Part shown: piece by piece, positions 1 through 64,000 of the stretch
How the letters are laid out: every line of letters starts with the position of its first letter
How positions within the stretch are numbered: the first letter of the stretch is position 1
From: Phaeobacter sp. J2-8
GTDB taxonomy: Bacteria; Pseudomonadota; Alphaproteobacteria; Rhodobacterales; Rhodobacteraceae
NCBI RefSeq assembly: GCF_022867865.1
Contig: NZ_JALIEC010000004.1
Location: 248,001-312,000, forward strand
DNA: 64,000 bases
Direction: 5' to 3'
Notes under the pieces: generated by a model
What the model was told of the DNA's origin: nothing
Databases searched by the model: none
Seen by the model: the letters and a program-made list of their open reading frames with translations, nothing else
Program-made: the position numbers and the translations under genes

Positions 1-954
1 GTCGCAGTTCTCGTTGGCCAGCATCAGGTGCAGGTTGGCGGCTTGGGTCAAGGTGTAGCCCCAGCTTTGCACCTCGGATTTCATGCCGTGCGCCCGGGTG
101 ATCGCCATCGCTTCGTTGCCGCCGGTGAAACCACCGATGCCGGTCACGTCAAAGCGGCTGCGGTCCCAGGATCGCATCTGAAGGGCCAGCTGGATCAGCC
201 GCAGGTCGGGCACGGAATTGCCGCCACAGATCACGTCGGTGTCCAGCGCGTTGGACAGGGCCTGATAGCCGGACAGGTCGCTGTCCGGAATCGGCGCTTC
301 GAAGAATTCCCAGCCCGAGGCATCGAGCACGCGGCCCATGCGCAACGCCTGGTTAAGGCTGTAATTGGCGTCGGCGTCGAGGATCCAGCCGATCCCCTGT
401 CCCGCGAATTCCTCGCGCAGGCGCAGCACCAGCCGCATGTCATCGTGGAACCGGCAATAGGGATGCACCTTGATCGCGCGATAGCCCCGGTCGAGCATGC
501 TCTGACAATAGGCGACATAGGCATCGTCGTCGGGCAGAAGCGGGCTCGAAGCATAGGCCATGATCTTGTCTCGCACCGCGCCCAGCATCTGGTAGATCGG
601 CAAGCCCAGCGTCTTGGCCTTGCCGTCATGCAGCGCAATGTCGAAGAGCGAGGTCGCCAGATGGTTCAGCGGCACGTAGCGGCTACGCATCATGGCGTAG
701 ACCTGCGGGGTTTCGAGAATGTTACGGCGCAACACGAAGGGCGCCATCAGCGAGACGGCGGAGAAAACGGTGTTGTCGAATTCGTGCTCGGTATAGACTG
801 TCATGCCTGAGATCGCCTCGACGCCGTTCGACAGCTTCAGGCGCGCGATGATCAGGGCCTCGTACATCTCGCCCAGATGCGAGGACCAGGTGACGCGTTC
901 GCCGTCGGGACCGACGGCCAGGAGTTCGATTTCTTCAACCAGTGCTGCAGACAT
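1..954 (-). CDS. Enolase-superfamily (mandelate racemase / muconate lactonizing type) enzyme, 3' end missing
   Basis: The minus-strand frame opening with ATG at 954 (MSAALVEEIELLAVG) stays open for 318 codons to the window edge. The N-terminal capping domain (about 1-125) is followed by the start of the (beta/alpha)7-beta barrel. K162-V-H164 sits at the usual KxK/KxH catalytic strand; metal-ligand positions are D195 (in DADAN) and E219 (in FEAPIPD). At the third ligand position, where most members have Glu or Asp, I read GGN (N246), which is unusual. The enzyme should abstract a proton alpha to a carboxylate (dehydration, racemisation or cycloisomerisation), but the substrate cannot be named. 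It lies downstream of the BCCT and FAD-oxidoreductase genes on the same strand, so it probably belongs to a betaine- or organic-acid-catabolic operon. Family assignment is firm, substrate is not. Confidence 0.85.
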   Translation of the reverse strand, partial: MSAALVEEIELLAVGPDGERVTWSSHLGEMYEALIIARLKLSNGVEAISGMTVYTEHEFDNTVFSAVSLMAPFVLRRNILETPQVYAMMRSRYVPLNHLATSLFDIALHDGKAKTLGLPIYQMLGAVRDKIMAYASSPLLPDDDAYVAYCQSMLDRGYRAIKVHPYCRFHDDMRLVLRLREEFAGQGIGWILDADANYSLNQALRMGRVLDASGWEFFEAPIPDSDLSGYQALSNALDTDVICGGNSVPDLRLIQLALQMRSWDRSRFDVTGIGGFTGGNEAMAITRAHGMKSEVQSWGYTLTQAANLHLMLANENCD

Positions 955-1024
955 GATGCGTATCCGGAAAGGAATGGGGTGAGAGAACCGGCGGTGGCCG
1001 GGGGGCCGCCGCCGGTGTCGAAAA

Positions 1025-2572
1025 TCAGGCCTGGTCCTGTTTCAGGAACCGGACGGTGGTGATCATCATGAAGACCATGATGACGATGACCGGAAGACCC
1101 ACCAGCACCACCGCGGTCTGCATGGTCTTCAGCCCGCCGAGAAAAAGCAGCGACATCGGCAGGACGGCGATGGCCCCGCACCAGAACAGCCGATTGCCCC
1201 GGGCCGGCTCTTCGCCTTCGTCCAGCTCCTTGGTCGAGGCGCAGGCCATCACGTAGGCCGCGGAGTCGAAGGTGGTGGCCAGCATCACGATGCCTGAGAC
1301 CGCGACCGCGACAAGGACCAGCGAACTGCCCGCCAGGGTCTTGAACATCTCGATGATCGCCGGGGCAACACCCCGATCGTTCACCAGGTCGACCATTGGC
1401 AGGGTGCCGTTGATCTGCTGGTCGATGCCATAACCGCCCAGCACCACGTAGAACAGAACGCAGCCCGAGGAGCCGAAGGTCAGGAGACCGATGATGACCT
1501 CGCGGATCGTGCGCCCCATCGAGATACGGGTCACGAAGAGGCCCATGAACGGGGCGTAGGCGACCCACCAGGCCCAGTAGAACACGGTCCAGGCTTGCGG
1601 AAAGCCGGACTGGCCCACCGCGTCGGTCCAGAGGCTCATGGTGACGTAGTTGCTCAGCGTGTAGGCAACCGAGTCCATGCCAAGCTCGACGATGAAGGCG
1701 CTCGGGCCTGCAAAGAACACGTAGACGATAATTGCGAGGGTCAGCAACGAGCCGGCATAGGACAGCCGCTTGATCCCGTCGTCGAGGCCGAGGCCGCTGG
1801 AAATCGAAAAGACCGCAGTGCAACACAGGATGATCGCCACGTCGAGCCAGACGTTAGGTGCGATCCCCAGCACGTTGGCCAGCGCGCCGCCGATCATCGG
1901 GGTTCCGAGCCCCAGAGAGGTCGCCGCCGCGCCAAGAATGCCGAAGATGAACATGTAGTCGATCACCTGGCCCACCGGCCCGTCGACGATGTTCCCCAGC
2001 GCGCCGCGGCACGCTTCGCTCACCTTGTAGATATGGCGCTTGCGGACGTAGTAAATGTAGGACATGGCAACCGCAGGAATGCAGTAGAGCGCCCAGGCGG
2101 TCGGACCCCAGTGAAACATGCCATAGGCCTGCCCCACGGTGAACATCTGCGGTGACGCGGCTTCGAGCCCGAAGGGGGGCCAGGCGTAGTGATAGGCCCA
2201 TTCGGTGCCTGCCCAGAGCATCAGCCCGGAGGCGATCCCGGCAAGAAAGACCATCGCGCCCCAGGCCGACCAAGTGAATTCCGGCGCGGTGCCCTCGGCG
2301 CCCAGCTTGACGGTGCCGAAGCGCGATGCGGCGAGCCAGATAACGAAGACAAGCGCACCGAAGCCAACGCTCAGGAAGGCGAAGTCGAAGCTGTCCGTCA
2401 TCCACTTGAATAGACCGTCCAGCGTTGTCTTGCTCTGTTCGGGGAACAGGATCAGCAACGCTGCCGATCCGAAAATCAGCGCCAGGCTGATGCCCTGCAT
2501 CCGCCGGTCGGTCTCGGGTCCACCCACCCGCTTTTGCTCGGCGCCATAGAGCGCCTCTTCAACTATTGCCAC
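1025..2572 (-). CDS. BCCT-family (betaine/choline/carnitine) transporter
   Basis: Integral membrane protein of 515 residues with about 12 hydrophobic segments and the BCCT signature region rich in Trp (WTVFYWAWWVAYAPFMG) followed by the conserved loop RISMGRTIRE. BCCT carriers import quaternary ammonium compounds by ion or proton symport, or by antiport in carnitine carriers. I chose GTG at 2572 because a strong GGAGGAG lies six bases upstream; an upstream in-frame TTG at 2587 overlaps that ribosome site and is unlikely. The gene follows the FAD oxidoreductase (2598) by 25 bp, indicating one transcript, and precedes the enolase-superfamily gene. The likely cargo is a betaine processed by the flanking enzymes (inference). 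Confidence 0.93.
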   Translation of the reverse strand: MAIVEEALYGAEQKRVGGPETDRRMQGISLALIFGSAALLILFPEQSKTTLDGLFKWMTDSFDFAFLSVGFGALVFVIWLAASRFGTVKLGAEGTAPEFTWSAWGAMVFLAGIASGLMLWAGTEWAYHYAWPPFGLEAASPQMFTVGQAYGMFHWGPTAWALYCIPAVAMSYIYYVRKRHIYKVSEACRGALGNIVDGPVGQVIDYMFIFGILGAAATSLGLGTPMIGGALANVLGIAPNVWLDVAIILCCTAVFSISSGLGLDDGIKRLSYAGSLLTLAIIVYVFFAGPSAFIVELGMDSVAYTLSNYVTMSLWTDAVGQSGFPQAWTVFYWAWWVAYAPFMGLFVTRISMGRTIREVIIGLLTFGSSGCVLFYVVLGGYGIDQQINGTLPMVDLVNDRGVAPAIIEMFKTLAGSSLVLVAVAVSGIVMLATTFDSAAYVMACASTKELDEGEEPARGNRLFWCGAIAVLPMSLLFLGGLKTMQTAVVLVGLPVIVIMVFMMITTVRFLKQDQA

Positions 2573-2597
2573 GTCTGTCTCCTCCAAGTGTGCCGGA

Positions 2598-3932
2598 TCA
2601 GCCGGCGGATTGCATGCGTTGGGAAATCTCGACCCCGTCGATGGCTTGAAAATCCATCCCCTCCCGGATCGACATGTCGGCAGCGAGCGCGGCGGCCCGT
2701 CCGTATTCGAAGCACTGCGCGGTCACCCGGCAACTTGCCAGCGCCTCGTGCTCGGCACTCAGGCAGCGGCCTGCGACAATCACGTTGCGCCCTTGTTTCG
2801 GCACCAAGGTGGCGAAGGGCACATCGTAGTAGTCGTCCACCAGCCATTCGGTTTTCGGTTTGGCGCCGTAGTGCAGTTCGATTGGCCAACTTGACCGGGC
2901 AATCGAATCCTTGGTCTTGCGGGTGTTCACCACGTCGTCGTTCATCAGCCGCTTTACGCCTTCGATCGAACGGGTTTGCCGCACACCCACTTCTTGCGCG
3001 TAGTCGATGAAGTAGGCGTTCTCGCAGCCTGGGATTTCCTCCTTCAAGAAGTCGAAGAAGGCCTTCGCCTGGTAGATCGAGAATTGTTCTGCCTCGGAAT
3101 GATCAACCGGGTTGGTGACATCCAGATCGCGGCCGTCGAAACCGGTGATTTTGGTTCCGTTGACGAGAATCTCGCCGGGGTTCACCGTCGGGAACAGCCA
3201 GACCTTCTTTCTCAGGAGTTCGTCACGCTTTTCCAACTTCTCAACAACTTTGAGCGGCGAGATCGTGTCGTCACCCCAGTAGTTCAGGTAGGTATCCCGA
3301 TCCACATTGCCGATCTTGAACATCATCGACGGGTTCTGGATGACACCGTTATTTCCTTTGGTAGTTGTCAGCCCCATGCGGAACACGGCATCTGCGTCGC
3401 CGCTGGCATCGATCACGCGCTTGGCCGTGACCCGCGTGAAACCGGAGCGCGTGTGCAATACCAGACCTGTCAGAGCGTCATCTTCGGTGATCACGTCCAC
3501 CATTTCTGTATGGTAGAGAATTTGCACACCGGCACCGCGCAGCAGGTCTGTCGCAACCTTTTTGTACTTGGCGCAATCGTGAGTGGTGACCCAGGTCTTG
3601 CCGTAGATCTGCGGCGCCGTAAGCCCCCTTTCTTTGTCAAGCGCGGCGCGGAACCTTTCAGCGAAGCCGAAAATGATCTGCCGAGGCTGCGCGACATTCG
3701 GCTCAGCGACGGTCATGTAGAGCCCGCAGATCGTTCCCGACATGCCCGAGACCGCCGCGCCGCCGCAAAAACCTAACCGCTCAATCAGGAGCGTGCTGTG
3801 GCCTGACTCCGCGGCTGTAGTCGCCGCCGCGATCCCCGCAGGACCGCCGCCGAGCACGATTACGTCAAATGCCCCGAATTCCGGGACACCTTTATAACCG
3901 CCAGGTCCCTGGCTTGGCAGGTATTTTTGCAT
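2598..3932 (-). CDS. FAD-dependent oxidoreductase (FAD_oxidored family)
   Basis: 444 residues. A Rossmann dinucleotide motif (VIVLGGGPAGIAAATTAAESG, starting near residue 24) is followed by CGGAAVSG (about 56-63), typical of PF12831-type FAD-dependent oxidoreductases, and a second FAD contact region near the C-terminus (NVIVAGRCLSAEHEA). There is no signal peptide, so it is probably cytoplasmic. It is the first gene of a minus-strand operon with a BCCT carrier and an enolase-superfamily enzyme, suggesting oxidation of the imported compound. The ATG at 3932 is preceded by a GGAG-type ribosome site in a purine-rich stretch. The reaction cannot be named. Confidence 0.88.
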   Translation of the reverse strand: MQKYLPSQGPGGYKGVPEFGAFDVIVLGGGPAGIAAATTAAESGHSTLLIERLGFCGGAAVSGMSGTICGLYMTVAEPNVAQPRQIIFGFAERFRAALDKERGLTAPQIYGKTWVTTHDCAKYKKVATDLLRGAGVQILYHTEMVDVITEDDALTGLVLHTRSGFTRVTAKRVIDASGDADAVFRMGLTTTKGNNGVIQNPSMMFKIGNVDRDTYLNYWGDDTISPLKVVEKLEKRDELLRKKVWLFPTVNPGEILVNGTKITGFDGRDLDVTNPVDHSEAEQFSIYQAKAFFDFLKEEIPGCENAYFIDYAQEVGVRQTRSIEGVKRLMNDDVVNTRKTKDSIARSSWPIELHYGAKPKTEWLVDDYYDVPFATLVPKQGRNVIVAGRCLSAEHEALASCRVTAQCFEYGRAAALAADMSIREGMDFQAIDGVEISQRMQSAG

Positions 3933-4398
3933 TCAGCTCTCCGATAATATTTTCTAGATATATCGTAAATATATTGAAAGCTGGTCTGATCTAAAAGCGA
4001 CTATATAAGCATGTATTACGACAAATTGCGGTGCGGATCGACTCAAGCGGACGATCCCGAGTACTGACACCGCTAACCTCGTTGCGTGAAGTACGAAGGG
4101 CTGATTCCGGCGCCGCATCGTAAAGTGAGAAACCATCCTGTTGCGGCACTTCGAGCGCCGTTTGCGATTGCCGCACGAAATCACAATGACCGGAATGGGC
4201 TCGGACTGGTACTATGCTGCGATCAAGATGATGGTCTGCCTCAAGATTGTCAGTCAGTCCCAAGCGCGAAATCCCGAGAAGTATTGCGCACCGACAGTTT
4301 GTTCAACAGCGACTGCGGTTTGCTTCCACAGCTGGATCCGGTGACCCCTGCGCTCTCAGGCGGCACGGAATACGCTGGTGCATTGTCGGACTTCACCC
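3933..4398. other. Non-coding stretch between the FAD-oxidoreductase operon and an IS6-type element
   Basis: No convincing gene on either strand; the short open frames lack family signatures and ribosome sites. The first ~60 bases next to the oxidoreductase gene are AT-rich (repeated ATAT and TATTT words at 3940-3980) and probably hold the promoter of the minus-strand operon. The rest looks like old sequence truncated by the IS insertion. Confidence 0.5.
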
Positions 4399-5208
4399 GG
4401 CTTTGTCAGGTTATTTCTCAACGCTTGGATAAGAAGCAGATGCGGAAGCATCACGCCACTATTTCGCCTACGTAACCAACCCAGATGCCCTGAGCCTCTG
4501 TTCATTTGCGGCGTTAGTCAGCAGCTGATAGACGGTGGCGCTTCGGGCGTAAGAGAACGGCAGTTTGATCATGGACGGACAGGAACATCTGGGCCTGTCT
4601 TGCCGATTTGAACCTGCCAAATATCTTCTCCCGTCGACGAGTATGTCGATACGATGCCTCGCTGCGATTGTTCAATCCCTTGTGTGATCTGTGATCGACA
4701 CTTGGGCAAAGCTCGCGCGTGGCAACGCGATAACTGCGCAGTTTGTCCGTCACGATGACTCGAGGTGCACCCCACCGCTTCATAAGTTTCCGCAGAAACC
4801 GCTTGGCGGCTTTAGCATTTCGGCGTGATTGCACAAGGATCTCGAGCGTGTCTCCGTTGCCATCGACCGCGCGCCAGCGCCAGTGCTTCTTCCCGCTGAT
4901 CGTGATCACAACTTCGTCCAGATGCCACTTGTCGGCGGGCTTCGCTCGATCACGCCGGATCTTGGCAGCAATGTGTGTTCCAAATTTTGCAACCCAATCT
5001 CGGATCGTCTCATGGCTAACCGTGATGCCGCGTTCTGCCAGAAGATCCTCGACGTCCCGCAGGGTGAGGGCGAAGCGGTGATAGGCCCAAACGGCATAAC
5101 CAATGACCGAACGTGGAAAGCGATAGCCCTTCAAGGCCGATGACGGGACAGAAAACATCATCAGCCAGCGGTAACCTCACAGCCGGCGACAGGCAACCTG
5201 ACAAAGCC
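4399..5208 (-). mobile_element. IS6-family insertion sequence, complete (IS6-1)
   Basis: An 810-bp element bounded by perfect inverted repeats: CGGCTTTGTCAGGTT at 4398-4412 and its reverse complement at 5195-5209. GGCTTTGT-type ends and one ~650-bp transposase gene are typical of IS6. The 8 bp outside each end do not match, so no target duplication is visible. It abuts the tail of another IS6-type transposase on its right, implying insertion next to, or recombination with, an older element. Confidence 0.85.
4514..5161 (-). CDS. IS6-family transposase (DDE)
   Basis: 215 residues, close to the usual 210-240 for IS6 transposases. The DDE catalytic residues are visible: D in DKWHLDEVV (about 82), D in VTDKLRSY (about 139) and E in NNRSEASY (about 167). 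An N-terminal helix-turn-helix region lies around VEDLLAERGITVSHETIRDW. The gene is uninterrupted and may be active. ATG at 5161 or the adjacent ATG at 5158 could be the start. IS6 enzymes act by replicative transposition and can build cointegrates or inversions. Confidence 0.9.
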   Translation of the reverse strand: MMFSVPSSALKGYRFPRSVIGYAVWAYHRFALTLRDVEDLLAERGITVSHETIRDWVAKFGTHIAAKIRRDRAKPADKWHLDEVVITISGKKHWRWRAVDGNGDTLEILVQSRRNAKAAKRFLRKLMKRWGAPRVIVTDKLRSYRVATRELCPSVDHRSHKGLNNRSEASYRHTRRREKIFGRFKSARQAQMFLSVHDQTAVLLRPKRHRLSAAD

Positions 5209-5215
5209 GACACAC

Positions 5216-5413
5216 CTATCCAGCGAGTGCTGCGAACTGCGCGAAGCCAGACTTCTCTGACCGGTCAAACTGACCTTTCCGGATCATATGCGCGACTTCA
5301 ATCCCGGCAAGAGTAGCCGAAGCTGAATCCAGCGATTTGAAAGTCTGAATCGGCCGGGTGAACTTCTTGATGAAACGGTGATCCTGATCAATGATATTGT
5401 TGAGGTTAAATCG
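5216..5413 (-). pseudogene. C-terminal remnant of a second IS6-family transposase
   Basis: Reads as the last ~65 residues of an IS6 transposase: NNIIDQDHRFIKKFTRP, then FKSLDSASATLAGIEVAHMIRKGQ, ending FAALAG-stop at 5216. The catalytic glutamate region corresponds to NNxxxQDH in this IS6 subgroup. The DDE core is absent; upstream sequence in frame is unrelated. The stop codon lies only 7 bp from the right end of IS6-1, so its own terminal repeat has been lost. Confidence 0.75.
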
Positions 5414-5531
5414 CCCCGGGTCTGTCGGAGACTGAACTGGCCCCCATTTCGACCGGACACCTCCGCCTGCGTCTGGAGGCTTAAGGATAGCCTTAAGCAT
5501 GTGCATATGTCTGAGCTTGAAATTATTACCG

Positions 5532-6437
5532 ATGGTGTTCGAGCATCAAGGCGCCTACGAAACGCAGGCGGGCGCGATCGCGGCCATTGCACCAATTCCC
5601 CAGACTTTGAGCGGATGGATCAAGCAGGCCGAGAAAGACAGCGGTATGCGCGACGGTGTGACCACTGAGGAGCGCGACCGGATCAAGGCACTGGAACAAG
5701 AGAACCGGGAGCTGCGCCAGGCCAGCGGGATCCTTCGCAAGGCGTCAACTTATTTTGCGCCCACTCTCATCGTTTGAAATGCAAACGACTGCCGTGCAGC
5801 GGGACGGAACTCGACCGCCCACTGAAGCGATGATCGGCTTCATCGACGATCAGCGCGTTGTTTGCGGTGTCGAGTCGATCTGCTGGGTGCTGCCGATTGC
5901 ACCGTCAACATATTACCACCGATTGGCGTGCCTTGCTGATCCATCCAAAGCTTCGGCACGGTATCAGCGCGACACAGAGCTGCGCCCTGAGATCAAGCGG
6001 GTCTGGGACGAGAATTACCAAGTGTACGGGGTCCGAAAGGCATGGCATCAGCTCAAGCGCGAGGGCTTCGAACTCGCGCGCTGCACCGTGGAGAGACTGA
6101 TGAAACAGATTGGTATCTGTGGTGCCGAGCGTGGAAAGGTGGCAAAGACAACGATCCCTGACACATCAGCGCCCTGTCCGCGCGACAAAGTGAACCGCGT
6201 GTTCCGCGCACCTGCGCCGAACCTGTTGTGGGTGAGCGACTTTACCTACGTCTCAACCTGGCAGGGCTTTGTTTACGTGGCTTTTGTCATCGACACGTTC
6301 GCAGATCACATCGTCGGCTGGCGGGTTTCGCGATTTGCAAAAACAGACTTTGTCCTCGATGCTCTGGAACAGGCCCTACATGATCGACGGCCCGTACAGA
6401 AAGCCGGATTGATCCATCATTCGGACCGCGGCGGGCA
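5532..6437 (+). pseudogene. Truncated IS3-family element (orfA fragment plus 5' two thirds of orfB)
   Basis: OrfA part (5532-5777) begins inside the helix-turn-helix (MVFEHQGAYETQAGAIAAIAP) and keeps the leucine-rich region with ENRELRQASGILRKAS; the usual first ~15-20 residues are missing. OrfB (coding from about 5830, MIGFIDDQR) carries the first catalytic Asp (WVSDFTYVSTWQG) and the second (HHSDRGGQ), then stops matching at about 6437, where IS30 sequence begins; the catalytic Glu is lost. The orfA/orfB junction contains about 40 extra bases compared with the intact relative at 56301-57625, so it was already defective. Confidence 0.8.
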
Positions 6438-6445
6438 AGGCGGAT

Positions 6446-6966
6446 TCAACCGGTCGTCGCAACACCTACTACCATATCCTGTTTGAGCAGCCGGTCGAGA
6501 TCTTCTGCCGGTGTTTGCCAACCCAGTGTTTTGCGAGGGCAAGTGTTCAGCGCGTTGGCAACGGCGCTCAACTCGTCAGCACAATGCTGGCTGAGATCCG
6601 TGCCCTTTGGGAAGTACTGGCGGAGCAAACCGTTGGTGTTTTCATTGCTGCCACGCTGCCATGGGCTTTGAGGTTCGCAGAAGTATATCTCAAGACCGGT
6701 TTCGATCCGAAGCTGCGCGTGTTGGGTCATCTCTGCACCTTGGTCCTAGGTCAGCGAGCGACGCAGTTGAGCAGGCAGGCTGCTGATCGTCGCTGAGATG
6801 GCATCCCGGACAGCCTCGGCACCATGACCGGCAAGGGCTGGTCCATTCTTGACTGGTTTCCCTGTTCCGTCCCCTTTCATGCGTGGCAGGTGCAGGAGCA
6901 TGGTGAAACGGGTCGTGCGTTCGACCAGCGTGCCGATCGCCGAGCTGCCGAGGCCGAGAATGAGGT
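6446..6966 (-). pseudogene. Truncated IS30-family transposase with an internal stop
   Basis: C-terminal half of an IS30 transposase: DLILGLGSSAIGTLVERTTRF, then PWQRGSNENTNGLLRQYFPKG, ending at TGA 6446-6448. A TAG at 6746-6748 sits where the family has Trp (LT-W-DQGAEM), so the frame is nonsense-interrupted as well as 5'-truncated. The element's right end (ATTCAACCGGTCGTCGCAAC region, about 6443-6465) interrupts the IS3 orfB, and its upstream edge is fused to an ETF-QO fragment near 6966. Confidence 0.8.
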
Positions 6967-7114
6967 CCGGCCAACCTCTGATCCTTTTTCCAGCACGACG
7001 ACCTGAAGATCGGCATCCAGTTGTTTCAGGCGGATCGCTGCCGACAGACCGGCAGGCCCCGCCCCCAACGATCACTACGTCATATTCCATCGCTTCGCGT
7101 TGAAAATCACTCAC
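6967..7114 (-). pseudogene. 5' remnant of electron-transfer flavoprotein:ubiquinone oxidoreductase (ETF-QO)
   Basis: Starting with GTG at 7114 the sequence reads MSDFQREAMEYDVVIVG, and after a one-base shift continues as AGPAGLSAAIRLKQLDADL and VVVLEKGSEVG, the typical ETF-QO N-terminus with its FAD-binding motif. One extra G in the GGGGG run near 7066 breaks the frame, and the gene is cut after ~50 codons by the IS30 remnant. The start overlaps the 3-hydroxyacyl-CoA dehydrogenase stop (GTGA), so it was once the next gene of the acyl-CoA operon; ETF-QO would have passed electrons from the acyl-CoA dehydrogenases to quinone. Confidence 0.8.
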
Positions 7115-8124
7115 GGCGAAACCTCACCGTTCTCCGCCCAATCAGCACTGAAAGGGCCGTTTGCCCACTTCAAAGCTGATTTGGCACATCGGTCGATGTC
7201 AGCCGGGTGAGCCACTCCTTCTTCGCGCAATGCAGCTGCCGGTATCAGAATGCCGCGTTGCAAGGCGCGGCGAGCTTTCTCAGCATCCTCCAAGCGCAGT
7301 GGTTCGTCTTCGATCTGCCATTGTTCACCCTTTTCAACCAAGCGAGCGAGGCCGGCGGCTGGTTGGTAGAAATCCCCCAACGCACCGAGATTGCATTGTG
7401 CGTGCAAGACGATTTCCGGCTTGATGAAGTTCATGACTTCAAAAGGTCCGATCGGACAGCCCGTCAGTTCCCGGCCAATCGCATTGATCTGCCCAACAGT
7501 GCCTAGCCCGGCGTCGACGGCCTGCGCGGCCGCGTTCAGGAAGGGTACGAAGAAACGGTTGATCGCAAAGCCGGGTGAATCCTTGCAAACAAGAATATCC
7601 CGCTTGGTGCGAACAAGAAATTCTTTGGCACAATCAATTGCTTCCGCGCTCGTCTGATCGCCCTGAATAAGCTCAACCACAGGCGAGCTGTCTGCCGGCG
7701 AAAAATAGTGCATGCCAAGGAACCGGCCAGGATTTCGAACGACTTTGGCAAGAGCGGAAACCTGCAAGGCGCTTGTATTTGTCGCAATGACGGCGTCCAC
7801 CGCGCAAATGAGGCCAAGTCGGGTCAAAACCTCGGTCTTGACGTCGAAGTTTTCATACACCGCTTCGATGACAAGAGGTGCGGAGCGGACGGTTTCCAGT
7901 TTCGATGTCACCGCGATGCGGGCCAGGCTATCGTTGTTTTCCTGATCGCTGAGCCGTCCCTTTGCACAGTGGCGGTCCAACATCTTCCGCATTCTCGGTG
8001 TGGCTCGCTCCAACGACTGAGTGCTGGTATCCAACAGGATTACTGACACCCCGTTCATGGCCGCGTTGACGGCGATGCCGGTCCCCATGGTTCCAGCCCC
8101 AATAATAGCAATTTGCCTAAGCAT
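7111..8124 (-). CDS. 3-hydroxyacyl-CoA dehydrogenase
   Basis: 337 residues from ATG 8124. The N-terminal NAD-binding motif is IAIIGAGTMGTGIAVNAAMNG (residues about 4-24); the catalytic region shows GMHYFSPADSSPVVELI, where His of HYFSP is the usual base, and SPGFAINRFFVPFLN precedes the C-terminal helical domain. It oxidises 3-hydroxyacyl-CoA to 3-ketoacyl-CoA with NAD+. An AAGGGA motif lies upstream of the chosen ATG; an in-frame ATG at 8163 is possible but lacks family similarity. It lies 116 bp downstream of the thiolase, and its stop overlaps the ETF-QO remnant. Confidence 0.92.
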   Translation of the reverse strand: MLRQIAIIGAGTMGTGIAVNAAMNGVSVILLDTSTQSLERATPRMRKMLDRHCAKGRLSDQENNDSLARIAVTSKLETVRSAPLVIEAVYENFDVKTEVLTRLGLICAVDAVIATNTSALQVSALAKVVRNPGRFLGMHYFSPADSSPVVELIQGDQTSAEAIDCAKEFLVRTKRDILVCKDSPGFAINRFFVPFLNAAAQAVDAGLGTVGQINAIGRELTGCPIGPFEVMNFIKPEIVLHAQCNLGALGDFYQPAAGLARLVEKGEQWQIEDEPLRLEDAEKARRALQRGILIPAAALREEGVAHPADIDRCAKSALKWANGPFSADWAENGEVSP

Positions 8125-8240
8125 ACGGTTTCCCTTGTTCGAACCTGTCATTTTCGAAGACATCAGATTTCCGGGGATCAAAGCTGGCGCCCCCAAGGAA
8201 GAGCTGCGCGAACGCATACGCAGATCGCGCACCAGTCGCC

Positions 8241-9419
8241 TCAGATGTTTTCCACAATCAAGGCAATACCTTGCCCGCCGCCAATGCACATCGTTGCCGC
8301 TCCGATCCGAGCCTCCCGGCGCTTCATTTCATGAAGCAGCTTTGTTGTGATGATGGCACCACTGGCCCCTACCGGATGCCCCAAGGCCACCGCCCCGCCG
8401 TTGGGATTCACAATTGCAGGGTCCAATCCAAGCTCGGCGGTTACGGCACAGGCCTGCGACGCAAAGGCTTCGTTGGATTCCACGAGGTTCAGATCGCCTA
8501 CCGAAAGGCCAGCCTTGCGCAGCGCAATTTGCATGGCTGGAACAGGGCCAATTCCCATGACGTGCGGGGCAACACCCGCATGGCCATAGGACAGCACTTT
8601 GGCCATTGGCTTCAGATTTCGGCGCGCGGCCTCATCTGCGGTCATCAAGACAAGCGATGCCGCGCCATCATTGATACCCGAGGCATTCCCGGCGGTGACT
8701 TTCCCGTCCTTTTTGAAAGCCGGCCGCAGGCTTGCCATGCGCTCGACCGAGGCATCGCCGCGCACATGTTCATCTGTCTTGAATTCGATTGTGCCTTTGC
8801 GCGTCTTGATCGAAACAGGGACAATCTGATCATCAAAATGCCCGGCCTCGATGCCGGCCGCAGCGCGTCGATGGCTTTCAACGGCAAAGGCATCTTGCTG
8901 CTCGCGCGATATGCCGAATTTCTCGGCGACATTCTCGGCCGTGATCCCCATGTGACCGTGGCCAAAGGGGTCGTTCAACACGGCAATCATCATGTCGATG
9001 ATCTGAGCATCGCCCATCTTCTGGCCCCAACGGGCTGTGGGCATCAGATAGCCGCCCCGGCTCATGCACTCGGCCCCACCCGCCAGCACGATGTTGGCGT
9101 CACCAAGGGCCAGTGTCTGAACCCCCGAGATAATCGCTTGCAGTCCACTGCCGCAAAGTCGGTTCACCGTCAGCGCAGCGGACTCGGTGGGAACGCCTGC
9201 CTCAACCGAGATCGTTCGCGCCAGATACATATCCCGAGGTTCGGTGTGAACAACGTTGCCGTAGAACGCATGTTGTATGTCAGCGGGCTCAAGGCCGCTC
9301 CGAGCGATGGCGGCCTCTGCGGTGACCACCCCAAGCTCTGTGGGCGACAAATCCTTGAGCGATCCGCCAAAGCTCCCGATTGCGGTCCGGACCGCAGAGA
9401 CTATGACAACTTCCTGCAT
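8241..9419 (-). CDS. Acetyl-CoA acyltransferase (thiolase)
   Basis: 392 residues from ATG 9419, preceded by GAAAGGAACACC. It shows the full thiolase set: acyl-accepting Cys in VNRLCGSGLQAI (about residue 90), NGGAVALGHPVGASGA with the catalytic His (about 348), and the C-terminal base in CIGGGQG (about 380). It thiolytically cleaves 3-ketoacyl-CoA. It lies between the 3-hydroxyacyl-CoA dehydrogenase and a nitronate-monooxygenase-like gene and is the terminal beta-oxidation step of the locus. The substrate chain is not readable from sequence. Confidence 0.95.
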   Translation of the reverse strand: MQEVVIVSAVRTAIGSFGGSLKDLSPTELGVVTAEAAIARSGLEPADIQHAFYGNVVHTEPRDMYLARTISVEAGVPTESAALTVNRLCGSGLQAIISGVQTLALGDANIVLAGGAECMSRGGYLMPTARWGQKMGDAQIIDMMIAVLNDPFGHGHMGITAENVAEKFGISREQQDAFAVESHRRAAAGIEAGHFDDQIVPVSIKTRKGTIEFKTDEHVRGDASVERMASLRPAFKKDGKVTAGNASGINDGAASLVLMTADEAARRNLKPMAKVLSYGHAGVAPHVMGIGPVPAMQIALRKAGLSVGDLNLVESNEAFASQACAVTAELGLDPAIVNPNGGAVALGHPVGASGAIITTKLLHEMKRREARIGAATMCIGGGQGIALIVENI

Positions 9420-9457
9420 GGTGTTCCTTTCAATAGTCTGGCGATAATGTTCTGGCG

Positions 9458-10429
9458 TCAGCTGCCCGTCGCGGCCGAAAGACGCATTTTCGCGGCGTCG
9501 TATTCCCGTGCGATGCGCGCTATCAAACTCTTGGCAGGCACGACATCCGTGATCGAACCGACACCTTGGCCAGCACTCCAGATATCGCGCCAAGGTTTTG
9601 GCCCCGTATTGCTCTTGTCGCCTAAAAGCGACAATTGACCAGTCGTGCTGGGATCAACGCCGGTTTGTGTGAGCGACTCTGAAAGATAGTTGCCGTTCAC
9701 CCCCGTGACTGCAGCAGTCGTGACGATGTCTTGGGCCTGCGCGCGGCAGAGCATGTCCTGATATGCAGGCGGTGCGCTGGCCTCTTTCGTCGCGATGAAG
9801 GGCGTCCCCATATAGCCAAAGTCCGCCCCAGCCGCCTGCGCCCCGAGCAAGGATGCGCCAGATGCAATCGCGCCGGACAAAACAAGCGGCCCGTCAAACC
9901 ACTGCCGGATTTCCTGGATCAGGGCGAAGGGCGACTGCGCCCCCGTGTGGCCTCCGGCCCCAGCCGCAACAGCGATCAGACCATCAGCGCCCTTTTCGAT
10001 TGCCTTGCGCGCGAAGCGGTCGCTGATGATATCGTGCAAGACAATCGCGCCTGCGTCATGGGCCGCCGTATTCACGTCTTCCCGCGCGCCCAGCGAAGTG
10101 ATCCAGATCGGCACTTTCCATCTGGCGCAAATCTCGGTGTCGCGCTCTAGCCGCTCGTTTGACTTGTGGACGATCTGGTTGACCGCAAACGGCGCCGCCG
10201 GGGTGTCAGGGTTGGCTTGGTTCCAAGCGTCCAGTTCTTCGGTGATGCGCTTTAGCCAGACCTCCAGAACGATGCCCTCGCCGTCTTTGTCCCGCGCGTT
10301 CAGGGCGGGCACACTGCCGACGATCCCGGCCTGACATTGCGCGATCACCAAATCTGGGTTCGACACGATGTACATCGGGGCTGCGATCAATGGCAGGCGG
10401 AGGGATTGAAGTTGAATTGGAATTGTCAT
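9458..10429 (-). CDS. Nitronate monooxygenase family (NPD-like FMN) protein
   Basis: 323 residues; TIM-barrel FMN protein of the nitronate monooxygenase / 2-nitropropane dioxygenase family. Seen: PLIAAPMYIVSNPDL at the N-terminus, AGAGGHTGAQSPFALIQEI (phosphate/FMN-binding Gly-rich turn and His, about 175), LSGAIASG, GTPFIATKEA, and the family end SAGQGVGSI. A GTG at 10432 directly precedes the ATG and could also be used. In steroid and cyclic-acid degradation clusters NPD-family proteins act on CoA thioesters (for example IpdC), so a role on a CoA intermediate is likelier here than nitroalkane oxidation. That is inference from neighbours. Confidence 0.88.
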   Translation of the reverse strand: MTIPIQLQSLRLPLIAAPMYIVSNPDLVIAQCQAGIVGSVPALNARDKDGEGIVLEVWLKRITEELDAWNQANPDTPAAPFAVNQIVHKSNERLERDTEICARWKVPIWITSLGAREDVNTAAHDAGAIVLHDIISDRFARKAIEKGADGLIAVAAGAGGHTGAQSPFALIQEIRQWFDGPLVLSGAIASGASLLGAQAAGADFGYMGTPFIATKEASAPPAYQDMLCRAQAQDIVTTAAVTGVNGNYLSESLTQTGVDPSTTGQLSLLGDKSNTGPKPWRDIWSAGQGVGSITDVVPAKSLIARIAREYDAAKMRLSAATGS

Positions 10430-10438
10430 CACGGTGCC

Positions 10439-11221
10439 TCAGATCTTGCGAAAGTCGGGTTTGCGCTTTTCCAGAAAGGCCGAAAGACCCTCTGCTGCCT
10501 CGGGGCCGAACCTTGCCTTGTTGATATGGTCTGCTTCGGCCCAGAGATGGGTGCAAAGTTCGGTATCGGCGGCGATGTTGACCAGATGTTTGACCGAGCG
10601 GATGGCCGATGGCGGGCCCGCCGCGACCTTTCCCGCCAGAGCCATGGCGCTGTCCAATGCTTGGCCCGGCACGGTTACCTCGTTCACGATGCCGAATTGC
10701 GCCAGACGTTCAGCCGTGATTGGACGGCCTAGAATACAAAGCTCGTTCACGAACTGACGGGGCATCGCCGAGCGCAGAAAATGCGTCACGCCACCATCGG
10801 GGCTGAGACCGACACGCACATAGCCTGCAGTAAATTTTGCTTCGGCCTCGGCCACGATCATGTCGCAGCTTAGCGCAAGGGCAACGCCCGCACCTGCCGC
10901 GCCACCCTCGACGGCGGCGATTACAGGCGTCGGACAATCTACAATCGCCCGGATCATCGCATTGAGGTAATCGGTATTTGCATTGACCGCAGATAAAGGT
11001 CCACCGGCGCTATTTTTCAGGGCGTTAACGTTGCCGCCCGAACTGAAAAAGCCGCCCGCCCCGGTAATGACAACCGCCCGTGTGTCGGGGTCATCTCCCG
11101 CGTTGATGACGTGGTCACGCACGGTGCGATAAATCTCTGGGTTGATCGAGTTCCGGCTGTCCGGACCATTTAGCGTCAACGCGAGGATGCCGCCCTGGCT
11201 GTGAGAAACAACTTCCGTCAC
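10439..11221 (-). CDS. Enoyl-CoA hydratase/isomerase family protein
   Basis: 260 residues, crotonase fold. Oxyanion-hole segments are AGGFFSSGGNVNALK (about 55-69) and EGGAAGAGVALALSCD (about 106-121). The position of the usual first catalytic Glu is in the helix after GGAAGAG; LSPDGGVTHFL marks the second catalytic region, with Asp rather than Glu. It starts at GTG 11221, overlapping the upstream acyl-CoA dehydrogenase stop by 4 bp (GTGA), so translation is coupled. Hydration of an enoyl-CoA is expected. It is clearly paralogous to the hydratase at 15794-16576: both share LSPDG and PSFRG/PDFRK-type C-termini. Confidence 0.92.
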   Translation of the reverse strand: MTEVVSHSQGGILALTLNGPDSRNSINPEIYRTVRDHVINAGDDPDTRAVVITGAGGFFSSGGNVNALKNSAGGPLSAVNANTDYLNAMIRAIVDCPTPVIAAVEGGAAGAGVALALSCDMIVAEAEAKFTAGYVRVGLSPDGGVTHFLRSAMPRQFVNELCILGRPITAERLAQFGIVNEVTVPGQALDSAMALAGKVAAGPPSAIRSVKHLVNIAADTELCTHLWAEADHINKARFGPEAAEGLSAFLEKRKPDFRKI

Positions 11222-12278
11222 GCCGGGATCTCCAAGCCGAAAGTCTCTGCTTCTTTCCGCGCAGCTATGGCGATCAACTGTCCCAATCGGTTCGTATGCA
11301 TGTCGACGGTGCCGAACAGCATGTCGGCCATCAGGATACGCTTGACCAGCCTGTCGAGTTCGTACTCTTCGGTAGTGCCAATGCCGCCATGCATCTGGAT
11401 GCAGGCACTGGCCGCATCGCGCATGCGCGTGCCGCAGTAGCGTTTCAACGCCGAGACGATTTTCTGGCGCGCCTCCGCATCGTCCGCGTCACAGGCACTG
11501 GCGGCAGCCAAGACGAGAATTCAAAGTGTTCGGTTTCATGGAACACATCGACCATTTCGTGCTGCAACACCTGAAAACTGCCGATGGGTCTGCCGAACTG
11601 TTTACGTGTCGTAAGGTAGTCCCGCGTCAACTCCCGCATTGCCTGCCCCGCACCCAAGGCAATTGCACAAAGGCACACCGCAGCAACATCGCTCATCCAC
11701 CCGGTCAGATCCTCGCTTGCCCGCGACAGCGAGACCGCAACATTATCGAACGTGATATCGGCCGCAATCTGCCCGTCGAGCAACGGAAGCTGCGTGACCG
11801 TGACGCCTTCGCCCGTCAGTTCGACCGAACCACAGGCAGACCCGTTTGCGCCTTCTAGACACAAAAGCAGCACCTGCGCTTCCGCACCCCCAAGAACCGT
11901 TTGCACGGTCCCGTTCAACACGCCGTTTTCTGTACGTAGTCCGGCGGCGTTCTCGGGCAGTGCGACAGCAACGGGCACAGCGTTTTCCAACGCCGAAGAT
12001 GCGTTAAAGTTCGGCAATTCGCAACGCGAAGTCAGCAATCCGGGCAGGACCGCCGCGCCTACGACAGGCAGGCTATCCTTGCCGTGGCCCATCGCGACAA
12101 GCGCCAGCGCCAGAGTCAACACCCCAAGTCCGGCACCGCCGTCATCCTCGGAATAGGTCATGCCCAGAAGGCCTGACTCAACCAAAGACTGCCAAACCGC
12201 CGTACCGTCTGCGTCGCGCATGACATCAGTAACCGTGTCCGCAATCATCCGCTGTTCATCTGTCAGATCAAAATCCAT
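11218..12278 (-). pseudogene. Acyl-CoA dehydrogenase, small-subunit type, interrupted by one frameshift
   Basis: Two overlapping frames together make a full acyl-CoA dehydrogenase. 12278 down to about 11520 gives MDFDLTDEQRMIADTV through RKQFGRPIGSFQVLQHEMVD. The rest, in another frame, gives LAAASACDADDAEARQK, QMHGGIGTTEEYELDRLVKR and LEIPA-stop at 11218. The break lies at GAATTC (11518-11523): restoring one A (GAAATTC) joins HFE-I-LVLAAAS without a gap. Paired with the larger dehydrogenase 11 bp upstream it resembles heteromeric alpha/beta enzymes such as PimC/PimD and the steroid FadE pairs. It could be a pseudogene or a consensus error. FAD-dependent alpha,beta-dehydrogenation of an acyl-CoA is expected if functional. 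Confidence 0.85.
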
Positions 12279-12288
12279 GACGGGTCCT

Positions 12289-13464
12289 TCAAAGCCTGAG
12301 TGTTTGTTTGGCGACGATGTTTTTCATCACTTCGCTGGAACCACCGAAGATCGTGAACGCCCGCGACAACAACCAACCGTGCGTGCCATAGCGGTCCAAA
12401 ACGGCGTCGCCCGAATTTTCTTTTTCCCAAACGGCCGCGCGCGGACCTGCCGCTTCCATTGCCAGTTCGTTGGTGCGCTGCTGAATTTCGCTGCCCCGCA
12501 GCTTCAGGAACGGTGCCAGTTCGGCGGAATCCCCGCCCGGCTTGATGGAAGAAAGCATCCGAAGATTGGTGATTTCCAACGCCATGAAATCCGTTTCCAG
12601 ATCGGCAAGCTTCGCCGCGAACACCGGATCCTCGATCAGTGGCCCGCCATTGCGCTGCCGTTTCAGCGCAAGCAAGCGGAGCAGACGCAGCTCCGCCTTG
12701 TTCTGCCCGACATTGGCGATGCCAACACGCTCATTCCCCAACAGGAATTTCGCATAAGTCCAAGCCTTGTTCTCTTCACCGACGAGCATGCTGGCAGGCA
12801 CCTCGACATCATTGAGAAACACTTCGTTCACATGGTGATCGCCGTCGATCGTAATGATCGGGCGCACTTCGACCCCGGGCAGGTTCATGTCGATCAATAG
12901 AAGCGAGATGCCTTGCTGTGGCTTTTCGGCAGTGGGATCGGTCCGAACGAGCGTAAACATCCAGTTCGCGTGCTGACCTGTCGTGGTCCACGTTTTCTGT
13001 CCGTTCACCTTGTAGATATCACCATCGCGTACCGCACGTGTATTGAGGCTTGCCAGGTCCGACCCCGCCCCCGGCTCGGAGAACCCCTGACACCAGTAGT
13101 CTTCGCCAGACAAGATGCGCGGCAGGAAATGTGCCTTCTGTTCGTCAGATCCATAGCGGATCAGAACCGGCCCTATCATCTTCAGGCCGAAAGGCCGCAG
13201 CCTTGGCGCGCCGGCCAGCATCGCTTCTTCATCGAAAATGTACTGCTGGACCGGCGTCCAACCCGTGCCGCCGTATTCAACCGGCCAATAGGGCGCGACC
13301 CAGCCTTTGTTAGCGACGATCTTGTGCCAGCGAAACATCTGCTCCCACGTATGCCGACGAAAGCCGAAATGCGTGTCGCGGATGTCTTGCGGCAACTCTG
13401 CAGCCATGAACGCGCGAACCTCTTCGCGAAAGCTGTTTTCCTCAGGTGTGAAACTGAAATCCAT
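12289..13464 (-). CDS. Acyl-CoA dehydrogenase, large-subunit type (pimeloyl-CoA dehydrogenase-like)
   Basis: 391 residues from ATG 13464 with GAGG 5 bp upstream. Order of domains is the all-alpha N-terminal domain (1-120), beta middle domain containing QGFSEPGAGSDLASL (about 127-141, FAD contact) and KTWTTTGQ, then the C-terminal four-helix domain ending FGGSSEVMKNIVAKQTLRL. It is the first gene of the minus-strand acyl-CoA operon, divergent from the CoA-transferase gene with about 135 bp between the two starts. Together with the following shorter dehydrogenase it probably forms a heterotetramer on a bulky or dicarboxylic acyl-CoA (inference from the family pairing). Confidence 0.93.
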   Translation of the reverse strand: MDFSFTPEENSFREEVRAFMAAELPQDIRDTHFGFRRHTWEQMFRWHKIVANKGWVAPYWPVEYGGTGWTPVQQYIFDEEAMLAGAPRLRPFGLKMIGPVLIRYGSDEQKAHFLPRILSGEDYWCQGFSEPGAGSDLASLNTRAVRDGDIYKVNGQKTWTTTGQHANWMFTLVRTDPTAEKPQQGISLLLIDMNLPGVEVRPIITIDGDHHVNEVFLNDVEVPASMLVGEENKAWTYAKFLLGNERVGIANVGQNKAELRLLRLLALKRQRNGGPLIEDPVFAAKLADLETDFMALEITNLRMLSSIKPGGDSAELAPFLKLRGSEIQQRTNELAMEAAGPRAAVWEKENSGDAVLDRYGTHGWLLSRAFTIFGGSSEVMKNIVAKQTLRL

Positions 13465-13526
13465 TTTTTGCCTCACTATGTGCCTGCCACTTCTGATACA
13501 ACAATTTATTATCTTTGCAACACTAT

Positions 13527-13558
13527 TTGACATGTTTTTTTGTTTCGTTATATATAAT
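13527..13558 (+). promoter_or_regulatory. Sigma70-type promoter for the CoA-transferase/IclR genes
   Basis: TTGACA at 13527-13532 is followed by an AT-rich -10 region: TATATA at 13551 (18-bp spacer) or TATAAT at 13553 (20-bp spacer). The AUG of the CoA-transferase lies about 45 bp downstream. The -10 lies inside the palindrome at 13542-13563, as expected for repression by occlusion. Confidence 0.55.
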
Positions 13559-13563
13559 GAAAC
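13542..13563. promoter_or_regulatory. Near-perfect 22-bp palindrome, candidate IclR operator
   Basis: The left arm GTTTCGTTATA and right arm TATAATGAAAC are inverted repeats with a single mismatch (G against A). It overlaps the -10 region of the promoter driving the CoA-transferase and its IclR-type regulator, and lies in the divergent intergenic region, so it could control both operons. IclR proteins bind as dimers to palindromes of this size. Half-sites of the same sequence recur upstream of the TRAP genes (16628-16674). Confidence 0.5.
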
Positions 13564-13600
13564 ACTTTACGAAGCCATCCGCTTTATAGGAGCTCGCAGC

Positions 13601-14808
13601 ATGCTGAAAAACTCAGGCAAAGGGCCGCTATCCGGAATCCGTGTCTTGGATATCTCTACCGTTATTGCCGGCCCCATGGCGGCGACCTTGATGGCCGATT
13701 TTGGCGCTGAGGTGATCAAGGTCGAATTGCCCGGCATCGGCGACGGCCTGCGTGGCTTTCCTCCGCTGAAGGATGACAAGCCGCTTTGGTGGAAAGTGAC
13801 GAATCGCGGCAAGTACTTCGCCACTCTCGACCTTCGCAAGCCAGACGGGCGCGAGCTGTTTCTGAAGATGGTGGCCGAAGCGGATGTGGTCGTAGAGAAC
13901 TTCAGGCCTGGCACATTGGATCGATGGGGGCTCGATATCGACACGCTATGGGAGGCGAATCCCGGCCTTGTCGTGCTCAGAGTAAGCGGGTTCGGTCAGG
14001 ACGGCCCATACGCAAAGTTGCCGGGCTTCGCGCGCATCTTCGAAGCTATGGGCGGCCTGACACATATAACAGGAGACGAAGATCGCCCGCCGATGCACAC
14101 AGGCTATCCGCTGGGCGACCCGATTGGGGGGCTGTTCGGCGCCTTTGCGGCCGTCACCGCGCTTCTGAACCGTGAGCGTAACAACGGAAAGGGCGAAGAG
14201 ATCGACGTTTCGCTGACCGAGGCGACGTTCCGGATTCTGGAGTTTCTGGCTATCGAGTATGATCAACTCGGCCAAGTGCATCAGAGAAGCGGAAACCGCA
14301 ACCAATACTCCGCGCCTGCGAGTGTCTACATGACAAGTGACAAACGTTACGTGTCGTTGTCCGGCAGCACCAACCGTATCTTTCAGAATAATGCCGCAGC
14401 AATCGGGCGACCTGAACTGATCCTGGAAGAACGCTTTGCGACAAACCTCGCACGCGTAAAGAACTCGGCCGAACTGGACCGCATTTTCGGCGGCTGGATC
14501 GGAGCGCACACGCAGGACGAGGTCGTTGCTACTTTCCGGGCCGCCAGCGGCACCATTGCGCCCATCTATTCGATTGACCAGATGTTCGAAGATCCGCATT
14601 TCATTGCGCGAGACGCCATCACCGAGGTCGCAGATGACGATTTTGGCACCGTCAAGATGCAGAACCTCGTACCCCGCTTCCGTAACAGCCCTGGCGAATT
14701 CGCTGGGCCGCCAAGGGCATGGGCGCGCACAACCAGGCGGTGTACGGCGAGCTTATGGGGCTTGACGAAGAGTCGTTGATCGACTTGAAGAGGAGAGGCG
14801 TCATATGA
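13601..14808 (+). pseudogene. CaiB/BaiF family (type III) CoA-transferase with a 3' frameshift
   Basis: Starts at ATG 13601 after AGGAGC. The frame gives GPLSGIRVLDISTVIAGPMA, MADFGAEVIKVE, NRGKYFATLDLRKPDG and VVENFRPGTLDRWG, all standard for the family; the catalytic Asp region is about residue 155-165. Near 14697 the frame shifts: the original frame ends FAGPPRAWARTTRR..., while the next frame reads WAAKGMGAHNQAVYGELMG and ends GVI-TGA at 14806-14808, overlapping the IclR start. Adding one A to GAATTC (GAAATTC) restores E-I-R-W. The enzyme would transfer CoA to the organic acid that feeds the divergent beta-oxidation genes. Catalytic parts lie upstream of the shift. Confidence 0.87.
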
Positions 14809-15635
14809 TTGAACATACTGACGTTCAGGCGACGCTATGCGAGCAGGGAACAAGCAAATTGGGCCAGACCGAAGCATCAACCCTTTCGACGACGTTGATA
14901 CGTGGTCTCGAGGTGCTTCAATGCTTCACTGACAAAGACGCCGCCCTCAGCAATGCTGAACTGGCCCGCAGGTTAGACATGAACAGACCTGCGGTCTCGC
15001 GCCTTTGCAAAACTCTTTTGCACGTAGGCTACTTGCGACGCGACGCCAATGGCACGTTTCGACTGGCGCCCAACTTGTTGACTCTCATTTATCCGCTGTT
15101 GGCCGCGATGCCTTGGCGGCATGAAGCCACCGACGTGATGGAAGAAGTCGCCGAATTGACCGGTGGTTCAATGACGCTGTCGATCATGTCCGATGACAAG
15201 TTCGTGCAGATCAAGACAGTTGGTGTAAAGGATCAGTACCCGCACGTCCCCGAAATCGGTTTGAATGGACCGCTGCTTCGGTCCTCTACAGGTCGGGCGC
15301 TATTATCTCTCTTGGATGAGCCTGAGCTAAACGCGAAATTGCAGTATTTGGACGGGCTGGACACGGAAGTGTCTGACGAGTCGCGAGAGCTAACCCGCAA
15401 AGGCATCGCTCGCTGCAGGAACGAGGGTTTTTGCGTTTCTTACGGTGAGTGGCGATCCAGCATTGTAGCAGCCGCGACCCCGTTGGGGAAAACAGAGGAC
15501 GGCCTGTTGGTTGCAATGGCCTGTGGCATGCCGAGCTATCGTGTTGTCGAAGACAAGTTCGAAACTAGCATCGGACCTCGCTTGGCACATGTGGCCGAAG
15601 CGTTGAGGGCCAAAGGGCTCTTTAGACGAGACTAA
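14805..15635 (+). CDS. IclR-family transcriptional regulator
   Basis: 276 residues: winged helix-turn-helix at about 25-90 (LSNAELARRLDMNRPAVSRLCKTL) and the C-terminal effector domain (90-270) with the IclR pattern GPLLRSSTGRALLSLL and GEWRSSIVAAATPLG. ATG overlaps the CoA-transferase stop (ATATGA), so the two are translationally coupled. It probably represses the surrounding acyl-CoA catabolic operons in response to the substrate acid or its CoA ester; the 22-bp palindrome at 13542-13563 is the best operator candidate. Confidence 0.93.
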   Translation: MIEHTDVQATLCEQGTSKLGQTEASTLSTTLIRGLEVLQCFTDKDAALSNAELARRLDMNRPAVSRLCKTLLHVGYLRRDANGTFRLAPNLLTLIYPLLAAMPWRHEATDVMEEVAELTGGSMTLSIMSDDKFVQIKTVGVKDQYPHVPEIGLNGPLLRSSTGRALLSLLDEPELNAKLQYLDGLDTEVSDESRELTRKGIARCRNEGFCVSYGEWRSSIVAAATPLGKTEDGLLVAMACGMPSYRVVEDKFETSIGPRLAHVAEALRAKGLFRRD

Positions 15636-15641
15636 CCGTCC

Positions 15642-15656
15642 AGTCTCGCTGAGACT
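15642..15656 (+). terminator. Weak hairpin after the IclR gene
   Basis: AGTCTC-GCT-GAGACT forms a 6-bp stem just after the regulator's stop codon. No T-run follows, so it may be only a weak terminator or RNA-stabilising hairpin. Confidence 0.25.
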
Positions 15657-15793
15657 AGCACCATTCCGCAGTCAATTCGGCTAGCCCGAAAGCGCCTGCC
15701 CCAAAACTCACGTCAATTATCGAGTGGAAGTCGCACGGTGTTGGCACAGTGTTTGATCCCAATTTCTCGAAGCAACAGGCAGGAAATTAATAC

Positions 15794-16576
15794 ATGGCCT
15801 ACGAAACAATTCTGTGGTCACTGGAAAATGACGTGGCCGAGATCGTCATGACCCGAAACGCCAGCGCCACAGCGTTGAATGCGCGGATGTGCGACGAATT
15901 GTTCGATGCTGCCTGCCGCTGCGAGACGGAAGGCGCGCGCGCGGTCATTCTGACCGGGACAGGCAAAACCTTCAATGTCGGCGGCGATCTTAGTGAATTC
16001 TCACGCGCAAAGAACAAAGCTGAACACGTGACGCGAATGGCCACGATGGTCCATGCGGCAATTTCGCGATTTGCACATATGGACGCTCCGTTGATAAGCG
16101 CTGTCAACGGTTCGGCTGGCGGCGCCGGTTTTTCCATGGCGCTGGCGGCAGATATTGTTCTGGCGTCGGAAAACGCCAGATTTGTGTCGGCCTACACAGC
16201 CTCCGGTCTCTCACCGGATGGCTCGCTGACATACTATCTCGCCAAACACATCGGCCTGCTGCGCGCCAAGGAATTGATCCTCACCAATCGCGTGCTCAGT
16301 GCGCAGGAGGCTTGCAAGTGGGGCTTGGTTACGCGTGTGGTTGCATCTGGGCAGATGATTGCTGACGCCCGCAAACTCGCCACCGAATTGGCATCAGGTC
16401 CAACGAGGGCCTTCGGTGGCGCAAAGCGTTTGCTTGATACAGCCTACAGCGAGAGCCTTGAGACCCAGCTCGGCAAGGAAACCCGCTCGATTGCTGAAAT
16501 GATGCGCACGGATGACGGACAGACCGGAATAGAAGCCTTTCTGTCAAAGCAAAAGCCAAGTTTCAGGGGCGCGTGA
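15794..16576 (+). CDS. Enoyl-CoA hydratase/isomerase family protein
   Basis: 260 residues, crotonase superfamily. Oxyanion-hole motifs TGTGKTFNVGGDLSEF (about 55-70) and NGSAGGAGFSMALAAD (about 105-120), then GLSPDGSLTYYL. ATG 15794 is preceded by CAGGAAATTAAT. It is the plus-strand counterpart of the hydratase at 10439-11221, with the same length and the same Asp in SPDG, indicating duplicated or complementary hydratases within one pathway. It is followed by the TRAP genes after a 255-bp gap with its own promoter-like sequence. Confidence 0.92.
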   Translation: MAYETILWSLENDVAEIVMTRNASATALNARMCDELFDAACRCETEGARAVILTGTGKTFNVGGDLSEFSRAKNKAEHVTRMATMVHAAISRFAHMDAPLISAVNGSAGGAGFSMALAADIVLASENARFVSAYTASGLSPDGSLTYYLAKHIGLLRAKELILTNRVLSAQEACKWGLVTRVVASGQMIADARKLATELASGPTRAFGGAKRLLDTAYSESLETQLGKETRSIAEMMRTDDGQTGIEAFLSKQKPSFRGA

Positions 16577-16627
16577 GGCAGGCGGCTCGTGGCTTTAATG
16601 TCAAAAAATACAACATCAGCGTTTTTT

Positions 16628-16674
16628 GTTGCATTATATTGAACACATAGTATATATCTGTGCATATAACGAAC
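16628..16674. promoter_or_regulatory. AT-rich promoter region with IclR-type half-sites upstream of the TRAP genes
   Basis: GTTGCATTATATTGAAC at 16628-16644 and TATAACGAAC at 16665-16674 match the arms of the palindrome at 13542-13563 (GTTTC-A/G-TTATA) with one mismatch each. They flank AT-rich sequence (TAGTATATAT) that can serve as a -10. This suggests the transporter shares the regulator of the CoA-transferase operon. Confidence 0.35.
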
Positions 16675-16685
16675 GGGAGGGAAAA

Positions 16686-16736
16686 ATGTATCATCTGACG
16701 ATAGGTAGTCACCGCAGTTCCGGGATTCGGCAGTGA
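16686..16736 (+). CDS. Possible 16-residue leader peptide
   Basis: ATG 16686 follows a very strong ribosome site (GGGAGGG, 5 bp spacing) and reads MYHLTIGSHRSSGIRQ-stop. It lies about 100 bp upstream of the TRAP permease, whose own ribosome site is weak. It could be a regulatory leader peptide or the scar of a lost gene start. Only the ribosome site supports it. Confidence 0.25.
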   Translation: MYHLTIGSHRSSGIRQ

Positions 16737-16832
16737 GCGCCCCAACACGGCAGGCAGCGCTTTTCACGGCCCCAGCGACAATGTTGTGCAACTTCCGATA
16801 CCCAAACATTCCAAGCAGATGGTAGACGACCT

Positions 16833-18764
16833 ATGCAAAGATCTCTTTCGATAACAAACATCGCCCTGTACATGGCTTGGATCATCGCGGCCTTTGTCTC
16901 GATCCAGTCGATCTATGTGGCGTACTTTGGCCCATGGAACATCGCCTATGGCCTTAACATGCTGGTGGGCGCCGCGATTGTCATCGTCCTTATTACCAAG
17001 CCGACGATTGACCCATACGAACACCATTCCTCCGCGGTAAGGGCCGCCGGACTGGTGCTTGACTGGTTGATGATCGCCGTGATCGTCGCCTCCTGCATCC
17101 GTTTCACTCAGGTTGCGTATCTGATGGAGCAGACGCTGTACTTCTTCTCCAGCTTCGATCTCTGGCTGTCGCTCGGCGGAATCGCAGTCCTGCTAGAAGC
17201 CACCCGGCGGCTTTTCGGGTTGCCGATTGTCGTAATCGCCATCCTGACCTTGGTCTACTGCTTCTTTGGCAATTCCCTGCCGGGTTTCCTGAACCATCCT
17301 GGCATCAGCCTGGACCGCGCAATGGATACAATCTGGTACGGCTACCAAGGTGTTTTCGGATCACCGACCAGTGTTGTCATTCGGGTCGTGCTTATCTTCG
17401 TCGTCTTCGGTGTGGTCCTTGAAGGCACCGGGGCAAGTGATACGCTGATCCGAGTGTCTGTCGCATTGACCGGCAAAACCCGAGGCGGACCCGCCCACTC
17501 AGCCGTTGTGGCAAGCGCGTTGCTCGGTTCGATGTCGGGCAGCGTCACGGCCAACGTGGTTGGCTCGGGCAGCTTTACCATTCCGATGATAAAACGGCGC
17601 GGGTTCCCGGCTGCCACAGCAGGCGGGATCGAAGCCGCTGCTTCAACTGGCGGGCAGATCATGCCGCCGGTCATGGGGGCTGCCGCATTCATGATGGCCG
17701 ATCTGACGGGCGAGCCATACACGACCATTGCGCTCGCTGCACTGGTTCCCGCTCTCTTTTACTATGGATCCCTATTCGCCGCGGTGTCGGTCGATGCGAA
17801 CGCCGCCGGTATTCAGCCGATTCCCGAAAGCGAGCGGATCACGCTGACCCGGGCCGACTACATCGCGTCGTTGCAATTCCTGCTGCCGATCGTGTCGATC
17901 ATCATTGTGCTGCTGTTGGGGCGCTCGCCGACGATGGCGGGCCTTGTTGCCGTAACACTCGCCCTGGCTCTAGGGCTGTTCCGGAAGAAGAACCGTTCCA
18001 GCCTCAATCTTTATTGGGACATTGCAGTCAAGGCGGGTATCGCCTGTGCCTCGATCCTGGTCGCGGTCGGTTGTATCGGTATCATCCTGGGTGTCATGAA
18101 CCTGACGGGCGTGGGTCTCAGCTTTGCCTCGATGATCTCGTCGCTGAGCGAGGAATCTCTCCTGTGGTCACTGATCATCACCGCCTTTGCCTGCCTTGTG
18201 CTGGGGATGGGGATGCCGACGCTGCCGGCCTACATCATCATCGTGCTGGTGCTGGGACCTGTCGTCACCAATCTCGGCGCTGATCTGCTGGCGGTTCATA
18301 TGTTCGTCCTTTATTTTGGCGTGCTCTCGGCGATCACCCCGCCTGTAGCCATCGGCGCATTCGCTGCAGCTCCCATCGCGGGTTCGAACCCAATGCGCAC
18401 AGCCTTCGTGGCGGTCAGATTGGCCATCGTCGGCTTCATCATCCCATTCATCTTCATTTATGAACCGTCGCTGCTGCTTGTCCTTGACTTTGACCTGCTC
18501 AGCTTCATCCGCGTATGCACCGCATTGTCGCTCGCAATCTGGATGCTCAACACAGGAGCGGCCGGGTATGCTAGCGAACGCCTGAGCCTATTTGGCCGCG
18601 CGGTCAGGATCGCGCTCGCCGTCGGCCTGATCATCCAGATCCCGGAACTGCAATACCTTTGCATTCTTGCCGCTGTCGGGCTTCTCGCCATTCACAAAAG
18701 CCCACGCCTCGCAGAGACGGCGATGTTTGTAAAAACCACTGAACATTCACCGGAGGAGACCTAA
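16833..18764 (+). CDS. TRAP transporter fused permease (DctQ-DctM type, 4TM/12TM)
   Basis: 643 residues, strongly hydrophobic throughout. The N-terminal ~180 residues form the small DctQ-like part, followed by the large DctM domain with GGPAHSAVVASALLGSMSGS, GGIEAAASTGGQIMPPVMGAAAF and GMGMPTLPAYI, characteristic of TAXI-associated fused TRAP permeases. Inner-membrane, sodium-driven uptake of organic acids is known for the family. It is followed after 2 bp by its TAXI receptor. The upstream ribosome site is weak. It probably imports the acid activated by the CoA-transferase upstream (inference). Confidence 0.95.
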   Translation: MQRSLSITNIALYMAWIIAAFVSIQSIYVAYFGPWNIAYGLNMLVGAAIVIVLITKPTIDPYEHHSSAVRAAGLVLDWLMIAVIVASCIRFTQVAYLMEQTLYFFSSFDLWLSLGGIAVLLEATRRLFGLPIVVIAILTLVYCFFGNSLPGFLNHPGISLDRAMDTIWYGYQGVFGSPTSVVIRVVLIFVVFGVVLEGTGASDTLIRVSVALTGKTRGGPAHSAVVASALLGSMSGSVTANVVGSGSFTIPMIKRRGFPAATAGGIEAAASTGGQIMPPVMGAAAFMMADLTGEPYTTIALAALVPALFYYGSLFAAVSVDANAAGIQPIPESERITLTRADYIASLQFLLPIVSIIIVLLLGRSPTMAGLVAVTLALALGLFRKKNRSSLNLYWDIAVKAGIACASILVAVGCIGIILGVMNLTGVGLSFASMISSLSEESLLWSLIITAFACLVLGMGMPTLPAYIIIVLVLGPVVTNLGADLLAVHMFVLYFGVLSAITPPVAIGAFAAAPIAGSNPMRTAFVAVRLAIVGFIIPFIFIYEPSLLLVLDFDLLSFIRVCTALSLAIWMLNTGAAGYASERLSLFGRAVRIALAVGLIIQIPELQYLCILAAVGLLAIHKSPRLAETAMFVKTTEHSPEET

Positions 18765-18766
18765 AC

Positions 18767-19795
18767 ATGTTCAAACAAAATATCAAAAGCGGCGCTTTGG
18801 CCCTAGCCGTGGCGGCCCTAACCTTGGGCAGCGCCGCCCACGCTCAGGGCAAGTCTTTGCGCATGGCATCGCTCGGTCAATCGTCGCCCACAACCGTCTT
18901 CTCGATTGCCGTTACGCAGATCCTGAAGGAAGAGCACGGCTACTCTACCCAGCTCTCGACAGGGTCTCCAGCCACCCGCCAAGCCGTCGAAGCGGCAAAT
19001 CAGCAGCTGGATCTGTTCGTGTCGGCGGTGTCGGTTAACGGCTTTCTTCGGGACGGAACGCGCATGTACAAGGATATGCCAAACGCGCCAGAATTGTTTG
19101 GGAACCTGCGCAGCATCTTGAACTATCCGTTTGGCGCCTATCACGCTATCGTTTGGGAAAACTCAGGCATCACGTCGCTTGAAGAGATCAAAGGCAAAAA
19201 GGTCTTCATCGGCCCACCGTCCGGCGCGGCCCGCGCGACCATTGGACAGATCATAACTGGCGTGACCGGCTACGAGGTCGGCACCGATTTCGAGGCCATC
19301 AGCGTGGACTGGTCGTCTGCCGAGCAGGCCTTTCAGGATCACCAGATCGACGTCTATTTTACCGCCGCCCCTGTCCCGAGCGCGGAGCTTCAGCAGTTGT
19401 CGGCTCTTGGCAAATTCCGGGTTCTCGGCATCCCGGATGACAAGGTGGAAAGCGAAGCCATCCAAAAGGCCTTTAACGTTCCGGGTCGCGAGTTCACGTT
19501 GCTCGCACCGGGCTCATACAGCGGCCTCGTCAACGAAAAACCTGTGCGCCTAGTGAACACGATTGTCGGGCTGAGCACGAACAAATGGCTGTCCGAGGAA
19601 GATGGATACAACATCACCAAGGCGATCTTCGAAAACAGTGACGATCTGGTCGCCGCCGCACAGTGGATGCAGGTCATCACGCCGGAAAACGCCTTGTCGC
19701 AAATGAACGCACCGCTGCACATTGGCGCGTACAAATACTACAAGTCAGTGGGCATCGATATCCCTGAAGATCTGATTCCACCGGAAGCGAAGTAA
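18767..19795 (+). CDS. TAXI-family TRAP transporter solute-binding protein
   Basis: 342 residues with a Sec signal peptide (about 1-26, cleaved after AAHA). The mature protein has TAXI-family features: SLRMASLGQSSPTTVFSIAVTQIL, a Gly-rich IGPPSGAARATIGQII segment and YFTAAPVPSAELQQLS. It acts in the periplasm and delivers substrate to the fused permease encoded 2 bp upstream; a GGAGGAGAC ribosome site lies in the permease 3' end. A strong hairpin follows at 19843. Confidence 0.95.
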   Translation: MFKQNIKSGALALAVAALTLGSAAHAQGKSLRMASLGQSSPTTVFSIAVTQILKEEHGYSTQLSTGSPATRQAVEAANQQLDLFVSAVSVNGFLRDGTRMYKDMPNAPELFGNLRSILNYPFGAYHAIVWENSGITSLEEIKGKKVFIGPPSGAARATIGQIITGVTGYEVGTDFEAISVDWSSAEQAFQDHQIDVYFTAAPVPSAELQQLSALGKFRVLGIPDDKVESEAIQKAFNVPGREFTLLAPGSYSGLVNEKPVRLVNTIVGLSTNKWLSEEDGYNITKAIFENSDDLVAAAQWMQVITPENALSQMNAPLHIGAYKYYKSVGIDIPEDLIPPEAK

Positions 19796-19842
19796 CAAGA
19801 ACAGCGTTGCCCGGTATTTTCGGTAAGACGCGATCTGGATCG

Positions 19843-19870
19843 TCCCCATCTTGGTTTCCAAGCATGGGGA
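19843..19870 (+). terminator. Hairpin after the TAXI gene
   Basis: TCCCCAT/ATGGGGA (7 bp) continues through one bulged C into CTTGG/CCAAG (5 bp) with a TTT loop. It lies 48 bp after the TAXI stop and before etfB. No long T-run follows, so it is a probable rather than certain terminator. Confidence 0.45.
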
Positions 19871-20075
19871 TGGTTCCCCTTACCAGCCTAAGCAGCCAGG
19901 TCCGACAAAACGGTATCCGTCGAAACGATAATACTCGTTGGCCAAACCACGGCTGAGCTGAACAAAAGAAAACCGACCGGGTGTTGCCCAAGTTCGAGCA
20001 GTTGAAGAAGCCTTCGAGTGTTTCGGCTTTTGTAACTCGGTCCTTGTTCAACAAATTTTCAGGAGAGTTACGCCG

Positions 20076-20834
20076 ATGAAAGTCCTTGTGCCGGTCAAGC
20101 GTGTGATCGACTACAACGTGAAAGTTCGTGTGAAAGCGGACGGTTCGGGTGTCGATCTTGCCAATGTGAAGATGTCGATGAACCCGTTCGACGAGATTGC
20201 CGTTGAGGAGGCGATCCGCCTCAAGGAAGAGGGCAAGGCATACGAGATCGTCGCGGTCAGCATCGGCGTCAAGCAAAGCCAGGAAACGCTGCGCACCGCG
20301 CTGGCGATGGGCGCGGACCGGGCCATTCTGGTGATTGCCGCCGATGACGTGCATACCGATATCGAACCGCTCGCCGTTGCCAAGATCCTGGCAAAAATCG
20401 TCGAAGAAGAGCAGCCCGGCCTCGTGCTGTGTGGCAAGCAGGCGATCGACAATGACATGAACGCCACCGGCCAGATGGTCTCGGCGCTGCTGGGCTGGTC
20501 GCAGGCAACCTTCGCCTCGAAGCTGGACATCGAAGGCGACGCGGCAACCGTGACACGCGAAGTCGATGGTGGCCTCCAGACGATCAAGGTCAAGATGCCC
20601 GCGATTGTCACCGTTGACCTCCGCCTGAACGAGCCGCGCTACGCGTCGCTGCCCAACATCATGAAGGCCAAGAAAAAGCCGATGGACGAGAAGACCGCCG
20701 CTGATTACGGAGTTGATGTTTCTCCGCGTCTGGAAGTCGTCAAGACTTCCGAACCGGCAGAACGCGCCGCGGGCATCAAGGTTGGCACGGTCGACGAGCT
20801 TGTCGCGAAACTCAAAGAAGCGGGGGCTGTGTAA
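20076..20834 (+). CDS. etfB: Electron transfer flavoprotein beta subunit
   Basis: 252 residues, full length. [19 protein letters not shown] at the N-terminus, [10 protein letters not shown], and the beta-subunit signature region [23 protein letters not shown] with the loop that docks to dehydrogenases ([31 protein letters not shown]). AGGAG precedes ATG. It accepts electrons from acyl-CoA dehydrogenases. The stop overlaps etfA (TAATG), so the two are coupled. Its quinone reductase partner (ETF-QO) survives in this window only as the fragment at 6967-7114. Confidence 0.97.
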
Positions 20835-21760
20835 TGGCTGTTCTTCTCCTTGCCGAAGTAAATAATGGTGAACTGGCGCTGGACGCCACCGCCAAGGCTG
20901 TCGCAGCCGCCAAATCGCTTGGCGATGTGACCGCGCTTTGTGTCGGCGCAACTGCCGCAGCCGCAGCAGAAGCAGCGGCCAAGATCGACGGTGTTTCCAA
21001 GGTGCTGTGCGCAGAGGATGCAGGCCTTGGCCACCGTCTGGCGGAAGCGACCGCAGCGCTGATCGTCAGCCTTGCAGGCGATTATGAACATATCGTGGCA
21101 CCTGCAACGACGGATGCGAAAAACATCCTGCCCCGCGTCGCCGCCCTGCTGGATGTCATGGTGTTGACCGATGTGTCGGGTGTCGTTGATGGCGCAACTT
21201 TCGAACGCCCCATCTATGCGGGCAACGCGATCCAGACGGTCAAATCTTCGGACGCGACCAAGGTGATTTCATTCCGCACGTCGACCTTCGACGCAGCCGA
21301 TGAACAGGCCGCCGCCCCGGTCGAGACGATCTCGGCAACCGAAAACACCGGCCTGTCCGAATGGATCGAGGACAAGGTCGCTGCAAGCGACCGTCCCGAA
21401 CTGACCTCGGCCGGTGTCGTGGTCTCTGGCGGACGCGGTGTCGGATCAGAAGAGAACTTCGCGATGATCGAGGCGCTGGCAGACAAGCTGGGTGCCGCCG
21501 TTGGCGCATCGCGCGCAGCGGTAGACAGCGGGTTTGCGCCGAATGACTGGCAGGTCGGACAGACCGGTAAAGTCGTCGCACCAGAGCTTTACATCGCAAT
21601 CGGCATCTCGGGCGCGATCCAGCATCTGGCAGGCATGAAGGACTCCAAGGTCATCGTCGCCATCAACAAGGACGAAGAAGCCCCGATCTTCCAAGTCGCC
21701 GACTTCGGCCTCGTGGCAGACCTCTTCGACGCTGTCCCGGAAATGACCGAAAAGCTATGA
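20834..21760 (+). CDS. etfA: Electron transfer flavoprotein alpha subunit
   Basis: 308 residues, full length. The C-terminal FAD-binding part contains [74 protein letters not shown] and [22 protein letters not shown], the standard EtfA signature. It forms a soluble cytoplasmic heterodimer with EtfB, carrying one FAD and one AMP. The one-base overlap with etfB is typical. A hairpin lies 14 bp downstream. Confidence 0.97.
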
Positions 21761-21774
21761 AATCGCCCCACCGA

Positions 21775-21798
21775 CCGATCAGCCACACGGCTGATCGG
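21775..21798 (+). terminator. Hairpin after etfA
   Basis: CCGATCAGCC and GGCTGATCGG form a perfect 10-bp stem with an ACAC loop, 14 bp after the etfA stop. There is no T-run; a rho-independent role is plausible but not certain. Confidence 0.5.
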
Positions 21799-21933
21799 CG
21801 ATATTGCGAAAACTCATGGCGAAAATCACCTCATTGGTGCGACTTTGCCATTTTGAGCAAAGCGCTTGTCCGATTCATCCCGCACCAAAGCAATAGTACC
21901 GGCGGCCCCACTCAGGAAGAAGGCGTTTGACGG

Positions 21934-22742
21934 GGATTGCCAAGTTGTTGTTCTTGGATTTTAAAGTTCTGATGTTCGGTCGATCACGTCACCATTTCGG
22001 CGGTGTAGTCGGCCCAGAGGCTGAACGCGTCGTGACGAGCGTGGCGGTATGATGTTGCGGTGAGTTTGTAACGGCGGGGACGAAAGATCAGGTTGATCGG
22101 GTCATGTGCGGTCAGGAATCTCTGTGCTTGCCGGTGAGATTTGAACCGCCCGAGTATCTTCTCTCGCTTTCGTGTCAGCCTGTGAGACCCTTCAATTGCG
22201 TTATTCAATCGCTTGTGAGCGTGGCGGTCAGCGTCCGGCGCCAGCGTTTTGATCGGCTTGATGTAGCTGCGTAATTTATCCGTGATCACGACCCTCGGCG
22301 CGCCGAACTGAACTACCAGCCTTTTGAAAAACCTCTTTGCTGCCTTTCCACTTCTGCGCGTTTGCACAAGTATATCGAGAACCTCGCCGTTCGCGTCCCA
22401 TTGCGCGCCACAGCCAGTGCTTCTTGCCGCGGATCGGAACAACGACTTCGTCGAGATGCCATTTGTCGTTGGGACGAGGGCGATCACGCCGGATGCAGTT
22501 CGCGAAATGGCGACCAAACCGATTGACCCACAACCGGACGGCTTCCCGGCTGACAATCACGCCCCGCTCAGCCAGCAAGTCTTCAACGTCAGCCGTGCTC
22601 AGCGCGAAGCGGTGGTACGCCCAAACAGCGTAAGCGATGATCTCGCGAGGGTAGCGGAAGCCCTTAAGGCGAGGCAAACTGGTCGGAATTCTCATACCGC
22701 TAAAATAGCCCGGTCATGTCTGACGAACAAGTTAGCAATGCC
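21934..22742 (-). mobile_element. IS6-family element, left copy (IS6-2a)
   Basis: 809 bp. The ends GGATTGCCAAGTTGTTG (21934-21950) and, on the other strand, GGCATTGCTAACTTGTT (ending 22742) are imperfect inverted repeats. It is almost identical to the copy at 34747-35554, in opposite orientation, differing by one inserted base and a few substitutions. The tctA gene starts 54 bp beyond its right end. Confidence 0.85.
21984..22695 (-). pseudogene. IS6-family transposase with a one-base frameshift
   Basis: Begins MRIPTSLPRLKGFRYPREII at 22695 like the intact copy, but an extra G (three instead of two in GCGCAATGGGACGCG, near 22398) shifts the frame after HWLWRAMG. The remaining sequence, in the second frame, carries the other catalytic residues and ends at 21984. 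Probably inactive unless the extra base is a consensus error. Confidence 0.85.
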
Positions 22743-22796
22743 ATGCCGGGTTCTGGTGGGGCCTGGAACTGCCTTTGCCCTGACAGGACACAAGAC

Positions 22797-24287
22797 ATGG
22801 ATATCATTTTTGCAGCCATGCTCGACGCGCTGTCGCTGACGACGTTTCTGTCGGTCGTGCTCGGCGTCATGATTGGGATCGTGATTGGCGCGGTGCCTGG
22901 GCTGAATGCCCCTATGGCCATCGCGGTGGCCATCCCGCTGACATTCACGATGGCGCCGCTCGCGGCGATCGGCATGTTGGTGGGCGTGATGAAGGGGGGT
23001 GGCTTCGGCGGCGCAATCGGGGCCATCCTGCTCAACACGCCGGGTGAGCCGCACTCTGCCGCGACGACCCTTGACGGACATCCGCTCGCCAAGGGCGGCA
23101 AACCGCGCAAGGCCCTGCAGACCGCGCTCTATTCCTCCGTCGCGGGGGACAGTTGCTCTGACCTTGTGCTGATCCTGCTGGCGCCCACGCTTGCAGTTTT
23201 TGCCCTTCGGGCAGGACCGGTCGAACTTGCAGCAATCCTGGTGATTTCGCTCACGCTGATCGCTTCGCTGTCGGGCCGCTCGCTGACCAAGGGAATATTT
23301 GCCGCGGCGCTTGGCGCCTTTCTTGCCACAGTTGGGGTGGACCCGGAAACCGCTGCGCCGCGCTTTACCTTCGGACAGGTCGACCTCTTTGATGGCCTTC
23401 CCCTCGCGGCCGTTGCCATCGGCGTTCTCGCTGTACCCGAAATCATTCTGAGGCTGCAGGAGGGCCGTCGCTACCGCCCCGATGCCAGCAGGGCCGTTGC
23501 CAACAGTGAGGGGGATGATCGCCTGACTTTTGGTGAATTCCTGAACCTGAGACGCACTGTCCTGCGTGGGGCGGGTATCGGAACGGCCATCGGCGCACTG
23601 CCGGGGCTTGGCACAACGCTCGCTGCCTTTCTCAGCTACGCCGCCACCAAGCGGTTCTCGACAGCGCCTGAGAAACTCGGCACCGGCGCGACCGAGGGCA
23701 TTGCCGCAACCGAAAGCGCCAATTCTGCTGTCTCAGGCGCGAACCTGATCCCGCTTTTAACGTTGGGTATCCCCGGCAACCTTACCGCCGCCCTATTGGT
23801 CGGTGCCTTCCTGATCCATGGTGTCACGCCCGGGCCTCTGATCTTTCAGCGCGATACGTCGCTGGTTTACGGGCTTTTTGCGGCGATGATCATGGCCAAT
23901 GTCATGGTGCTGATCATCGGATCCCTGGGGCTTCGTGCGTTTGCGCTGATTGTGAAGGTCCCACCCTTCGTCATCTATCCCATCGTGCTGTTGCTCTGTG
24001 TCGTAGGTATTTACGTGAGCCAGGGCGGATTCTTCGCCGTCGGCGTCATGCTGGCCTTCGCGGTGCTGGGCTTCTTCATGCTGAAGCTCGAGATCTCCAT
24101 CGTTTGCTTCATCATCGGGCTCGTGCTCGGCCCGATGATCGAACTCTCGATCCGTCAATCCGTGATCCTGCTCAGCCGCAACCCCGCTGCCATCCTCGAT
24201 CATCCATTCGCGCTGGTCCTGTTTGCCGCGTCGCCGTTCGTGGCGTGGCTGCTGATCCGCGATCGTAACCGCCTGTCCGACGGCTAA
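22797..24287 (+). CDS. tctA: Tripartite tricarboxylate transporter permease TctA
   Basis: 496 residues, about 12 membrane segments. TctA hallmarks: GAVPGLNAPMAIAVAIPLTF, GGFGGAIGAILLNTPGEPHSAATTLDGHPLAK, the second repeat GALPGLGTTLAAFLSYA and ESANSAVSGANLIPLLTLGIPGN. ATG 22797 fits the family start; longer in-frame sequence upstream lies inside the IS. The gene stands 54 bp from an IS6 end without tctC or tctB before it; those occur as fragments at 35555-36239 on the other side of the inverted segment. The 40 bp before the start can be read as AGFWWGLELPLP-stop, a possible TctB C-terminus. Confidence 0.93.
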   Translation: MDIIFAAMLDALSLTTFLSVVLGVMIGIVIGAVPGLNAPMAIAVAIPLTFTMAPLAAIGMLVGVMKGGGFGGAIGAILLNTPGEPHSAATTLDGHPLAKGGKPRKALQTALYSSVAGDSCSDLVLILLAPTLAVFALRAGPVELAAILVISLTLIASLSGRSLTKGIFAAALGAFLATVGVDPETAAPRFTFGQVDLFDGLPLAAVAIGVLAVPEIILRLQEGRRYRPDASRAVANSEGDDRLTFGEFLNLRRTVLRGAGIGTAIGALPGLGTTLAAFLSYAATKRFSTAPEKLGTGATEGIAATESANSAVSGANLIPLLTLGIPGNLTAALLVGAFLIHGVTPGPLIFQRDTSLVYGLFAAMIMANVMVLIIGSLGLRAFALIVKVPPFVIYPIVLLLCVVGIYVSQGGFFAVGVMLAFAVLGFFMLKLEISIVCFIIGLVLGPMIELSIRQSVILLSRNPAAILDHPFALVLFAASPFVAWLLIRDRNRLSDG

Positions 24288-24301
24288 TGGAAAGGAATTC
24301 C

Positions 24302-24784
24302 ATGAAGACCCCTTACACACCTGATGCCAAAGGTCCGCTCACCGGGCTGCGCGTTGTCGATATGACGCGGCTTGGTGTCGAGGACTATGCAACGTCGATG
24401 GGCGTCGCCGCCACGCCGGATGTTCTGAGGCCCGCTGTTCAACAGGTCAACCAGGCCGCGCGGGCGGCATCGGTCGCCTCTTTCGCCGTCGCCGCAGGCA
24501 TGTCCGATTTTCGTGACATCGATGGCTTGCGGGCCGCTGCCACATACGCCCGCGCCATCGGGTCCACTGGTGGCTACGCGGTACATCCGGCCCAGGTGGC
24601 GGTTCTCAACGACGTCTTTTCGCCTACCGAGGCCGAGCTTGGATGGGCGCGACGAGTTGTAGAGGCCGCCGAGACCGCCGCCAGAAAGGGGCAAGGCGTG
24701 ACGAAGCTCGATGGCCAGATGATCGATTTGCCGCTGGTGACCCGGGCCCAGTCCATTATCGCGCGAGGGCCGCTGTCTGGCTGA
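24302..24784 (+). pseudogene. In-frame fusion remnant: CaiB-type CoA-transferase start joined to a CitE-like lyase C-terminus
   Basis: 160 residues from ATG 24302 (GGAAAGGAATTCC upstream; 15 bp after the tctA stop). Residues 1-24 (KGPLTGLRVVDMTRL) are the N-terminus of a type III CoA-transferase. From residue 25 on (GVEDYATSMGVAATPDVL, DFRDIDGLRAAATYARAIG, YAVHPAQVAVLNDVFSP, LDGQMIDLPLV) it matches the last ~135 residues of HpcH/HpaI-type CoA-ester lyases (CitE family). The first half of the lyase barrel and nearly all the transferase are missing, so no activity is expected. It implies that a CoA-transferase and a CitE-type lyase once followed tctA and an internal deletion joined them. Confidence 0.8.
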
Positions 24785-25174
24785 CGTACCGGCATCCCGG
24801 CACCGTACAGTGCCTGTGCCCTGCGACCATAATAGCGCCAGCCAATCCGCCGGCATCAGAGCGACATAGGCCGATAGCCCACACGTCGCGGACTGCAGAA
24901 GAGATATTTCACGGCTAAAGTCATTGCTTCTGCAAGCGACGAAGGTCAGCCTATCTAAACGATTTTTTGCTAACCTTCCTGTTGCACAAGAGACTACACG
25001 AGCGCTGCTAAAGGCCGCAATCTCTGGCCGCACCGCAGCATTCTTGACCATTGATAGACGGCGGCTCTGGGCCGCTTCCGACCGGTAGCACCAAGGGCGG
25101 ATTGCCGACATTCGCTGCGGGTTCGAAACTCCGACCTGCAGATGTCCGCTTCGGATCTTTACGGCCTCATCTAC
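24785..25174. other. 390-bp stretch without a recognisable gene
   Basis: Open frames exist on both strands but none has a ribosome site or family similarity. Phrases such as GGGCGGATTGCCGACATTCG and CTGCAGATGTCCGCTTCGG resemble short intergenic repeats I associate with roseobacter genomes; that resemblance is a recollection, not a search result. Confidence 0.4.
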
Positions 25175-26110
25175 TCAATCTTGCTGCATCATCCGGGTGG
25201 CGACCTGCTTGGTCGTTTCCAAAATGGTTCGCTTGAGAGACATGGCCGTTTTGGTCTCTCGTTGTCCTGTTCGGGTCAGCAAACCGACGGGCCGAGCGAT
25301 GCTTGGGTCGATCATGGGGCGCATGATGACGGAACGGACAACTGCGTAGGATGCCGTTGATTGGGGGAGGATAGCCACGCCAACGCCTTCGCTTACCATT
25401 TCCAACGCAGTGGTCGAGCGCCCCACCTCAAACGTCCATGCGATAGGTTGCCGGCTTTGCGCCATCGCTTCATCAATCAGCAGTCGATTACCCGTGCCAC
25501 GCACAGGGACGATCAATTCCTCGCCCGCAAGGTCACTCCAAAGGATCGCGTTTTTCGCCGCAAGACGATGAGACGGCGGCATGGCCAGACCGATCCGATC
25601 ATCGAACAGGGCCTCGAAGGTGGTGGAAGGTTCAAGCATGGGGAGCGAGGATATCCCGAAGTCAGCTTCGCCGCCGGAGACGGCCTCGGCGACCTCGTTG
25701 GCGTTACCATCCAGCAACCTTATGCGCGCGGTATGACCGGCGGCACGGAAACGCCGCAACGCTGTGGGAAGCAAGGCGGCGGCAACACTGGGTATGATCC
25801 CGACAGTGACAATTGCATTTGTCTGGTAGCCGAAAACCGCGCTTTCGTCTCGCATTGCATGGGCCGTTTCCCTGGCGCTATCCAATATGGCCTCTGCACG
25901 TGCCTGCAAACGCTTTGCCGCAAGGGTCGGTTTGACGGCACGGGTTGTGCGCTCGAACAGTTGGGAGTCCAGCGCCTCTTCCAGTTTTTTGATGCGTCGG
26001 GTTATCGCGGATTGCGACAGGTTCAGTTTGTCAGCGGCAAGATGGAAAGAACCCGTCTCCTTTACGGCCAAGAACGCTTCTAGGTCATTGAAATCGTAAT
26101 TGATGCGCAT
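25175..26110 (-). CDS. LysR-family regulator, TcuR-like
   Basis: 311 residues from ATG 26110. N-terminal helix-turn-helix FNDLEAFLAVKETGSFHLAADKLNLSQSAITRRIKKLEE (about 6-44), then the two-lobed effector domain with GVAILPQSTASY. It is divergent from tcuAB with 78 bp between starts, the arrangement known for tcuR-tcuABC, where TcuR activates tricarballylate catabolism. No good ribosome site is visible at this ATG; TTG at 26128 is a weaker alternative. Function follows from position. Confidence 0.9.
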   Translation of the reverse strand: MRINYDFNDLEAFLAVKETGSFHLAADKLNLSQSAITRRIKKLEEALDSQLFERTTRAVKPTLAAKRLQARAEAILDSARETAHAMRDESAVFGYQTNAIVTVGIIPSVAAALLPTALRRFRAAGHTARIRLLDGNANEVAEAVSGGEADFGISSLPMLEPSTTFEALFDDRIGLAMPPSHRLAAKNAILWSDLAGEELIVPVRGTGNRLLIDEAMAQSRQPIAWTFEVGRSTTALEMVSEGVGVAILPQSTASYAVVRSVIMRPMIDPSIARPVGLLTRTGQRETKTAMSLKRTILETTKQVATRMMQQD

Positions 26111-26130
26111 AATGCAATAATTAGACAAAC

Positions 26131-26145
26131 TTGATCATTAGTCAA
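26131..26145. promoter_or_regulatory. Candidate LysR binding box between tcuR and tcuA
   Basis: TTGATCATTAGTCAA is a T-N11-A motif with TTGA/TCAA arms, located 21 bp before the regulator's start and 44 bp before tcuA. It fits the usual LysR recognition box. Confidence 0.45.
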
Positions 26146-26188
26146 ATAAAACCAGACCGAATATGTTCGCACTTGAAGGAGACCGGGC

Positions 26189-27574
26189 ATGAATAATCTC
26201 TACGACATTGTCGTGATTGGGGGCGGAAACGCGGCCCTTTGCGCTGCGATGACCGCCGCAGAGGATGGTGCGAAGGTCTTGATCCTTGAGGCGGCACCCA
26301 AAGCCTATCGAGGCGGCAATTCACGCCATACCCGTAACTTTCGTTGCATGCATTCAGGGCCACTAGGGCCGCTGATCGAAAGCTATAGCGAAGAGGAATA
26401 CTTTGCCGATCTCATGAAAGTCACGGATGGCAAGACCCATGAGGGGCTTGCGCGGATGGCCATTCGCCGTTCCGAAGAATGCCTGCCCTGGATGGAATCT
26501 CACGGCGTCCGGTTTCAGCCGTCCCTGTCGGGCACCTTGTCGCTCGCGCGGACCAACGCCTTTTTCTTGGGCGGCGGCAAGGGGTTGGTGAATGCCTATT
26601 ACCGCACCGCCGCCAAGCTGGGTGTCGATGTCGAGTACGACGCAAAGGTCACCCACCTAGAAGTGGAAGATGGCAAGGTTGTCTACCTAGACTATGTTCA
26701 AGGCGAACAGACGCATCGGCTTGCGCCGAAGGCCGTGGTTGTCGCATCCGGCGGGTTTCAGGCAGACATGGACTGGCTTGCGCGGGCATGGGGGCCAGCG
26801 GCAAAGAACTTCCTCATTCGTGGTACGCCTTACAATCGCGGCGTTGTTTTGGCGGATCTGCTGGAACAGGGCGTGGAACAGGTGGGCGACCCGACGCAAT
26901 GTCACGCCGTGGCCATCGACGGGCGGGCGCCCAAGTTCGACGGGGGAATTGTCACACGGCTCGATTGCGTCCCATTTTCCATTGTCGTGAATAAGAATGC
27001 AGAGCGGTTCTATGACGAGGGCGAGGATATCTGGCCCAAACGTTATGCGATCTGGGGTCGCCTCGTCGCCACACAGCCCGATCAGGTGGGCTATGTCATC
27101 ATCGATGCAAAGTCGCTGGAATTGTTCATGCCCTCGGTCTTTCCACCAATCAAAGCGGACACGATCGAAGAGCTGGCACAAAAGATGGGCCTGCCAGCGG
27201 ACGGGCTGCGCGACACGGTCGATACATTCAATGCAGCCTGCGGCGACACGACGGGTTTTCACCCGACCGACCTTGATGGGGTCTCAACCTCTGGTCTGAC
27301 TCCGCCAAAAACAAACTGGGCGCGGCCGATCACACAGGCCCCGTTCTATGGCTACTCCCTGCGCACCGGAGTGACCTTCACATATCTGGGGTTGAAGGTG
27401 GATGATGCTGCGCAGTGCAGCATGGGCAACCTCCCTGTCCGCAATCTTTGGGCTGCGGGCGAAACCATGGCCGGATCGATCCTGGGAAAAGGCTACTTGG
27501 CCGGTTTCGGCATGACCATCGGCACCGTCTTCGGGCGTATCGCAGGGAAAGAGGCGGCAAAATATGCAAACTGA
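26189..27574 (+). CDS. tcuA: FAD-dependent tricarballylate dehydrogenase TcuA
   Basis: 461 residues, matching TcuA length. N-terminal FAD motif YDIVVIGGGNAALCAAMTAAEDG (5-27), then GGNSRHTRNFRCMH (about 45-58) and the C-terminal LRTGVTFTYLGLKVD and WAAGETMAGSILGKGYLAGFGM, the flavin-contacting end typical of fumarate-reductase-like flavoproteins. It oxidises tricarballylate to cis-aconitate; TcuB reoxidises its FADH2. The next gene starts 11 bp before its stop. A GAAGGAGACCGGGC ribosome site lies upstream. Confidence 0.93.
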   Translation: MNNLYDIVVIGGGNAALCAAMTAAEDGAKVLILEAAPKAYRGGNSRHTRNFRCMHSGPLGPLIESYSEEEYFADLMKVTDGKTHEGLARMAIRRSEECLPWMESHGVRFQPSLSGTLSLARTNAFFLGGGKGLVNAYYRTAAKLGVDVEYDAKVTHLEVEDGKVVYLDYVQGEQTHRLAPKAVVVASGGFQADMDWLARAWGPAAKNFLIRGTPYNRGVVLADLLEQGVEQVGDPTQCHAVAIDGRAPKFDGGIVTRLDCVPFSIVVNKNAERFYDEGEDIWPKRYAIWGRLVATQPDQVGYVIIDAKSLELFMPSVFPPIKADTIEELAQKMGLPADGLRDTVDTFNAACGDTTGFHPTDLDGVSTSGLTPPKTNWARPITQAPFYGYSLRTGVTFTYLGLKVDDAAQCSMGNLPVRNLWAAGETMAGSILGKGYLAGFGMTIGTVFGRIAGKEAAKYAN

Positions 27575-28628
27575 TCTGATTCAAGAAGCCCGCCGTCAGG
27601 CGGAGATTTGCAACGCCTGCCGCTATTGCGAAGGCTATTGTTCCGTCTTCCCGTCACTCCACGCCAATCGCGCGTTTTCTGATGGGGACATCACGCAGCT
27701 CGCCAACCTCTGTCACAACTGCCGGGGGTGCTACTATGCCTGCCAATACACGGCCCCGCACGAGTTTGACTTGAACTTACCTGCCGCATTGGCGGAGGTT
27801 CGACACGACAGCTGGGAGGAATTGGCCTATCCAAGCGTGGTCGCGCGCCAGTTCCAAAAGAACGGCATGGCCGTCGCCATTGCAGCAACGCTTTGTTTTG
27901 CAGTGCTATTCGCTTTGGCCAAATGGATCGGGCTGAGGGAAGGCGAAGGATTCTATGCGGTCATGTCGCACAATCTGATGGTCGCCATATTTGCACCTGC
28001 CTTCCTGTTCCCACTGGCTAGTCTCGTCGTTAGTCTGCGGCGTTACTGGTCAACCGTCGACGGGAAACCCGTCACGTTCAACCATATCAAGCAGGCCTTC
28101 GGAGCAGTTGCCAACATGCGCAACCTTGCGGGCGGCCATGGCGACGGCTGCAATTTTGAGGACGAGGATCGCTTCACCCAGGCCCGTCGTACTGCGCACC
28201 AACTTGTGCTTTATGGGTTCCTGCTGTGCTTCGCCAGCACCTCGTCTGGGACCATTTTGCACTACGTCTTCGACCTGCCTGCCCCCTACGGCCTGTTTTC
28301 GCTGCCCAAGTTGTTGGGGATCCCTGGTGGCCTGATGATGACTTTCGGCGCTATCTGGCTGTTCCATCTCAAACTCAAGGCTGATCCTGAACTTGGAGCC
28401 AAGGCTGCGCGAAGCGGTGAGTTCGGGTTCATCGCGCTCCTAGGCTTCGTCGGATTCAGCGGGCTTGCTCTTTATGGGCTTGGCGCAACGACTTTGATGC
28501 CGGTCATACTGGCCCTGCATCTGGGCTCGGTCCTCGCGTTTTTCCTTCTGACGCCCTACACGAAAATGGCCCACGGGTTCTATCGCCTTGCCGCGTTGGT
28601 GCGCGACGCACAGCGCAAGGGGGCCTAG
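27564..28628 (+). CDS. tcuB: Tricarballylate utilisation iron-sulfur membrane protein TcuB
   Basis: 354 residues. Two 4Fe-4S cysteine sets at C16/C19/C22/C26 and C50/C53/C56/C60 are followed by about six membrane segments (100-350) with histidines suited to haem binding. TcuB passes electrons from TcuA flavin to the quinone pool. It overlaps tcuA by 11 bp. In Salmonella the third gene is the MFS carrier tcuC; here no carrier follows, and the neighbouring TTT (tctA plus displaced tctC/tctB) is the likely importer. Confidence 0.93.
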   Translation: MQTDLIQEARRQAEICNACRYCEGYCSVFPSLHANRAFSDGDITQLANLCHNCRGCYYACQYTAPHEFDLNLPAALAEVRHDSWEELAYPSVVARQFQKNGMAVAIAATLCFAVLFALAKWIGLREGEGFYAVMSHNLMVAIFAPAFLFPLASLVVSLRRYWSTVDGKPVTFNHIKQAFGAVANMRNLAGGHGDGCNFEDEDRFTQARRTAHQLVLYGFLLCFASTSSGTILHYVFDLPAPYGLFSLPKLLGIPGGLMMTFGAIWLFHLKLKADPELGAKAARSGEFGFIALLGFVGFSGLALYGLGATTLMPVILALHLGSVLAFFLLTPYTKMAHGFYRLAALVRDAQRKGA

Positions 28629-29042
28629 CGCGATGTTGAAAGCCCTTCCCGGCCTGCGCGGCAACATTTGCAAAATGCCGATTTGTCCTGCAACCTTTGA
28701 CTACGCTGACCTCTTGATCGCCATATTACAACGAATGTCGGCGATGCGGGCTGCGAGCGCCGCATCATAGAAGCACTGTGAGTGGCAGCTTCACTAATTG
28801 GGTTTCTGGGTCAAGCTCGTTTTCCTTGTTTATTTTGGGTCATTGTCGCTCATCCGGGTCACGCTTCTCTTCGCAGTCTTGTTGATGCCGCGATAGCACC
28901 GCTGCACGCATATGTCGGATCGGCAGTGGAGAGCCTTGCTTGGAGACGCTCTTCAAGGTGCGCAGCAGCCATTTTCGGCTTCTTCCACAGACCTCGTCCG
29001 GTGAGGGACGACCCCGTCAGGTTAGGTGGTTGGCGTATCAGA
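28629..29042. other. Region between tcuB and the IS110 element
   Basis: No supported gene. A 45-codon open frame at 28633-28770 has no family resemblance. The right part (28880-29040) is presumably the downstream flank of the IS110 element, whose exact end I could not define. Confidence 0.35.
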
Positions 29043-30080
29043 TCATGCTGTGCCCTCCACCTGTGCCAGACGGAATTCTGTGCCATCTGCCCACATCCGG
29101 TGGAGCAAAACGGCGAGTTTGCGGGCGACAGCAACGACAGCACGACGGCGGCCTTTGGTGCGGATCAGCCTCATGCCCCAGGATTTGATCTGCGACCCGG
29201 CCATCGTGCGCATCAGAAGCGCATTGGCCGCTGCGTAGAGCGTTGCACGGACATCTCGGTCGCCTGCCTTCGATATGCGGCCAGGATTGTCGTGTTCACC
29301 CGACTGATATCGTCGCGGTGTCAGTCCAAAATGCGCGGCAACCATGCGGGAGCGCTTGAAGCGAGCGGGATCATCGACAGCAGCCTTGAAGGTCAAAGCG
29401 GCAATAGGGCCGACACCCGGCACAGTCATCATGCGCATGCATACGTCATCGTGGCTTGCCGCGCGTTTGACCCGCCAGTCAAGTTCCAGAAAGTGCTGAT
29501 ACAACACGAGCCGCGCATCAAGGAGTGGCACCAGCGCATGTGCCAGAACATCGTCCATTTCGATCATAGGTCTGACGATGCCGTCAAAGCTGCCATGCTT
29601 CACAGTCTTGGGCAGGCGGATCCCGAAGATCTTCAGCAGCCCCCGTACCTCATTGGCAAGATCAATCGTTTTGTTCAGCAGCGCTTTGCGAGTACTAAGC
29701 AATGCCCGAACACCATGGGCTTCACGGCTCTTCATGTGGACTGGGCTGAACCAGCCAGTGCGCAGGATTTGCGCAATACCACGCGCATCGTTCTTATCCG
29801 TCTTGTTGCGCATGGCCGACAGCGCGGCGTTCACTTGACGCGCTTCCATGCATACAACGTCAAGACCTTCTGCCTTGAGGCCGAAGTACAAATGCTGACT
29901 CATGGTGCCTGCTTCGAAGCCGACCCGTTCAATCGGATATGGAAAAACGGCAAGGCACTCTGCGATTTCTTTGACCTCACAAAGCAGTTCCCGCTCCAAC
30001 AGCACCGCCCCTTTGGTATCGACGATACAAACCGCACACGACCGCAGCGACACATCTAAACCAGCATAGTATTCCATCAT
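29043..30080 (-). CDS. IS110-family transposase (recombinase)
   Basis: 345 residues, uninterrupted. N-terminal RuvC-like DEDD domain: D at GLDVSLRS (about 9), E at RVGFEAGTMSQ (about 56), and D residues in NKTDKNDARGIAQIL (about 95-99). The C-terminal Tnp2 domain has VPGVGPIAALTFKAAV and FGLTPRRYQSGEHDNPGRISKAGD with the serine region (YQSGE). A GGGAGATAG site precedes ATG 30080. IS110 enzymes are guided to their targets by an element-encoded bridge RNA, lie without typical inverted repeats and leave no duplication. Confidence 0.93.
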   Translation of the reverse strand: MMEYYAGLDVSLRSCAVCIVDTKGAVLLERELLCEVKEIAECLAVFPYPIERVGFEAGTMSQHLYFGLKAEGLDVVCMEARQVNAALSAMRNKTDKNDARGIAQILRTGWFSPVHMKSREAHGVRALLSTRKALLNKTIDLANEVRGLLKIFGIRLPKTVKHGSFDGIVRPMIEMDDVLAHALVPLLDARLVLYQHFLELDWRVKRAASHDDVCMRMMTVPGVGPIAALTFKAAVDDPARFKRSRMVAAHFGLTPRRYQSGEHDNPGRISKAGDRDVRATLYAAANALLMRTMAGSQIKSWGMRLIRTKGRRRAVVAVARKLAVLLHRMWADGTEFRLAQVEGTA

Positions 30081-30361
30081 CTATCTCCCTTGTTCACAGC
30101 TATGCTGTGATCCTATCGGGAGCTCGACCTCAGAACAGAGGGCAGCCCAATTACGCATGCTTCGGGCCGTTCGCGTCCATCAACACCAACCGGCAGGAAG
30201 CGGAATTTTGCTGCACGATGCGCCAAGGTCTGGAATGTTCGGCAAGCTTTCAATGGGAGGAGGCAAGATTTGGCCAAGAACGAGGTGAACGCTGATGCCG
30301 TTTCATCCAAACTCCTTGTATCGGTTGCGCAATGCTGATGCGGGTTTGATCGCTTTGGGAG
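30081..30361 (-). ncRNA. Candidate IS110 non-coding end, possible bridge-RNA locus
   Basis: 280 bp without a gene directly upstream of the IS110 transposase. In the IS110 group the bridge RNA is encoded in this position. Several short inverted repeats are present (for example around 30108-30125), but I could not assign target- and donor-binding loops or the element's end. This is family knowledge plus position only. Confidence 0.3.
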
Positions 30362-31270
30362 TCAAATGCCTGTTGATTGGGGCGACACGCCTGCCTGCCA
30401 ATCGACGACGAAGCGCACGAATATCCGTGTTAGGCTCTCGCGTCTTGATGTGTCCGGCCAGACCGCGAAGATCCCCAGCGGTATCAACCGCCAATCTGGC
30501 AGGAGGCGCACCAGCCTTCCCTCGGCCTCACCCCGGGCGGCAAGATGTTCGGGCAGGACCGTCGCGCCAAGGTTCTGGCAGGTGAAATGATAAAGTGCAT
30601 CGATGGTGTCAGCCTCCAGGCGAGCCTGGCCCAGCACCTTGACCGTGTCGCCCCCTGGTCCGGTCAGCGTGGTGTATTCGGACCGGTGTTTGTAACGGAG
30701 CCAGTCCCAGTCCTCCAGCTCTGAGGGATGCAACGGGCGCGGTCGGGCGGCGGCATAGCCCGCCCCCGCAACCAAGGCGCGGGCGCTCTCGCCAAGCTTG
30801 CGCGACATCATCGAACTGTCATCCAGCCATCCGGCCCGGATGTTCACGTCATACCCATCCTCCAGCAGATCGGTGCGGCCATCAGTGAAACTGACCGACA
30901 GCGCGACCTGCGGGTGGCGGCGCACAAATTCCGCTATGGCCGTGGCCAGCGTGGACGAGGACATGAAAGCCGGCATGGACACCCGCAGCGCGCCCACCGG
31001 TTCCAGCGACAGGGCGTTCAATTCGTTCAACCCGGTCTCCGCGCTGCGCAGCATCTCGGCCGCGCGGGCATAGAACATACGCCCCTCGTTGGTCAGGGCG
31101 ATTTTGCGTGTGGTGCGATACAGCAATGTCACGCCAAGGAAATCCTCCAGGTCCGACACAGTCTCACTGATGCGGGATGGCGCAAGGCCGATCGCCTTGG
31201 CCGCGGCACGGAACGACCCCTCGTCGACGACTCTTGCAAAGATCGCCATATGGCGCAGATGCTCGATCAT
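30362..31270 (-). CDS. LysR-family transcriptional regulator
   Basis: 302 residues from ATG 31270 (MIEHLRHMAIFARVVDEGSFRAAAKAIGLAPSRISETVSDLE gives the winged helix-turn-helix). The effector domain shows RVSMPAFMSSSTLATAIAEFVRRHP and DGYDVNIRAGWLDDSSMMSRKL, the AaeR/CrgA-like subgroup pattern. It is divergent from the DUF2218-SnoaL-NmrA group (97 bp between starts) and probably regulates it, as commonly seen for such oxidative or electrophile-stress groups (inference). Confidence 0.9.
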   Translation of the reverse strand: MIEHLRHMAIFARVVDEGSFRAAAKAIGLAPSRISETVSDLEDFLGVTLLYRTTRKIALTNEGRMFYARAAEMLRSAETGLNELNALSLEPVGALRVSMPAFMSSSTLATAIAEFVRRHPQVALSVSFTDGRTDLLEDGYDVNIRAGWLDDSSMMSRKLGESARALVAGAGYAAARPRPLHPSELEDWDWLRYKHRSEYTTLTGPGGDTVKVLGQARLEADTIDALYHFTCQNLGATVLPEHLAARGEAEGRLVRLLPDWRLIPLGIFAVWPDTSRRESLTRIFVRFVVDWQAGVSPQSTGI

Positions 31271-31366
31271 TGTTCCGCTGACCCGAATTATGACTTCCGA
31301 AAACAAGCAATACCCGGATCAATGCGGTAGGGATAGATGTTCTTTGCAACACGACGGAGCATCGAC

Positions 31367-31663
31367 ATGAACGCGAGCACATTCTTCAAGACGGAAAACG
31401 CCGAACGCTATCTGGGCACGCTGTGCAAGCATTTCGGCCACAAGGTTCCGGTCTCTTTCGAGCCCGGAGCGGGCCACATCGAACTGCCCTTTGGACAGTG
31501 CGATCTGCGCGCCGACACCGATGGCCTGCGCCTGACCGCCATCGCCGCGGACACGCCCGAACTCGACAAGACGATTGAGGTGATCACCAACCACCTTGAA
31601 CGCTTCGCATTCCGCGAAAACCCGGACCTGACCTGGAGCCGGGCCGAATCCACCGGGGCCTGA
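31367..31663 (+). CDS. DUF2218 protein
   Basis: 98 residues from ATG 31367 (GGAGCATCGAC upstream). The whole length matches the DUF2218 pattern: TENAERYLGTLCKHFGHKVPV, then IELPFGQCDLRAD and LDKTIEVITNHLERFAFRE. Function is unknown; it is a small cytoplasmic alpha/beta protein, often near iron or redox genes. It is the first gene of a plus-strand group under the divergent LysR. Confidence 0.85.
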   Translation: MNASTFFKTENAERYLGTLCKHFGHKVPVSFEPGAGHIELPFGQCDLRADTDGLRLTAIAADTPELDKTIEVITNHLERFAFRENPDLTWSRAESTGA

Positions 31664-31762
31664 CGTCGGCCCAAACTCTTTCCATTCCAGGACACGCCCG
31701 AACACGCCCCACCCCGGAGCGCGAACAGAGAGGGCATGTCCAAACACCCCGAGGAGACCACA

Positions 31763-32605
31763 ATGAAACTGACCCAACTTCTTGCCTCAGCGTCGATCGT
31801 CGCCACTCTGCCGTTTGCGGCGCAAGCCGACAGTGCGGAGAACAAGGCCTTTGTTCTCGAAGCGCTGGAAAACACGCTGCTGGCGGGCGATGTCGAAGCC
31901 GTTGACCAGTATTTTTCCGAAGACATCATCCAGCACAACGAGATGTTCGCCAGCGGCATCGAAGCGCAAAAAGGCGTCGTCGGCTTTCTCGCAGGCAGCG
32001 GCACCTTCAAGGCGGACTACGTCCGCGTAATCGCGGATGATGACATCGTGGCCGTTCATGCCCGCTATGAGGGCTTTGGCGAAACAGCGATGATCGCTTT
32101 TGACGTCTTCCGCGTCGAGGACGGCAAGATCGCCGAGCATTGGGACAACCTGATTCCCGAGGCCGCACCGAACCCCTCGGGCCGCACCCAGATCGACGGC
32201 GCGACTGAAATCACTGACTTGGATAAGACCGAGGCCAACAAGGCGCTGGTCGAAGAATTCATCACCAAATCCCTGATCGAACATGCCGAGGTGAATATCA
32301 CCGACTACATCAGCCCGGTTACTTACATTCAGCACAACCCGATGGTCGCTGACGGGCTGGAAGGCTTTGGTGCCTTCATGGCGCAGATGGCCGAACAGGG
32401 CATCAGCATGGATTACACCCAGGTCAATCAGGTGATCGGCGAAGGCAACTTCGTGCTGACCCTGTCCGAGGGCGCCCTCGGCGGTGAACCGACTGCCTTC
32501 TACGACCTCTTTCGCGTCGAGGACGGGCTGATTGTGGAGCACTGGGACGTCATTGCCCCCATGCCCGGCCCGGACGCCCCGCACAACGAAGCTGGCAAAT
32601 TTTGA
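31763..32605 (+). CDS. Exported protein with two SnoaL/NTF2-like domains
   Basis: 280 residues from ATG 31763 with GAGGAGACCACA upstream. Signal peptide about 1-22 (ends AAQA). Two tandem NTF2-like (SnoaL) domains of about 120 residues follow; each contains an IQHN motif (near 55 and 180) and ends with FDVFRVEDGKIAEHWDNL or YDLFRVEDGLIVEHWDVI. The internal duplication is plain. Such folds bind small hydrophobic ligands; the substrate is unknown. The next gene begins 27 bp downstream. Confidence 0.85.
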   Translation: MKLTQLLASASIVATLPFAAQADSAENKAFVLEALENTLLAGDVEAVDQYFSEDIIQHNEMFASGIEAQKGVVGFLAGSGTFKADYVRVIADDDIVAVHARYEGFGETAMIAFDVFRVEDGKIAEHWDNLIPEAAPNPSGRTQIDGATEITDLDKTEANKALVEEFITKSLIEHAEVNITDYISPVTYIQHNPMVADGLEGFGAFMAQMAEQGISMDYTQVNQVIGEGNFVLTLSEGALGGEPTAFYDLFRVEDGLIVEHWDVIAPMPGPDAPHNEAGKF

Positions 32606-32631
32606 TCACCCCGCCCCTCAAGGAGCACGAC

Positions 32632-33123
32632 ATGAACCGCAGAACACTTTTGAAAACCTCGATTGGCGCAGCGCTCGCCACAATTCTCGCACAACACGCA
32701 GGAGCACAGACAATGGACGACCAGACACAAGCCAGCTTTGACACCGTCATGGCCTTTATGGGCGCGATGGGATCGGGCGACATGGAAAAGATGAGCGCGC
32801 TGATGGCCGACGACATGGTGTGGCACAACGAAGGCGACGAAAGCCTGCCGTGGATCGGTGGCGCGGAAGGGAAAGAGAATATCTTTGAATTCCTCGGCGT
32901 GTTTTCCGAGAACCTTCAGACGACCAAGTGGGAAAACACCGACGCCTTCGCCTCGGGTGACACGGTTGCCGTCTTTGGCAAGATGAACGGCATCACGCCC
33001 CATTCAGGCAAGGAAATCGGCGAATTCACCTTTGCCCTGCGGGCTAAGGTCCGCGATGGCCAAGTAGTGCTGTGGCACTGGTTCGAGGACAGCTTTGCCG
33101 TCAGTCAAGCCTACCACGGTTGA
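32632..33123 (+). CDS. Tat-exported single-domain SnoaL-like protein
   Basis: 163 residues from ATG 32632 (AAGGAGCACGAC upstream). It begins NRRTLLKTSIGAALATILA, a twin-arginine-like leader ending AGAQ. The remainder is one SnoaL/NTF2-like domain: FDTVMAFMGAMGSGDMEKMSALMADDMVWHNEG and VRDGQVVLWHWFEDSFAVSQAY. It pairs with the two-domain protein upstream; Tat export hints at folding or cofactor acquisition before transport, but no ligand is identifiable. Confidence 0.83.
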   Translation: MNRRTLLKTSIGAALATILAQHAGAQTMDDQTQASFDTVMAFMGAMGSGDMEKMSALMADDMVWHNEGDESLPWIGGAEGKENIFEFLGVFSENLQTTKWENTDAFASGDTVAVFGKMNGITPHSGKEIGEFTFALRAKVRDGQVVLWHWFEDSFAVSQAYHG

Positions 33124-33191
33124 TCTGCATACCCTTGGCAAAGCCGTCGGTTCTGGCGGCTTTGCCCATCGCTTCGGATAGAGGACAGACC

Positions 33192-34040
33192 ATGACGACC
33201 TATGCCGTTACCGCCGTTTCGGGCCAGCTTGGCCATGAGATCGCCCGCAAACTGATTGACATGCCGGGCGGCGCGCCCGTCATCGGGCTGGCCCGCACGC
33301 CCGCCAAGGTCACCGATCTTGGTGTCGAGGTACGCCCGGGCGACTACGATCAACCGGATCAATTGAAAGCCTCGCTGGAGGGGGTCAACGCGCTGGTGAT
33401 CGTCTCGGGCATGGCCCCACCCGAGGACCGCATCCAGCAGCACCGCAACGTGATCGACGCCGCCCGCGCCGCAGGTGTGCAGAAGCTGGTCTACACCAGC
33501 ATTATCGGCTCCGAACAGGACACGCGCTTTTCGCCGGTGGTGCAAAGCAATCGGCAGACCGAGGCGGACATTCGCGCCAGTGGTCTGGACTGGGCCATTG
33601 GGCGCAACGGCATCTATATTGAGCCCGATGTCGAATACATCGACAGCTACAAGGCCCGCGGTGAGATCGCCAACAGCGCAGGAACCGGCAAATGCGGCTA
33701 CACCACGCGGTCGGAACTTGCCCATGCCTATGCCGCTCTGCTGACGCGCGACGATCTGAACGGCGGGACCTATGACTTGAACGGCACGCCGATCACGCAA
33801 GGAAGACTGGCAGGCTACCTGAACCGCACTTTCGGCACCGACCTGACCTACCGCGAGATGACCTCCGAAGATTTCGTCGCCGACCGCAGCACCGAGCTGG
33901 GCGATTTCATCGGCCCGATCATCGGCGGCATCTACGAGGGCATTCGCCAAGGTGCCTATGACCGGCCGGGTGACTTTGCAAAGGTCACCGGTTGCCCGCA
34001 CCAATCTTGGGAAGATTATTTTTCCTCGCTCCGCGCCTGA
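33192..34040 (+). CDS. NmrA-like NAD(P)-binding protein (SDR superfamily)
   Basis: 282 residues from ATG 33192. It starts TYAVTAVSGQLGHEIARKLID, an atypical SDR Rossmann motif (GxxGxxG replaced by SGQLG), with the YTSIIG and IGRNGIYIEP segments of the NmrA/HSCARG and QorB/YtfG-like subgroup. Such proteins act as quinone reductases or redox sensors that bind NAD(P) without a full catalytic set. It sits in the LysR-controlled group with SnoaL proteins and a ferric-reductase-like membrane protein. Confidence 0.88.
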   Translation: MTTYAVTAVSGQLGHEIARKLIDMPGGAPVIGLARTPAKVTDLGVEVRPGDYDQPDQLKASLEGVNALVIVSGMAPPEDRIQQHRNVIDAARAAGVQKLVYTSIIGSEQDTRFSPVVQSNRQTEADIRASGLDWAIGRNGIYIEPDVEYIDSYKARGEIANSAGTGKCGYTTRSELAHAYAALLTRDDLNGGTYDLNGTPITQGRLAGYLNRTFGTDLTYREMTSEDFVADRSTELGDFIGPIIGGIYEGIRQGAYDRPGDFAKVTGCPHQSWEDYFSSLRA

Positions 34041-34127
34041 GCGCGACGGAACTCCTGCGCTGCAGCGTATCACCACCAACCCGTCTATGGGGTCGCCGCC
34101 GCGACCAATCCAAGAAAGGCAACAGAC

Positions 34128-34730
34128 ATGCTGTCACGATTTTCTCCCTACTGGCTCTGGGCGCTGATGGCGCTGCCGGGCCTCGGCATCCTTGCAAGCA
34201 TCCTGGGCGCGGCGGATGCCGAGGCCACCGGTGCTGCCATCCACGCGGCGCTGCACCCGACCGGCGAATTCGGCGCGCGCTTCATGATCATCGCCATGCT
34301 GGCCTCGCCGCTGGCGCTGGTGTTCAAGGGCTGGCGCGGCCCGCGCTGGCTGAAGAAAAACCGCCGCTACTTTGGCGTCGCGGCCTTTTTCTACGCGCTG
34401 GCGCATACGGTGCTGTATCTCGTCGACCTTGGCAGCGCGCAGAAGGTGATCGCCGACCTGCCGAAATTCTACATCTGGACCGGCTGGATCGCTTTCCTGA
34501 TCTTCGTGCCGCTGGCCGTGACCTCTTCGGACTACCTTGTTCGAAAGATGGGCCGCACCTGGAAAACGCTGCAGCGCACGACCTATGCCGCCGCTGTCCT
34601 GACACTGCTACACTGGGCAACGCTGCACGACTGGGGTGGTCTCGGCCCTGCACTGGTGCATTTTGTCCCGCTCGGCCTGCTGGAGGGCTACCGCTTCTGG
34701 TACTGGTACTTGCGCCCGCGGGTGGCGTGA
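34128..34730 (+). CDS. Ferric-reductase-like transmembrane haem protein
   Basis: 200 residues with about six membrane segments. Conserved histidines in AALHPTGEFG (about 42), ALAHTVLYLVDL (about 94) and LLHWATLHDWGG (about 163-168), and RKMGRTWKTLQRTTYAA, match the YedZ/MsrQ branch of ferric-reductase-like b-type cytochromes. It probably moves electrons across the inner membrane. Last gene of the LysR-SnoaL-NmrA group; it ends 16 bp before an IS6 element. Confidence 0.88.
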   Translation: MLSRFSPYWLWALMALPGLGILASILGAADAEATGAAIHAALHPTGEFGARFMIIAMLASPLALVFKGWRGPRWLKKNRRYFGVAAFFYALAHTVLYLVDLGSAQKVIADLPKFYIWTGWIAFLIFVPLAVTSSDYLVRKMGRTWKTLQRTTYAAAVLTLLHWATLHDWGGLGPALVHFVPLGLLEGYRFWYWYLRPRVA

Positions 34731-34746
34731 CCGAAGGACAACTGAC

Positions 34747-35554
34747 GGCATTGCCAACTTGTTCGTCAGACATGACCGGGCTATTTTAGCGGTATGAGAA
34801 TTCCGACCAGTTTGCCTCGCCTTAAGGGCTTCCGCTACCCTCGCGAGATCATCGCTTACGCTGTTTGGGCGTACCACCGCTTCGCGCTGAGCACGGCTGA
34901 CGTTGAAGACTTGCTGGCTGAGCGGGGCGTGATTGTCAGCCGGGAAGCCGTCCGGTTGTGGGTCAATCGGTTTGGTCGCCATTTCGCGAACTGCATCCGG
35001 CGTGATCGCCCTCGTCCCAACGACAAATGGCATCTCGACGAAGTCGTTGTTCCGATCCGCGGCAAGAAGCACTGGCTGTGGCGCGCAATGGACGCGAACG
35101 GCGAGGTTCTCGATATACTTGTGCAAACGCGCAGAAGTGGAAAGGCAGCAAAGAGGTTTTTCAAAAGGCTGGTAGTTCAGTTCGGCGCGCCGAGGGTCGT
35201 GATCACGGATAAATTACGCAGCTACATCAAGCCGATCAAAACGCTGGCGCCGGACGCTGACCACCGCGCTCACAAGCGATTGAATAACGCAATTGAAGGG
35301 TCTCACAGGCTGACACGAAAGCGAGAGAAGATACTCGGGCGGTTCAAATCTCACCGGCAAGCACAGAGATTCCTGACCGCACATGACCCGATCAACCTGA
35401 TCTTTCGTCCCCGCCGTTACAAACTCACCGCAACATCATACCGCCACGCTCGTCACGACGCGTTCAGCCTCTGGGCCGACTACACCGCCGAAATGGTGAC
35501 GTGATCGACCGAACATCAGAACTTTAAAATCCAAGAACAACAACTTGGCAATCC
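34747..35554 (+). mobile_element. IS6-family element, right copy (IS6-2b)
   Basis: 808 bp with ends GGCATTGCCAACTTGTT (34747-34763) and, on the other strand, GGATTGCCAAGTTGTTG (35538-35554). Nearly identical to the left copy at 21934-22742, inverted relative to it. Its right end cuts tctB after 46 codons. No 8-bp target repeats are evident at any of the four outer edges. Confidence 0.87.
34794..35504 (+). CDS. IS6-family transposase (DDE), intact
   Basis: 236 residues. DDE residues: D in DKWHLDEVVVPI (about 79), D in ITDKLRSYIKPI (about 136), E in LNNAIEGSHR (about 165). The helix-turn-helix lies around VEDLLAERGVIVSREAVRLW. The frame is complete where the left copy has an extra base, so this copy could supply transposase for both. 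Confidence 0.92.
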   Translation: MRIPTSLPRLKGFRYPREIIAYAVWAYHRFALSTADVEDLLAERGVIVSREAVRLWVNRFGRHFANCIRRDRPRPNDKWHLDEVVVPIRGKKHWLWRAMDANGEVLDILVQTRRSGKAAKRFFKRLVVQFGAPRVVITDKLRSYIKPIKTLAPDADHRAHKRLNNAIEGSHRLTRKREKILGRFKSHRQAQRFLTAHDPINLIFRPRRYKLTATSYRHARHDAFSLWADYTAEMVT

Positions 35555-35693
35555 CCCCCGCGTCATTCACCTGGGCCGGGATGATCCAGAAAAGAAGTAG
35601 AAGGCTGAACAGGACAATCACGATCCCAAGGATCAGATCGGTCGCAAAACCCGGCGACGTGGTGCCGCCGGGCCCTTCGGGAGAACGTGACAT
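35555..35693 (-). pseudogene. TctB 5' fragment cut by IS6-2b
   Basis: ATG 35693 opens a 46-codon piece (FATDLILGIVIVLFSLLLLFW, first membrane segment; IIPAQVNDAGG) typical of a TctB N-terminus, then runs into the IS. TctB is normally ~150 residues with four membrane segments. It follows the TctC fragment by 6 bp. The missing remainder, and tctA, are expected at the other edge of the inverted segment (22743 onward). Confidence 0.75.
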
Positions 35694-35699
35694 CGCGCC

Positions 35700-36239
35700 C
35701 TACTCCGAAATAAAGTCGAGCAGACCACGATAGGCCCGGACGTCGGAGGCGATGCCATCGGCGGTCTCAGTCCCGGTCTTGAATGTCTCGAAGCCGCGGA
35801 ACTTGTTGTTCACGAAATCCTTGAACGTGTCGGATTGCACGGCTTGCGCCAACGCGGATTCCAGCGTCGCCACGGCGTCGGCATCCATGTCGTTCGGCCC
35901 AAAAAACACCGCGGCCTCAACGGCGCTGACGCCATAGCCAAGCGCGTCCAGCGTCGGAATGCCGGGATGCTCCTCGATGCCTTCGGGGTTCAGGGCGGCG
36001 ACGACCTTCAGCGCGCCGTCTTCCATCATCGGCAGCGCGTTCGAGCCCGAAAACGCCAGGTCCACGTGACCACCAAGCACCGCCTGCCGCGCACCGGCCC
36101 CGCCCCGGGTCGGCACGATATTGACAGCGATGTCTTCCTTTTTGCCGACATATTGCATGATTGCCCGGTCCAACGGGATGATCGACGCATAGTTGATCCA
36201 GCCACGTTCCTTGGCGGTTTCAAGCATAACCGCCTGAAA
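35700..36239 (-). pseudogene. TctC 3' half (TTT solute-binding protein), 5' deleted
   Basis: About 178 codons match the C-terminal half of a TctC receptor: IFQAVMLETAKERGWINYASIIPLDRA, IVPTRGGAGARQAVLGGHVDLAFSGSNALP, GIPTLDALGYGV, ending RGLLDFISE at 35700. Signal peptide and first ligand-binding lobe are absent. The break sits 10 bp from the sulfatase stop codon at 36250, so a deletion joined this locus to the sulfatase/otn operon. Confidence 0.8.
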
Positions 36240-36249
36240 AATACAGTTG

Positions 36250-37749
36250 CTATAGCACCTCGATCGCGGCTGGTTTGATTGTGGTCAACAAATGCTGGTG
36301 CGCCTCGGCGTGGGTCATGTAACCCGGCGGCGGGAAATCCATTTCCAGATCCCAGCCATCCCCGGTCTCGGCCATATTCGCCAGTACCCGCGCATCAAGC
36401 TCGGCCTGGACAGTGGCATATGCCGGATCATCCACCAGATTGAATACCTCGTCTGGATCGTTGATCTGATCAAACAAATACAACGGCCGGTCCTTTTTGC
36501 GGACATAAAGCCATTCCGGGGTGCGAATGCCGCGTTCGGGTTTGACGTGCCGTTCCGGGCGGCCGCCAAAATCGGCCTTCATCACCTGATATTGCACATG
36601 ATCGCGCGTGGCGGTGTCGGGGCCGTCCCGCAACAGCGAAAGGTAACTGCGGCCCTGCACATCCTTTGGCACCTCAAGCCCGCATACCTCAAGCAGGGTT
36701 GGCATAGTGTCCACCGCCACATCAACAAGCGACGAGACGCGTTTGTTTTGCGCGACTTTTCCGGGATAGCGCACCATCAAAGGCACATGCGCCGAACTGC
36801 GATAGGCCTGTCGTTTCAAACCGCAATATGACCCATGCTGCCCCAGCATGTCCCCATGATCCGAGAAAAAGATCACCAATGTATCTTCGGCCAATCCCTT
36901 GGCATCCAACCAACTGAGCAGCCGGCCAACGTTGAAATCGATATTCGAAATCATGCCGTAATATTCCGCCACGAATTTGCGAATTTGCTGTTCGGTTTCA
37001 ATTTCGCGGTCCTGGCCTTCGATTTTGTCAGCTTTGGACCGTTCGCCAAACCGGTCATCGCCATCAAAATCCAGCAAGGTGCGTTCCTGCGTCCGGCGCT
37101 TTTGCAGCTCGGGATTGGGGGTGCCTTTGGGCAGGGTGATCGCATCGGGATCATACATGTTGCGCCAGTTTTCCGGCATATCCATCGGGAAATGCGGCGG
37201 GCCAAAACAGATATAGGCGTAAAAGGGATCATCGCTTTCGGACTGTACTTTGTCCATGAACTCAATGGCGTGATCGGTCTGAAAATCCGGTTCATAGCGT
37301 TTGCAATGATAGGGTTGATCGGTGTCGCGGTAAAAAATCGCGTCCATATATTGATGGCCGCGATTGTAACCGACAAAATGGTCAAACCCCATCCTGTCCG
37401 GGCCCGGCGGCACAAATCCCGGCTTGGGGCCGCCAAACAGATGCCATTTTCCGATATAGCCGGATTGATATCCGATGCTGTTCAGATAGGGTGCCAGCGA
37501 TGGCTGATCGGTGTTGATCGGGAAATGGTTTGAATACAGCCCGGCCTCATGCGCGTATTTCCCGGTCAAGAGCGATGCCCGAAACGGCGTGCACAGCGGA
37601 TAGGACGTGAATGCCTCATCAAAACACACGCCCTCTTGGGCCAGCCGGTCGATATTGGGGGTTTTGACATCGGGATTGCCGGAACATCCCATGCAGTCGT
37701 ACCGCATCTGATCGGCATAGATCATCAGAATATTGGGTTTTTTGCTCAT
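36250..37749 (-). CDS. Sulfatase family hydrolase (Cys-type formylglycine motif CTPFR)
   Basis: 499 residues from ATG 37749 (GAGGGCAAAACC upstream). N-terminal metal site PNILMIYADQMRYDCMG (5-21), formylglycine core SYPLCTPFRASLLTGKY (C about 52, C-x-P-x-R), HFP and IGKWHL motifs, and the second metal pair FFSDHGDMLGQHG (about 296-308). No signal peptide, so it is cytoplasmic, as in choline-sulfatase-like enzymes. It hydrolyses a sulfate (or related phosphonate/phosphate) ester after Cys is converted to formylglycine. It is the last gene of the run that includes tctCBA and otnKCI, 43 bp after otnI; desulfation of the imported substrate is a likely role. Confidence 0.92.
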   Translation of the reverse strand: MSKKPNILMIYADQMRYDCMGCSGNPDVKTPNIDRLAQEGVCFDEAFTSYPLCTPFRASLLTGKYAHEAGLYSNHFPINTDQPSLAPYLNSIGYQSGYIGKWHLFGGPKPGFVPPGPDRMGFDHFVGYNRGHQYMDAIFYRDTDQPYHCKRYEPDFQTDHAIEFMDKVQSESDDPFYAYICFGPPHFPMDMPENWRNMYDPDAITLPKGTPNPELQKRRTQERTLLDFDGDDRFGERSKADKIEGQDREIETEQQIRKFVAEYYGMISNIDFNVGRLLSWLDAKGLAEDTLVIFFSDHGDMLGQHGSYCGLKRQAYRSSAHVPLMVRYPGKVAQNKRVSSLVDVAVDTMPTLLEVCGLEVPKDVQGRSYLSLLRDGPDTATRDHVQYQVMKADFGGRPERHVKPERGIRTPEWLYVRKKDRPLYLFDQINDPDEVFNLVDDPAYATVQAELDARVLANMAETGDGWDLEMDFPPPGYMTHAEAHQHLLTTIKPAAIEVL

Positions 37750-37792
37750 GGTTTTGCCCTCAGAACGTTCAAGGTATGGATTTTCACCGGGG

Positions 37793-38560
37793 TCATTTGG
37801 CCCGGATGGCGCGCAGCCAACCAAGCGATTGATCGGTGTCAGTGGTAGGTTTGTACTCTGCCCCCAGCGGGGCGCTGTATCCAAGGCCAGCGATCACTTC
37901 AAAGATATGGCTGTAATTCACTTCGCCATGGTTCGGCGGGCCGCGATCGGGCACCGAGGCGATTTGAACATGCCCGATCCGCGGCAACAGGTCAGCCAAC
38001 CGATGGGACAGGTCGCCCTCCATCAGCTGAACGTGATAACAGTCGAACATCAGCTTGATATTGGCGGCGGCGACGGCATCGAGGATCGTGACGGCCTGAT
38101 CGGTTGTGGTCAGGAAATACCCCGGCGCATCATAGACATTCAGCGGCTCGATCAGAATGTCGATGCCGGCAGGGCGCGCAAGATCGCAGGCATAGTTCAG
38201 ATTGGCGACAAAGGTGTCATGCGCTGCAGGGCCAGAGGCGAAGCCGGCCATCACATGAATATTCCGTGCCTTTATCTGGCTTGCATAGGTGACGGCCTCG
38301 TCAATCGCGGCGCGGGCCTCAGCCTCGCGACCGGGGAGCGCGGACAGGCCGTTTTCGCCCGCCGCCACATCGCCGCGACTTGTGTTCAGGCCCAGCATGG
38401 CCAGCCCGGTTTGATCCAAGGCGGCGCGCACATCCGCCGCCGCCACATCATAGGGCCAGTGGCATTCCACCGCGTCAAAACCTGCGGCATGGGCCGCATG
38501 AATGGCTCCGGGCAAAGGCCGGTCGTTCCAGAGAAATCCAAGGTTGGCCGAAAATTTCAT
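37793..38560 (-). CDS. otnI: 2-oxo-tetronate isomerase / hydroxypyruvate-isomerase-like protein OtnI
   Basis: 255 residues from ATG 38560, a xylose-isomerase-like TIM barrel: KFSANLGFLWNDRPLPGAI, GFDAVECHWPYD, ILIEPLN with the metal Glu (about 143), FDCYHVQLMEGD (Asp/His about 176-179) and GAEYKPTTDT with the last Glu (about 240). In known otn pathways OtnI interconverts 2-oxo- and 3-oxo-tetronate. The ATG overlaps the otnC stop (ATGA). Operon context (otnK-otnC upstream) makes this clearer than generic hydroxypyruvate isomerase. Confidence 0.87.
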   Translation of the reverse strand: MKFSANLGFLWNDRPLPGAIHAAHAAGFDAVECHWPYDVAAADVRAALDQTGLAMLGLNTSRGDVAAGENGLSALPGREAEARAAIDEAVTYASQIKARNIHVMAGFASGPAAHDTFVANLNYACDLARPAGIDILIEPLNVYDAPGYFLTTTDQAVTILDAVAAANIKLMFDCYHVQLMEGDLSHRLADLLPRIGHVQIASVPDRGPPNHGEVNYSHIFEVIAGLGYSAPLGAEYKPTTDTDQSLGWLRAIRAK

Positions 38561-39207
38561 ACGTCCCACTCCACATCGAATTTGGTGATCAGCGCCTGCA
38601 CCTGGGGTTCGGTCAGCGCGCGCGGCATCAATCCCCGGGTCATCATCGCCAAACGCGCGGTATCCTCTAACTCTTCTATGGCGTTGCAGGTGGCTTCGAT
38701 ATCCTTGCCCGCCACCACGGGGCCATGATTGGCCAACATTACCGCGCTGCGTTTGCCCGCCAATCCGCGCACGGCATCGCCCATCGCCGGATCCCCCGGC
38801 AAAAAGAACGGCAGCAATGTCACCTTGCCCAGCCGCATTATCCCATAGGGCGTCAGCGGCGGCAGAAAATTGTCAGGGTCGACATCCGGCATCATCGACA
38901 AAGCTACGGAATGACAAGAATGCAGATGCACCACCGCGCCTGTTGTGCTGCGGGTGTCATAAGACGCCGAATGCAGCGGCATTTCCTTGGTGGGGCTGTC
39001 CCCGGCGATATGGCGGCCCTGTCCATCAAACCGGCTAAGCCGCCCTGGATCAAGCCGGCCAAAGCTGGTTCCGGTCGGGCTGACCAACAGCCCGCCATCG
39101 GGGGTGCGCGCCGAAATATTGCCGGTCGATCCCCCCGTCAGCCCCCGGTCAAACATCGACCGGGCCAGCAGGCACATCTGATCTCTGAGTGCGTTTTCCT
39201 GGCTCAT
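38557..39207 (-). CDS. otnC: 3-oxo-tetronate 4-phosphate decarboxylase OtnC (class II aldolase fold)
   Basis: 216 residues. Zinc-binding histidines VVHLHSCHSVALS (about 93-98) and H in MLANHGPVVAGKD (about 160); GSTGNISARTPDGGLLVSPTGTSFG near the N-terminus is the class II aldolase/adducin substrate-phosphate loop. The family member next to otnK decarboxylates 3-oxo-tetronate 4-phosphate to dihydroxyacetone phosphate and CO2. It overlaps both neighbours by 4 bp (otnK stop, otnI start), so the three are translationally coupled. Confidence 0.9.
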   Translation of the reverse strand: MSQENALRDQMCLLARSMFDRGLTGGSTGNISARTPDGGLLVSPTGTSFGRLDPGRLSRFDGQGRHIAGDSPTKEMPLHSASYDTRSTTGAVVHLHSCHSVALSMMPDVDPDNFLPPLTPYGIMRLGKVTLLPFFLPGDPAMGDAVRGLAGKRSAVMLANHGPVVAGKDIEATCNAIEELEDTARLAMMTRGLMPRALTEPQVQALITKFDVEWDV

Positions 39208-40475
39208 TCCGCCCCCAGCCGCATTTGCGCATCGCTAAAAAAGCTCTCGGTGCCGAAGTTGCCCGATTTCAGGGTCAGGGCGATCTGATGCCCGCCCGAT
39301 TGACAGAACGTCCAGGGCACCCCCGGCGCAATTTCGGCACCTATATCAAGCTGGGCCACTCCAAGCGCCTTGGTCACTGCGCCCGAGGTTTCGCCCCCCG
39401 CCACAATGACCCGCCGCGCCCCATGATCGCGCGCCGCAATGGCACAGGCGGCCAGCGCCTGTTCGATCATCTCGCCGGTGCGGGCGACGCCGATTTTGTT
39501 CTGCGCCGCTTTGACCCGCGCGGGGTGGGCGGTGGCATAGATCAGCGGCGCCCGGTCCAAATCCTGGGCGGCCAACCAATCCAGCGGCGCGGCGATGCCG
39601 TGGTCGGCGATGGCCAGCGGATCAAGCTGAAACGCCGCTGCGCCGGTCGCGATATAGTGGGCCACCTGTGCGTTGGTCATTGCCGAACAGCTGCCAGACA
39701 GGACAATCGTGCCGGTCCCAATCGCCGGGGTTGCCCTTTTGGCCGCGTCTTTGGACAGGGTGCCATCGGCCAGATACAGCGCGGGCAAAGGCATGGCAAT
39801 TGCGCTGCCCCCGGTGATCAGGGGCATGTCACGACAGGCTGTTGCGATGATTTGCAGGTCTTTGTCCGCCACCGCATCTACCACCACATGCGCCACCCCT
39901 TCGGCCCCAAGCGATGCCAGCTTGCCACGCAGCGCCTGGGCCCCGGTTGCCACGGTCAACCGATCCGCCAACCCAACCGGGCGCGTCACCTGGGGCGCAA
40001 GCAGCCGCATCAGATTGCTGTCCTGCATCGGTGTCAGGGGGTGATCCTTCATCGGGCTTTCCGACAACGGTTGTTGTCCGACAAAGAGATTGCCCATAAA
40101 CACCGCCCGCCCGTTTTCCGGGAAGGCCGGGCAATAGATGGTTTGATCGGTGCCCAGATCGGTCATAAGAGCCTCGGCCACCGGGCCGATATTGCCCTTG
40201 GCCGTGCTGTCAAAGGTTGAGCAATATTTCCAGAAAAACCGTTTTGCGCCCGCCGCTTGCAACCATCTGAGCGCGGCGCGGGTTTCTGCCACTGCCTCGG
40301 TCACCGAGGCGGTGCGCGATTTCAGGGCGATCACCTCGAATGCGGCGGTGTCGGTTGGCGGTGTGGTGGGCACCCCGATCCGAAGCGACACCCGCACGCC
40401 GCTGCGCGCCAGCAATCCGGCCAAATCCGTGGCCCCGGTGAAATCATCCGCGATGCAGCCCAGTATCGTTGTCAT
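39204..40475 (-). CDS. otnK: 3-oxo-tetronate kinase OtnK (DUF1537)
   Basis: 423 residues, the two-domain DUF1537 kinase. N-terminal ILGCIADDFTGATDLAGLLARSGV (substrate domain), FWKYCSTFDSTAKGNIGP (about 95-110), and C-terminal nucleotide domain with VLSGSCSAMTNAQV and VAGGETSGAVTKALG. It phosphorylates 3-oxo-tetronate at C4 with ATP. It is preceded by ltnD and followed, with a 4-bp overlap, by otnC: the standard ltnD-otnK-otnC-otnI order for threonate or erythronate. Confidence 0.92.
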   Translation of the reverse strand: MTTILGCIADDFTGATDLAGLLARSGVRVSLRIGVPTTPPTDTAAFEVIALKSRTASVTEAVAETRAALRWLQAAGAKRFFWKYCSTFDSTAKGNIGPVAEALMTDLGTDQTIYCPAFPENGRAVFMGNLFVGQQPLSESPMKDHPLTPMQDSNLMRLLAPQVTRPVGLADRLTVATGAQALRGKLASLGAEGVAHVVVDAVADKDLQIIATACRDMPLITGGSAIAMPLPALYLADGTLSKDAAKRATPAIGTGTIVLSGSCSAMTNAQVAHYIATGAAAFQLDPLAIADHGIAAPLDWLAAQDLDRAPLIYATAHPARVKAAQNKIGVARTGEMIEQALAACAIAARDHGARRVIVAGGETSGAVTKALGVAQLDIGAEIAPGVPWTFCQSGGHQIALTLKSGNFGTESFFSDAQMRLGAE

Positions 40476-40479
40476 GGCC

Positions 40480-41377
40480 CTATGCCTCGCCCGGGAGGGT
40501 CAGCCCGGCATTGCGCGCATAGACTTTGGCCACCGCTGCATCGTCTTCACCGCCATGGCCCATGCCCGCCGCGGCCACGAATTGTTGCAACGCGGTTGCC
40601 GTGATGGGGGCGCTGAATTGCGCGGATTTGGCAATATCAAGCACAATCCCAAGGTCTTTGGGCCAGATATTGACCGAACTCAGCGGCGTGTAATCCCCGG
40701 CCACAATATGCGGCGCGCGGTTTTCCAGCATCCAGCTGGTGCCAGGCGCATTTGCTGATCACCTCGACGAATTTGTCGGGTGTCACACCCTGGGTCATGC
40801 CAAAGGTCAGCGCCTCGGCCATGGTGGCGATATGCACACCTGCCAACAGCTGGTTGACGGCCTTCATTGCGCTGCCAGCACCAGCCGCATCGCCCAGCTC
40901 GAAAACCGTTTCGGCAATGCTGTCCAACAGCGGGCGCGCGGCGGCGAATGTTGCGGATAAGCCCGAGGCCATGATGCTGAGCTGGCCCGAAGCGGCCTTG
41001 GCCGCCCCGCCCGAGATCGGCGCATCCAGATAAAGCACACCCGCATCCGCGCAGCGCGCCGCCATATCGCGGGCAAAGGCGGGCGGTACGGTGGCACAGG
41101 CCAACACCACCGCACCGGGTTTCAGCTGGTCAACGATCCCGGCATCGCCAAACAGAACGCTTTCGGTTTGGGCGGCGTTCAGCACCACGACAGCCACCGC
41201 ATCCAGAGTGCCGGCCACCGCAGCCAAAGCGCCGGTTTGGCCGCCCTCGGCCTGAAATCTGGCGACCTGATCGGGATTGATATCCGCGCCCCAGACGCGA
41301 TGCCCGCGACGAAGCGCCGCACCTGCAATGCCAAATCCCATCGAGCCCAAGCCAATGACGGCTACATTCATTTTCAT
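40480..41377 (-). pseudogene. ltnD: L-threonate/D-erythronate-type dehydrogenase LtnD with a frameshift
   Basis: ATG 41377 (GGAGAAGACAAT upstream) opens a beta-hydroxyacid dehydrogenase: AVIGLGSMGFGIAGAALRRGH (NAD motif), DAPISGGAAKAASGQLSIM (substrate loop), and GSAMKAVNQLLAGVHIATMAEAL with the catalytic Lys (about 173). Near 40744 an extra C (GCCTGG for GCTGG) throws the frame; the other frame continues GTSWMLENRAPHIVAGDYTP and VNIWPKDLGIVLDIAKS to the TAG at 40480. If real, about 85 C-terminal residues that close the active site are lost, removing the first step of the otn pathway. A second, truncated copy is at 54507. Confidence 0.87.
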
Positions 41378-41394
41378 ATTGTCTTCTCCATGGT

Positions 41395-42234
41395 TCAGCC
41401 CGTTCCCAAAACCGACCACAGCATGCGCAGCGAGGTCAGAAACAGGAACAGAGCAAAAAGTTTCTTGAGCCGGTCCGGGTTGAGGCGATGCGCCAGATGA
41501 GAGCCATGCGGCGCGGTGAATACGCTGGTCGAAAAGATCAGGATCGCGGCGGGCAGGTTGACATAGCCGATGGAAAACGGCGGGCGCGCCGGCTGGCCCA
41601 GCCCGGACCAGATGAAGCCCGACACCGCGGGCACCGCGATCACCAATCCAAACGCCGCCGCTGTGCCCACCGCCCGATGCACCGGCACCGAGAACATCGT
41701 CAGGATCGGCACTGACAACGTGCCGCCGCCAATCCCCATCAGCGCCGAGAACAGGCCAATCCCCGACGGGATGGACGATTTGGCAACCCGATTGCGGGGC
41801 AACCCATTGGACAGGGTGATCTTTTTCGGCAAGGCCATGTTGAGCGCGACGATCATCGCGACCACGCCAAAAAACAACGTCAGAAAACCAGAGGACACAA
41901 AGCGCGACAGAACGCCCCCCACCAACGCGCCGGCACAGATCAGCGGCGCCCAGGCCCAAAGCATTTCCACGTCAATCGCGCCTTTGCGGTGGTGTGACCG
42001 GGCCGAAGCAATCGAAGTTGGGATGATCGTGGCCAGCGATGTGCCAACGGCCAGGTGCATGGCCACGGCGGTGGGCACGTCCAACAAGTCAAACAGCCAA
42101 AACAACACCGGCACGATGACAATGCCGCCCCCGACCCCCAAAAGACCGGCCAACACCCCGGCAACCGCGCCGGTCGCCAAGAGCCCGACAATCAATGCGG
42201 CCAGCATGGCGGCAGAATACTGATCGGTCATCAT
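41395..42234 (-). CDS. TSUP (TauE/SafE) family membrane exporter
   Basis: 279 residues, about eight membrane segments in two repeats: VAGVLAGLLGVGGGIVIVPVLFWL (about 23-46) and GLFSALMGIGGGTLSVPILTMF (about 157-178), the paired Gly-rich motifs of the family. Members export sulfite, sulfoacetate or other organosulfur anions, though many are uncharacterised. It overlaps the hydrolase stop by 4 bp and lies among sulfatase and TTT genes, which supports export of an inorganic or organic sulfur anion (inference). Paralogue at 52856-53686. Confidence 0.92.
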   Translation of the reverse strand: MMTDQYSAAMLAALIVGLLATGAVAGVLAGLLGVGGGIVIVPVLFWLFDLLDVPTAVAMHLAVGTSLATIIPTSIASARSHHRKGAIDVEMLWAWAPLICAGALVGGVLSRFVSSGFLTLFFGVVAMIVALNMALPKKITLSNGLPRNRVAKSSIPSGIGLFSALMGIGGGTLSVPILTMFSVPVHRAVGTAAAFGLVIAVPAVSGFIWSGLGQPARPPFSIGYVNLPAAILIFSTSVFTAPHGSHLAHRLNPDRLKKLFALFLFLTSLRMLWSVLGTG

Positions 42235-43040
42235 GCGACATCCTTCATGAATTCAGCAATAATTTCATTGGTTTGCGCGTTGTTCCAAACCATCTGATGG
42301 GTGCCGTCGATCAATTGAAATCGGCAGTTGGGAATGCGGCGGGCCATCGCACGCTGGGCGGCGACAGGGGCCTGGCCATCCTGTTGTCCGGCCAGAACCA
42401 GCGTTGGCGCGGTGATGTTCGTCAGCCGGTCAAAGGTGTCATGACACGCGCGCGCCGCCAATTGCCGCCGTCGCCCGATGGCGGCGCCGGGTTCATCGGC
42501 AAAGCGCGTCTGCGCCGCGACGCGGGCGGTGATCCGGGCGGCGGCCTCTTTGGGGTGGGTGGCCTGCCAGTCGGGGGTAAAGCCAAGATCGACGATCTCC
42601 AATCCCTTGCGGGCGCGTTCGCGCGGCGGCAGGTCGGCAAGGTTCTGGATCGGATAGGAGGATCCCCCTTCCCCGCCCGCCGTTGTGGCCACCAAAGCCA
42701 GCTTTTGCACGCGCTTGGGCCAGCCCAGCGCGATTTCCTGGGCCACCATGCCGCCAAAGGAGTACCCAACAATGCGCACGCGATCCCAGCCGTAAGCGTC
42801 CAGAATGGCGATGGCATCCTCGGCATAGTCCTGCATGCTGTAGGGCCTGTCGGGTTTGTCGCTTTGGCCCATGCCGCGTTGATCATAACTCAGCACCTCA
42901 AATTGCGCGGCCAATGGCCCGTTCAGTGGCGTTTTGCGCTTTCGAAGGTCTGCACCGCTGCCTGTCAGGAACAAAAGCCGTGGCCCGGCCCCGGCAACGC
43001 CGGTCATAAAGCGCAGCCCATTCACGACAACCGGTCTCAT
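42231..43040 (-). CDS. Alpha/beta hydrolase
   Basis: 269 residues. Oxyanion GSGADLR near 28, nucleophile elbow VGYSFGGMVAQ (Ser about 92), acid Asp in LAGQQDGQAPV (about 217) and His in DGTHQMVW (about 244). No signal peptide. It may be an esterase or lactonase that opens an ester or lactone before oxidation by LtnD; related hydrolases are common next to sugar-acid pathways (inference). It overlaps tctA by 4 bp on one side and the TSUP gene on the other. Paralogue, frameshifted, at 53683-54494. Confidence 0.9.
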   Translation of the reverse strand: MRPVVVNGLRFMTGVAGAGPRLLFLTGSGADLRKRKTPLNGPLAAQFEVLSYDQRGMGQSDKPDRPYSMQDYAEDAIAILDAYGWDRVRIVGYSFGGMVAQEIALGWPKRVQKLALVATTAGGEGGSSYPIQNLADLPPRERARKGLEIVDLGFTPDWQATHPKEAAARITARVAAQTRFADEPGAAIGRRRQLAARACHDTFDRLTNITAPTLVLAGQQDGQAPVAAQRAMARRIPNCRFQLIDGTHQMVWNNAQTNEIIAEFMKDVA

Positions 43041-44581
43041 TCTGCCAGCTCGTCAATTGGCGTGTCGGTGGTCGATTGACGGGCTGGGGATAGGCGCGCG
43101 GCCTGAAGTTTTTTCCAGATCCTCTGACCCGAGATCAGCACAGCAATCGCGAGAAACGCAATGGCCCAGGGGCGTTGGAAAAAGATCAGCCAACCGCTGT
43201 TGGACAAAAGCAGGCTTTGGCGGAATGCCTCTTCGGCACCGGGGGCCAGCACAAAGGCGATGATAAACGCCGCAGGCGAAAAATCATGTTTGCGCATCAG
43301 ATACCCCAGCAGCCCCGCCGCGCACATGATCATGATATCAAAGATATTTGTGCGCGCGGAATAGGCCGAGATGATGCAAGTCAGAAAGATGTAAGGATAG
43401 ATCAGACGCGGCGGCACCATGGCGATGACCCGGCCCACAAGGGGACTTCCAAAGTAGCCAATGACCCCGTAAAGCGCGATGCCAAGCAATCCGGCGGCAA
43501 ACAGACCAAAGATCAGCTCTCTTGAGGTGTCAAAGATCGACGGGCCGACCGGGATGCCATGGATCAGGAACACACCGATCAGGATAGCAGCAATTGTGCT
43601 GCCGGGAACACCCAGCGCCAACAGCGGAATCATCGTCGGGCCGGACACGGCGTTGTTGGCGGATTCCGGGGCGGCGATGCCTTCGACAATGCCGGTGCCC
43701 CATTTCTCGGGGTTTTTTGAGCGGCGTTTTTCTTCGCCATAGGCGGCGAAACCGGCAACGGCGGATCCAAGCCCGGGCAGAATGCCAATAACAGACCCAA
43801 TCAAGGATAAGCGCAGCATCACCGGCAGGCACCGGATGAATTCCGGCATGGTGAAACGCGCGGCATCGGGATCGTCGCTGGGCGCGTTTTTCTGGTGCGT
43901 TTGCTGTTTGCGGGCGCTTTCGATCTGAATCGCCAGTTCGGACAACACGAAAATCCCCAGCAACAGCGGAATCAGCGCAAGACCGGATTGAAATTCAAGC
44001 ACGCCAAAATCCAAACGTGGTTCGGACGAAATCGGATCGATGCCAATCATCGCCACCAAAAATCCAAGCACCGTTGCCAACAGCCCCTTGATGATCGAAT
44101 TGCCGGTGACCGAGCTGATCACGATAAAGGCCATCATATAGACCGCGAAATATTCCGGCGGGCCAAAGGCTTCGGTCACGGACGCAATGGCCACAGCACC
44201 AAAGATCAGGATGAGTTCGCCCACGGTATCGCCGATGACCGAGGCAATTGTCGCCACTTTCAGCGCCTTGCCGGTTTTGCCGGCGCGCGTCATCGGATAG
44301 CCATCGCTCAGGGTGGCCGCCGAGGCCGCCGTGCCCGGCGTGTTGAACAGGATTGCGGAAATCGAGCCGCCGAACCGGCCGGATTTGCCGATCACATACA
44401 AAAATGCCAGCGCGGACAGCGGATCAAGGTAAAATGTCACCGGCACCAGCATCGCAATCGCGGCCGCCGCCGTCAGCCCCGGAATGGCGCCAACAATCAC
44501 CCCGACAAAGGCCGCCAGAACAACAAATCCAAGCGCTGTCGGGTTGGAAAACAGATAAGCAAATCCGTTGAGAATATCCAT
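43037..44581 (-). CDS. tctA: Tripartite tricarboxylate transporter permease TctA
   Basis: 514 residues with about 12 membrane segments. Diagnostic repeats: VGAIPGLTAAAAIAMLVP, FGGSISAILFNTPGTAASAATLSDGYPM, IGILPGLGSAVAGFAAYGEEKR and PESANNAVSGPTMIPLLALGVPGS. It uses the periplasmic receptor encoded at 45146-46126 to import a carboxylate by cation symport. It lies 10 bp after tctB and overlaps the hydrolase by 4 bp. Confidence 0.96.
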   Translation of the reverse strand: MDILNGFAYLFSNPTALGFVVLAAFVGVIVGAIPGLTAAAAIAMLVPVTFYLDPLSALAFLYVIGKSGRFGGSISAILFNTPGTAASAATLSDGYPMTRAGKTGKALKVATIASVIGDTVGELILIFGAVAIASVTEAFGPPEYFAVYMMAFIVISSVTGNSIIKGLLATVLGFLVAMIGIDPISSEPRLDFGVLEFQSGLALIPLLLGIFVLSELAIQIESARKQQTHQKNAPSDDPDAARFTMPEFIRCLPVMLRLSLIGSVIGILPGLGSAVAGFAAYGEEKRRSKNPEKWGTGIVEGIAAPESANNAVSGPTMIPLLALGVPGSTIAAILIGVFLIHGIPVGPSIFDTSRELIFGLFAAGLLGIALYGVIGYFGSPLVGRVIAMVPPRLIYPYIFLTCIISAYSARTNIFDIMIMCAAGLLGYLMRKHDFSPAAFIIAFVLAPGAEEAFRQSLLLSNSGWLIFFQRPWAIAFLAIAVLISGQRIWKKLQAARLSPARQSTTDTPIDELAE

Positions 44582-44591
44582 GGTTTTGCTC

Positions 44592-45071
44592 CTACCAGAT
44601 TAGATAATTGGAAATGTCGAGGATGGTTCCGGGCGGGTCGTAGATGCCCATGCCTTTGATAAACAACAGGTAAAATACGATCGCGCAGGCCAAGCCATTG
44701 GCCAGTGACAGCCGCCAGGAATTGGCAAACAGGCGAAAGATGACAACGCCGCCGATCGCCGTGGCCAACAAGTAGCCAAGCCATCCAATCATCAGCCCCG
44801 ACAGCACCGCCAGCATCAGCATCGGCCCTGCCTGAACCAAAAGGTTTCTGGCCGTGATGTCATGCGATGTTTCTTCTGGGTCTGCTGTGCGCCAATCGAC
44901 CAGCATCAAAAGCAACGTCAGCCCAATCGTAGCAATCGCAACCGACACCGGCACCAAACGCGGCCCGATTGAATCCGCAAACCCCGCCGGAATCTTGATT
45001 GCCTCAAAAAGAAAAACCAACCCAAACACAAGGATAACTACATTGGTCAGCCAGCCAATATTTCGATCCAC
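44592..45071 (-). CDS. tctB: Tripartite tricarboxylate transporter small subunit TctB
   Basis: 159 residues with four predicted membrane segments (about 8-25, 40-57, 80-105, 118-138), the usual TctB layout; FGPRLVP-like GPRLVPVSVA after the first helix is typical. It forms the membrane part with TctA. A strong hairpin with a T-rich run separates it from tctC upstream. Confidence 0.9.
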   Translation of the reverse strand: MDRNIGWLTNVVILVFGLVFLFEAIKIPAGFADSIGPRLVPVSVAIATIGLTLLLMLVDWRTADPEETSHDITARNLLVQAGPMLMLAVLSGLMIGWLGYLLATAIGGVVIFRLFANSWRLSLANGLACAIVFYLLFIKGMGIYDPPGTILDISNYLIW

Positions 45072-45109
45072 TTTTTGACTCCCCCACTGTCATTCCAAAA
45101 AAACTGAAA

Positions 45110-45138
45110 GGCCCGGGCGTCCCCTATGCGCCCGGGCC
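45110..45138 (-). terminator. Attenuator/terminator between tctC and tctB
   Basis: On the minus strand GGCCCGGGCG and CGCCCGGGCC form a 10-bp GC stem with a 9-base loop, followed by TTTCAGTTTTTTT. Placed 8 bp after the tctC stop and before tctB, it should terminate part of the transcripts or protect the tctC mRNA end, giving more receptor than permease. Confidence 0.75.
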
Positions 45139-45145
45139 ATCCGGC

Positions 45146-46126
45146 TTAGTTTCCGTTCAGTTGCGGAAGGATTTTGCGAACGTTTTGCTGAATTGTCTCG
45201 GCTTGGGCCGGTCCTTCGGACGCGGGTACAAAGGCCACCGGGAACAACAGCTTATCCATCGCCGCCTGATAGCTTTCGCTGGCGGTGGCCTGTTCCACGG
45301 CCGCGGCTAGGGTGGCAAGCACATCGTCGGGCACATCCGCCGGTGCCAGAACGCCAACCGGGCTGTCAATCGCGATGTATTCGATGCTTTCTTCGCCTGC
45401 TGCGGGCACCTCTTGGTCAATCAGATCGGCCTTGCTCTGGCGCAACACCCCCAAAACCCGCATTTTCTTGCCGAAATTGATGCGGGTGTTCATGTTTTGA
45501 ATGCCAAAATCCACCTGACCGCCGATGATCGCGATGCGCGATTTGGCCGACCCACTAAAAGGAACCGCCTGAACATCAAGCCCGTTTGCCTCGACAAACC
45601 CAACGCCAGAGGCCATGAACGCCGACCCGCTGCCACCATGGCCCCAGCGCAATTCGCCGGGGCGTGCCTTGGCATCATCGATCAGATCCTGAAGCGTTTG
45701 ATAGGGGCTGTCGGTGGGCACCGCGATGGCCGGCACCAGCCGCGTGACTGTGCCCGCCTGTTTGAAATCAGTGAAAACATCGACGTCGGATTGGCCGAGT
45801 TCCTGTTTCAACACCATGGTCCCGACAGAACCATACCACAGCGTATAGCCATCCGACCGGCTGTCTGCCACGAACTTGGCGGCAATCATGCTTGCGGCGC
45901 CGGGTTTGTTGACCACAACAACGGGTTTGCCGAGGATCGATTGCAATTCCGCGGCCATCGCCCGCCCGGTCAGATCAGTGCCGCCCCCGGCATTGAACCC
46001 GATCACAAGGTTGATTGGCTTGACCGGATAATCGGCCAGCGCCGGACCTGCGACAAACGTGGCAAGAGCAAGTGCCGCGCCCCCAAGAGCGGCGGTCACA
46101 GAGCGACGGTTAAACGTCCTAATCAT
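45146..46126 (-). CDS. tctC: TTT solute-binding protein TctC
   Basis: 326 residues from ATG 46126 with GGAGGAAAACCCA upstream. Signal peptide about 1-31 (NRRSVTAALGG... ending PALA; the RR could suggest Tat). The mature part starts DYPVKPINLVIGFNAGGGTDLTGRAMA, a clear Bug/TctC signature, with two alpha/beta lobes. It binds the substrate in the periplasm. Ligand unknown; the operon's enzymes point to a C4 sugar-acid derivative. Confidence 0.95.
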   Translation of the reverse strand: MIRTFNRRSVTAALGGAALALATFVAGPALADYPVKPINLVIGFNAGGGTDLTGRAMAAELQSILGKPVVVVNKPGAASMIAAKFVADSRSDGYTLWYGSVGTMVLKQELGQSDVDVFTDFKQAGTVTRLVPAIAVPTDSPYQTLQDLIDDAKARPGELRWGHGGSGSAFMASGVGFVEANGLDVQAVPFSGSAKSRIAIIGGQVDFGIQNMNTRINFGKKMRVLGVLRQSKADLIDQEVPAAGEESIEYIAIDSPVGVLAPADVPDDVLATLAAAVEQATASESYQAAMDKLLFPVAFVPASEGPAQAETIQQNVRKILPQLNGN

Positions 46127-46224
46127 TGGGTTTTCCTCCTCCATAAAGTTGTAACCAGCCGGGGCAAAAGATGCGGCGCGTGGCCAGCGCCCCTTGATCC
46201 AGGCTGAGAAAATCGGCGCTTTGA

Positions 46225-47712
46225 TCAGCGCTCCATTGTCCATTCGATTTGTTGAATTTCCACCTTGGGCGATGGCGGCCAGCCATCCCCGCGTTGTGAA
46301 TTCAAACTGCGGTGTGGGGCCCAGCGGTATTCCCGATCGGGTTTCCCCACCAGCGCACCATTGTCGATCCAATCAAGATCAACGCCGTACATTTCGCCAA
46401 TCAAAGTGTCCTGCAAGCGCGCAAGCGTCTCGGCATGGGCCGGATCGCGCGCCAGATCCACCATTTCACGCGGATCCTGGTCCAGATCAAACAATTGGGA
46501 ATGGTTGCCAACCGGGTAATAGATCAGCTTATAGCGCGCATCCCGGATCATCCGGCTTGATGTGTCGTCTTCGCCGCATTCGCCATAGATGTGATCATGG
46601 GTTTGCGCGCCCACCATCGAGATTCCGTCAACCGTTTCCGGCGGCTCGATGTCACACAGATCCAGCAGGGTTGGCATCACATCGGCAAACCCGACAAGGC
46701 GGTCATCAACAACACCCTCGGTGACCTTTGGGTTACCTTTGTTGGGCGACAGGATCATCGGAATATTCGCGCTGCTTTCATAAAATATCCGCTTGGCGGC
46801 CATGTCATGATTGCCCAGCATATCCCCATGATCCGAAGTGAACATGATGATCGTGTCGTCCAGGATACCCTCTAACCGCAGGGTGCCGACAAGATAGCGG
46901 ATTTGGTAATCGATCTGGCTGCACAGCGCATAAAAGGCGCGTTTGGCGGCCTGCATCTGGGACTTGGTATACAGGTTGGTGCGGCTCAGTTGGGCCTGAA
47001 TGGCAAACGGGCGGTCGGCCCCGTCCTTGGCCCAATCGCCGACATAGGGCGCTTCGATTTCGACATCGCGGTACAGATCGATGAACGCCTGTGGCGGCAC
47101 AAGCGGCGGATGCGGGTGACGAAACCCAAGATACCAAAACCCCGGTTTGTTCGGATCACGGCGTTTGATCGTGCGGGCCATCATCCGGCCTGCCCAATTG
47201 GTGGCGTGGTGTTCTTCGTCCAGATGCCAGGGCCGCCAGTTGTATTGGTTGTTTGACATGCCATGATCGAACTGACGGCCCGGCAAACCCTGATCGCCAA
47301 GATAGATGTCATAATCGTCCAGCGTGCCCCATTGGGGGCGGCCTTCGTCGTCCAACAGCACTGAATCAAAGCCCACCCGGTCCCGTTGCGGATGCACATG
47401 CAGTTTGCCCACGGCATCGGCCTGATACCCGGCATCCCGGAACGCTTGGGCCATGGTTGTCACATCTGGCATGGTCAGCTGGTCGTTGAACACGCGGTCG
47501 CCGTGGGTGCGGGGCGATTGCCCGGTCATCAGGGTGCGACGCGCCGGAATACAGACCGGACATTCGGAATAGGCATTGGAATATCGCACGCCACAGGCCG
47601 AAAGCTCGTTCAGGCCCGGGGTGATGATCGATGAATTTCCAGCAAAGCCAAGATGTTCTGCCGCCCAGTGATCGGTGCAGATCAGCAGAACGTTTGGACG
47701 CGTATGTGTCAT
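46225..47712 (-). CDS. Sulfatase family hydrolase (Cys-type formylglycine motif CIPAR)
   Basis: 495 residues from ATG 47712 (AAGGAC upstream). Metal site PNVLLICTDHWAAEHLG (5-21), formylglycine core ECPVCIPARRTLMTGQ (C about 51), VGKLHVHP, and FTSDHGDMLGNHD (about 293-305). No signal peptide. It differs from the operon's other sulfatase in the active-site motif (CIPAR against CTPFR) and has its own C-terminal part, so the two probably have different substrates or sequential roles. First gene of the minus operon, 110 bp from the divergent LysR gene and 98 bp before tctC. Confidence 0.92.
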   Translation of the reverse strand: MTHTRPNVLLICTDHWAAEHLGFAGNSSIITPGLNELSACGVRYSNAYSECPVCIPARRTLMTGQSPRTHGDRVFNDQLTMPDVTTMAQAFRDAGYQADAVGKLHVHPQRDRVGFDSVLLDDEGRPQWGTLDDYDIYLGDQGLPGRQFDHGMSNNQYNWRPWHLDEEHHATNWAGRMMARTIKRRDPNKPGFWYLGFRHPHPPLVPPQAFIDLYRDVEIEAPYVGDWAKDGADRPFAIQAQLSRTNLYTKSQMQAAKRAFYALCSQIDYQIRYLVGTLRLEGILDDTIIMFTSDHGDMLGNHDMAAKRIFYESSANIPMILSPNKGNPKVTEGVVDDRLVGFADVMPTLLDLCDIEPPETVDGISMVGAQTHDHIYGECGEDDTSSRMIRDARYKLIYYPVGNHSQLFDLDQDPREMVDLARDPAHAETLARLQDTLIGEMYGVDLDWIDNGALVGKPDREYRWAPHRSLNSQRGDGWPPSPKVEIQQIEWTMER

Positions 47713-47747
47713 TGTTTTGGTGTCCTTCCTCATTGGACAGTGTTATG

Positions 47748-47770
47748 TGGCATTTCGAAAAATAATGCCA
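47748..47770. promoter_or_regulatory. Candidate LysR operator between the sulfatase operon and its regulator
   Basis: TGGCATT and AATGCCA are perfect 7-base inverted repeats separated by 9 bases, in the 110-bp divergent region. Size and position suit a LysR recognition site controlling both directions. Confidence 0.5.
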
Positions 47771-47822
47771 ATGACGATTTCTTCGCTTAACATACGAATA
47801 TGGAATGTTTTGGAGGCCTGTA

Positions 47823-48731
47823 ATGACCAAACGTCTGGGATTGCGCCAGCTGCGTGCCTTTCACGCGGTTATCGTCACCGGAAGCGTGACAGCCGCCGCC
47901 GAGCGGCTGAACCTGACACAACCGGCGATCAGCAAACAGCTGAGCGATTTGGAGCACGCCATTCGCCTGCGGTTGTTTGATCGGCGCAGCGGGCGCGCCG
48001 CGACGCCGACGCAACAGGGGCTGGATTTTTTCCGCGCGATCGAGGCCACCATTGTCGGGCTCGAAGAGATTGAGACAATCGCCAGCGATATCGAGCATCG
48101 CAACACCACCCGGATCAGAATTGCCGCAACGCCGCCGCTGATCAACAGCGCGCCGCTGATGGCGGCGACATCGCGGTTTATCGCGGATCACCCGGATGTC
48201 AGGATTGCGCTTGAACCCAGGCACCGGATCGAAATCGAAGATTGGGTGGTAGCCCGGCACATTGACCTTGCGCTGGCGCTTTTGCCGTCAAACCATCCCG
48301 GGCTGACAGAAACGCCCCTGGTCGAGACCCGCGCCGTTGTGGTGATGCCCGCCGATCACCGGCTGGCCGCCCAAGAGACCGTGTCCCCGGAGGATATTCA
48401 AGACGACCGCCTGATCCTGCCAAGCCGTCAGCCGCTGAGGACGCGGATCGATGCGGCGCTGAACAAGGCGGGGCTGCATGTGTCGGCTCAGTTGGAATCC
48501 TCGTCCGCGATCACCTGTTGTCGGATGGCGGCATCGGGGCTGGGCGTTGCGCTGTGTGATCCGTTCAGCCCGACATCCTTTGTCGGAAGTGGCCTGATCA
48601 CCCGCCCGTGGCGGCCCGAGGTCCATTTGACCTATGGCATCCTTCAGAGCAAACAACACGCATTGGACAATCGGACCAAGCGGATCATGAGCTATCTGAA
48701 GGTGGAATTTGAACGGTTTGCCACCGCGTAA
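47823..48731 (+). CDS. LysR-family regulator of the sulfatase/TTT/otn operon
   Basis: 302 residues from ATG 47823 with TTGGAGGCCTGTA upstream. Helix-turn-helix LRQLRAFHAVIVTGSVTAAAERLNLTQPAISKQLSDLEHAI (about 6-46); effector domain with IRIAATPPLINSAPLMAATSRF and LPSRQPLRTRIDAAL. Divergent from the first sulfatase gene, so it probably activates that operon. The LysR and the LacI gene at 48762 converge on a shared hairpin. Confidence 0.92.
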   Translation: MTKRLGLRQLRAFHAVIVTGSVTAAAERLNLTQPAISKQLSDLEHAIRLRLFDRRSGRAATPTQQGLDFFRAIEATIVGLEEIETIASDIEHRNTTRIRIAATPPLINSAPLMAATSRFIADHPDVRIALEPRHRIEIEDWVVARHIDLALALLPSNHPGLTETPLVETRAVVVMPADHRLAAQETVSPEDIQDDRLILPSRQPLRTRIDAALNKAGLHVSAQLESSSAITCCRMAASGLGVALCDPFSPTSFVGSGLITRPWRPEVHLTYGILQSKQHALDNRTKRIMSYLKVEFERFATA

Positions 48732-48740
48732 ACGCGCGGG

Positions 48741-48758
48741 CCTGACCCAAGGGTCAGG
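48741..48758. terminator. Bidirectional hairpin between converging LysR and LacI genes
   Basis: CCTGACCC-AA-GGGTCAGG, an 8-bp stem, sits in the 30 bp between the two converging stop codons. No long T-run is present on either side. Confidence 0.5.
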
Positions 48759-48761
48759 ACC

Positions 48762-49778
48762 CTAGGTTGTGCTGCCTTCGATCAATTCCAAATCGAGCTG
48801 AAACGTCTTTTTGTCGGGCATCTCTGCGCGACTGACCTTTTTTTGCAGCAACTCCCCGGCCAGTCGCCCGATTTGGTATCGTGGCGTGGCAATTGTTGTC
48901 AGGCGCGGTGTGATCGATTGGCACATTTCAATCCCGTTGAAACCGGCAAGCGCGATGTCCTCTGGCACGTGGATGCCATTGGCCTGACAGTAGAACAAAG
49001 CCCCCAGGGCAAGGTCGTCATTGGCAAAAAACACCGCGTCAATGTTCAGGTCACGATCCAACAGTTGCTTGATCCCGGTTGCGCCGAGTTCAAGAGATGA
49101 CTCGCCCTCTAGGATAACCGACGTCACAAGCGGATTGTTCAGTCGGGCCAGTTCGGTTTCAAATGCCACACGCCGTTTGGCCGATCGTTTCGGCCGTTCG
49201 CCCCATGCGCCAACATAGGCAATCCGGCCATAGCCCTTGGCAACCAGATGCCGGGCAATAAGCTCGCCTGCTTCGCTCATGGAATTGCCGACAGCCATAT
49301 CGATGGCATCGCCGTCGGTGTCCATGACTTCGACAATGGGGCCGGCAAAATGCGACAGCAGTTCCTTGGTCGTGTCGGAATGCTCCAGCCCGCTCAGGAT
49401 GATGCCGGCGGGGTTCCACGTCAGCATATCGCGCAGTATCGCCTCTTCGTTGGCGTCGTCATATTTGGTCATGCCAAGAACAAGGCGCAGCTGGGATCCT
49501 TGGAGCGCGTCATCAATGCCATCGACGATATTCGGGAACACGTGGTTGCTCATCGATGGGACGATCACAGTGATCAGGTCGGTGGCCTGGCCGCGCAAGG
49601 ATCCGGCGATCCGATTGCGGCGATAGCCGATGATCCGGGCCGAGCGTTCCACCTTTTCCCGCAGAGCTTTGGATACGTTTGGCGCGTCGCTCATCGCGCG
49701 CGATGCCGAAATGACGCTGACACCGCAGTGGGCTGCCACGTCCTTTAGCGTTGGCGGGCGACTGTCCTTGCTCATCAT
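48762..49778 (-). CDS. LacI-family transcriptional repressor
   Basis: 338 residues; ATG ATG at 49778/49775 after GGAGGAGAA. LacI headpiece PTLKDVAAHCGVSVISASRAMSDAPNVSKALREKV (about 9-43), then the periplasmic-binding-protein-like core with IITVIVPSMSN-type start, AVFFANDDLALGALFYCQANG and IPEDIALAGFNG-like stretches. It is divergent from the second tctCBA set; two tandem 17-bp sites in the shared region are the likely operators. The ligand is probably the sugar acid imported by that TTT. Confidence 0.95.
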   Translation of the reverse strand: MMSKDSRPPTLKDVAAHCGVSVISASRAMSDAPNVSKALREKVERSARIIGYRRNRIAGSLRGQATDLITVIVPSMSNHVFPNIVDGIDDALQGSQLRLVLGMTKYDDANEEAILRDMLTWNPAGIILSGLEHSDTTKELLSHFAGPIVEVMDTDGDAIDMAVGNSMSEAGELIARHLVAKGYGRIAYVGAWGERPKRSAKRRVAFETELARLNNPLVTSVILEGESSLELGATGIKQLLDRDLNIDAVFFANDDLALGALFYCQANGIHVPEDIALAGFNGIEMCQSITPRLTTIATPRYQIGRLAGELLQKKVSRAEMPDKKTFQLDLELIEGSTT

Positions 49779-49821
49779 TTCTCCTCCGTCCGGCAGCCAG
49801 AGTATGACGGGTGAATTTTAG

Positions 49822-49859
49822 ATTGACAACGTTACCAAGAAAATTGACAACGTTACCAA
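49822..49859. promoter_or_regulatory. Two tandem LacI-type operators
   Basis: ATTGACAACGTTACCAA occurs at 49822-49838 and again, identically, at 49843-49859. The core is the palindromic AACGTT expected for LacI-family proteins (TGACAACGTTACCA is nearly self-complementary). The 21-bp centre spacing is two helical turns, favouring side-by-side binding. They lie between the LacI gene and tctC (start 49889). Confidence 0.75.
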
Positions 49860-49888
49860 TGAAGATTCTTTGGGAGGAGACACATCCA

Positions 49889-50836
49889 ATGTTGAAGAAA
49901 ACCATCGCAGCCCTTGCCCTGACCGCCGCCGCAGGTGCGGCATTCGCGCAGGACTATCCTGTGCGTCCGATCAACCTTGTTGCGCCGTTCAATGCGGGCG
50001 GAGGCACGGATTTGTTGCTGCGCGCGCTTGCACCCCATCTGGCCGAAGCGCTGGATGGCGATGCATTTGTGTCCAATATGGCCGGTGGGTCCGGTACGGT
50101 TGGCGCGGCTGCACTTGCCGGGCAAAAGCCGGATGGCTATCAGCTTGGCTATTGGTCGGTCACGGTGTCCACCATCCAGCCCCAGATCAAAAACGTCCCC
50201 TACGGTGTTGATAGCTGGACGCCGATTTGTTCGGTGGCGGCCTCTCCGACTGTGCTCTTTACCCAGGCGGACAGCCCGTTTGAAACGATTCAGGATGTGG
50301 TTGCCGCCGTCAAGGACGCACCGGGCAAATACATCTATGGTTCGTCTGGCCCCGGTGCCATCACCCATCTGACAACGGTTGCTGCGTTTTCCGGGCTTGG
50401 CCTGATTGACGATATGAAGCACCTGCCGTTTCAAGGTTCTGGCCCCGCGCTTCAGGCTATGGCGGCGGGCACGATCCAATTCTTTGGCGACACAGAATTG
50501 CTCATGACGCGGGGCGATTTCCGCCCGCTTGTCGTGTTCAACAGCACACGTTTGGACAGCCTGCCCGATGTGCCCACCGCGGCCGAGGTGGGCATCGCCG
50601 CACCGTTGAACGAGCTGTACCTCTGGGGCGGGTTGTTTGGACCTGCGGGCATGGACGCCGATGTAACATCCACGCTGTCGGATGCTTGTGAAACGGCGAT
50701 GAATTCGGACGGATTTCAGAAATTCGCGGCAGACACCAGCACAGTGCTGAGCTACCGCGACGCCGCCGAATTTGATGCCTTTTTCCGCGCGCAATACGAC
50801 GCCAACGCATCGCTGATCGAAGCGGCAGGTCTCTGA
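49889..50836 (+). CDS. tctC: TTT solute-binding protein TctC (second set)
   Basis: 315 residues from ATG 49889, TGGGAGGAGACAC upstream. Signal peptide about 1-20 (ending AAFA); the mature start QDYPVRPINLVAPFNAGGGTDLLLRAL is the TctC signature. Shares the PVxPINLV and FNAGGGTDL segments with the receptor at 45146-46126 but is diverged elsewhere, so ligands may differ. Under the tandem LacI operators. Confidence 0.95.
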   Translation: MLKKTIAALALTAAAGAAFAQDYPVRPINLVAPFNAGGGTDLLLRALAPHLAEALDGDAFVSNMAGGSGTVGAAALAGQKPDGYQLGYWSVTVSTIQPQIKNVPYGVDSWTPICSVAASPTVLFTQADSPFETIQDVVAAVKDAPGKYIYGSSGPGAITHLTTVAAFSGLGLIDDMKHLPFQGSGPALQAMAAGTIQFFGDTELLMTRGDFRPLVVFNSTRLDSLPDVPTAAEVGIAAPLNELYLWGGLFGPAGMDADVTSTLSDACETAMNSDGFQKFAADTSTVLSYRDAAEFDAFFRAQYDANASLIEAAGL

Positions 50837-50849
50837 ACTTTATCGACAA

Positions 50850-50880
50850 AGCCGCCCTCGGGTCTGATCCGGGGGTGGCT
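50850..50880 (+). terminator. Hairpin between tctC and tctB (second set)
   Basis: AGCCGCCCTCGG and CCGGGGGTGGCT form a long GC stem with a few non-Watson-Crick pairs, 13 bp after the tctC stop. It lies in the same place as the hairpin in the first set but lacks a T-run, so it may act as an mRNA 3' stabiliser. Confidence 0.4.
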
Positions 50881-50900
50881 GATCAAAAGGATGCAATCCG

Positions 50901-51356
50901 ATGGCACCTGTTTTCACGGAACGTCGTGTTTTTTCGATCATTATTCTGGTTTTGACAGCGGGGCTTGTTGTTTCGACTTTTGGGCTTGATTTTGCGGATC
51001 TTGGTGGCGCCTTCAGCCCGATGTTCTTTCCGCGCATCATTCTTATCGTGTTGCTTGGGTTGGCGGCGCTGAATATGGCGGTTGATCTGCATACACCCGA
51101 AGAACAGTACCCGATAGAGATTTGGCCGGTTGTGATCATCAGCATCGCCTTTGTCGCCTATGTTCTTGTGGTGATGTCGTTGGGCTATTTCATCAGCTCG
51201 TTTGCCGTTGGTTTGGTCATCCTATTGGCGCTTGGCCTGCGCAACCCGTTGCAAATCATTCTCTTTCCGCTCTGTGGCGCTGGCGCGCTTGTCGGGCTTT
51301 TCAATCATGTTTTGAAAATGCCGCTGCCCAGCTCGCCCTTTTTCTGGTGGATATGA
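50901..51356 (+). CDS. tctB: TTT small subunit TctB (second set)
   Basis: 151 residues with four membrane segments; AFSPMFFPRIILIVLLGLAALNMAVDL after the first helix is typical of TctB. It ends with an aromatic-rich tail (KMPLPSSPFFWW). 10 bp before tctA. Confidence 0.9.
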   Translation: MAPVFTERRVFSIIILVLTAGLVVSTFGLDFADLGGAFSPMFFPRIILIVLLGLAALNMAVDLHTPEEQYPIEIWPVVIISIAFVAYVLVVMSLGYFISSFAVGLVILLALGLRNPLQIILFPLCGAGALVGLFNHVLKMPLPSSPFFWWI

Positions 51357-51366
51357 AAGCGAACCG

Positions 51367-52854
51367 ATGATTCAATCAATTCCTGAGGCCCTGGGGCTTA
51401 TCCTGACGTTTGAGGGCCTGATTGTCCTGACGCTGGGCACCATGTTGGGCATTATTTTGGGCGCATTGCCCGGTATCGGATCAACTGTGGCGGTGGCCAT
51501 GATCCTGCCCTTTACGTTGACCATGGGTCAGGCACCGGCGATCCTGTTGTTGTTGGCGATCTATGCCGGGTCGGTTTACGGCGGGTCGATTTCGGCCATT
51601 CTGATCAACACACCCGGCACACCGCAATCTGCCGCGACGTGCCTTGATGGCTATCCGATGGCGCAACGGGGCGAGGCGGGCAAAGCGCTGGGCTGGTCCA
51701 CCATTGCCTCGGTTGTGGGCGGGCTGACCTCTGCTGTTGTGTTAATCTTTGCGGCGCCGCAACTGGCGGCCTTTGCGTTGAATTTCGGTCCGATTGAAAC
51801 CTTTGCGCTGATCCTGTTGGGGCTGACATGTATCGTGTCGGTGTCCGAAGGTTCGTTGGTCAAAGGGTTGATCGCCGGGTTCATCGGGCTGTTTTTGTCC
51901 ACCGTTGGCGGCGATCCGATCACCGGCGAAGCGCGGTTTACCTTTGGCCAGTTCCAATTGATCGCGGGGTTCAACCTGTTGGCGGTTGTGATTGGGGTCT
52001 TTGCCCTGTCCGAAGTGCTGACCCGGGCCGCCGCATCGCGCGATGGCGAGCCGCCGTTGGTGGATTTCAACGGCATCGTCTTGCCCAAGCTGCATGAATG
52101 GAAGGGGCGGATCAAAGGTCTGATCAAATCGGTCCTGATCGGCAACGGCATTGGCATTCTGCCCGGCACCGGGGCCGCCACCGCCGCCTTTATTTCCTAT
52201 GCCGAGGCGCGCCGTTCCGCGCCCACGCGCGAAAACTTTGGCAAGGGCGAACCAGACGGGCTTATTGCATCGGAATCCGCAAACAACGCCGTGACCGGCG
52301 GCGCGCTGGTGCCCACCATGGCGCTGGGGATCCCCGGTGACGCGATCACCGCGGTTATGCTGGCAACGCTGACGTTGCATGGCGTGACGCCCGGCATTCG
52401 GCTGATGACCGACAACCCGGTTTTGATGGCCGCGATCTTTTCGGGGTTCTTTGTGATCAACCTGATGCTGTTGCCGCTGGGTATGCTTGTGTCGCGGATG
52501 GCGGCCCCGATCCTGCGGATCAAAGAGGCCTATATGCTGGTGATGATTTGCCTGCTGTGTACCGTTGGCGTGTATTTCGTGCGCGGCAATCCGTTTGATC
52601 TGGTGGTGATGGCGATTGCCGGCATTCTTGGATTTATCCTGCGGCGTCAGGGCTATCCAATGGCGCCGCTGGTCATTGGCATGGTGCTTGGGCCCACATT
52701 GGAAATCAGCCTGCGCCAAGGTTTGATCATCACGGATGGTCAGTTTTCGGCCTTTTTCGTCGGACATCCAATCGCCGCAGTGTTGGTGATGGCGGCTTTC
52801 GGCATGCTGTCGCTGCCCCTTATCCGCATCCTTAAAAACAGGAAAGCTGCTTAA
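51367..52854 (+). CDS. tctA: TTT permease TctA (second set)
   Basis: 495 residues. LGALPGIGSTVAVAMILPFTL, YGGSISAILINTPGTPQSAATCLDGYPM, IGILPGTGAATAAFISYAEARRS and SESANNAVTGGALVPTMALGIPGD are the TctA repeats. It follows tctB by 10 bp and precedes the TSUP gene by 1 bp. Confidence 0.96.
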   Translation: MIQSIPEALGLILTFEGLIVLTLGTMLGIILGALPGIGSTVAVAMILPFTLTMGQAPAILLLLAIYAGSVYGGSISAILINTPGTPQSAATCLDGYPMAQRGEAGKALGWSTIASVVGGLTSAVVLIFAAPQLAAFALNFGPIETFALILLGLTCIVSVSEGSLVKGLIAGFIGLFLSTVGGDPITGEARFTFGQFQLIAGFNLLAVVIGVFALSEVLTRAAASRDGEPPLVDFNGIVLPKLHEWKGRIKGLIKSVLIGNGIGILPGTGAATAAFISYAEARRSAPTRENFGKGEPDGLIASESANNAVTGGALVPTMALGIPGDAITAVMLATLTLHGVTPGIRLMTDNPVLMAAIFSGFFVINLMLLPLGMLVSRMAAPILRIKEAYMLVMICLLCTVGVYFVRGNPFDLVVMAIAGILGFILRRQGYPMAPLVIGMVLGPTLEISLRQGLIITDGQFSAFFVGHPIAAVLVMAAFGMLSLPLIRILKNRKAA

Positions 52855-52855
52855 C

Positions 52856-53686
52856 ATGATTGTTGAATTCACACTTCCGATCCTTTTGGGGCTGGTTGTC
52901 GGGCTGTTGGTCACCGGGGCAATGGCGGGTGTTTTGGCGGGGCTGCTGGGGGTTGGTGGCGGCATCGTCATTGTGCCGGTGCTGATCATCGTGGCCGAGC
53001 TTTTCAAGATCGACGACAGCATCGCCATGTTGCTGGTGGTTGGCACGTCGCTGGCCACCATCATCCCCACGTCGATATCTTCGGCGCGGGCCCACCAAAA
53101 ACGCGGCGCGATTGATCCTGCCATCCTGCGCGGCTGGGTGCCTGCGATTTTCCTTGGGGCCCTGATTGGCGGGATTGCGTCAAAATACATCGGCTCGGCT
53201 GGTTTGACGCTTATCTTTGGCGCTGTGGCCCTGGTGGTTTCGGTCAATCTTGCCCTGCCCAAAACCCTGACCTTGGCCGCCGAACCACCGGCATCCCGCG
53301 CAAAACAAAGCGCAATTGCCCTGCCGATTGGGTTTACCTCGGCCTTGATGGGCATTGGGGGCGGCACGCTGTCGGTTCCGGTCATGTCGATGTTGTCCGT
53401 GCCGGTGCATCGCGCGGTGGCCACGGCGTCGGTCTTTGGTTTGGCGATTGCGGTGCCTGCGGTCTGTGGCTTTGTCTGGGCGGGCCTTGGCGTAGAAGGC
53501 CGCCCGCCGGGGTCGCTTGGTTATGTGAACCTGCCTGCGGCGGTGACATTGTTTTCCATGAGCGTTCTGACCGCCCCGTATGGCGCGAAAATTGCCCACC
53601 TGATGGCGCCGCGCAAACTTAAACTGGCCTTTGCGGTGTTCCTTGCCATTTCTGCGGCGCGGATGCTTTGGAAATCCGTGGTATGA
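52856..53686 (+). CDS. TSUP (TauE/SafE) family membrane exporter (second set)
   Basis: 276 residues, eight membrane segments, with AGVLAGLLGVGGGIVIVPVLIIV and SALMGIGGGTLSVPVMSML, highly similar to the paralogue at 41395-42234. Shared TTT-TSUP-hydrolase-ltnD content shows the two loci are related by duplication or common descent. The stop overlaps the hydrolase start (ATGA). Confidence 0.92.
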   Translation: MIVEFTLPILLGLVVGLLVTGAMAGVLAGLLGVGGGIVIVPVLIIVAELFKIDDSIAMLLVVGTSLATIIPTSISSARAHQKRGAIDPAILRGWVPAIFLGALIGGIASKYIGSAGLTLIFGAVALVVSVNLALPKTLTLAAEPPASRAKQSAIALPIGFTSALMGIGGGTLSVPVMSMLSVPVHRAVATASVFGLAIAVPAVCGFVWAGLGVEGRPPGSLGYVNLPAAVTLFSMSVLTAPYGAKIAHLMAPRKLKLAFAVFLAISAARMLWKSVV

Positions 53687-54494
53687 CCCGCGCGCACAAG
53701 ATGAAGACCAAGGGATTGACCTTCAACATTCGGGTCGAGGGCACGGGGCCAGAGCTTTTGTTTTTGGGCGGGTCCAGTTTTGATCTTGCGGTCAATGCCC
53801 CGGTTTTTGACAGCGCTCTGGTGCAGCATTTCACCGTTGCCGCCGCTGATCCGCGCGGATTGGGCGGCACTGAGGCCCCTGATGGGACCTGGACGATGCA
53901 GGATTATGCGCAGGATGCGCTGGATATTCTGGACGCGCTCCATTGGGAAAATGCCTATGTGCTGGGGGAAAGTTTTGGCGCGATGACGGCGCTTCATATG
54001 GCGGCGCGTGCGGATCACCGCATTCGGCGCATGGCGCTTGTTGCCGGGTCTGCCGGTGGCGCAGGGGGGGATCCTATCCCATCCAGAAGCTGCGCGATAT
54101 CACCGACCCAAATGACCGCGCCTGTGCCGCGCTTGGGATCATGGATGATCGATTTGCCGCCCTGCGTGACAGCGATCCGACCGAGGCACAGAACCGCATT
54201 GATACGCGCATCGTGGCCGAGGCCGCCTTTCTGGCCAGTGGTGACAACGCCAAAAATCATGCGCGTCTGTTGGCCGCCCGCGCAGATCACAACGCTTGGG
54301 ATGCCTTGCCCGACATACCAACGCCCACGCTGGTTTTTGCCGGGCGCTACGATCAACAGGCCCCGCTAACAGGAGCCGAGAATATTGCAAACGCCATGCC
54401 CGATGCAGCGCTGCACATCATAGAAGGCGGCCATTCGATCTGTTTTGCAACGCCAGAGCCGGTCGCGACATTACTTCAGCATTGGACCAATTAG
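53683..54494 (+). pseudogene. Alpha/beta hydrolase with a frameshift in a G-tract
   Basis: From ATG 53683 the frame reads KGLTFNIRVEGTGPELLFLGGSS, ADPRGLGGTEAP and VLGESFGAMTALHMA (nucleophile Ser about 96) up to VAGSAGGAGG. At a run of seven G (54064-54070) the frame is lost; the next frame continues SYPIQKLRDITDPNDRAC, VFAGRYDQQAPL and GGHSICF to the stop at 54494. Eight G would restore AGGAGGGSYPIQ, aligning with AGGEGGSSYPIQ in the paralogue at 42231. Slippage at a G-tract could be genuine (reversible) or a base-calling error. Confidence 0.87.
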
Positions 54495-54506
54495 AGGATT
54501 TCCGAA

Positions 54507-54881
54507 ATGACCGTTCATCACACTTCCATCGTCGGGCTCGGGTCCATGGGGTACGGCATGGCGCAATCGCTGTTGCGCGCGGGCCATATTGTTCACGGGT
54601 TCGACATCAACCCAGACACCACCGCCAAATTCGCCGAAGAAAGCGGCCAGTCAGACCCCCAATCCGATGCGGCAGCGCGGACAGATTGTTTGGTTCTGGT
54701 GGTGCTGAACGCCGCCCAGACCGAAAGCGTTTTGTTTGGCGACGCGGGCTGGGCCGCGCAGTTGCAAAAAGGCGCGACCGTGATCGCCTGTGCCACTGTT
54801 GCCCCGGATTTCGCCAAAGACATGGCGCGGCGCTGTGCGGCGTGTCCGTCGTCAGGGATTTTGGGACCGATGGCGGCCTGA
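54507..54881 (+). pseudogene. Truncated LtnD-type dehydrogenase
   Basis: ATG 54507 (GAGGATTTCCGAA upstream) reads SIVGLGSMGYGMAQSLLRAGH (NAD motif) and VVLNAAQTESVLFGDAGW, parallel to ltnD at 40480-41377. Similarity stops after DMARRCAA at about 54840, where the sequence changes to the IS3 flank and ends at 54881. The catalytic Lys and C-terminal domain are missing. Downstream otn genes, if they existed here, have been lost to the IS. Confidence 0.85.
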
Positions 54882-54916
54882 TCTAAGAAAGGGTCTGGCT
54901 CATCTGGTTGGTTTGA

Positions 54917-55897
54917 TTATGCGGCGGATTTGCGGTGAAGCAAGCGTCGCGTTTCGATGGTCTTTCGTTTGATCTTTTCTCGCTGTTTCAGAATGGTCTG
55001 GCCCCGTCCGAAGTATACGTCGGAGGGTGTGAGATTCTGCAGGCTCTCGTGGTATCGTCGGTGGTTGTAGTGATCGACAAATGCGTCGATCTGCTGTCGG
55101 AGATCACCCGGCAGGTAGTAGTTTTCCAGCAGGATGTGGTTCTTCAGAGTCTGGTGCCACCGCTCGATCTTGCCGTGGGTCTGGGGGTGATAGGGCGCGC
55201 CGCGGACATGGCCCATCTGTCGGTCCTCCAGCCAATCGGCCAGCTCGCCCGAGATGTAACTCGACCCATTGTCCGAGAGCAGCCGTGGCTTGTGCAGCAC
55301 CGTCGCCTGATCGCAGCCCGAAGCCTGCAGCGCCAGGTCCAGCGTGTCGGTGACGTCGCCCGACTTCATCGTCGTGCAAAGCTTCCAGGCGATGATGTAG
55401 CGGCTGAAGTCGTCGAGGATGGTGGACAGGTAAAACCAGCCCCAGCCGATGACCTTCAGGTACGTGAAGTCGGTCTGCCACAGCTGGTTCGGCCTGGTCG
55501 TCTTGTCCCGGAACTCGTCGGCCGCCGACACCACCACATAGGCTGGGCTGGTGATCAGGTCATAAGACTTGAGGATGCGATAGACGGAAGCCTCTGACAC
55601 AAAATACTTTTCCGTGTCGGTGAACTGCACGGCCAACTCCCGCGGCGACAGTTCGCTTTCCTTCAGGGCCAGGTCCTTGATCTTCTCGCGGACCGGCTCG
55701 GGTATGCGGTTCCAGACCCGTGACGGCTTGGGGCTGCGATCCTCAAGCGCCTCGGGACCGCCGGCCAGATACCGATCATACCAGCGATAGAAGGTGGCCC
55801 TCGGGATGCCCAGCTTGTCCAGGGTTCGCTTCGTCGGCAGGTGTGAGCCTTCGACGAGGCGGATAATCTCCAGTTTCTCGGATGCGGGATACCTCAT
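54917..55897 (-). CDS. IS3-family transposase orfB (DDE integrase domain)
   Basis: 326 residues. An HTH_21-like part is followed by the rve integrase domain with D in WQTDFTYLKVIGW (about 141), D in LLSDNGSSYISGEL (about 209) and E in HGKIERWHQTLKNH (about 245), the D,D(35)E pattern. ATG 55897 overlaps the orfA stop, consistent with an orfAB fusion by -1 frameshifting. Apparently intact. Confidence 0.92.
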   Translation of the reverse strand: MRYPASEKLEIIRLVEGSHLPTKRTLDKLGIPRATFYRWYDRYLAGGPEALEDRSPKPSRVWNRIPEPVREKIKDLALKESELSPRELAVQFTDTEKYFVSEASVYRILKSYDLITSPAYVVVSAADEFRDKTTRPNQLWQTDFTYLKVIGWGWFYLSTILDDFSRYIIAWKLCTTMKSGDVTDTLDLALQASGCDQATVLHKPRLLSDNGSSYISGELADWLEDRQMGHVRGAPYHPQTHGKIERWHQTLKNHILLENYYLPGDLRQQIDAFVDHYNHRRYHESLQNLTPSDVYFGRGQTILKQREKIKRKTIETRRLLHRKSAA

Positions 55898-56268
55898 TCG
55901 CCGTCGTCCCCATCCGCGATCATGCTTTTTTTGAGCAGCCGCAGTTCCAGGGCCTGCTCAGCAACGACCTCCTTGAGATCACGGGCTTCACGGCGCAGAT
56001 CTTTGACCTCGCTTGTCGAAGCAGCACGCGCTGTATCCCCCGCCAGCCGCTTCTTGCCAGCCTCAAGGAACTCCTTCGACCAGCTGTAATACAGGCTCTG
56101 GGCTATGCCCTCGCGGCGGCACAGCTCCGCAATGCTGTCCTCGCCCTTCAGGCCGTCCAAAACGATCCTGATCTTCTCCTCGGCCGAATACTGTTTGCGG
56201 GTCGCGCGGCGGATGTCCTTGACGACCTTCTCGCCGTGGCCCCGCTTGGTTCCGGGTTTCTGTCTCAT
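55894..56268 (-). CDS. IS3-family orfA (helix-turn-helix)
   Basis: 124 residues from ATG 56268 (AAGGAGTGAAG upstream). HTH region YSAEEKIRIVLDGLKGEDSIAELCRREGIAQSLYYSW (about 27-63) and a leucine-zipper-like region LRREARDLKEVVAEQALELRLLKKS. It regulates transposition and supplies the N-terminus of OrfAB. Confidence 0.88.
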   Translation of the reverse strand: MRQKPGTKRGHGEKVVKDIRRATRKQYSAEEKIRIVLDGLKGEDSIAELCRREGIAQSLYYSWSKEFLEAGKKRLAGDTARAASTSEVKDLRREARDLKEVVAEQALELRLLKKSMIADGDDGE

Positions 56269-56342
56269 CTTCACTCCTTGGTGGTTACGATGAGCCTGAA
56301 TGAACCGCCCCCAGTTTGCCGGAGGCTCCAAAGTAAGTATGG

Positions 56343-56684
56343 ATGGAGCCCATGGAAAAAAGTAGCAGAGCCAACAGATTTTCGACTGAGGTGCGTGCCC
56401 GCGCGGTTCGGATGATTTTGGAACACGAGCATGAATACGCCAATCAATCTGCTGCGATCATGGCAATCGCACCAAAGATCGGATGTGGCAGGGACACGTT
56501 GCGGCGTTGGGTCAAACAATCCGACATCGATAACGGCTGCAAAGACGGGCAGACCTCTGATGAGCGCGCCCAGATCAAGGCGATGGAACGCGAGATCCGA
56601 GAGCTGCGCCAAGCCAATGAGATCCTGAGAAAGGCCTCAGCGTATTTTGCACAGGCGGAGCTCGCCCGCCCGTTCAAACGATGA
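56343..56684 (+). CDS. IS3-family orfA
   Basis: 113 residues (ATG 56343; 56352 also possible). HTH FSTEVRARAVRMILEHEHEYANQSAAIMAIAPKIG then WVKQSD and the zipper MEREIRELRQANEILRKASAYFAQAEL, typical of the IS51/IS407-like IS3 groups. The stop overlaps orfB ATG by 4 bp. Confidence 0.9.
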   Translation: MEPMEKSSRANRFSTEVRARAVRMILEHEHEYANQSAAIMAIAPKIGCGRDTLRRWVKQSDIDNGCKDGQTSDERAQIKAMEREIRELRQANEILRKASAYFAQAELARPFKR

Positions 56685-57586
56685 TTACCTTCATAGAGGA
56701 GCACCGCAATGACCTGGGTTTCGAGCCGATTTGCAAGGTTTTGCCAATCGCCCAGTCCACATTTTATGCGCATGCAGCGATCATCAAAAACCCAGACTTG
56801 GCCTCGGATCGTGCCAAGCGGGACGCCGATCTTAGCCCTGAGATTAAACGTGTTTGGGAAGAGAACAATGAAGTCTACGGCATCCAGAAGGTCTGGCATC
56901 AACTACAGCGTGAGAAGTTCACTATCGCACGCTGTACTGTGGCCAGGCTTATGAAACGGCTTGATATTCAGGGTGTTATTCGCGGAAAGGTGCAAAAGAC
57001 AACCGTACCGGATAAGAGCCAACCATGTCCAAAAGACAAGGTGAACCGCAAGTTCCGAGCCCCGGCACCAAACATGCTTTGGGTAAGCGATTTCACTTAC
57101 GTCTCAACGTGGCAGGGCTTCGTCTATGTCGCTTTTATCATCGATACCTTCGCCGATAAGATCGTGGGCTGGCGTGTTTCCAGCTCACCAAAAACAGATT
57201 TTGCACTCGATGCGCTGGAGCAGGCGCTGCATGATCGCCGCCCCGTTCACAAAGGTGGTCTCATTCATCATTCGGACCGCGGCGGGCAATATTTGTCCAT
57301 TCGCTATACCGAGCGATTGGCCCTGGCAGGGATCGAACCCTCTGTTGGCAGCGTTGGCGATTCCTATGACAATGCCTTGGCCGAAACGATAAACGGTCTC
57401 TACAAAGCTGAGGTCATTCACCGGCTTGGTCCATGGAAAACCATGGCCGCCGTCGAATGGGAAACGCTCAAATGGGTCGACTGGTTTAACAATCGCCGCC
57501 TGCTTGAGCCTATCGGATATATCCCGCCCGCTGAAGCAGAAGAGAGGTACTATGCACAGTTCAACACGTTAGATATGGTCGCATGA
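56681..57586 (+). CDS. IS3-family transposase orfB
   Basis: 301 residues, intact. D in WVSDFTYVSTWQG (about 136), D in HHSDRGGQYLSI (about 199) and E in NALAETINGLYKAEVIH (about 235). Closely related to the truncated orfB at 5830-6437, to which it could serve as reference. Confidence 0.93.
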   Translation: MITFIEEHRNDLGFEPICKVLPIAQSTFYAHAAIIKNPDLASDRAKRDADLSPEIKRVWEENNEVYGIQKVWHQLQREKFTIARCTVARLMKRLDIQGVIRGKVQKTTVPDKSQPCPKDKVNRKFRAPAPNMLWVSDFTYVSTWQGFVYVAFIIDTFADKIVGWRVSSSPKTDFALDALEQALHDRRPVHKGGLIHHSDRGGQYLSIRYTERLALAGIEPSVGSVGDSYDNALAETINGLYKAEVIHRLGPWKTMAAVEWETLKWVDWFNNRRLLEPIGYIPPAEAEERYYAQFNTLDMVA

Positions 57587-57625
57587 GATGAAGTAATCTG
57601 CCTCCGGCAAATAAGGGGCGGTTCA

Positions 57626-57981
57626 TAGAATGCGATCCACATTTACCGCCGCATTGGCAGCCGCAGTTGTCGGCCTGGGACTGTTGCGTTAATTGACGAC
57701 GGCCGCATGGATAACAGTGTTGTACGTCGGCTATATGGCGGCGCGGTCGAACAGTCCGTCGATGAACGCAACAGTCCCCCTGCAATGTCATGTTTATTGT
57801 GCTTTCAAATGGTCGGACGGATACCGACGTTTCTTGCCAACACAAACTCTGTCGTGCGTCGTTGGATATCAGCATTGAGCCAGTTTTCATCATGCCGCTC
57901 ATGGCATCGATTTCGGACATTCCAACAAGCCTGTCCGGCTTCTACTGCGAGATTGCGGATCGCGACCGCCGCTGTATTGCT
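57626..57981. other. Non-coding stretch between IS3-2 and the small-gene island
   Basis: No supported gene. ATG 57630 opens a 20-codon frame (MRSTFTAALAAAVVGLGLLR) that looks like the start of a signal peptide followed by a stop, perhaps the remnant of an exported protein cut by the IS. Other frames look random. Confidence 0.4.
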
Positions 57982-58218
57982 TCACGGGCGTCGAACAGAG
58001 TTCCCGCCAGAGATGATCGCTTCGATCATTTCGGCGACAGCCCGGTGCCTTTCCATTTCGAGTTCGGTGCCAATGGCGTTCACATGGGTCGCCGCGGCGT
58101 CACGAAGAATCCCCACGATCTCGTTTTCCGGCAGCAACCCGTGATCGTTCATGGCAAGCAGGAGCGCCTCGCAGATCGATAGGGCGGCCTGGCCTGCATG
58201 TTCGCTTGAGGTGGACAT
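57982..58218 (-). CDS. Small hypothetical protein
   Basis: 78 residues from ATG 58218 with AAGGAAACTCAG upstream. Helical, acidic: QAALSICEALLLAMNDHGLLPENEIVGILRDAAATH and EMERHRAVAEMIEAIISGGNSV. No signal peptide or membrane segment. I do not recognise a functional family. It is divergent from the Crp/Fnr gene with 150 bp between starts. Confidence 0.7.
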   Translation of the reverse strand: MSTSSEHAGQAALSICEALLLAMNDHGLLPENEIVGILRDAAATHVNAIGTELEMERHRAVAEMIEAIISGGNSVRRP

Positions 58219-58368
58219 CTGAGTTTCCTTCGTTGGCATCGTGAGTCTGGGAGAAGGTAAGATTCAGATACATCCGTACATCTCGCAGGAAGTGTTCTAT
58301 GCTGGACTGATCCAGAGCAGTGCCCGAGCCGATTTCTGCTCTTGGGTCACGACACGCCGGGAGGCCCC

Positions 58369-59103
58369 ATGACATCAGTTGAACACAGCCCTCTTACCCG
58401 CAAGCTGTCGGCCTTCGTCGCCCTGTCGGAGGTCGAACTGGCTGTCCTTGAACAACTGCACCAGCGGCGGCGCTCCTTCGCCGCGGGGCGTGATATGGTG
58501 CATCAGGGCCAGTCGGCTCGGGCCGCTTATATTCTGTCCGCGGGTTGGGTCTGTTCCTACAAATTGCAGGCCGACGGGACCCGGCAGATCGTGGATTTCC
58601 AGGTGCCGGGGGATTTTCTGGGCTTGCGAAGCGTCCTTTTGCGCACGTCGGACCACAGCTTCGAACCCATCGTCCACATCGAGGCTGCGGAAGTGCTGAA
58701 GAGCGACCTTCTGGATGCATTCGCGCAGACGCCGCGCCTTGCAACCGCCATACTCTGGGCGGCGTCACGGGACGAAGCGATGGTCGTGGAACATCTCGTC
58801 GGAATCGGTCGGCGTGATGCGGACGCCCGCATGGCGCATTTTCTGTTGGAGTTGGGATCGCGGCTTGCGCTGGTGGGCATGGGGACCAAGGGTGGGTACG
58901 ACTGCCCGCTGACCCAGTACCACCTCGCGGATGCGCTGGGGCTGAGTGCCATCCACGTGAACCGCGTTTTGCGTCAGCTTCGCGAGAGTGGACTGGTGAC
59001 CTTTCGGGACGGTCGCGTGTCCTTTGAAGATCATGCCGGGTTGGTGGAGCTGGCTGAGTTTGATGCAGCCTATCTGGATCAGACCGGCCCGCTCTTGAAA
59101 TAA
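58369..59103 (+). CDS. Crp/Fnr-family transcriptional regulator
   Basis: 244 residues from ATG 58369 (GGGAGGCCCC upstream). Cyclic-nucleotide-binding-like N-terminal domain (about 10-130: FAAGRDMVHQGQSARAAYILSAGW) without the Fnr cysteine cluster, followed by a winged helix: PLTQYHLADALGLSAIHVNRVLRQLRESGLV (about 183-213). It probably responds to a small molecule or redox signal and controls nearby small stress-like genes; this is inference from position. Confidence 0.92.
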   Translation: MTSVEHSPLTRKLSAFVALSEVELAVLEQLHQRRRSFAAGRDMVHQGQSARAAYILSAGWVCSYKLQADGTRQIVDFQVPGDFLGLRSVLLRTSDHSFEPIVHIEAAEVLKSDLLDAFAQTPRLATAILWAASRDEAMVVEHLVGIGRRDADARMAHFLLELGSRLALVGMGTKGGYDCPLTQYHLADALGLSAIHVNRVLRQLRESGLVTFRDGRVSFEDHAGLVELAEFDAAYLDQTGPLLK

Positions 59104-59136
59104 GAAGGCCCTGGTGTTCAGGTCAGACGCTGGTTG

Positions 59137-59325
59137 TCACGCAAGCGAATGCTGCGCCGCGTCGAGTTCCTTGTTAGTCTCGGCGTCGTTCTTCGCCGTT
59201 TTCGCCTTCTCAGCTGCCTGGTAATGCTTAAGCGCCGAATCCTTCTTCGGGCCTGAGGGTGCATTGTCCCAGGCGGCTTTCACTGACTTCATCTTGTCGG
59301 CCGTCTTGGTCTGTTCGGGTGTCAT
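59137..59325 (-). CDS. Small Lys/Ala-rich helical protein
   Basis: 62 residues from ATG 59325 with AAAGGACATTCCC upstream. Mostly alternating Lys, Ala, Asp and Glu (KTADKMKSVKAAWDNAPSGPKKDSALKHYQAAEKAKTAKND), giving an amphipathic coiled helix. Not recognised; the composition resembles small stress-induced cytoplasmic proteins. Confidence 0.7.
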   Translation of the reverse strand: MTPEQTKTADKMKSVKAAWDNAPSGPKKDSALKHYQAAEKAKTAKNDAETNKELDAAQHSLA

Positions 59326-59541
59326 TGGGAATGTCCTTTCTGGACGTTCCGAGAAATAAGAAGCGCGCCGACATGCCGACCCTTTCGGTTTCAACACGCC
59401 AACACGCTTCTTGGGTGCTCGGAAAAAAAGTGCCTCACCAAATAATTGGCGGGCACATCTCACCTAGCCGATATCAACGCCCCGCCGCACTGACGCAGGT
59501 TAGTCCCGGCGCGTGCGGCAGGTCGAATGACACAGCGGCAC

Positions 59542-59961
59542 TCAGGCCACAATGGTTTGCTGGTGGGAGATCCTCAGCCAGGTGTCGTCATCGTTGAGGT
59601 AGGTCGAGGCACAGAGGGCCTTGTAGATCGGCACATCAGGTTTCTCTGCCGAGACGCGATAGGTGAGAATGGCAATGTCAGGACACCGTATCACGCGCCG
59701 TTCGGCCATGACGACGGAACGCCAGCCGCTCCTTTCGCGAAGATGGGGCCAGATCTGGTCACCCTGAAGGATGCCGGGCGGATAGGGGAAGACCATAACG
59801 GCGTTGGTTGCTGTCGTCGTCCGCGCATTTTCAGCACCACTGGTCCAGAAGTGTTCCTCCATGTCCCAGAGAACGCTCTGTTCACGAGGCGATAGCGTGC
59901 CGGACTTGTATGCCGCATGGGCCGGTCTGCCCGTGGTCGTGGTAGTGGTTGAGGCGGTCAT
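59542..59961 (-). CDS. DUF4440/NTF2-like protein
   Basis: 139 residues. A Thr-rich N-terminus (TASTTTTTTG) precedes an NTF2-like fold: EQSVLWDMEEHFWTSGAENARTTTATNAVMVFPYPPG, MAERRVIRCPDIAILTYRVSAEK and YKALCASTYLNDDDTWLRISHQQT match DUF4440/SnoaL-like proteins. The start overlaps the upstream gene stop (ATGA). Ligand unknown. Confidence 0.75.
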   Translation of the reverse strand: MTASTTTTTTGRPAHAAYKSGTLSPREQSVLWDMEEHFWTSGAENARTTTATNAVMVFPYPPGILQGDQIWPHLRERSGWRSVVMAERRVIRCPDIAILTYRVSAEKPDVPIYKALCASTYLNDDDTWLRISHQQTIVA

Positions 59962-60389
59962 TGGCCTGACCCCGACCCGCCAACCATGAACATCTGAAAC
60001 AGTACAAAGATGATCGCGAGTACTGCCCAGATCGCGCCGCTTTTGCCCGGGTGGCTGTCTGTGACGGTCGAGGCGGCGCGCTGCAGGGCACCTGGCGTTA
60101 GTCTTTCGGGAAGCAGCTGGCACAGGTCTCGTGCAATCCTGCCATGATCGCTGGTGAGCGCCGGAACGTCTCGAAATCGGGCGAGCAGCGGTCCCAATCG
60201 TGCCCGCGCGCCGTTGTGCCCCAGCATGACCATTTCCGCGGTTTCCTTCCATGGATCGAGGCCAAGCCGCGCGAGAGTGGAGAGCACGGTCACGGCGTAG
60301 CCGTTCCGGTCCTCGCCGACGGATGCATAGAGAAACTGATCGAACTCGGGCGGGTACGGGTTGAGAAAATTGGGGGCGGCCATTGTCAT
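59958..60389 (-). CDS. Hypothetical protein with a C-terminal membrane anchor
   Basis: 143 residues from ATG 60389 (CAAGGAATGGA upstream). A soluble helical part (PEFDQFLYASVGEDRNGYAVTVLSTLARLGLDPWKETAEMVMLG, and FRDVPALTSDHGRIARDLCQLLPER) is followed by one membrane segment, SGAIWAVLAIIFVLFQMFMVGG (about 116-137). The N-terminal part recurs in alphaproteobacterial hypotheticals as I recall; function unknown. Coupled to the downstream DUF4440-like gene. Confidence 0.7.
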   Translation of the reverse strand: MTMAAPNFLNPYPPEFDQFLYASVGEDRNGYAVTVLSTLARLGLDPWKETAEMVMLGHNGARARLGPLLARFRDVPALTSDHGRIARDLCQLLPERLTPGALQRAASTVTDSHPGKSGAIWAVLAIIFVLFQMFMVGGSGSGQ

Positions 60390-60655
60390 TCCATTCCTTG
60401 GTTGCAGGAACGCAAATCATCCCTGTTTCCCAAAGGATACGCGCAGGTCGGTCTCGCCGCCCTTACACAGGTCAGTGCGGGTGACTGCCCCCAGGAAGGT
60501 CGCAGCCGGTTCGGAGCCCGGGACTAACATGCGTCAGCGCCCGTCGGACGATCCCGGGGTATAAGAAATTAACTCGTTCGACTGGTCCGTCCCCCACTCC
60601 AAGGGGCCGTCAACAGTGGCGGGCGACAAATCTGCCAACATCGCGGAGACCAGAG

Positions 60656-60970
60656 ATGAACATGCGGTCGACCAGATCGATGGTGACGTTTTCGAACCCG
60701 TTCACCTTGCCGGGATACCCGGGCGAACTGCCTGCGGGCGACTACGAAGTTCTTGTCGAAGAGGAGCTTCTCCAGGGGCTTAGCTTCGAGGCCTATCGAC
60801 GGACGGCAACCTACATGACGGTGCGCGGCAAGGGTGCTCACGCGGGGCGAAGTGAGCTCCGATTGACGACCGAGAGCGACCTAAAGGAGGCGCTGCGCTG
60901 GGACGCGGACATATTCGAAACAAACAAACACAGCGAAGCGGCGCTTTCTCCGCAGGAGGACTTAAAATGA
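60656..60970 (+). CDS. Small protein of the PFTLPG-LPAG-YE family (paralogue 1)
   Basis: 104 residues (ATG 60656; ATG 60662 also possible). The core FSNPFTLPGYPGELPAGDYEVLVEEELLQGLSFEAYRR parallels FSRPFTVPGFNETLPAGEYEI in the protein at 63006-63539. No signal peptide or membrane segment. Function unknown. It overlaps the next gene by 4 bp. Confidence 0.72.
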   Translation: MNMRSTRSMVTFSNPFTLPGYPGELPAGDYEVLVEEELLQGLSFEAYRRTATYMTVRGKGAHAGRSELRLTTESDLKEALRWDADIFETNKHSEAALSPQEDLK

Positions 60971-61353
60971 ATACTCCCGAATGGCTCAAGCCCGGCATCT
61001 ATGGCGCGTTAATCGGCGCCGCCTGTGTCGGCATCGTCGGATTTTCCTGGGGTGGCTGGGTGACCGGTGGCACCTCGAACGACAGGGCGATGGCGATGTC
61101 CCGCGACAACGTTGTCACCTCAATGGTCCCGGTCTGCCTCGACATGGCGCGGTCAGACCCGGCTCGGGCGGACAAGCTTGCAACAATCCGGTCTGCCTCG
61201 ACCTACCAGAGGCGCGACGCCCTCATGACATCCGGCTGGGCGACGATGCCCGGAACCGAGGCCCCGGACCGCGATATCGCGCAGGCCTGCCTAGGCGCCC
61301 TTGATGTTGACGGATTGCCGGAGCGTCCGGAAAGTGCGGTCGATGAAGGATGA
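60967..61353 (+). CDS. Hypothetical membrane-anchored protein
   Basis: 128 residues. One N-terminal membrane segment (YGALIGAACVGIVGFSWGGWVTGG, about 12-35) then a soluble domain with two Cys (VPVCLDMARSDPARADKLATIRSAS and AQACLGALDVDGLPE). Coupled to the preceding gene by ATGA overlap. Not recognised as a known functional family. Confidence 0.7.
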   Translation: MNTPEWLKPGIYGALIGAACVGIVGFSWGGWVTGGTSNDRAMAMSRDNVVTSMVPVCLDMARSDPARADKLATIRSASTYQRRDALMTSGWATMPGTEAPDRDIAQACLGALDVDGLPERPESAVDEG

Positions 61354-61578
61354 ACCGCGCCATGCCGATAGCGTCCCCCGATGACTAGTAGGATTCATCT
61401 GACAGTCCCACAGGACTTCTCGATCCAGGTGGCCGAGAACGAAGGCATGTCATCGAGATCGAATTCCAGAGGCACCCCGCCTACGCCCACTCCACGGCTG
61501 ATCGGAACGCTCACGCTTGGGCTATCCAAGATTCGTGCGGCAACCGGCGGACTCTGGTCCGCCGAGGAGCAAGCGGCG

Positions 61579-61830
61579 ATGAGACATCCCCTCGCGAAGC
61601 TGATTGCGAAGACGCCAGTCATTGCCGGTGTGATAGCGTCTTTCGCCTTCCCTGTGCTTGCGCAGGACGTCACGGGGCCGATACAGCAGGATGCCAAGGC
61701 GCCCAGCTATGGTGGTGTTTGCATCGACATTGATCTGCCCAAGAACGCTTATATCGACCGATCCGGCAACCGGTGGGGCTGCAATCGAGGCTTACGGCTC
61801 TCCGATGGGGTGTGCATCCTTGGGCGGTGA
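61579..61830 (+). CDS. Small exported cysteine-containing protein
   Basis: 83 residues from ATG 61579, preceded by GAGGAGCAAG. Signal peptide about 1-28 (ending VLAQ), mature part with Cys in GGVCIDIDLPKNAYIDRSGNRWGCNRGLRLSDGVCILG, probably secreted. The frame is open upstream to ATG 61381, and that extension contains AENEGMSSR, resembling the C-terminal AENEGMPPR of the protein at 63006-63539; the upstream part may be a fused remnant of that family. Function unknown. Confidence 0.6.
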   Translation: MRHPLAKLIAKTPVIAGVIASFAFPVLAQDVTGPIQQDAKAPSYGGVCIDIDLPKNAYIDRSGNRWGCNRGLRLSDGVCILGR

Positions 61831-61861
61831 AGCGGATATTTTTCGTCGTGGCGGGTCCGGC

Positions 61862-62668
61862 ATGCGCGTCAGCATCGGGTGCCGTCTGCGCTACAGCTTC
61901 CCGCAGCCGACGCCGCTGATCGCGATGCTGAACGTCCACTACTCGCGCTTTGGCGATCTGGAGCGTGCCGACTATCTTGTGACGCAGCCGAGCGTGCCGC
62001 TCGAAAGCTATCGGGACGGCTTCGGCAACTGGTGTACGCGCCTCCTGGCTCCGACGGGCGACTTCTGCCTGTCGACAGATGGCATCTTCCGCGACTATGG
62101 CCGACCCGATCCCGCGTCCCCGGACGCGCAGCAGCACGCAGTTCAGGATCTGCCGTTCGAGACACTCGTGTTTCTGCAGGGCAGCCGGTATTGCGATACC
62201 GATCTTCTTTCGGAGGAGGCGTGGGGTCTCTTCGAGACCACGGACCCGGGCTGGTCACGCGTTCAGGCGATTTGCGATTTCGTGCACGTGCATGTCCGCT
62301 TCGACTACATGCAGGCGAAGGCAACGCGTACCGCATCGCAGACCCTCGCCGAGCGACAGGGTGTCTGCCGCGACTTCGCCCATCTCGCCATCGCCCTATG
62401 TCGTTGCATGAACATTCCGGCCCGCTACTGCACCGGATATCTGAGCGACATCGGGGAGCCTCTGCCTCATCCGCCGGGGGACTTCGCCGCTTGGATTGAG
62501 GTCTTTCTCTCCGGCGAATGGCACATGTTCGACCCCCGGAACAATAAGCCGAAGTTCGCGAGAATTTTGATTGCTCGCGGGCGCGATGCCGCCGATGTAC
62601 CGCTGACCCAGACATTTGGGGAAAATACGTTGACGGAATTCAAGGTCTGGACGGATGAACTGGCCTGA
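61862..62668 (+). CDS. Transglutaminase-like cysteine protease family protein
   Basis: 268 residues from ATG 61862. An N-terminal beta region (RVSIGCRLRYSFPQPTPLIAML) precedes the transglutaminase-like core: RQGVCRDFAHLAIALCRCMNIPARYCTGYL with nucleophile Cys (about 162) and GDFAAWIEVFLSGEWHMFDPRNN. The usual catalytic His before the AW-x-EV strand is Ala here, a variant I recall in the bacterial DFxAWFEV branch. No signal peptide. Substrate unknown; it may crosslink or hydrolyse peptides. Ribosome site is weak. Confidence 0.85.
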   Translation: MRVSIGCRLRYSFPQPTPLIAMLNVHYSRFGDLERADYLVTQPSVPLESYRDGFGNWCTRLLAPTGDFCLSTDGIFRDYGRPDPASPDAQQHAVQDLPFETLVFLQGSRYCDTDLLSEEAWGLFETTDPGWSRVQAICDFVHVHVRFDYMQAKATRTASQTLAERQGVCRDFAHLAIALCRCMNIPARYCTGYLSDIGEPLPHPPGDFAAWIEVFLSGEWHMFDPRNNKPKFARILIARGRDAADVPLTQTFGENTLTEFKVWTDELA

Positions 62669-62800
62669 CTGACCTTGGCTTCCTTTTTGATGCGCTATCG
62701 TAAACGGGGTCGCCAACCCCCATATAAGTAACACTGGCGTCAAGCATCCCGGTCCGACATGGATAAGGAGTTGGCGTCGGCCAATCAAAGGATCGATGAT

Positions 62801-62929
62801 ATGTCCTTCAAGGACCTGACAGCCAGGGCTGCGGCCGCAATGAAGCCGAAGCCTGCGAAGACCCCTGCCAAAGAGAACGAGCCCAAGGCTGTTGGCAAGG
62901 AAGCACCAGCGAAATCCAAGACATCTTGA
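62801..62929 (+). CDS. Small Lys/Ala/Pro-rich protein
   Basis: 42 residues from ATG 62801 with AAAGGA nine bases upstream; ATG 62759 would give 56 residues. Sequence SFKDLTARAAAAMKPKPAKTPAKENEPKAVG, basic and disordered, resembling small nucleic-acid-binding or stress proteins. Not recognised as a named family. Confidence 0.55.
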   Translation: MSFKDLTARAAAAMKPKPAKTPAKENEPKAVGKEAPAKSKTS

Positions 62930-63005
62930 GATTTGCACCGGCCACGCGCCCCATTCTTAACGGCCGCGCGGACCACCCACAGCAACAAGGGAAAGGACCA
63001 TACTA

Positions 63006-63539
63006 ATGGAAGAATTGATGAGCAAGACCGTTGCGGTTTTTTCCCGCCCGTTCACCGTTCCAGGCTTCAACGAGACGCTTCCGGCGGGAGAGTACGAGAT
63101 CGAAACGGAATTGGTTTCACCCCCGGATCAACAGGACCCTGCAGCCTGGAAAGCCTCAGTCCTGGTGAGACTTCATCCCCGGACATCGCATCCGGGGCTT
63201 GCGCGATCTCTGACCGTTTCCCTAGCCGATCTGGACTATGCCCGCGCCAGGGACAAGCTGACAGGCAGAGCGTTGTCCGACTTCTTCCTTGAGGAAATGC
63301 TTGGTGATCCGATGGTGTGCCTCGTGATGGAGGCCGACGGGGTCTCTGCAGCACAAATGCGGCATCTCTATTCGGGGCTTAGGACGCCCCAATCTGACAG
63401 GGATGTTCTGGACCGGAACCCGGCGCGTCTAGGTGCACGTGACATGGCGTCAATCCATGCTGCTGAAAACGAGGGCATGCCTCCACGACCGACAGGGACG
63501 TCGGCTATGCGCACGGAAGTCAGCGCGGATTTGACATGA
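63006..63539 (+). CDS. Protein of the PFTLPG-LPAG-YE family (paralogue 2)
   Basis: 177 residues from ATG 63006 (AAAGGACCATACTA upstream); ATG 63018 is an alternative. N-terminal FSRPFTVPGFNETLPAGEYEIETELV parallels the 60656 protein. A middle helical region (LADLDYARARDKLTGRALSDFFLEEMLGDPMVCLV) follows, and the C-terminus IHAAENEGMPPRPTGTSA is echoed at 61381-61470. Soluble; function unknown. It ends 13 bp before an IS21 remnant. Confidence 0.75.
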   Translation: MEELMSKTVAVFSRPFTVPGFNETLPAGEYEIETELVSPPDQQDPAAWKASVLVRLHPRTSHPGLARSLTVSLADLDYARARDKLTGRALSDFFLEEMLGDPMVCLVMEADGVSAAQMRHLYSGLRTPQSDRDVLDRNPARLGARDMASIHAAENEGMPPRPTGTSAMRTEVSADLT

Positions 63540-63551
63540 TCGCGAACAAAA

Positions 63552-63697
63552 CCTCGGCTGAATGGTTCGCTCGTAGGTGAGCTCCGTCGCACCCGACCGG
63601 ATCACCTTGCGCACCGTGTTCCGCGATACCCGCAGATCACGGCAGATCTGCTTGATCGACTTCTTGTCCTGAAAATACGCCCGCCGGATCTTCGCTA
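63552..63697 (-). pseudogene. IS21 istA N-terminal remnant
   Basis: On the minus strand KIRRAYFQDKKSIKQICRDLRVSRNTVRKVIRSGATELTYER is the IstA N-terminus with its helix-turn-helix. Similarity ends after TIQPR near 63552, and the 5' end is replaced by the terminal repeat of an IS6 element at 63698. Confidence 0.75.
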
Positions 63698-64000
63698 GGC
63701 ATTGCCAACTTGACGGCATTGACCTGTGACGGTCCCCAGGGGTGATTTTCTCAGGCGGTCATTTCGAACGCATAATCGTGCCACAGGTCGAAAGCATCGG
63801 ACCTTGCTTGGCGGTATGAGACGGTGGAGAGGCGGTAGCGTCGGGGTTTGAACATGGTGTTGATTTGATCGTGGGCCGCGAGGAACCTTTGCGTCTGTCG
63901 GATCGATTTGAACCGTCCCATGACCTTCTCTCGTTTGCGGGTCGGTCGATGCGAACCCTCGATGCGGTTGTTGAGCCCTTTGTGTGCCCGATGATCCGCT
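63698..64000 (-). mobile_element. IS6-family element cut by the window edge (IS6-3)
   Basis: Begins with GGCATTGCCAACTTG at 63698-63712, the same terminal sequence as IS6-2a/2b, and carries an IS6 transposase 3' part on the minus strand. It has inserted into or beside istA. The rest lies beyond the window. Confidence 0.75.
63751..64000 (-). CDS. IS6-family transposase, C-terminal part
   Basis: About 82 codons, stop TGA at 63751-63753. Reads HRAHKGLNNRIEGSHRPTRKRE (catalytic Glu in NNRIEGSH), KVMGRFKSIRQTQRFLAAHDQIN and MFKPRRYRLS, related to but distinct from the IS6-2 transposase. The N-terminal part is outside the window. Confidence 0.85.
   Translation of the reverse strand, partial: ADHRAHKGLNNRIEGSHRPTRKREKVMGRFKSIRQTQRFLAAHDQINTMFKPRRYRLSTVSYRQARSDAFDLWHDYAFEMTA

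Follow-up and report, generated by a model that had tools for sequence, protein, structure and literature searches.

In choline-sulfate utilisation, an intact small sulfate ester is imported, desulfated by a BetC-type cytoplasmic formylglycine (FGly) sulfatase, and the released backbone is catabolised. The operon described here would work in the same manner (import of the intact ester, cytoplasmic FGly-dependent desulfation, catabolism of the backbone), but its importer and backbone pathway differ and its sulfatase B (SulfB) is 24–26% identical to the solved Ensifer choline sulfatases. In both sequence and fold, the solved proteins closest to SulfB are 7oz8 (BT1918_S1_46, 30% identity) and 9koq (Enterococcus faecium arylsulfatase); identity is just 29–30%, and the entry titles name a gut-microbe carbohydrate sulfatase and an arylsulfatase, respectively. 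Another close system is the L-threonate pathway formed by LtnD, OtnI, OtnK and OtnC (Zhang et al. 2016, as described in PMC12540250). The window, i.e. the whole stretch of 64,000 nucleotides of Phaeobacter sp. J2-8 DNA analysed, encodes each of these enzymes, with the genes arranged ltnD-otnK-otnC-otnI, and OtnK and OtnC score above the NCBIfam equivalog cut-offs; in contrast to the described pathway, the window adds two sulfatases and a tripartite tricarboxylate transporter (TTT), its ltnD is frameshifted and its OtnI stays below the cut-off. The order of a cassette in Granulosicoccus (L012) is the same for LysR (46% identity), SulfB (81%), TctC (69%), TctB (47%), TctA (83%) and a SulfA-type protein (63%), but no hydrolase, TSUP or otn relative lies between its tctA and sulfA. 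Literature searches with exact phrases for sulfated threonate, erythronate and sugar acids matched no paper of the library searched, none of the papers naming otnK and otnC did so with a sulfatase, and among the matches listed none was on the sulfatase-otn linkage by title or start of abstract. PMC13209695 mentions both sulfatases and an L-threonate cluster, but at points that have nothing to do with each other.

Gene content of the window

A first-pass annotation had described an eleven-gene operon at positions 36250-47712 with a divergent LysR gene. Its gene order, strand and coordinates were all borne out, whereas an eroded downstream end and a neighbouring second operon had been missed. 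The features are as follows.

34794..35504, plus strand: IS240-type transposase (PF13610)
35700..36227, minus strand: tctC fragment lacking its 5' part (PF03401 match starting at profile position 106)
36250..37749, minus strand: sulfatase A (sulfA), CTPFR motif (PF00884, 197 bits)
37793..38560, minus strand: otnI, 2-oxo-tetronate isomerase-like (best match NF043033, 284.6 bits, below the cut-off of 325)
38557..39207, minus strand: otnC (NF043034, 286.2 bits, cut-off of 250 passed)
39204..40475, minus strand: otnK, 3-oxo-tetronate kinase (NF043035, 542.6 bits, cut-off of 350 passed)
40480..40731, minus strand: ltnD, C-terminal part in another frame (a piece of 74 aa matches the end of intact LtnD from L009 and L015 at 86% identity)
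40637..41377, minus strand: ltnD, N-terminal part before the frameshift (best match L-threonate dehydrogenase, NF043037, profile positions 2-212 of 297, 271.8 bits; the cut-off of 350 bits is set for the whole protein)
41395..42234, minus strand: TSUP (TauE/SafE) permease (PF01925, 179 bits)
42231..43040, minus strand: alpha/beta hydrolase (PF00561; nearest NCBIfam model 3-oxoadipate enol-lactonase, below cut-off)
43037..44581, minus strand: TctA (PF01970, 441 bits)
44592..45071, minus strand: TctB (PF07331)
45146..46126, minus strand: TctC, TTT substrate-binding protein (PF03401, 117 bits; N terminus signal-peptide-like by eye)
46225..47712, minus strand: sulfatase B (sulfB), cytoplasmic-type FGly sulfatase, CIPAR motif (PF00884, 138 bits)
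47805..48731, plus strand: LysR-type regulator, divergent from sulfB (PF00126 and PF03466)
48762..49778, minus strand: LacI regulator beside the second operon (PF00356, PF13377)
49811..52854, plus strand: second TTT, tctC, tctB and tctA (PF03401, PF07331, PF01970)
52856..53686, plus strand: second TSUP, 58% identical to the first (PF01925; tblastn)
53710..54479, plus strand: second alpha/beta hydrolase, frame-disrupted (two overlapping tblastn pieces in different frames)
54507..54881, plus strand: second ltnD, truncated beside a transposase (PF03446; 58% to the first ltnD)
54917-55897: transposase adjoining the second ltnD (PF00665)

Read 5' to 3', the eleven genes are sulfB, tctC, tctB, tctA, alpha/beta hydrolase, TSUP, ltnD, otnK, otnC, otnI and sulfA, all on the minus strand; TctA, TctB and TctC of the TTT are all present. 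The ten junctions measure 98, 74, 10, -4, -4, 17, 4, -4, -4 and 43 bases, and a single transcription unit from sulfB to sulfA is therefore plausible. A terminator scan of both strands returned 23 sites, compared with 15.1 (sd 3.7) in shuffled sequences, and no site is evidence alone. Just downstream of sulfA, the tctC fragment and the IS240-type transposase mark the eroded end of the operon. The second operon (49811-54881, with a divergent lacI at 48762-49778) has the order TTT-TSUP-hydrolase-ltnD, is decayed and lacks a sulfatase. Transposases lie within and around the window, and RepC is encoded on its contig.

The ltnD-otnK-otnC-otnI block had been recognised in the first-pass annotation, and OtnK and OtnC score over their cut-offs; however, ltnD is not intact, its N- and C-terminal parts lying in different frames, which had been overlooked. 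In relatives, ltnD is a single intact frame of 296-300 aa (intact in L009, L015 and L046). Since the copy in the window is frameshifted, the LtnD step would require an intact LtnD from elsewhere in the genome, or else the locus may be starting to decay. A second ltnD-otnK-otnC-otnI set with no frame break is present in the same genome (L032).

Both sulfatases carry the CxPxR formylglycine motif, and in both, all six blocks of active-site columns that were compared are conserved (Asp, Cys, Lys-His, His, Asp-His and Lys). No signal peptide was seen by eye in SulfA or SulfB, in agreement with the cytoplasmic location assigned to them at first. The genome contains two FGE genes (PF03781 matches over the cut-off). 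Both PF00884 proteins are likely sulfate-removing enzymes. SulfA has a paralogue (81% identity) in the same genome at G000:C12:102301-103791.

Linkage of sulfB to otn genes in other genomes

Otn operons as a rule carry no sulfatase. Among 119 sampled otnK loci of the family, 116 lacked one in the fetched flanks and only three had one, in one case inside the operon; at class level, any sulfatase was found in the fetched flanks of 2/20 otn loci. The idea that such operons generally include sulfatases was thus discarded. Only one of these five sulfatase-bearing loci, that of Rhodobacteraceae bin.54 (L009 = L090 = G125), has a sulfatase of the SulfB type within the operon; those of L101, L170, L111 and L112 are of other kinds, with 28-29% identity to whichever query sulfatase matched best.

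By the terms of the first-pass annotation itself, this scarcity would speak against its reading, and for otn operons at large it does; for the sulfB clade, the situation differs. Three other genomes have an intact LysR/sulfB-tctC-tctB-tctA-ltnD-otnK-otnC-otnI arrangement: Paracoccus seriniphilus DSM 14827 (plasmid p420573), P. onchidii Z330 (L015) and bin.54. The TTT of these three relatives is of another type, with TctA 35-36% identical to that of the window. A lysR homologue (46-63% identity) is divergent from sulfB in L009, L010, L011, L012 and L015, and a LysR gene occupies the same place beside sulfB in L046. Alignment of the seven lysR-sulfB intergenic regions is weak, with a mean column identity of 53%, and no common operator motif is claimed. 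In CAR3_bin_1 (L011 = G209), a decayed otnI lies ~180 bases after sulfB (tblastn E 1e-17), and no otnK was found in a search of that genome. SulfB occurs with a TTT but without otn genes in Tepidamorphus (L010), in the Granulosicoccus sulfB-TTT-sulfA cassette and in G201 (L041), where the order is TTT-MBL hydrolase-sulfA-sulfB. Across twelve genomes with a SulfB of at least 76% identity, seven showed neither an intact nor a decayed otn gene in the stretch fetched around sulfB, and six of these carry otnK elsewhere.

The four linked and three unlinked SulfB proteins form a clade of seven (support 97/98), whereas the OtnK-OtnC-OtnI sets from the four linked loci do not group as a single clade (AU p 0.011, 28 loci); these and the following label tests rest on four linked loci, the window included. 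On the OtnK tree (63 rows), the linkage label changes three times; well-supported branches alone force one change, or two on the joined tree, and as few changes were needed in 35/500 label shuffles (OtnK tree) and 77/500 (joined tree). By our own coordinate-only estimate, for a 4 Mb genome with 1-3 otnK genes, sulfB would be expected no more than 10 kb from one of them in roughly 0.5-1.5% of cases. Because sulfatases are seldom found near otnK overall, yet sulfB is linked to it repeatedly, the association of sulfB with the TTT and otn genes looks real and more than chance. The functional link first proposed between sulfatases, importer and otn genes is accordingly supported for sulfB, the TTT and LtnD-OtnK-OtnC-OtnI, but not for sulfA, which adjoins otn genes only in the window among the loci examined.

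Nor do the hydrolase and the TSUP gene, initially taken to act in sulfur chemistry and in export of the released sulfur anion, follow the sulfatases. Both gene types are found in sulfatase-free otn loci (window 49811-54881, L075, L097 and L174), with TSUP relatives near otn genes at 52856-53686, L097, L174 and L150, and the three remaining sulfB-otn loci (L009, L015 and L046) yielded no relative of either. Both sulfur roles are weakened for this reason, and the two genes were dropped as members of the sulfate chemistry. They would be otn accessories, possibly serving lactone opening and anion movement, and not specific to the sulfate step.

A TTT-PdxA-sulfatase cassette (L031, L034 and L039) was considered as a D-threonate pathway and rejected: the PdxA encoded in L011, a gene shared with L039, falls below every NCBIfam cut-off matched (best score 241 vs a cut-off of 290 bits), and the three stretches showed no otnK relative.

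Proposed function and competing readings

The locus is read, with a probability of about 0.5, as an accessory operon that breaks down a sulfate ester by way of L-threonate, into which the carbon skeleton of the ester is brought; the simplest such ester would be sulfated L-threonate. Gene content, catalytic motifs, the repeated linkage among relatives and the lack of a single otn clade are observed; the substrate, the import of its sulfated form and the order of the steps we infer. TctC would capture the sulfated acid and TctAB import it intact. SulfB, its formylglycine made by FGE, would be the main enzyme removing sulfate in the cytoplasm, where SulfA perhaps acts at a second position or on a related ester. 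LtnD would convert L-threonate to 2-oxo-tetronate, OtnI isomerise this to 3-oxo-tetronate, OtnK phosphorylate the product and OtnC then decarboxylate it to dihydroxyacetone phosphate (DHAP), with the LysR protein sensing substrate or product.

One alternative, an unlikely one, is that the replicon gathers sugar-acid and sulfatase cassettes, such that the sulfatases serve another substrate and the otn enzymes handle unsulfated threonate supplied by the same or another importer. The 36 PF00884 matches in the genome (some being pieces of one gene), a further TTT-sulfatase cassette elsewhere in it, the transposases, RepC and the lack of linkage at most otn and most sulfB loci would fit such gathering. 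It is at odds with a sulfB-TTT-ltnD-otnK-otnC-otnI order kept in three other genomes despite another TTT type and otn genes that are not one clade, and with the low estimate for chance proximity.

It is likewise improbable that the substrate is larger (a sulfated aldonolactone, ascorbate 2-sulfate or a threonate ester), with cytoplasmic desulfation and opening by the hydrolase releasing L-threonate for the otn enzymes. L-threonate arises from ascorbate degradation in plants, as described in PMC12540250. Hydrolases of varied type accompany TTT-sulfatase genes, the window's being nearest to an enol-lactonase, while Tepidamorphus has a beta-propeller lactonase next to sulfB-TTT and G201 an MBL-fold hydrolase. 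However, the P. seriniphilus operon has no annotated hydrolase gene, the distribution of the window's hydrolase type, described above, points the same way, and none of these operons showed a recognisable gene for an oxidative conversion of ascorbate to threonate. That both PF00884 proteins hydrolyse phosphonate or phosphate esters, the operon importing a phosphorus ester of a C4 acid, is barely credible: the formylglycine motif is also found in phosphonate monoester hydrolases, the structural matches of SulfB include 2w8s and 2vqr (22-23% identity) and the PehA model matches SulfA (221 bits) and SulfB (156 bits), but both scores lie far below its cut-off of 900 bits, and SulfB is nearer to the sulfatases 7oz8 and 9koq and has an arylsulfatase model as its best NCBIfam match (410 bits, cut-off 481).

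Extended to relatives, the sulfated-threonate reading leads to a more tentative proposal, held at somewhat less than even odds: a dedicated pathway of marine Alphaproteobacteria for sulfated C4 sugar acids, comprising TTT import of the ester with its sulfate in place, cytoplasmic desulfation by sulfB as a new sulfatase clade and otn conversion to DHAP. It would have arisen on more than one occasion and would in part be carried on plasmids. A sulfated tetronate may be one of several possible substrates. Direct testing is possible in the named strains P. seriniphilus DSM 14827 and P. onchidii Z330, which carry the intact operon. If the pathway is real, the sulfatase clade would gain a testable small-molecule substrate, sulfated C4 sugar acids would be predicted nutrients for such bacteria, a food source not yet described, and sulfated tetronates would be marine carbon and sulfur compounds that have so far gone unrecognised.

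Operon organization and replicon context

The eleven genes that the first-pass annotation had placed in a single minus-strand run were all found as described, with a second, related operon beyond the divergent regulator gene lysR:

36250-47712, minus strand: sulfB, tctC-tctB-tctA, hydrolase, TSUP, ltnD, otnK, otnC, otnI and sulfA (PF00884 sulfatase genes at both ends)
48762-54881, divergent, beyond lysR: lacI / tctC-tctB-tctA-TSUP-hydrolase-ltnD

The ltnD gene of the eleven-gene operon is frameshifted, its N-terminal and C-terminal parts lying in different frames. The C-terminal part still shares 86% identity with LtnD of Rhodobacteraceae bin.54 and P. onchidii Z330, and the frame break may have arisen recently by mutation or may be an artefact of assembly. 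A second ltnD-otnK-otnC-otnI set, free of frame breaks, is located elsewhere in the source genome (L032), as is a third, more distant otnK (L033); no sulfatase was found near L032 or L033 in the two stretches examined. A tctC fragment and then a transposase follow 3' of sulfA. In the second operon, the hydrolase gene is frame-disrupted and ltnD is shortened, adjoining a transposase. The otn locus L075 encodes LacI and TctC proteins related to those of the second operon (72% and 80%) and runs on via a hydrolase into LtnD, OtnK and OtnC. Contig C12, on which the window spans 248001-312000, comprises 468,337 bases of a 4.8-Mb genome assembled in 17 contigs. The RepC replication gene found on C12 makes this contig a probable plasmid or chromid.

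Sulfatase assignment and linkage to otn genes

In the alignment, all six active-site column blocks compared, the CxPxR cysteine among them, were kept in both SulfA and SulfB, which share 26% identity with each other. Two matches to FGE were detected in the source genome. No signal peptide was evident in either protein when N termini were judged by eye, and the predicted SulfB structure (mean pLDDT 76, pTM 0.83) has its first strand at residues 7-13. The solved structures nearest to SulfB were 7oz8 (BT1918, S1_46; 30% identity) and 9koq (an arylsulfatase; 29%), with choline sulfatases (24-26%) and phosphonate hydrolases (22-23%) both behind them. The source genome yielded 36 PF00884 matches in 4.8 Mb; several of these come as paired fragments (contigs C3, C14 and C17), indicating either decaying sulfatase genes or assembly errors.

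Relatives of sulfB were collected by running peptide patterns against the species-genome collection; this approach picks up only close relatives and returned 18 loci, nine of them at least 76% identical. A search of 394 family genomes contributed G201 (its hits G125 and G209 correspond to bin.54 and CAR3_bin_1), and Paracoccus seriniphilus came from a search of plasmids, giving twelve genomes including the window. In four of the twelve (the window, P. seriniphilus, P. onchidii and bin.54), sulfB shares one gene run with the TctCBA (TTT) importer and otn genes; excluding the window, the linkage occurs in 3 of 11. CAR3_bin_1 has a decayed otnI ~180 bases past sulfB, and a search of its genome revealed no otnK. 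Within the stretches fetched, no otn gene was found around sulfB in the other seven genomes: Planktotalea, Tepidamorphus, Granulosicoccus, the alphaproteobacterial bins L013 and L014, a Geminicoccaceae bin and G201. Six of these seven carry otnK elsewhere, with none in Planktotalea. The Tepidamorphus locus reads sulfB-TctB-TctA, with a beta-propeller lactonase and TctC across lysR.

The co-occurrence of sulfatases with otnK, for which the first-pass annotation had proposed a search, proved uncommon in general. Flanks of up to ~10 kb on each side, some shorter at contig ends, were fetched for 119 sampled family otnK loci, counted in two sets of 60 and 59, and sulfatases were called with a custom-built profile. 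A sulfatase of any kind was present in three: inside the operon in bin.54, 6.9 kb from otnK in L101 and ~3 kb from otnI in L170, the latter two being of other types. At class level, two of 20 loci had one (L111 and L112, two genomes of one genus), a PF00884-type gene of another type divergent from otnK-otnC and ~0.8 kb away. Because of these low counts, a sulfatase is no normal part of otn loci. Relatives of the window's hydrolase and TSUP genes also occur near sulfatase-free otn genes at L075 (hydrolase), L097 (TSUP), L174 (both) and L150 (TSUP, 42%), and the window's second operon likewise holds TSUP and hydrolase genes without a sulfatase.

Assembly of the operon

Granulosicoccus shows the same order as the window, namely LysR, sulfB (81%), TctCBA (TctA 83%) and a sulfA-type gene, but has no otn relatives between TctCBA and the sulfA-type gene. 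For this reason, the window operon looks like a cassette of the sulfB-TTT-sulfA kind that has a hydrolase-TSUP-ltnD-otnK-otnC-otnI block between tctA and sulfA. SulfA itself may have arrived separately, since it is closer to the copies in L031, a different cassette of the source genome (81%), and CAR3_bin_1 (80%) than to that of Granulosicoccus (63%). The window importer is of a different type from that of the other linked loci: the window TctA shares 35-36% identity with those of the other three linked loci and 60% with that of a separate TTT-sulfatase cassette adjoining on the P. seriniphilus plasmid. Given this difference in TTT type, the importer varies while sulfatase and otn genes are retained.

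On the tree of sulfB sequences, a clade of seven (support 97/98) unites the four linked loci with CAR3_bin_1, Planktotalea and Tepidamorphus, and the linked sulfB genes as a single clade were rejected (p = 0.0106). The OtnK tree (63 sequences) placed the four loci in three positions. A single clade was also rejected on joined OtnK-OtnC-OtnI sequences (AU p = 0.011), taken from 28 loci in which otnK, otnC and otnI lie near one another and OtnK is more than 60% identical to a query; here, bin.54 pairs with the sulfatase-free L094 (support 100/99). These trees fit two histories, one in which the genes were joined repeatedly and one in which a kept operon had its otn part replaced; each of the two would point to function rather than common descent alone. 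Several things weigh against both: well-supported branches by themselves force few changes (one on the OtnK tree, two on the joined tree), label shuffles often need as few (35/500 and 77/500, respectively), and the number of loci, four, is small.

Related cassettes were seen elsewhere. A TTT-PdxA-sulfatase-sulfA cassette recurs at L031 (C12, 95-105 kb), L034 and L039, and may encode a route for a different sulfated sugar acid; next to it in L031 lie genes for a sugar-acid dehydratase and a DapA-like protein, along with part of a SulP permease gene. At L036, L037 and L038, a sulfA-type sulfatase (54-55%) adjoins a TctA gene, with split transketolase genes next to the pair in L037. Genes for an arylsulfatase, an FGGY kinase, a 2-hydroxyacid dehydrogenase and a class II aldolase lie upstream of the TTT-sulfatase cassette of P. 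seriniphilus (L046:620-6327), on the plasmid that also bears the sulfB-otn operon.

Proposed function

Our favoured account is import, cytoplasmic desulfation and then otn breakdown. The TTT system would import a sulfate ester, presumably in its sulfated form, and SulfB, with SulfA as a putative partner, would remove the sulfate from this candidate substrate inside the cell. The desulfated product would then pass through LtnD, OtnI, OtnK and OtnC to DHAP, the four-step pathway set out in PMC12540250. Each enzyme family and the otn pathway are already known; searches covering part of the literature yielded no paper joining otn genes to sulfatases.
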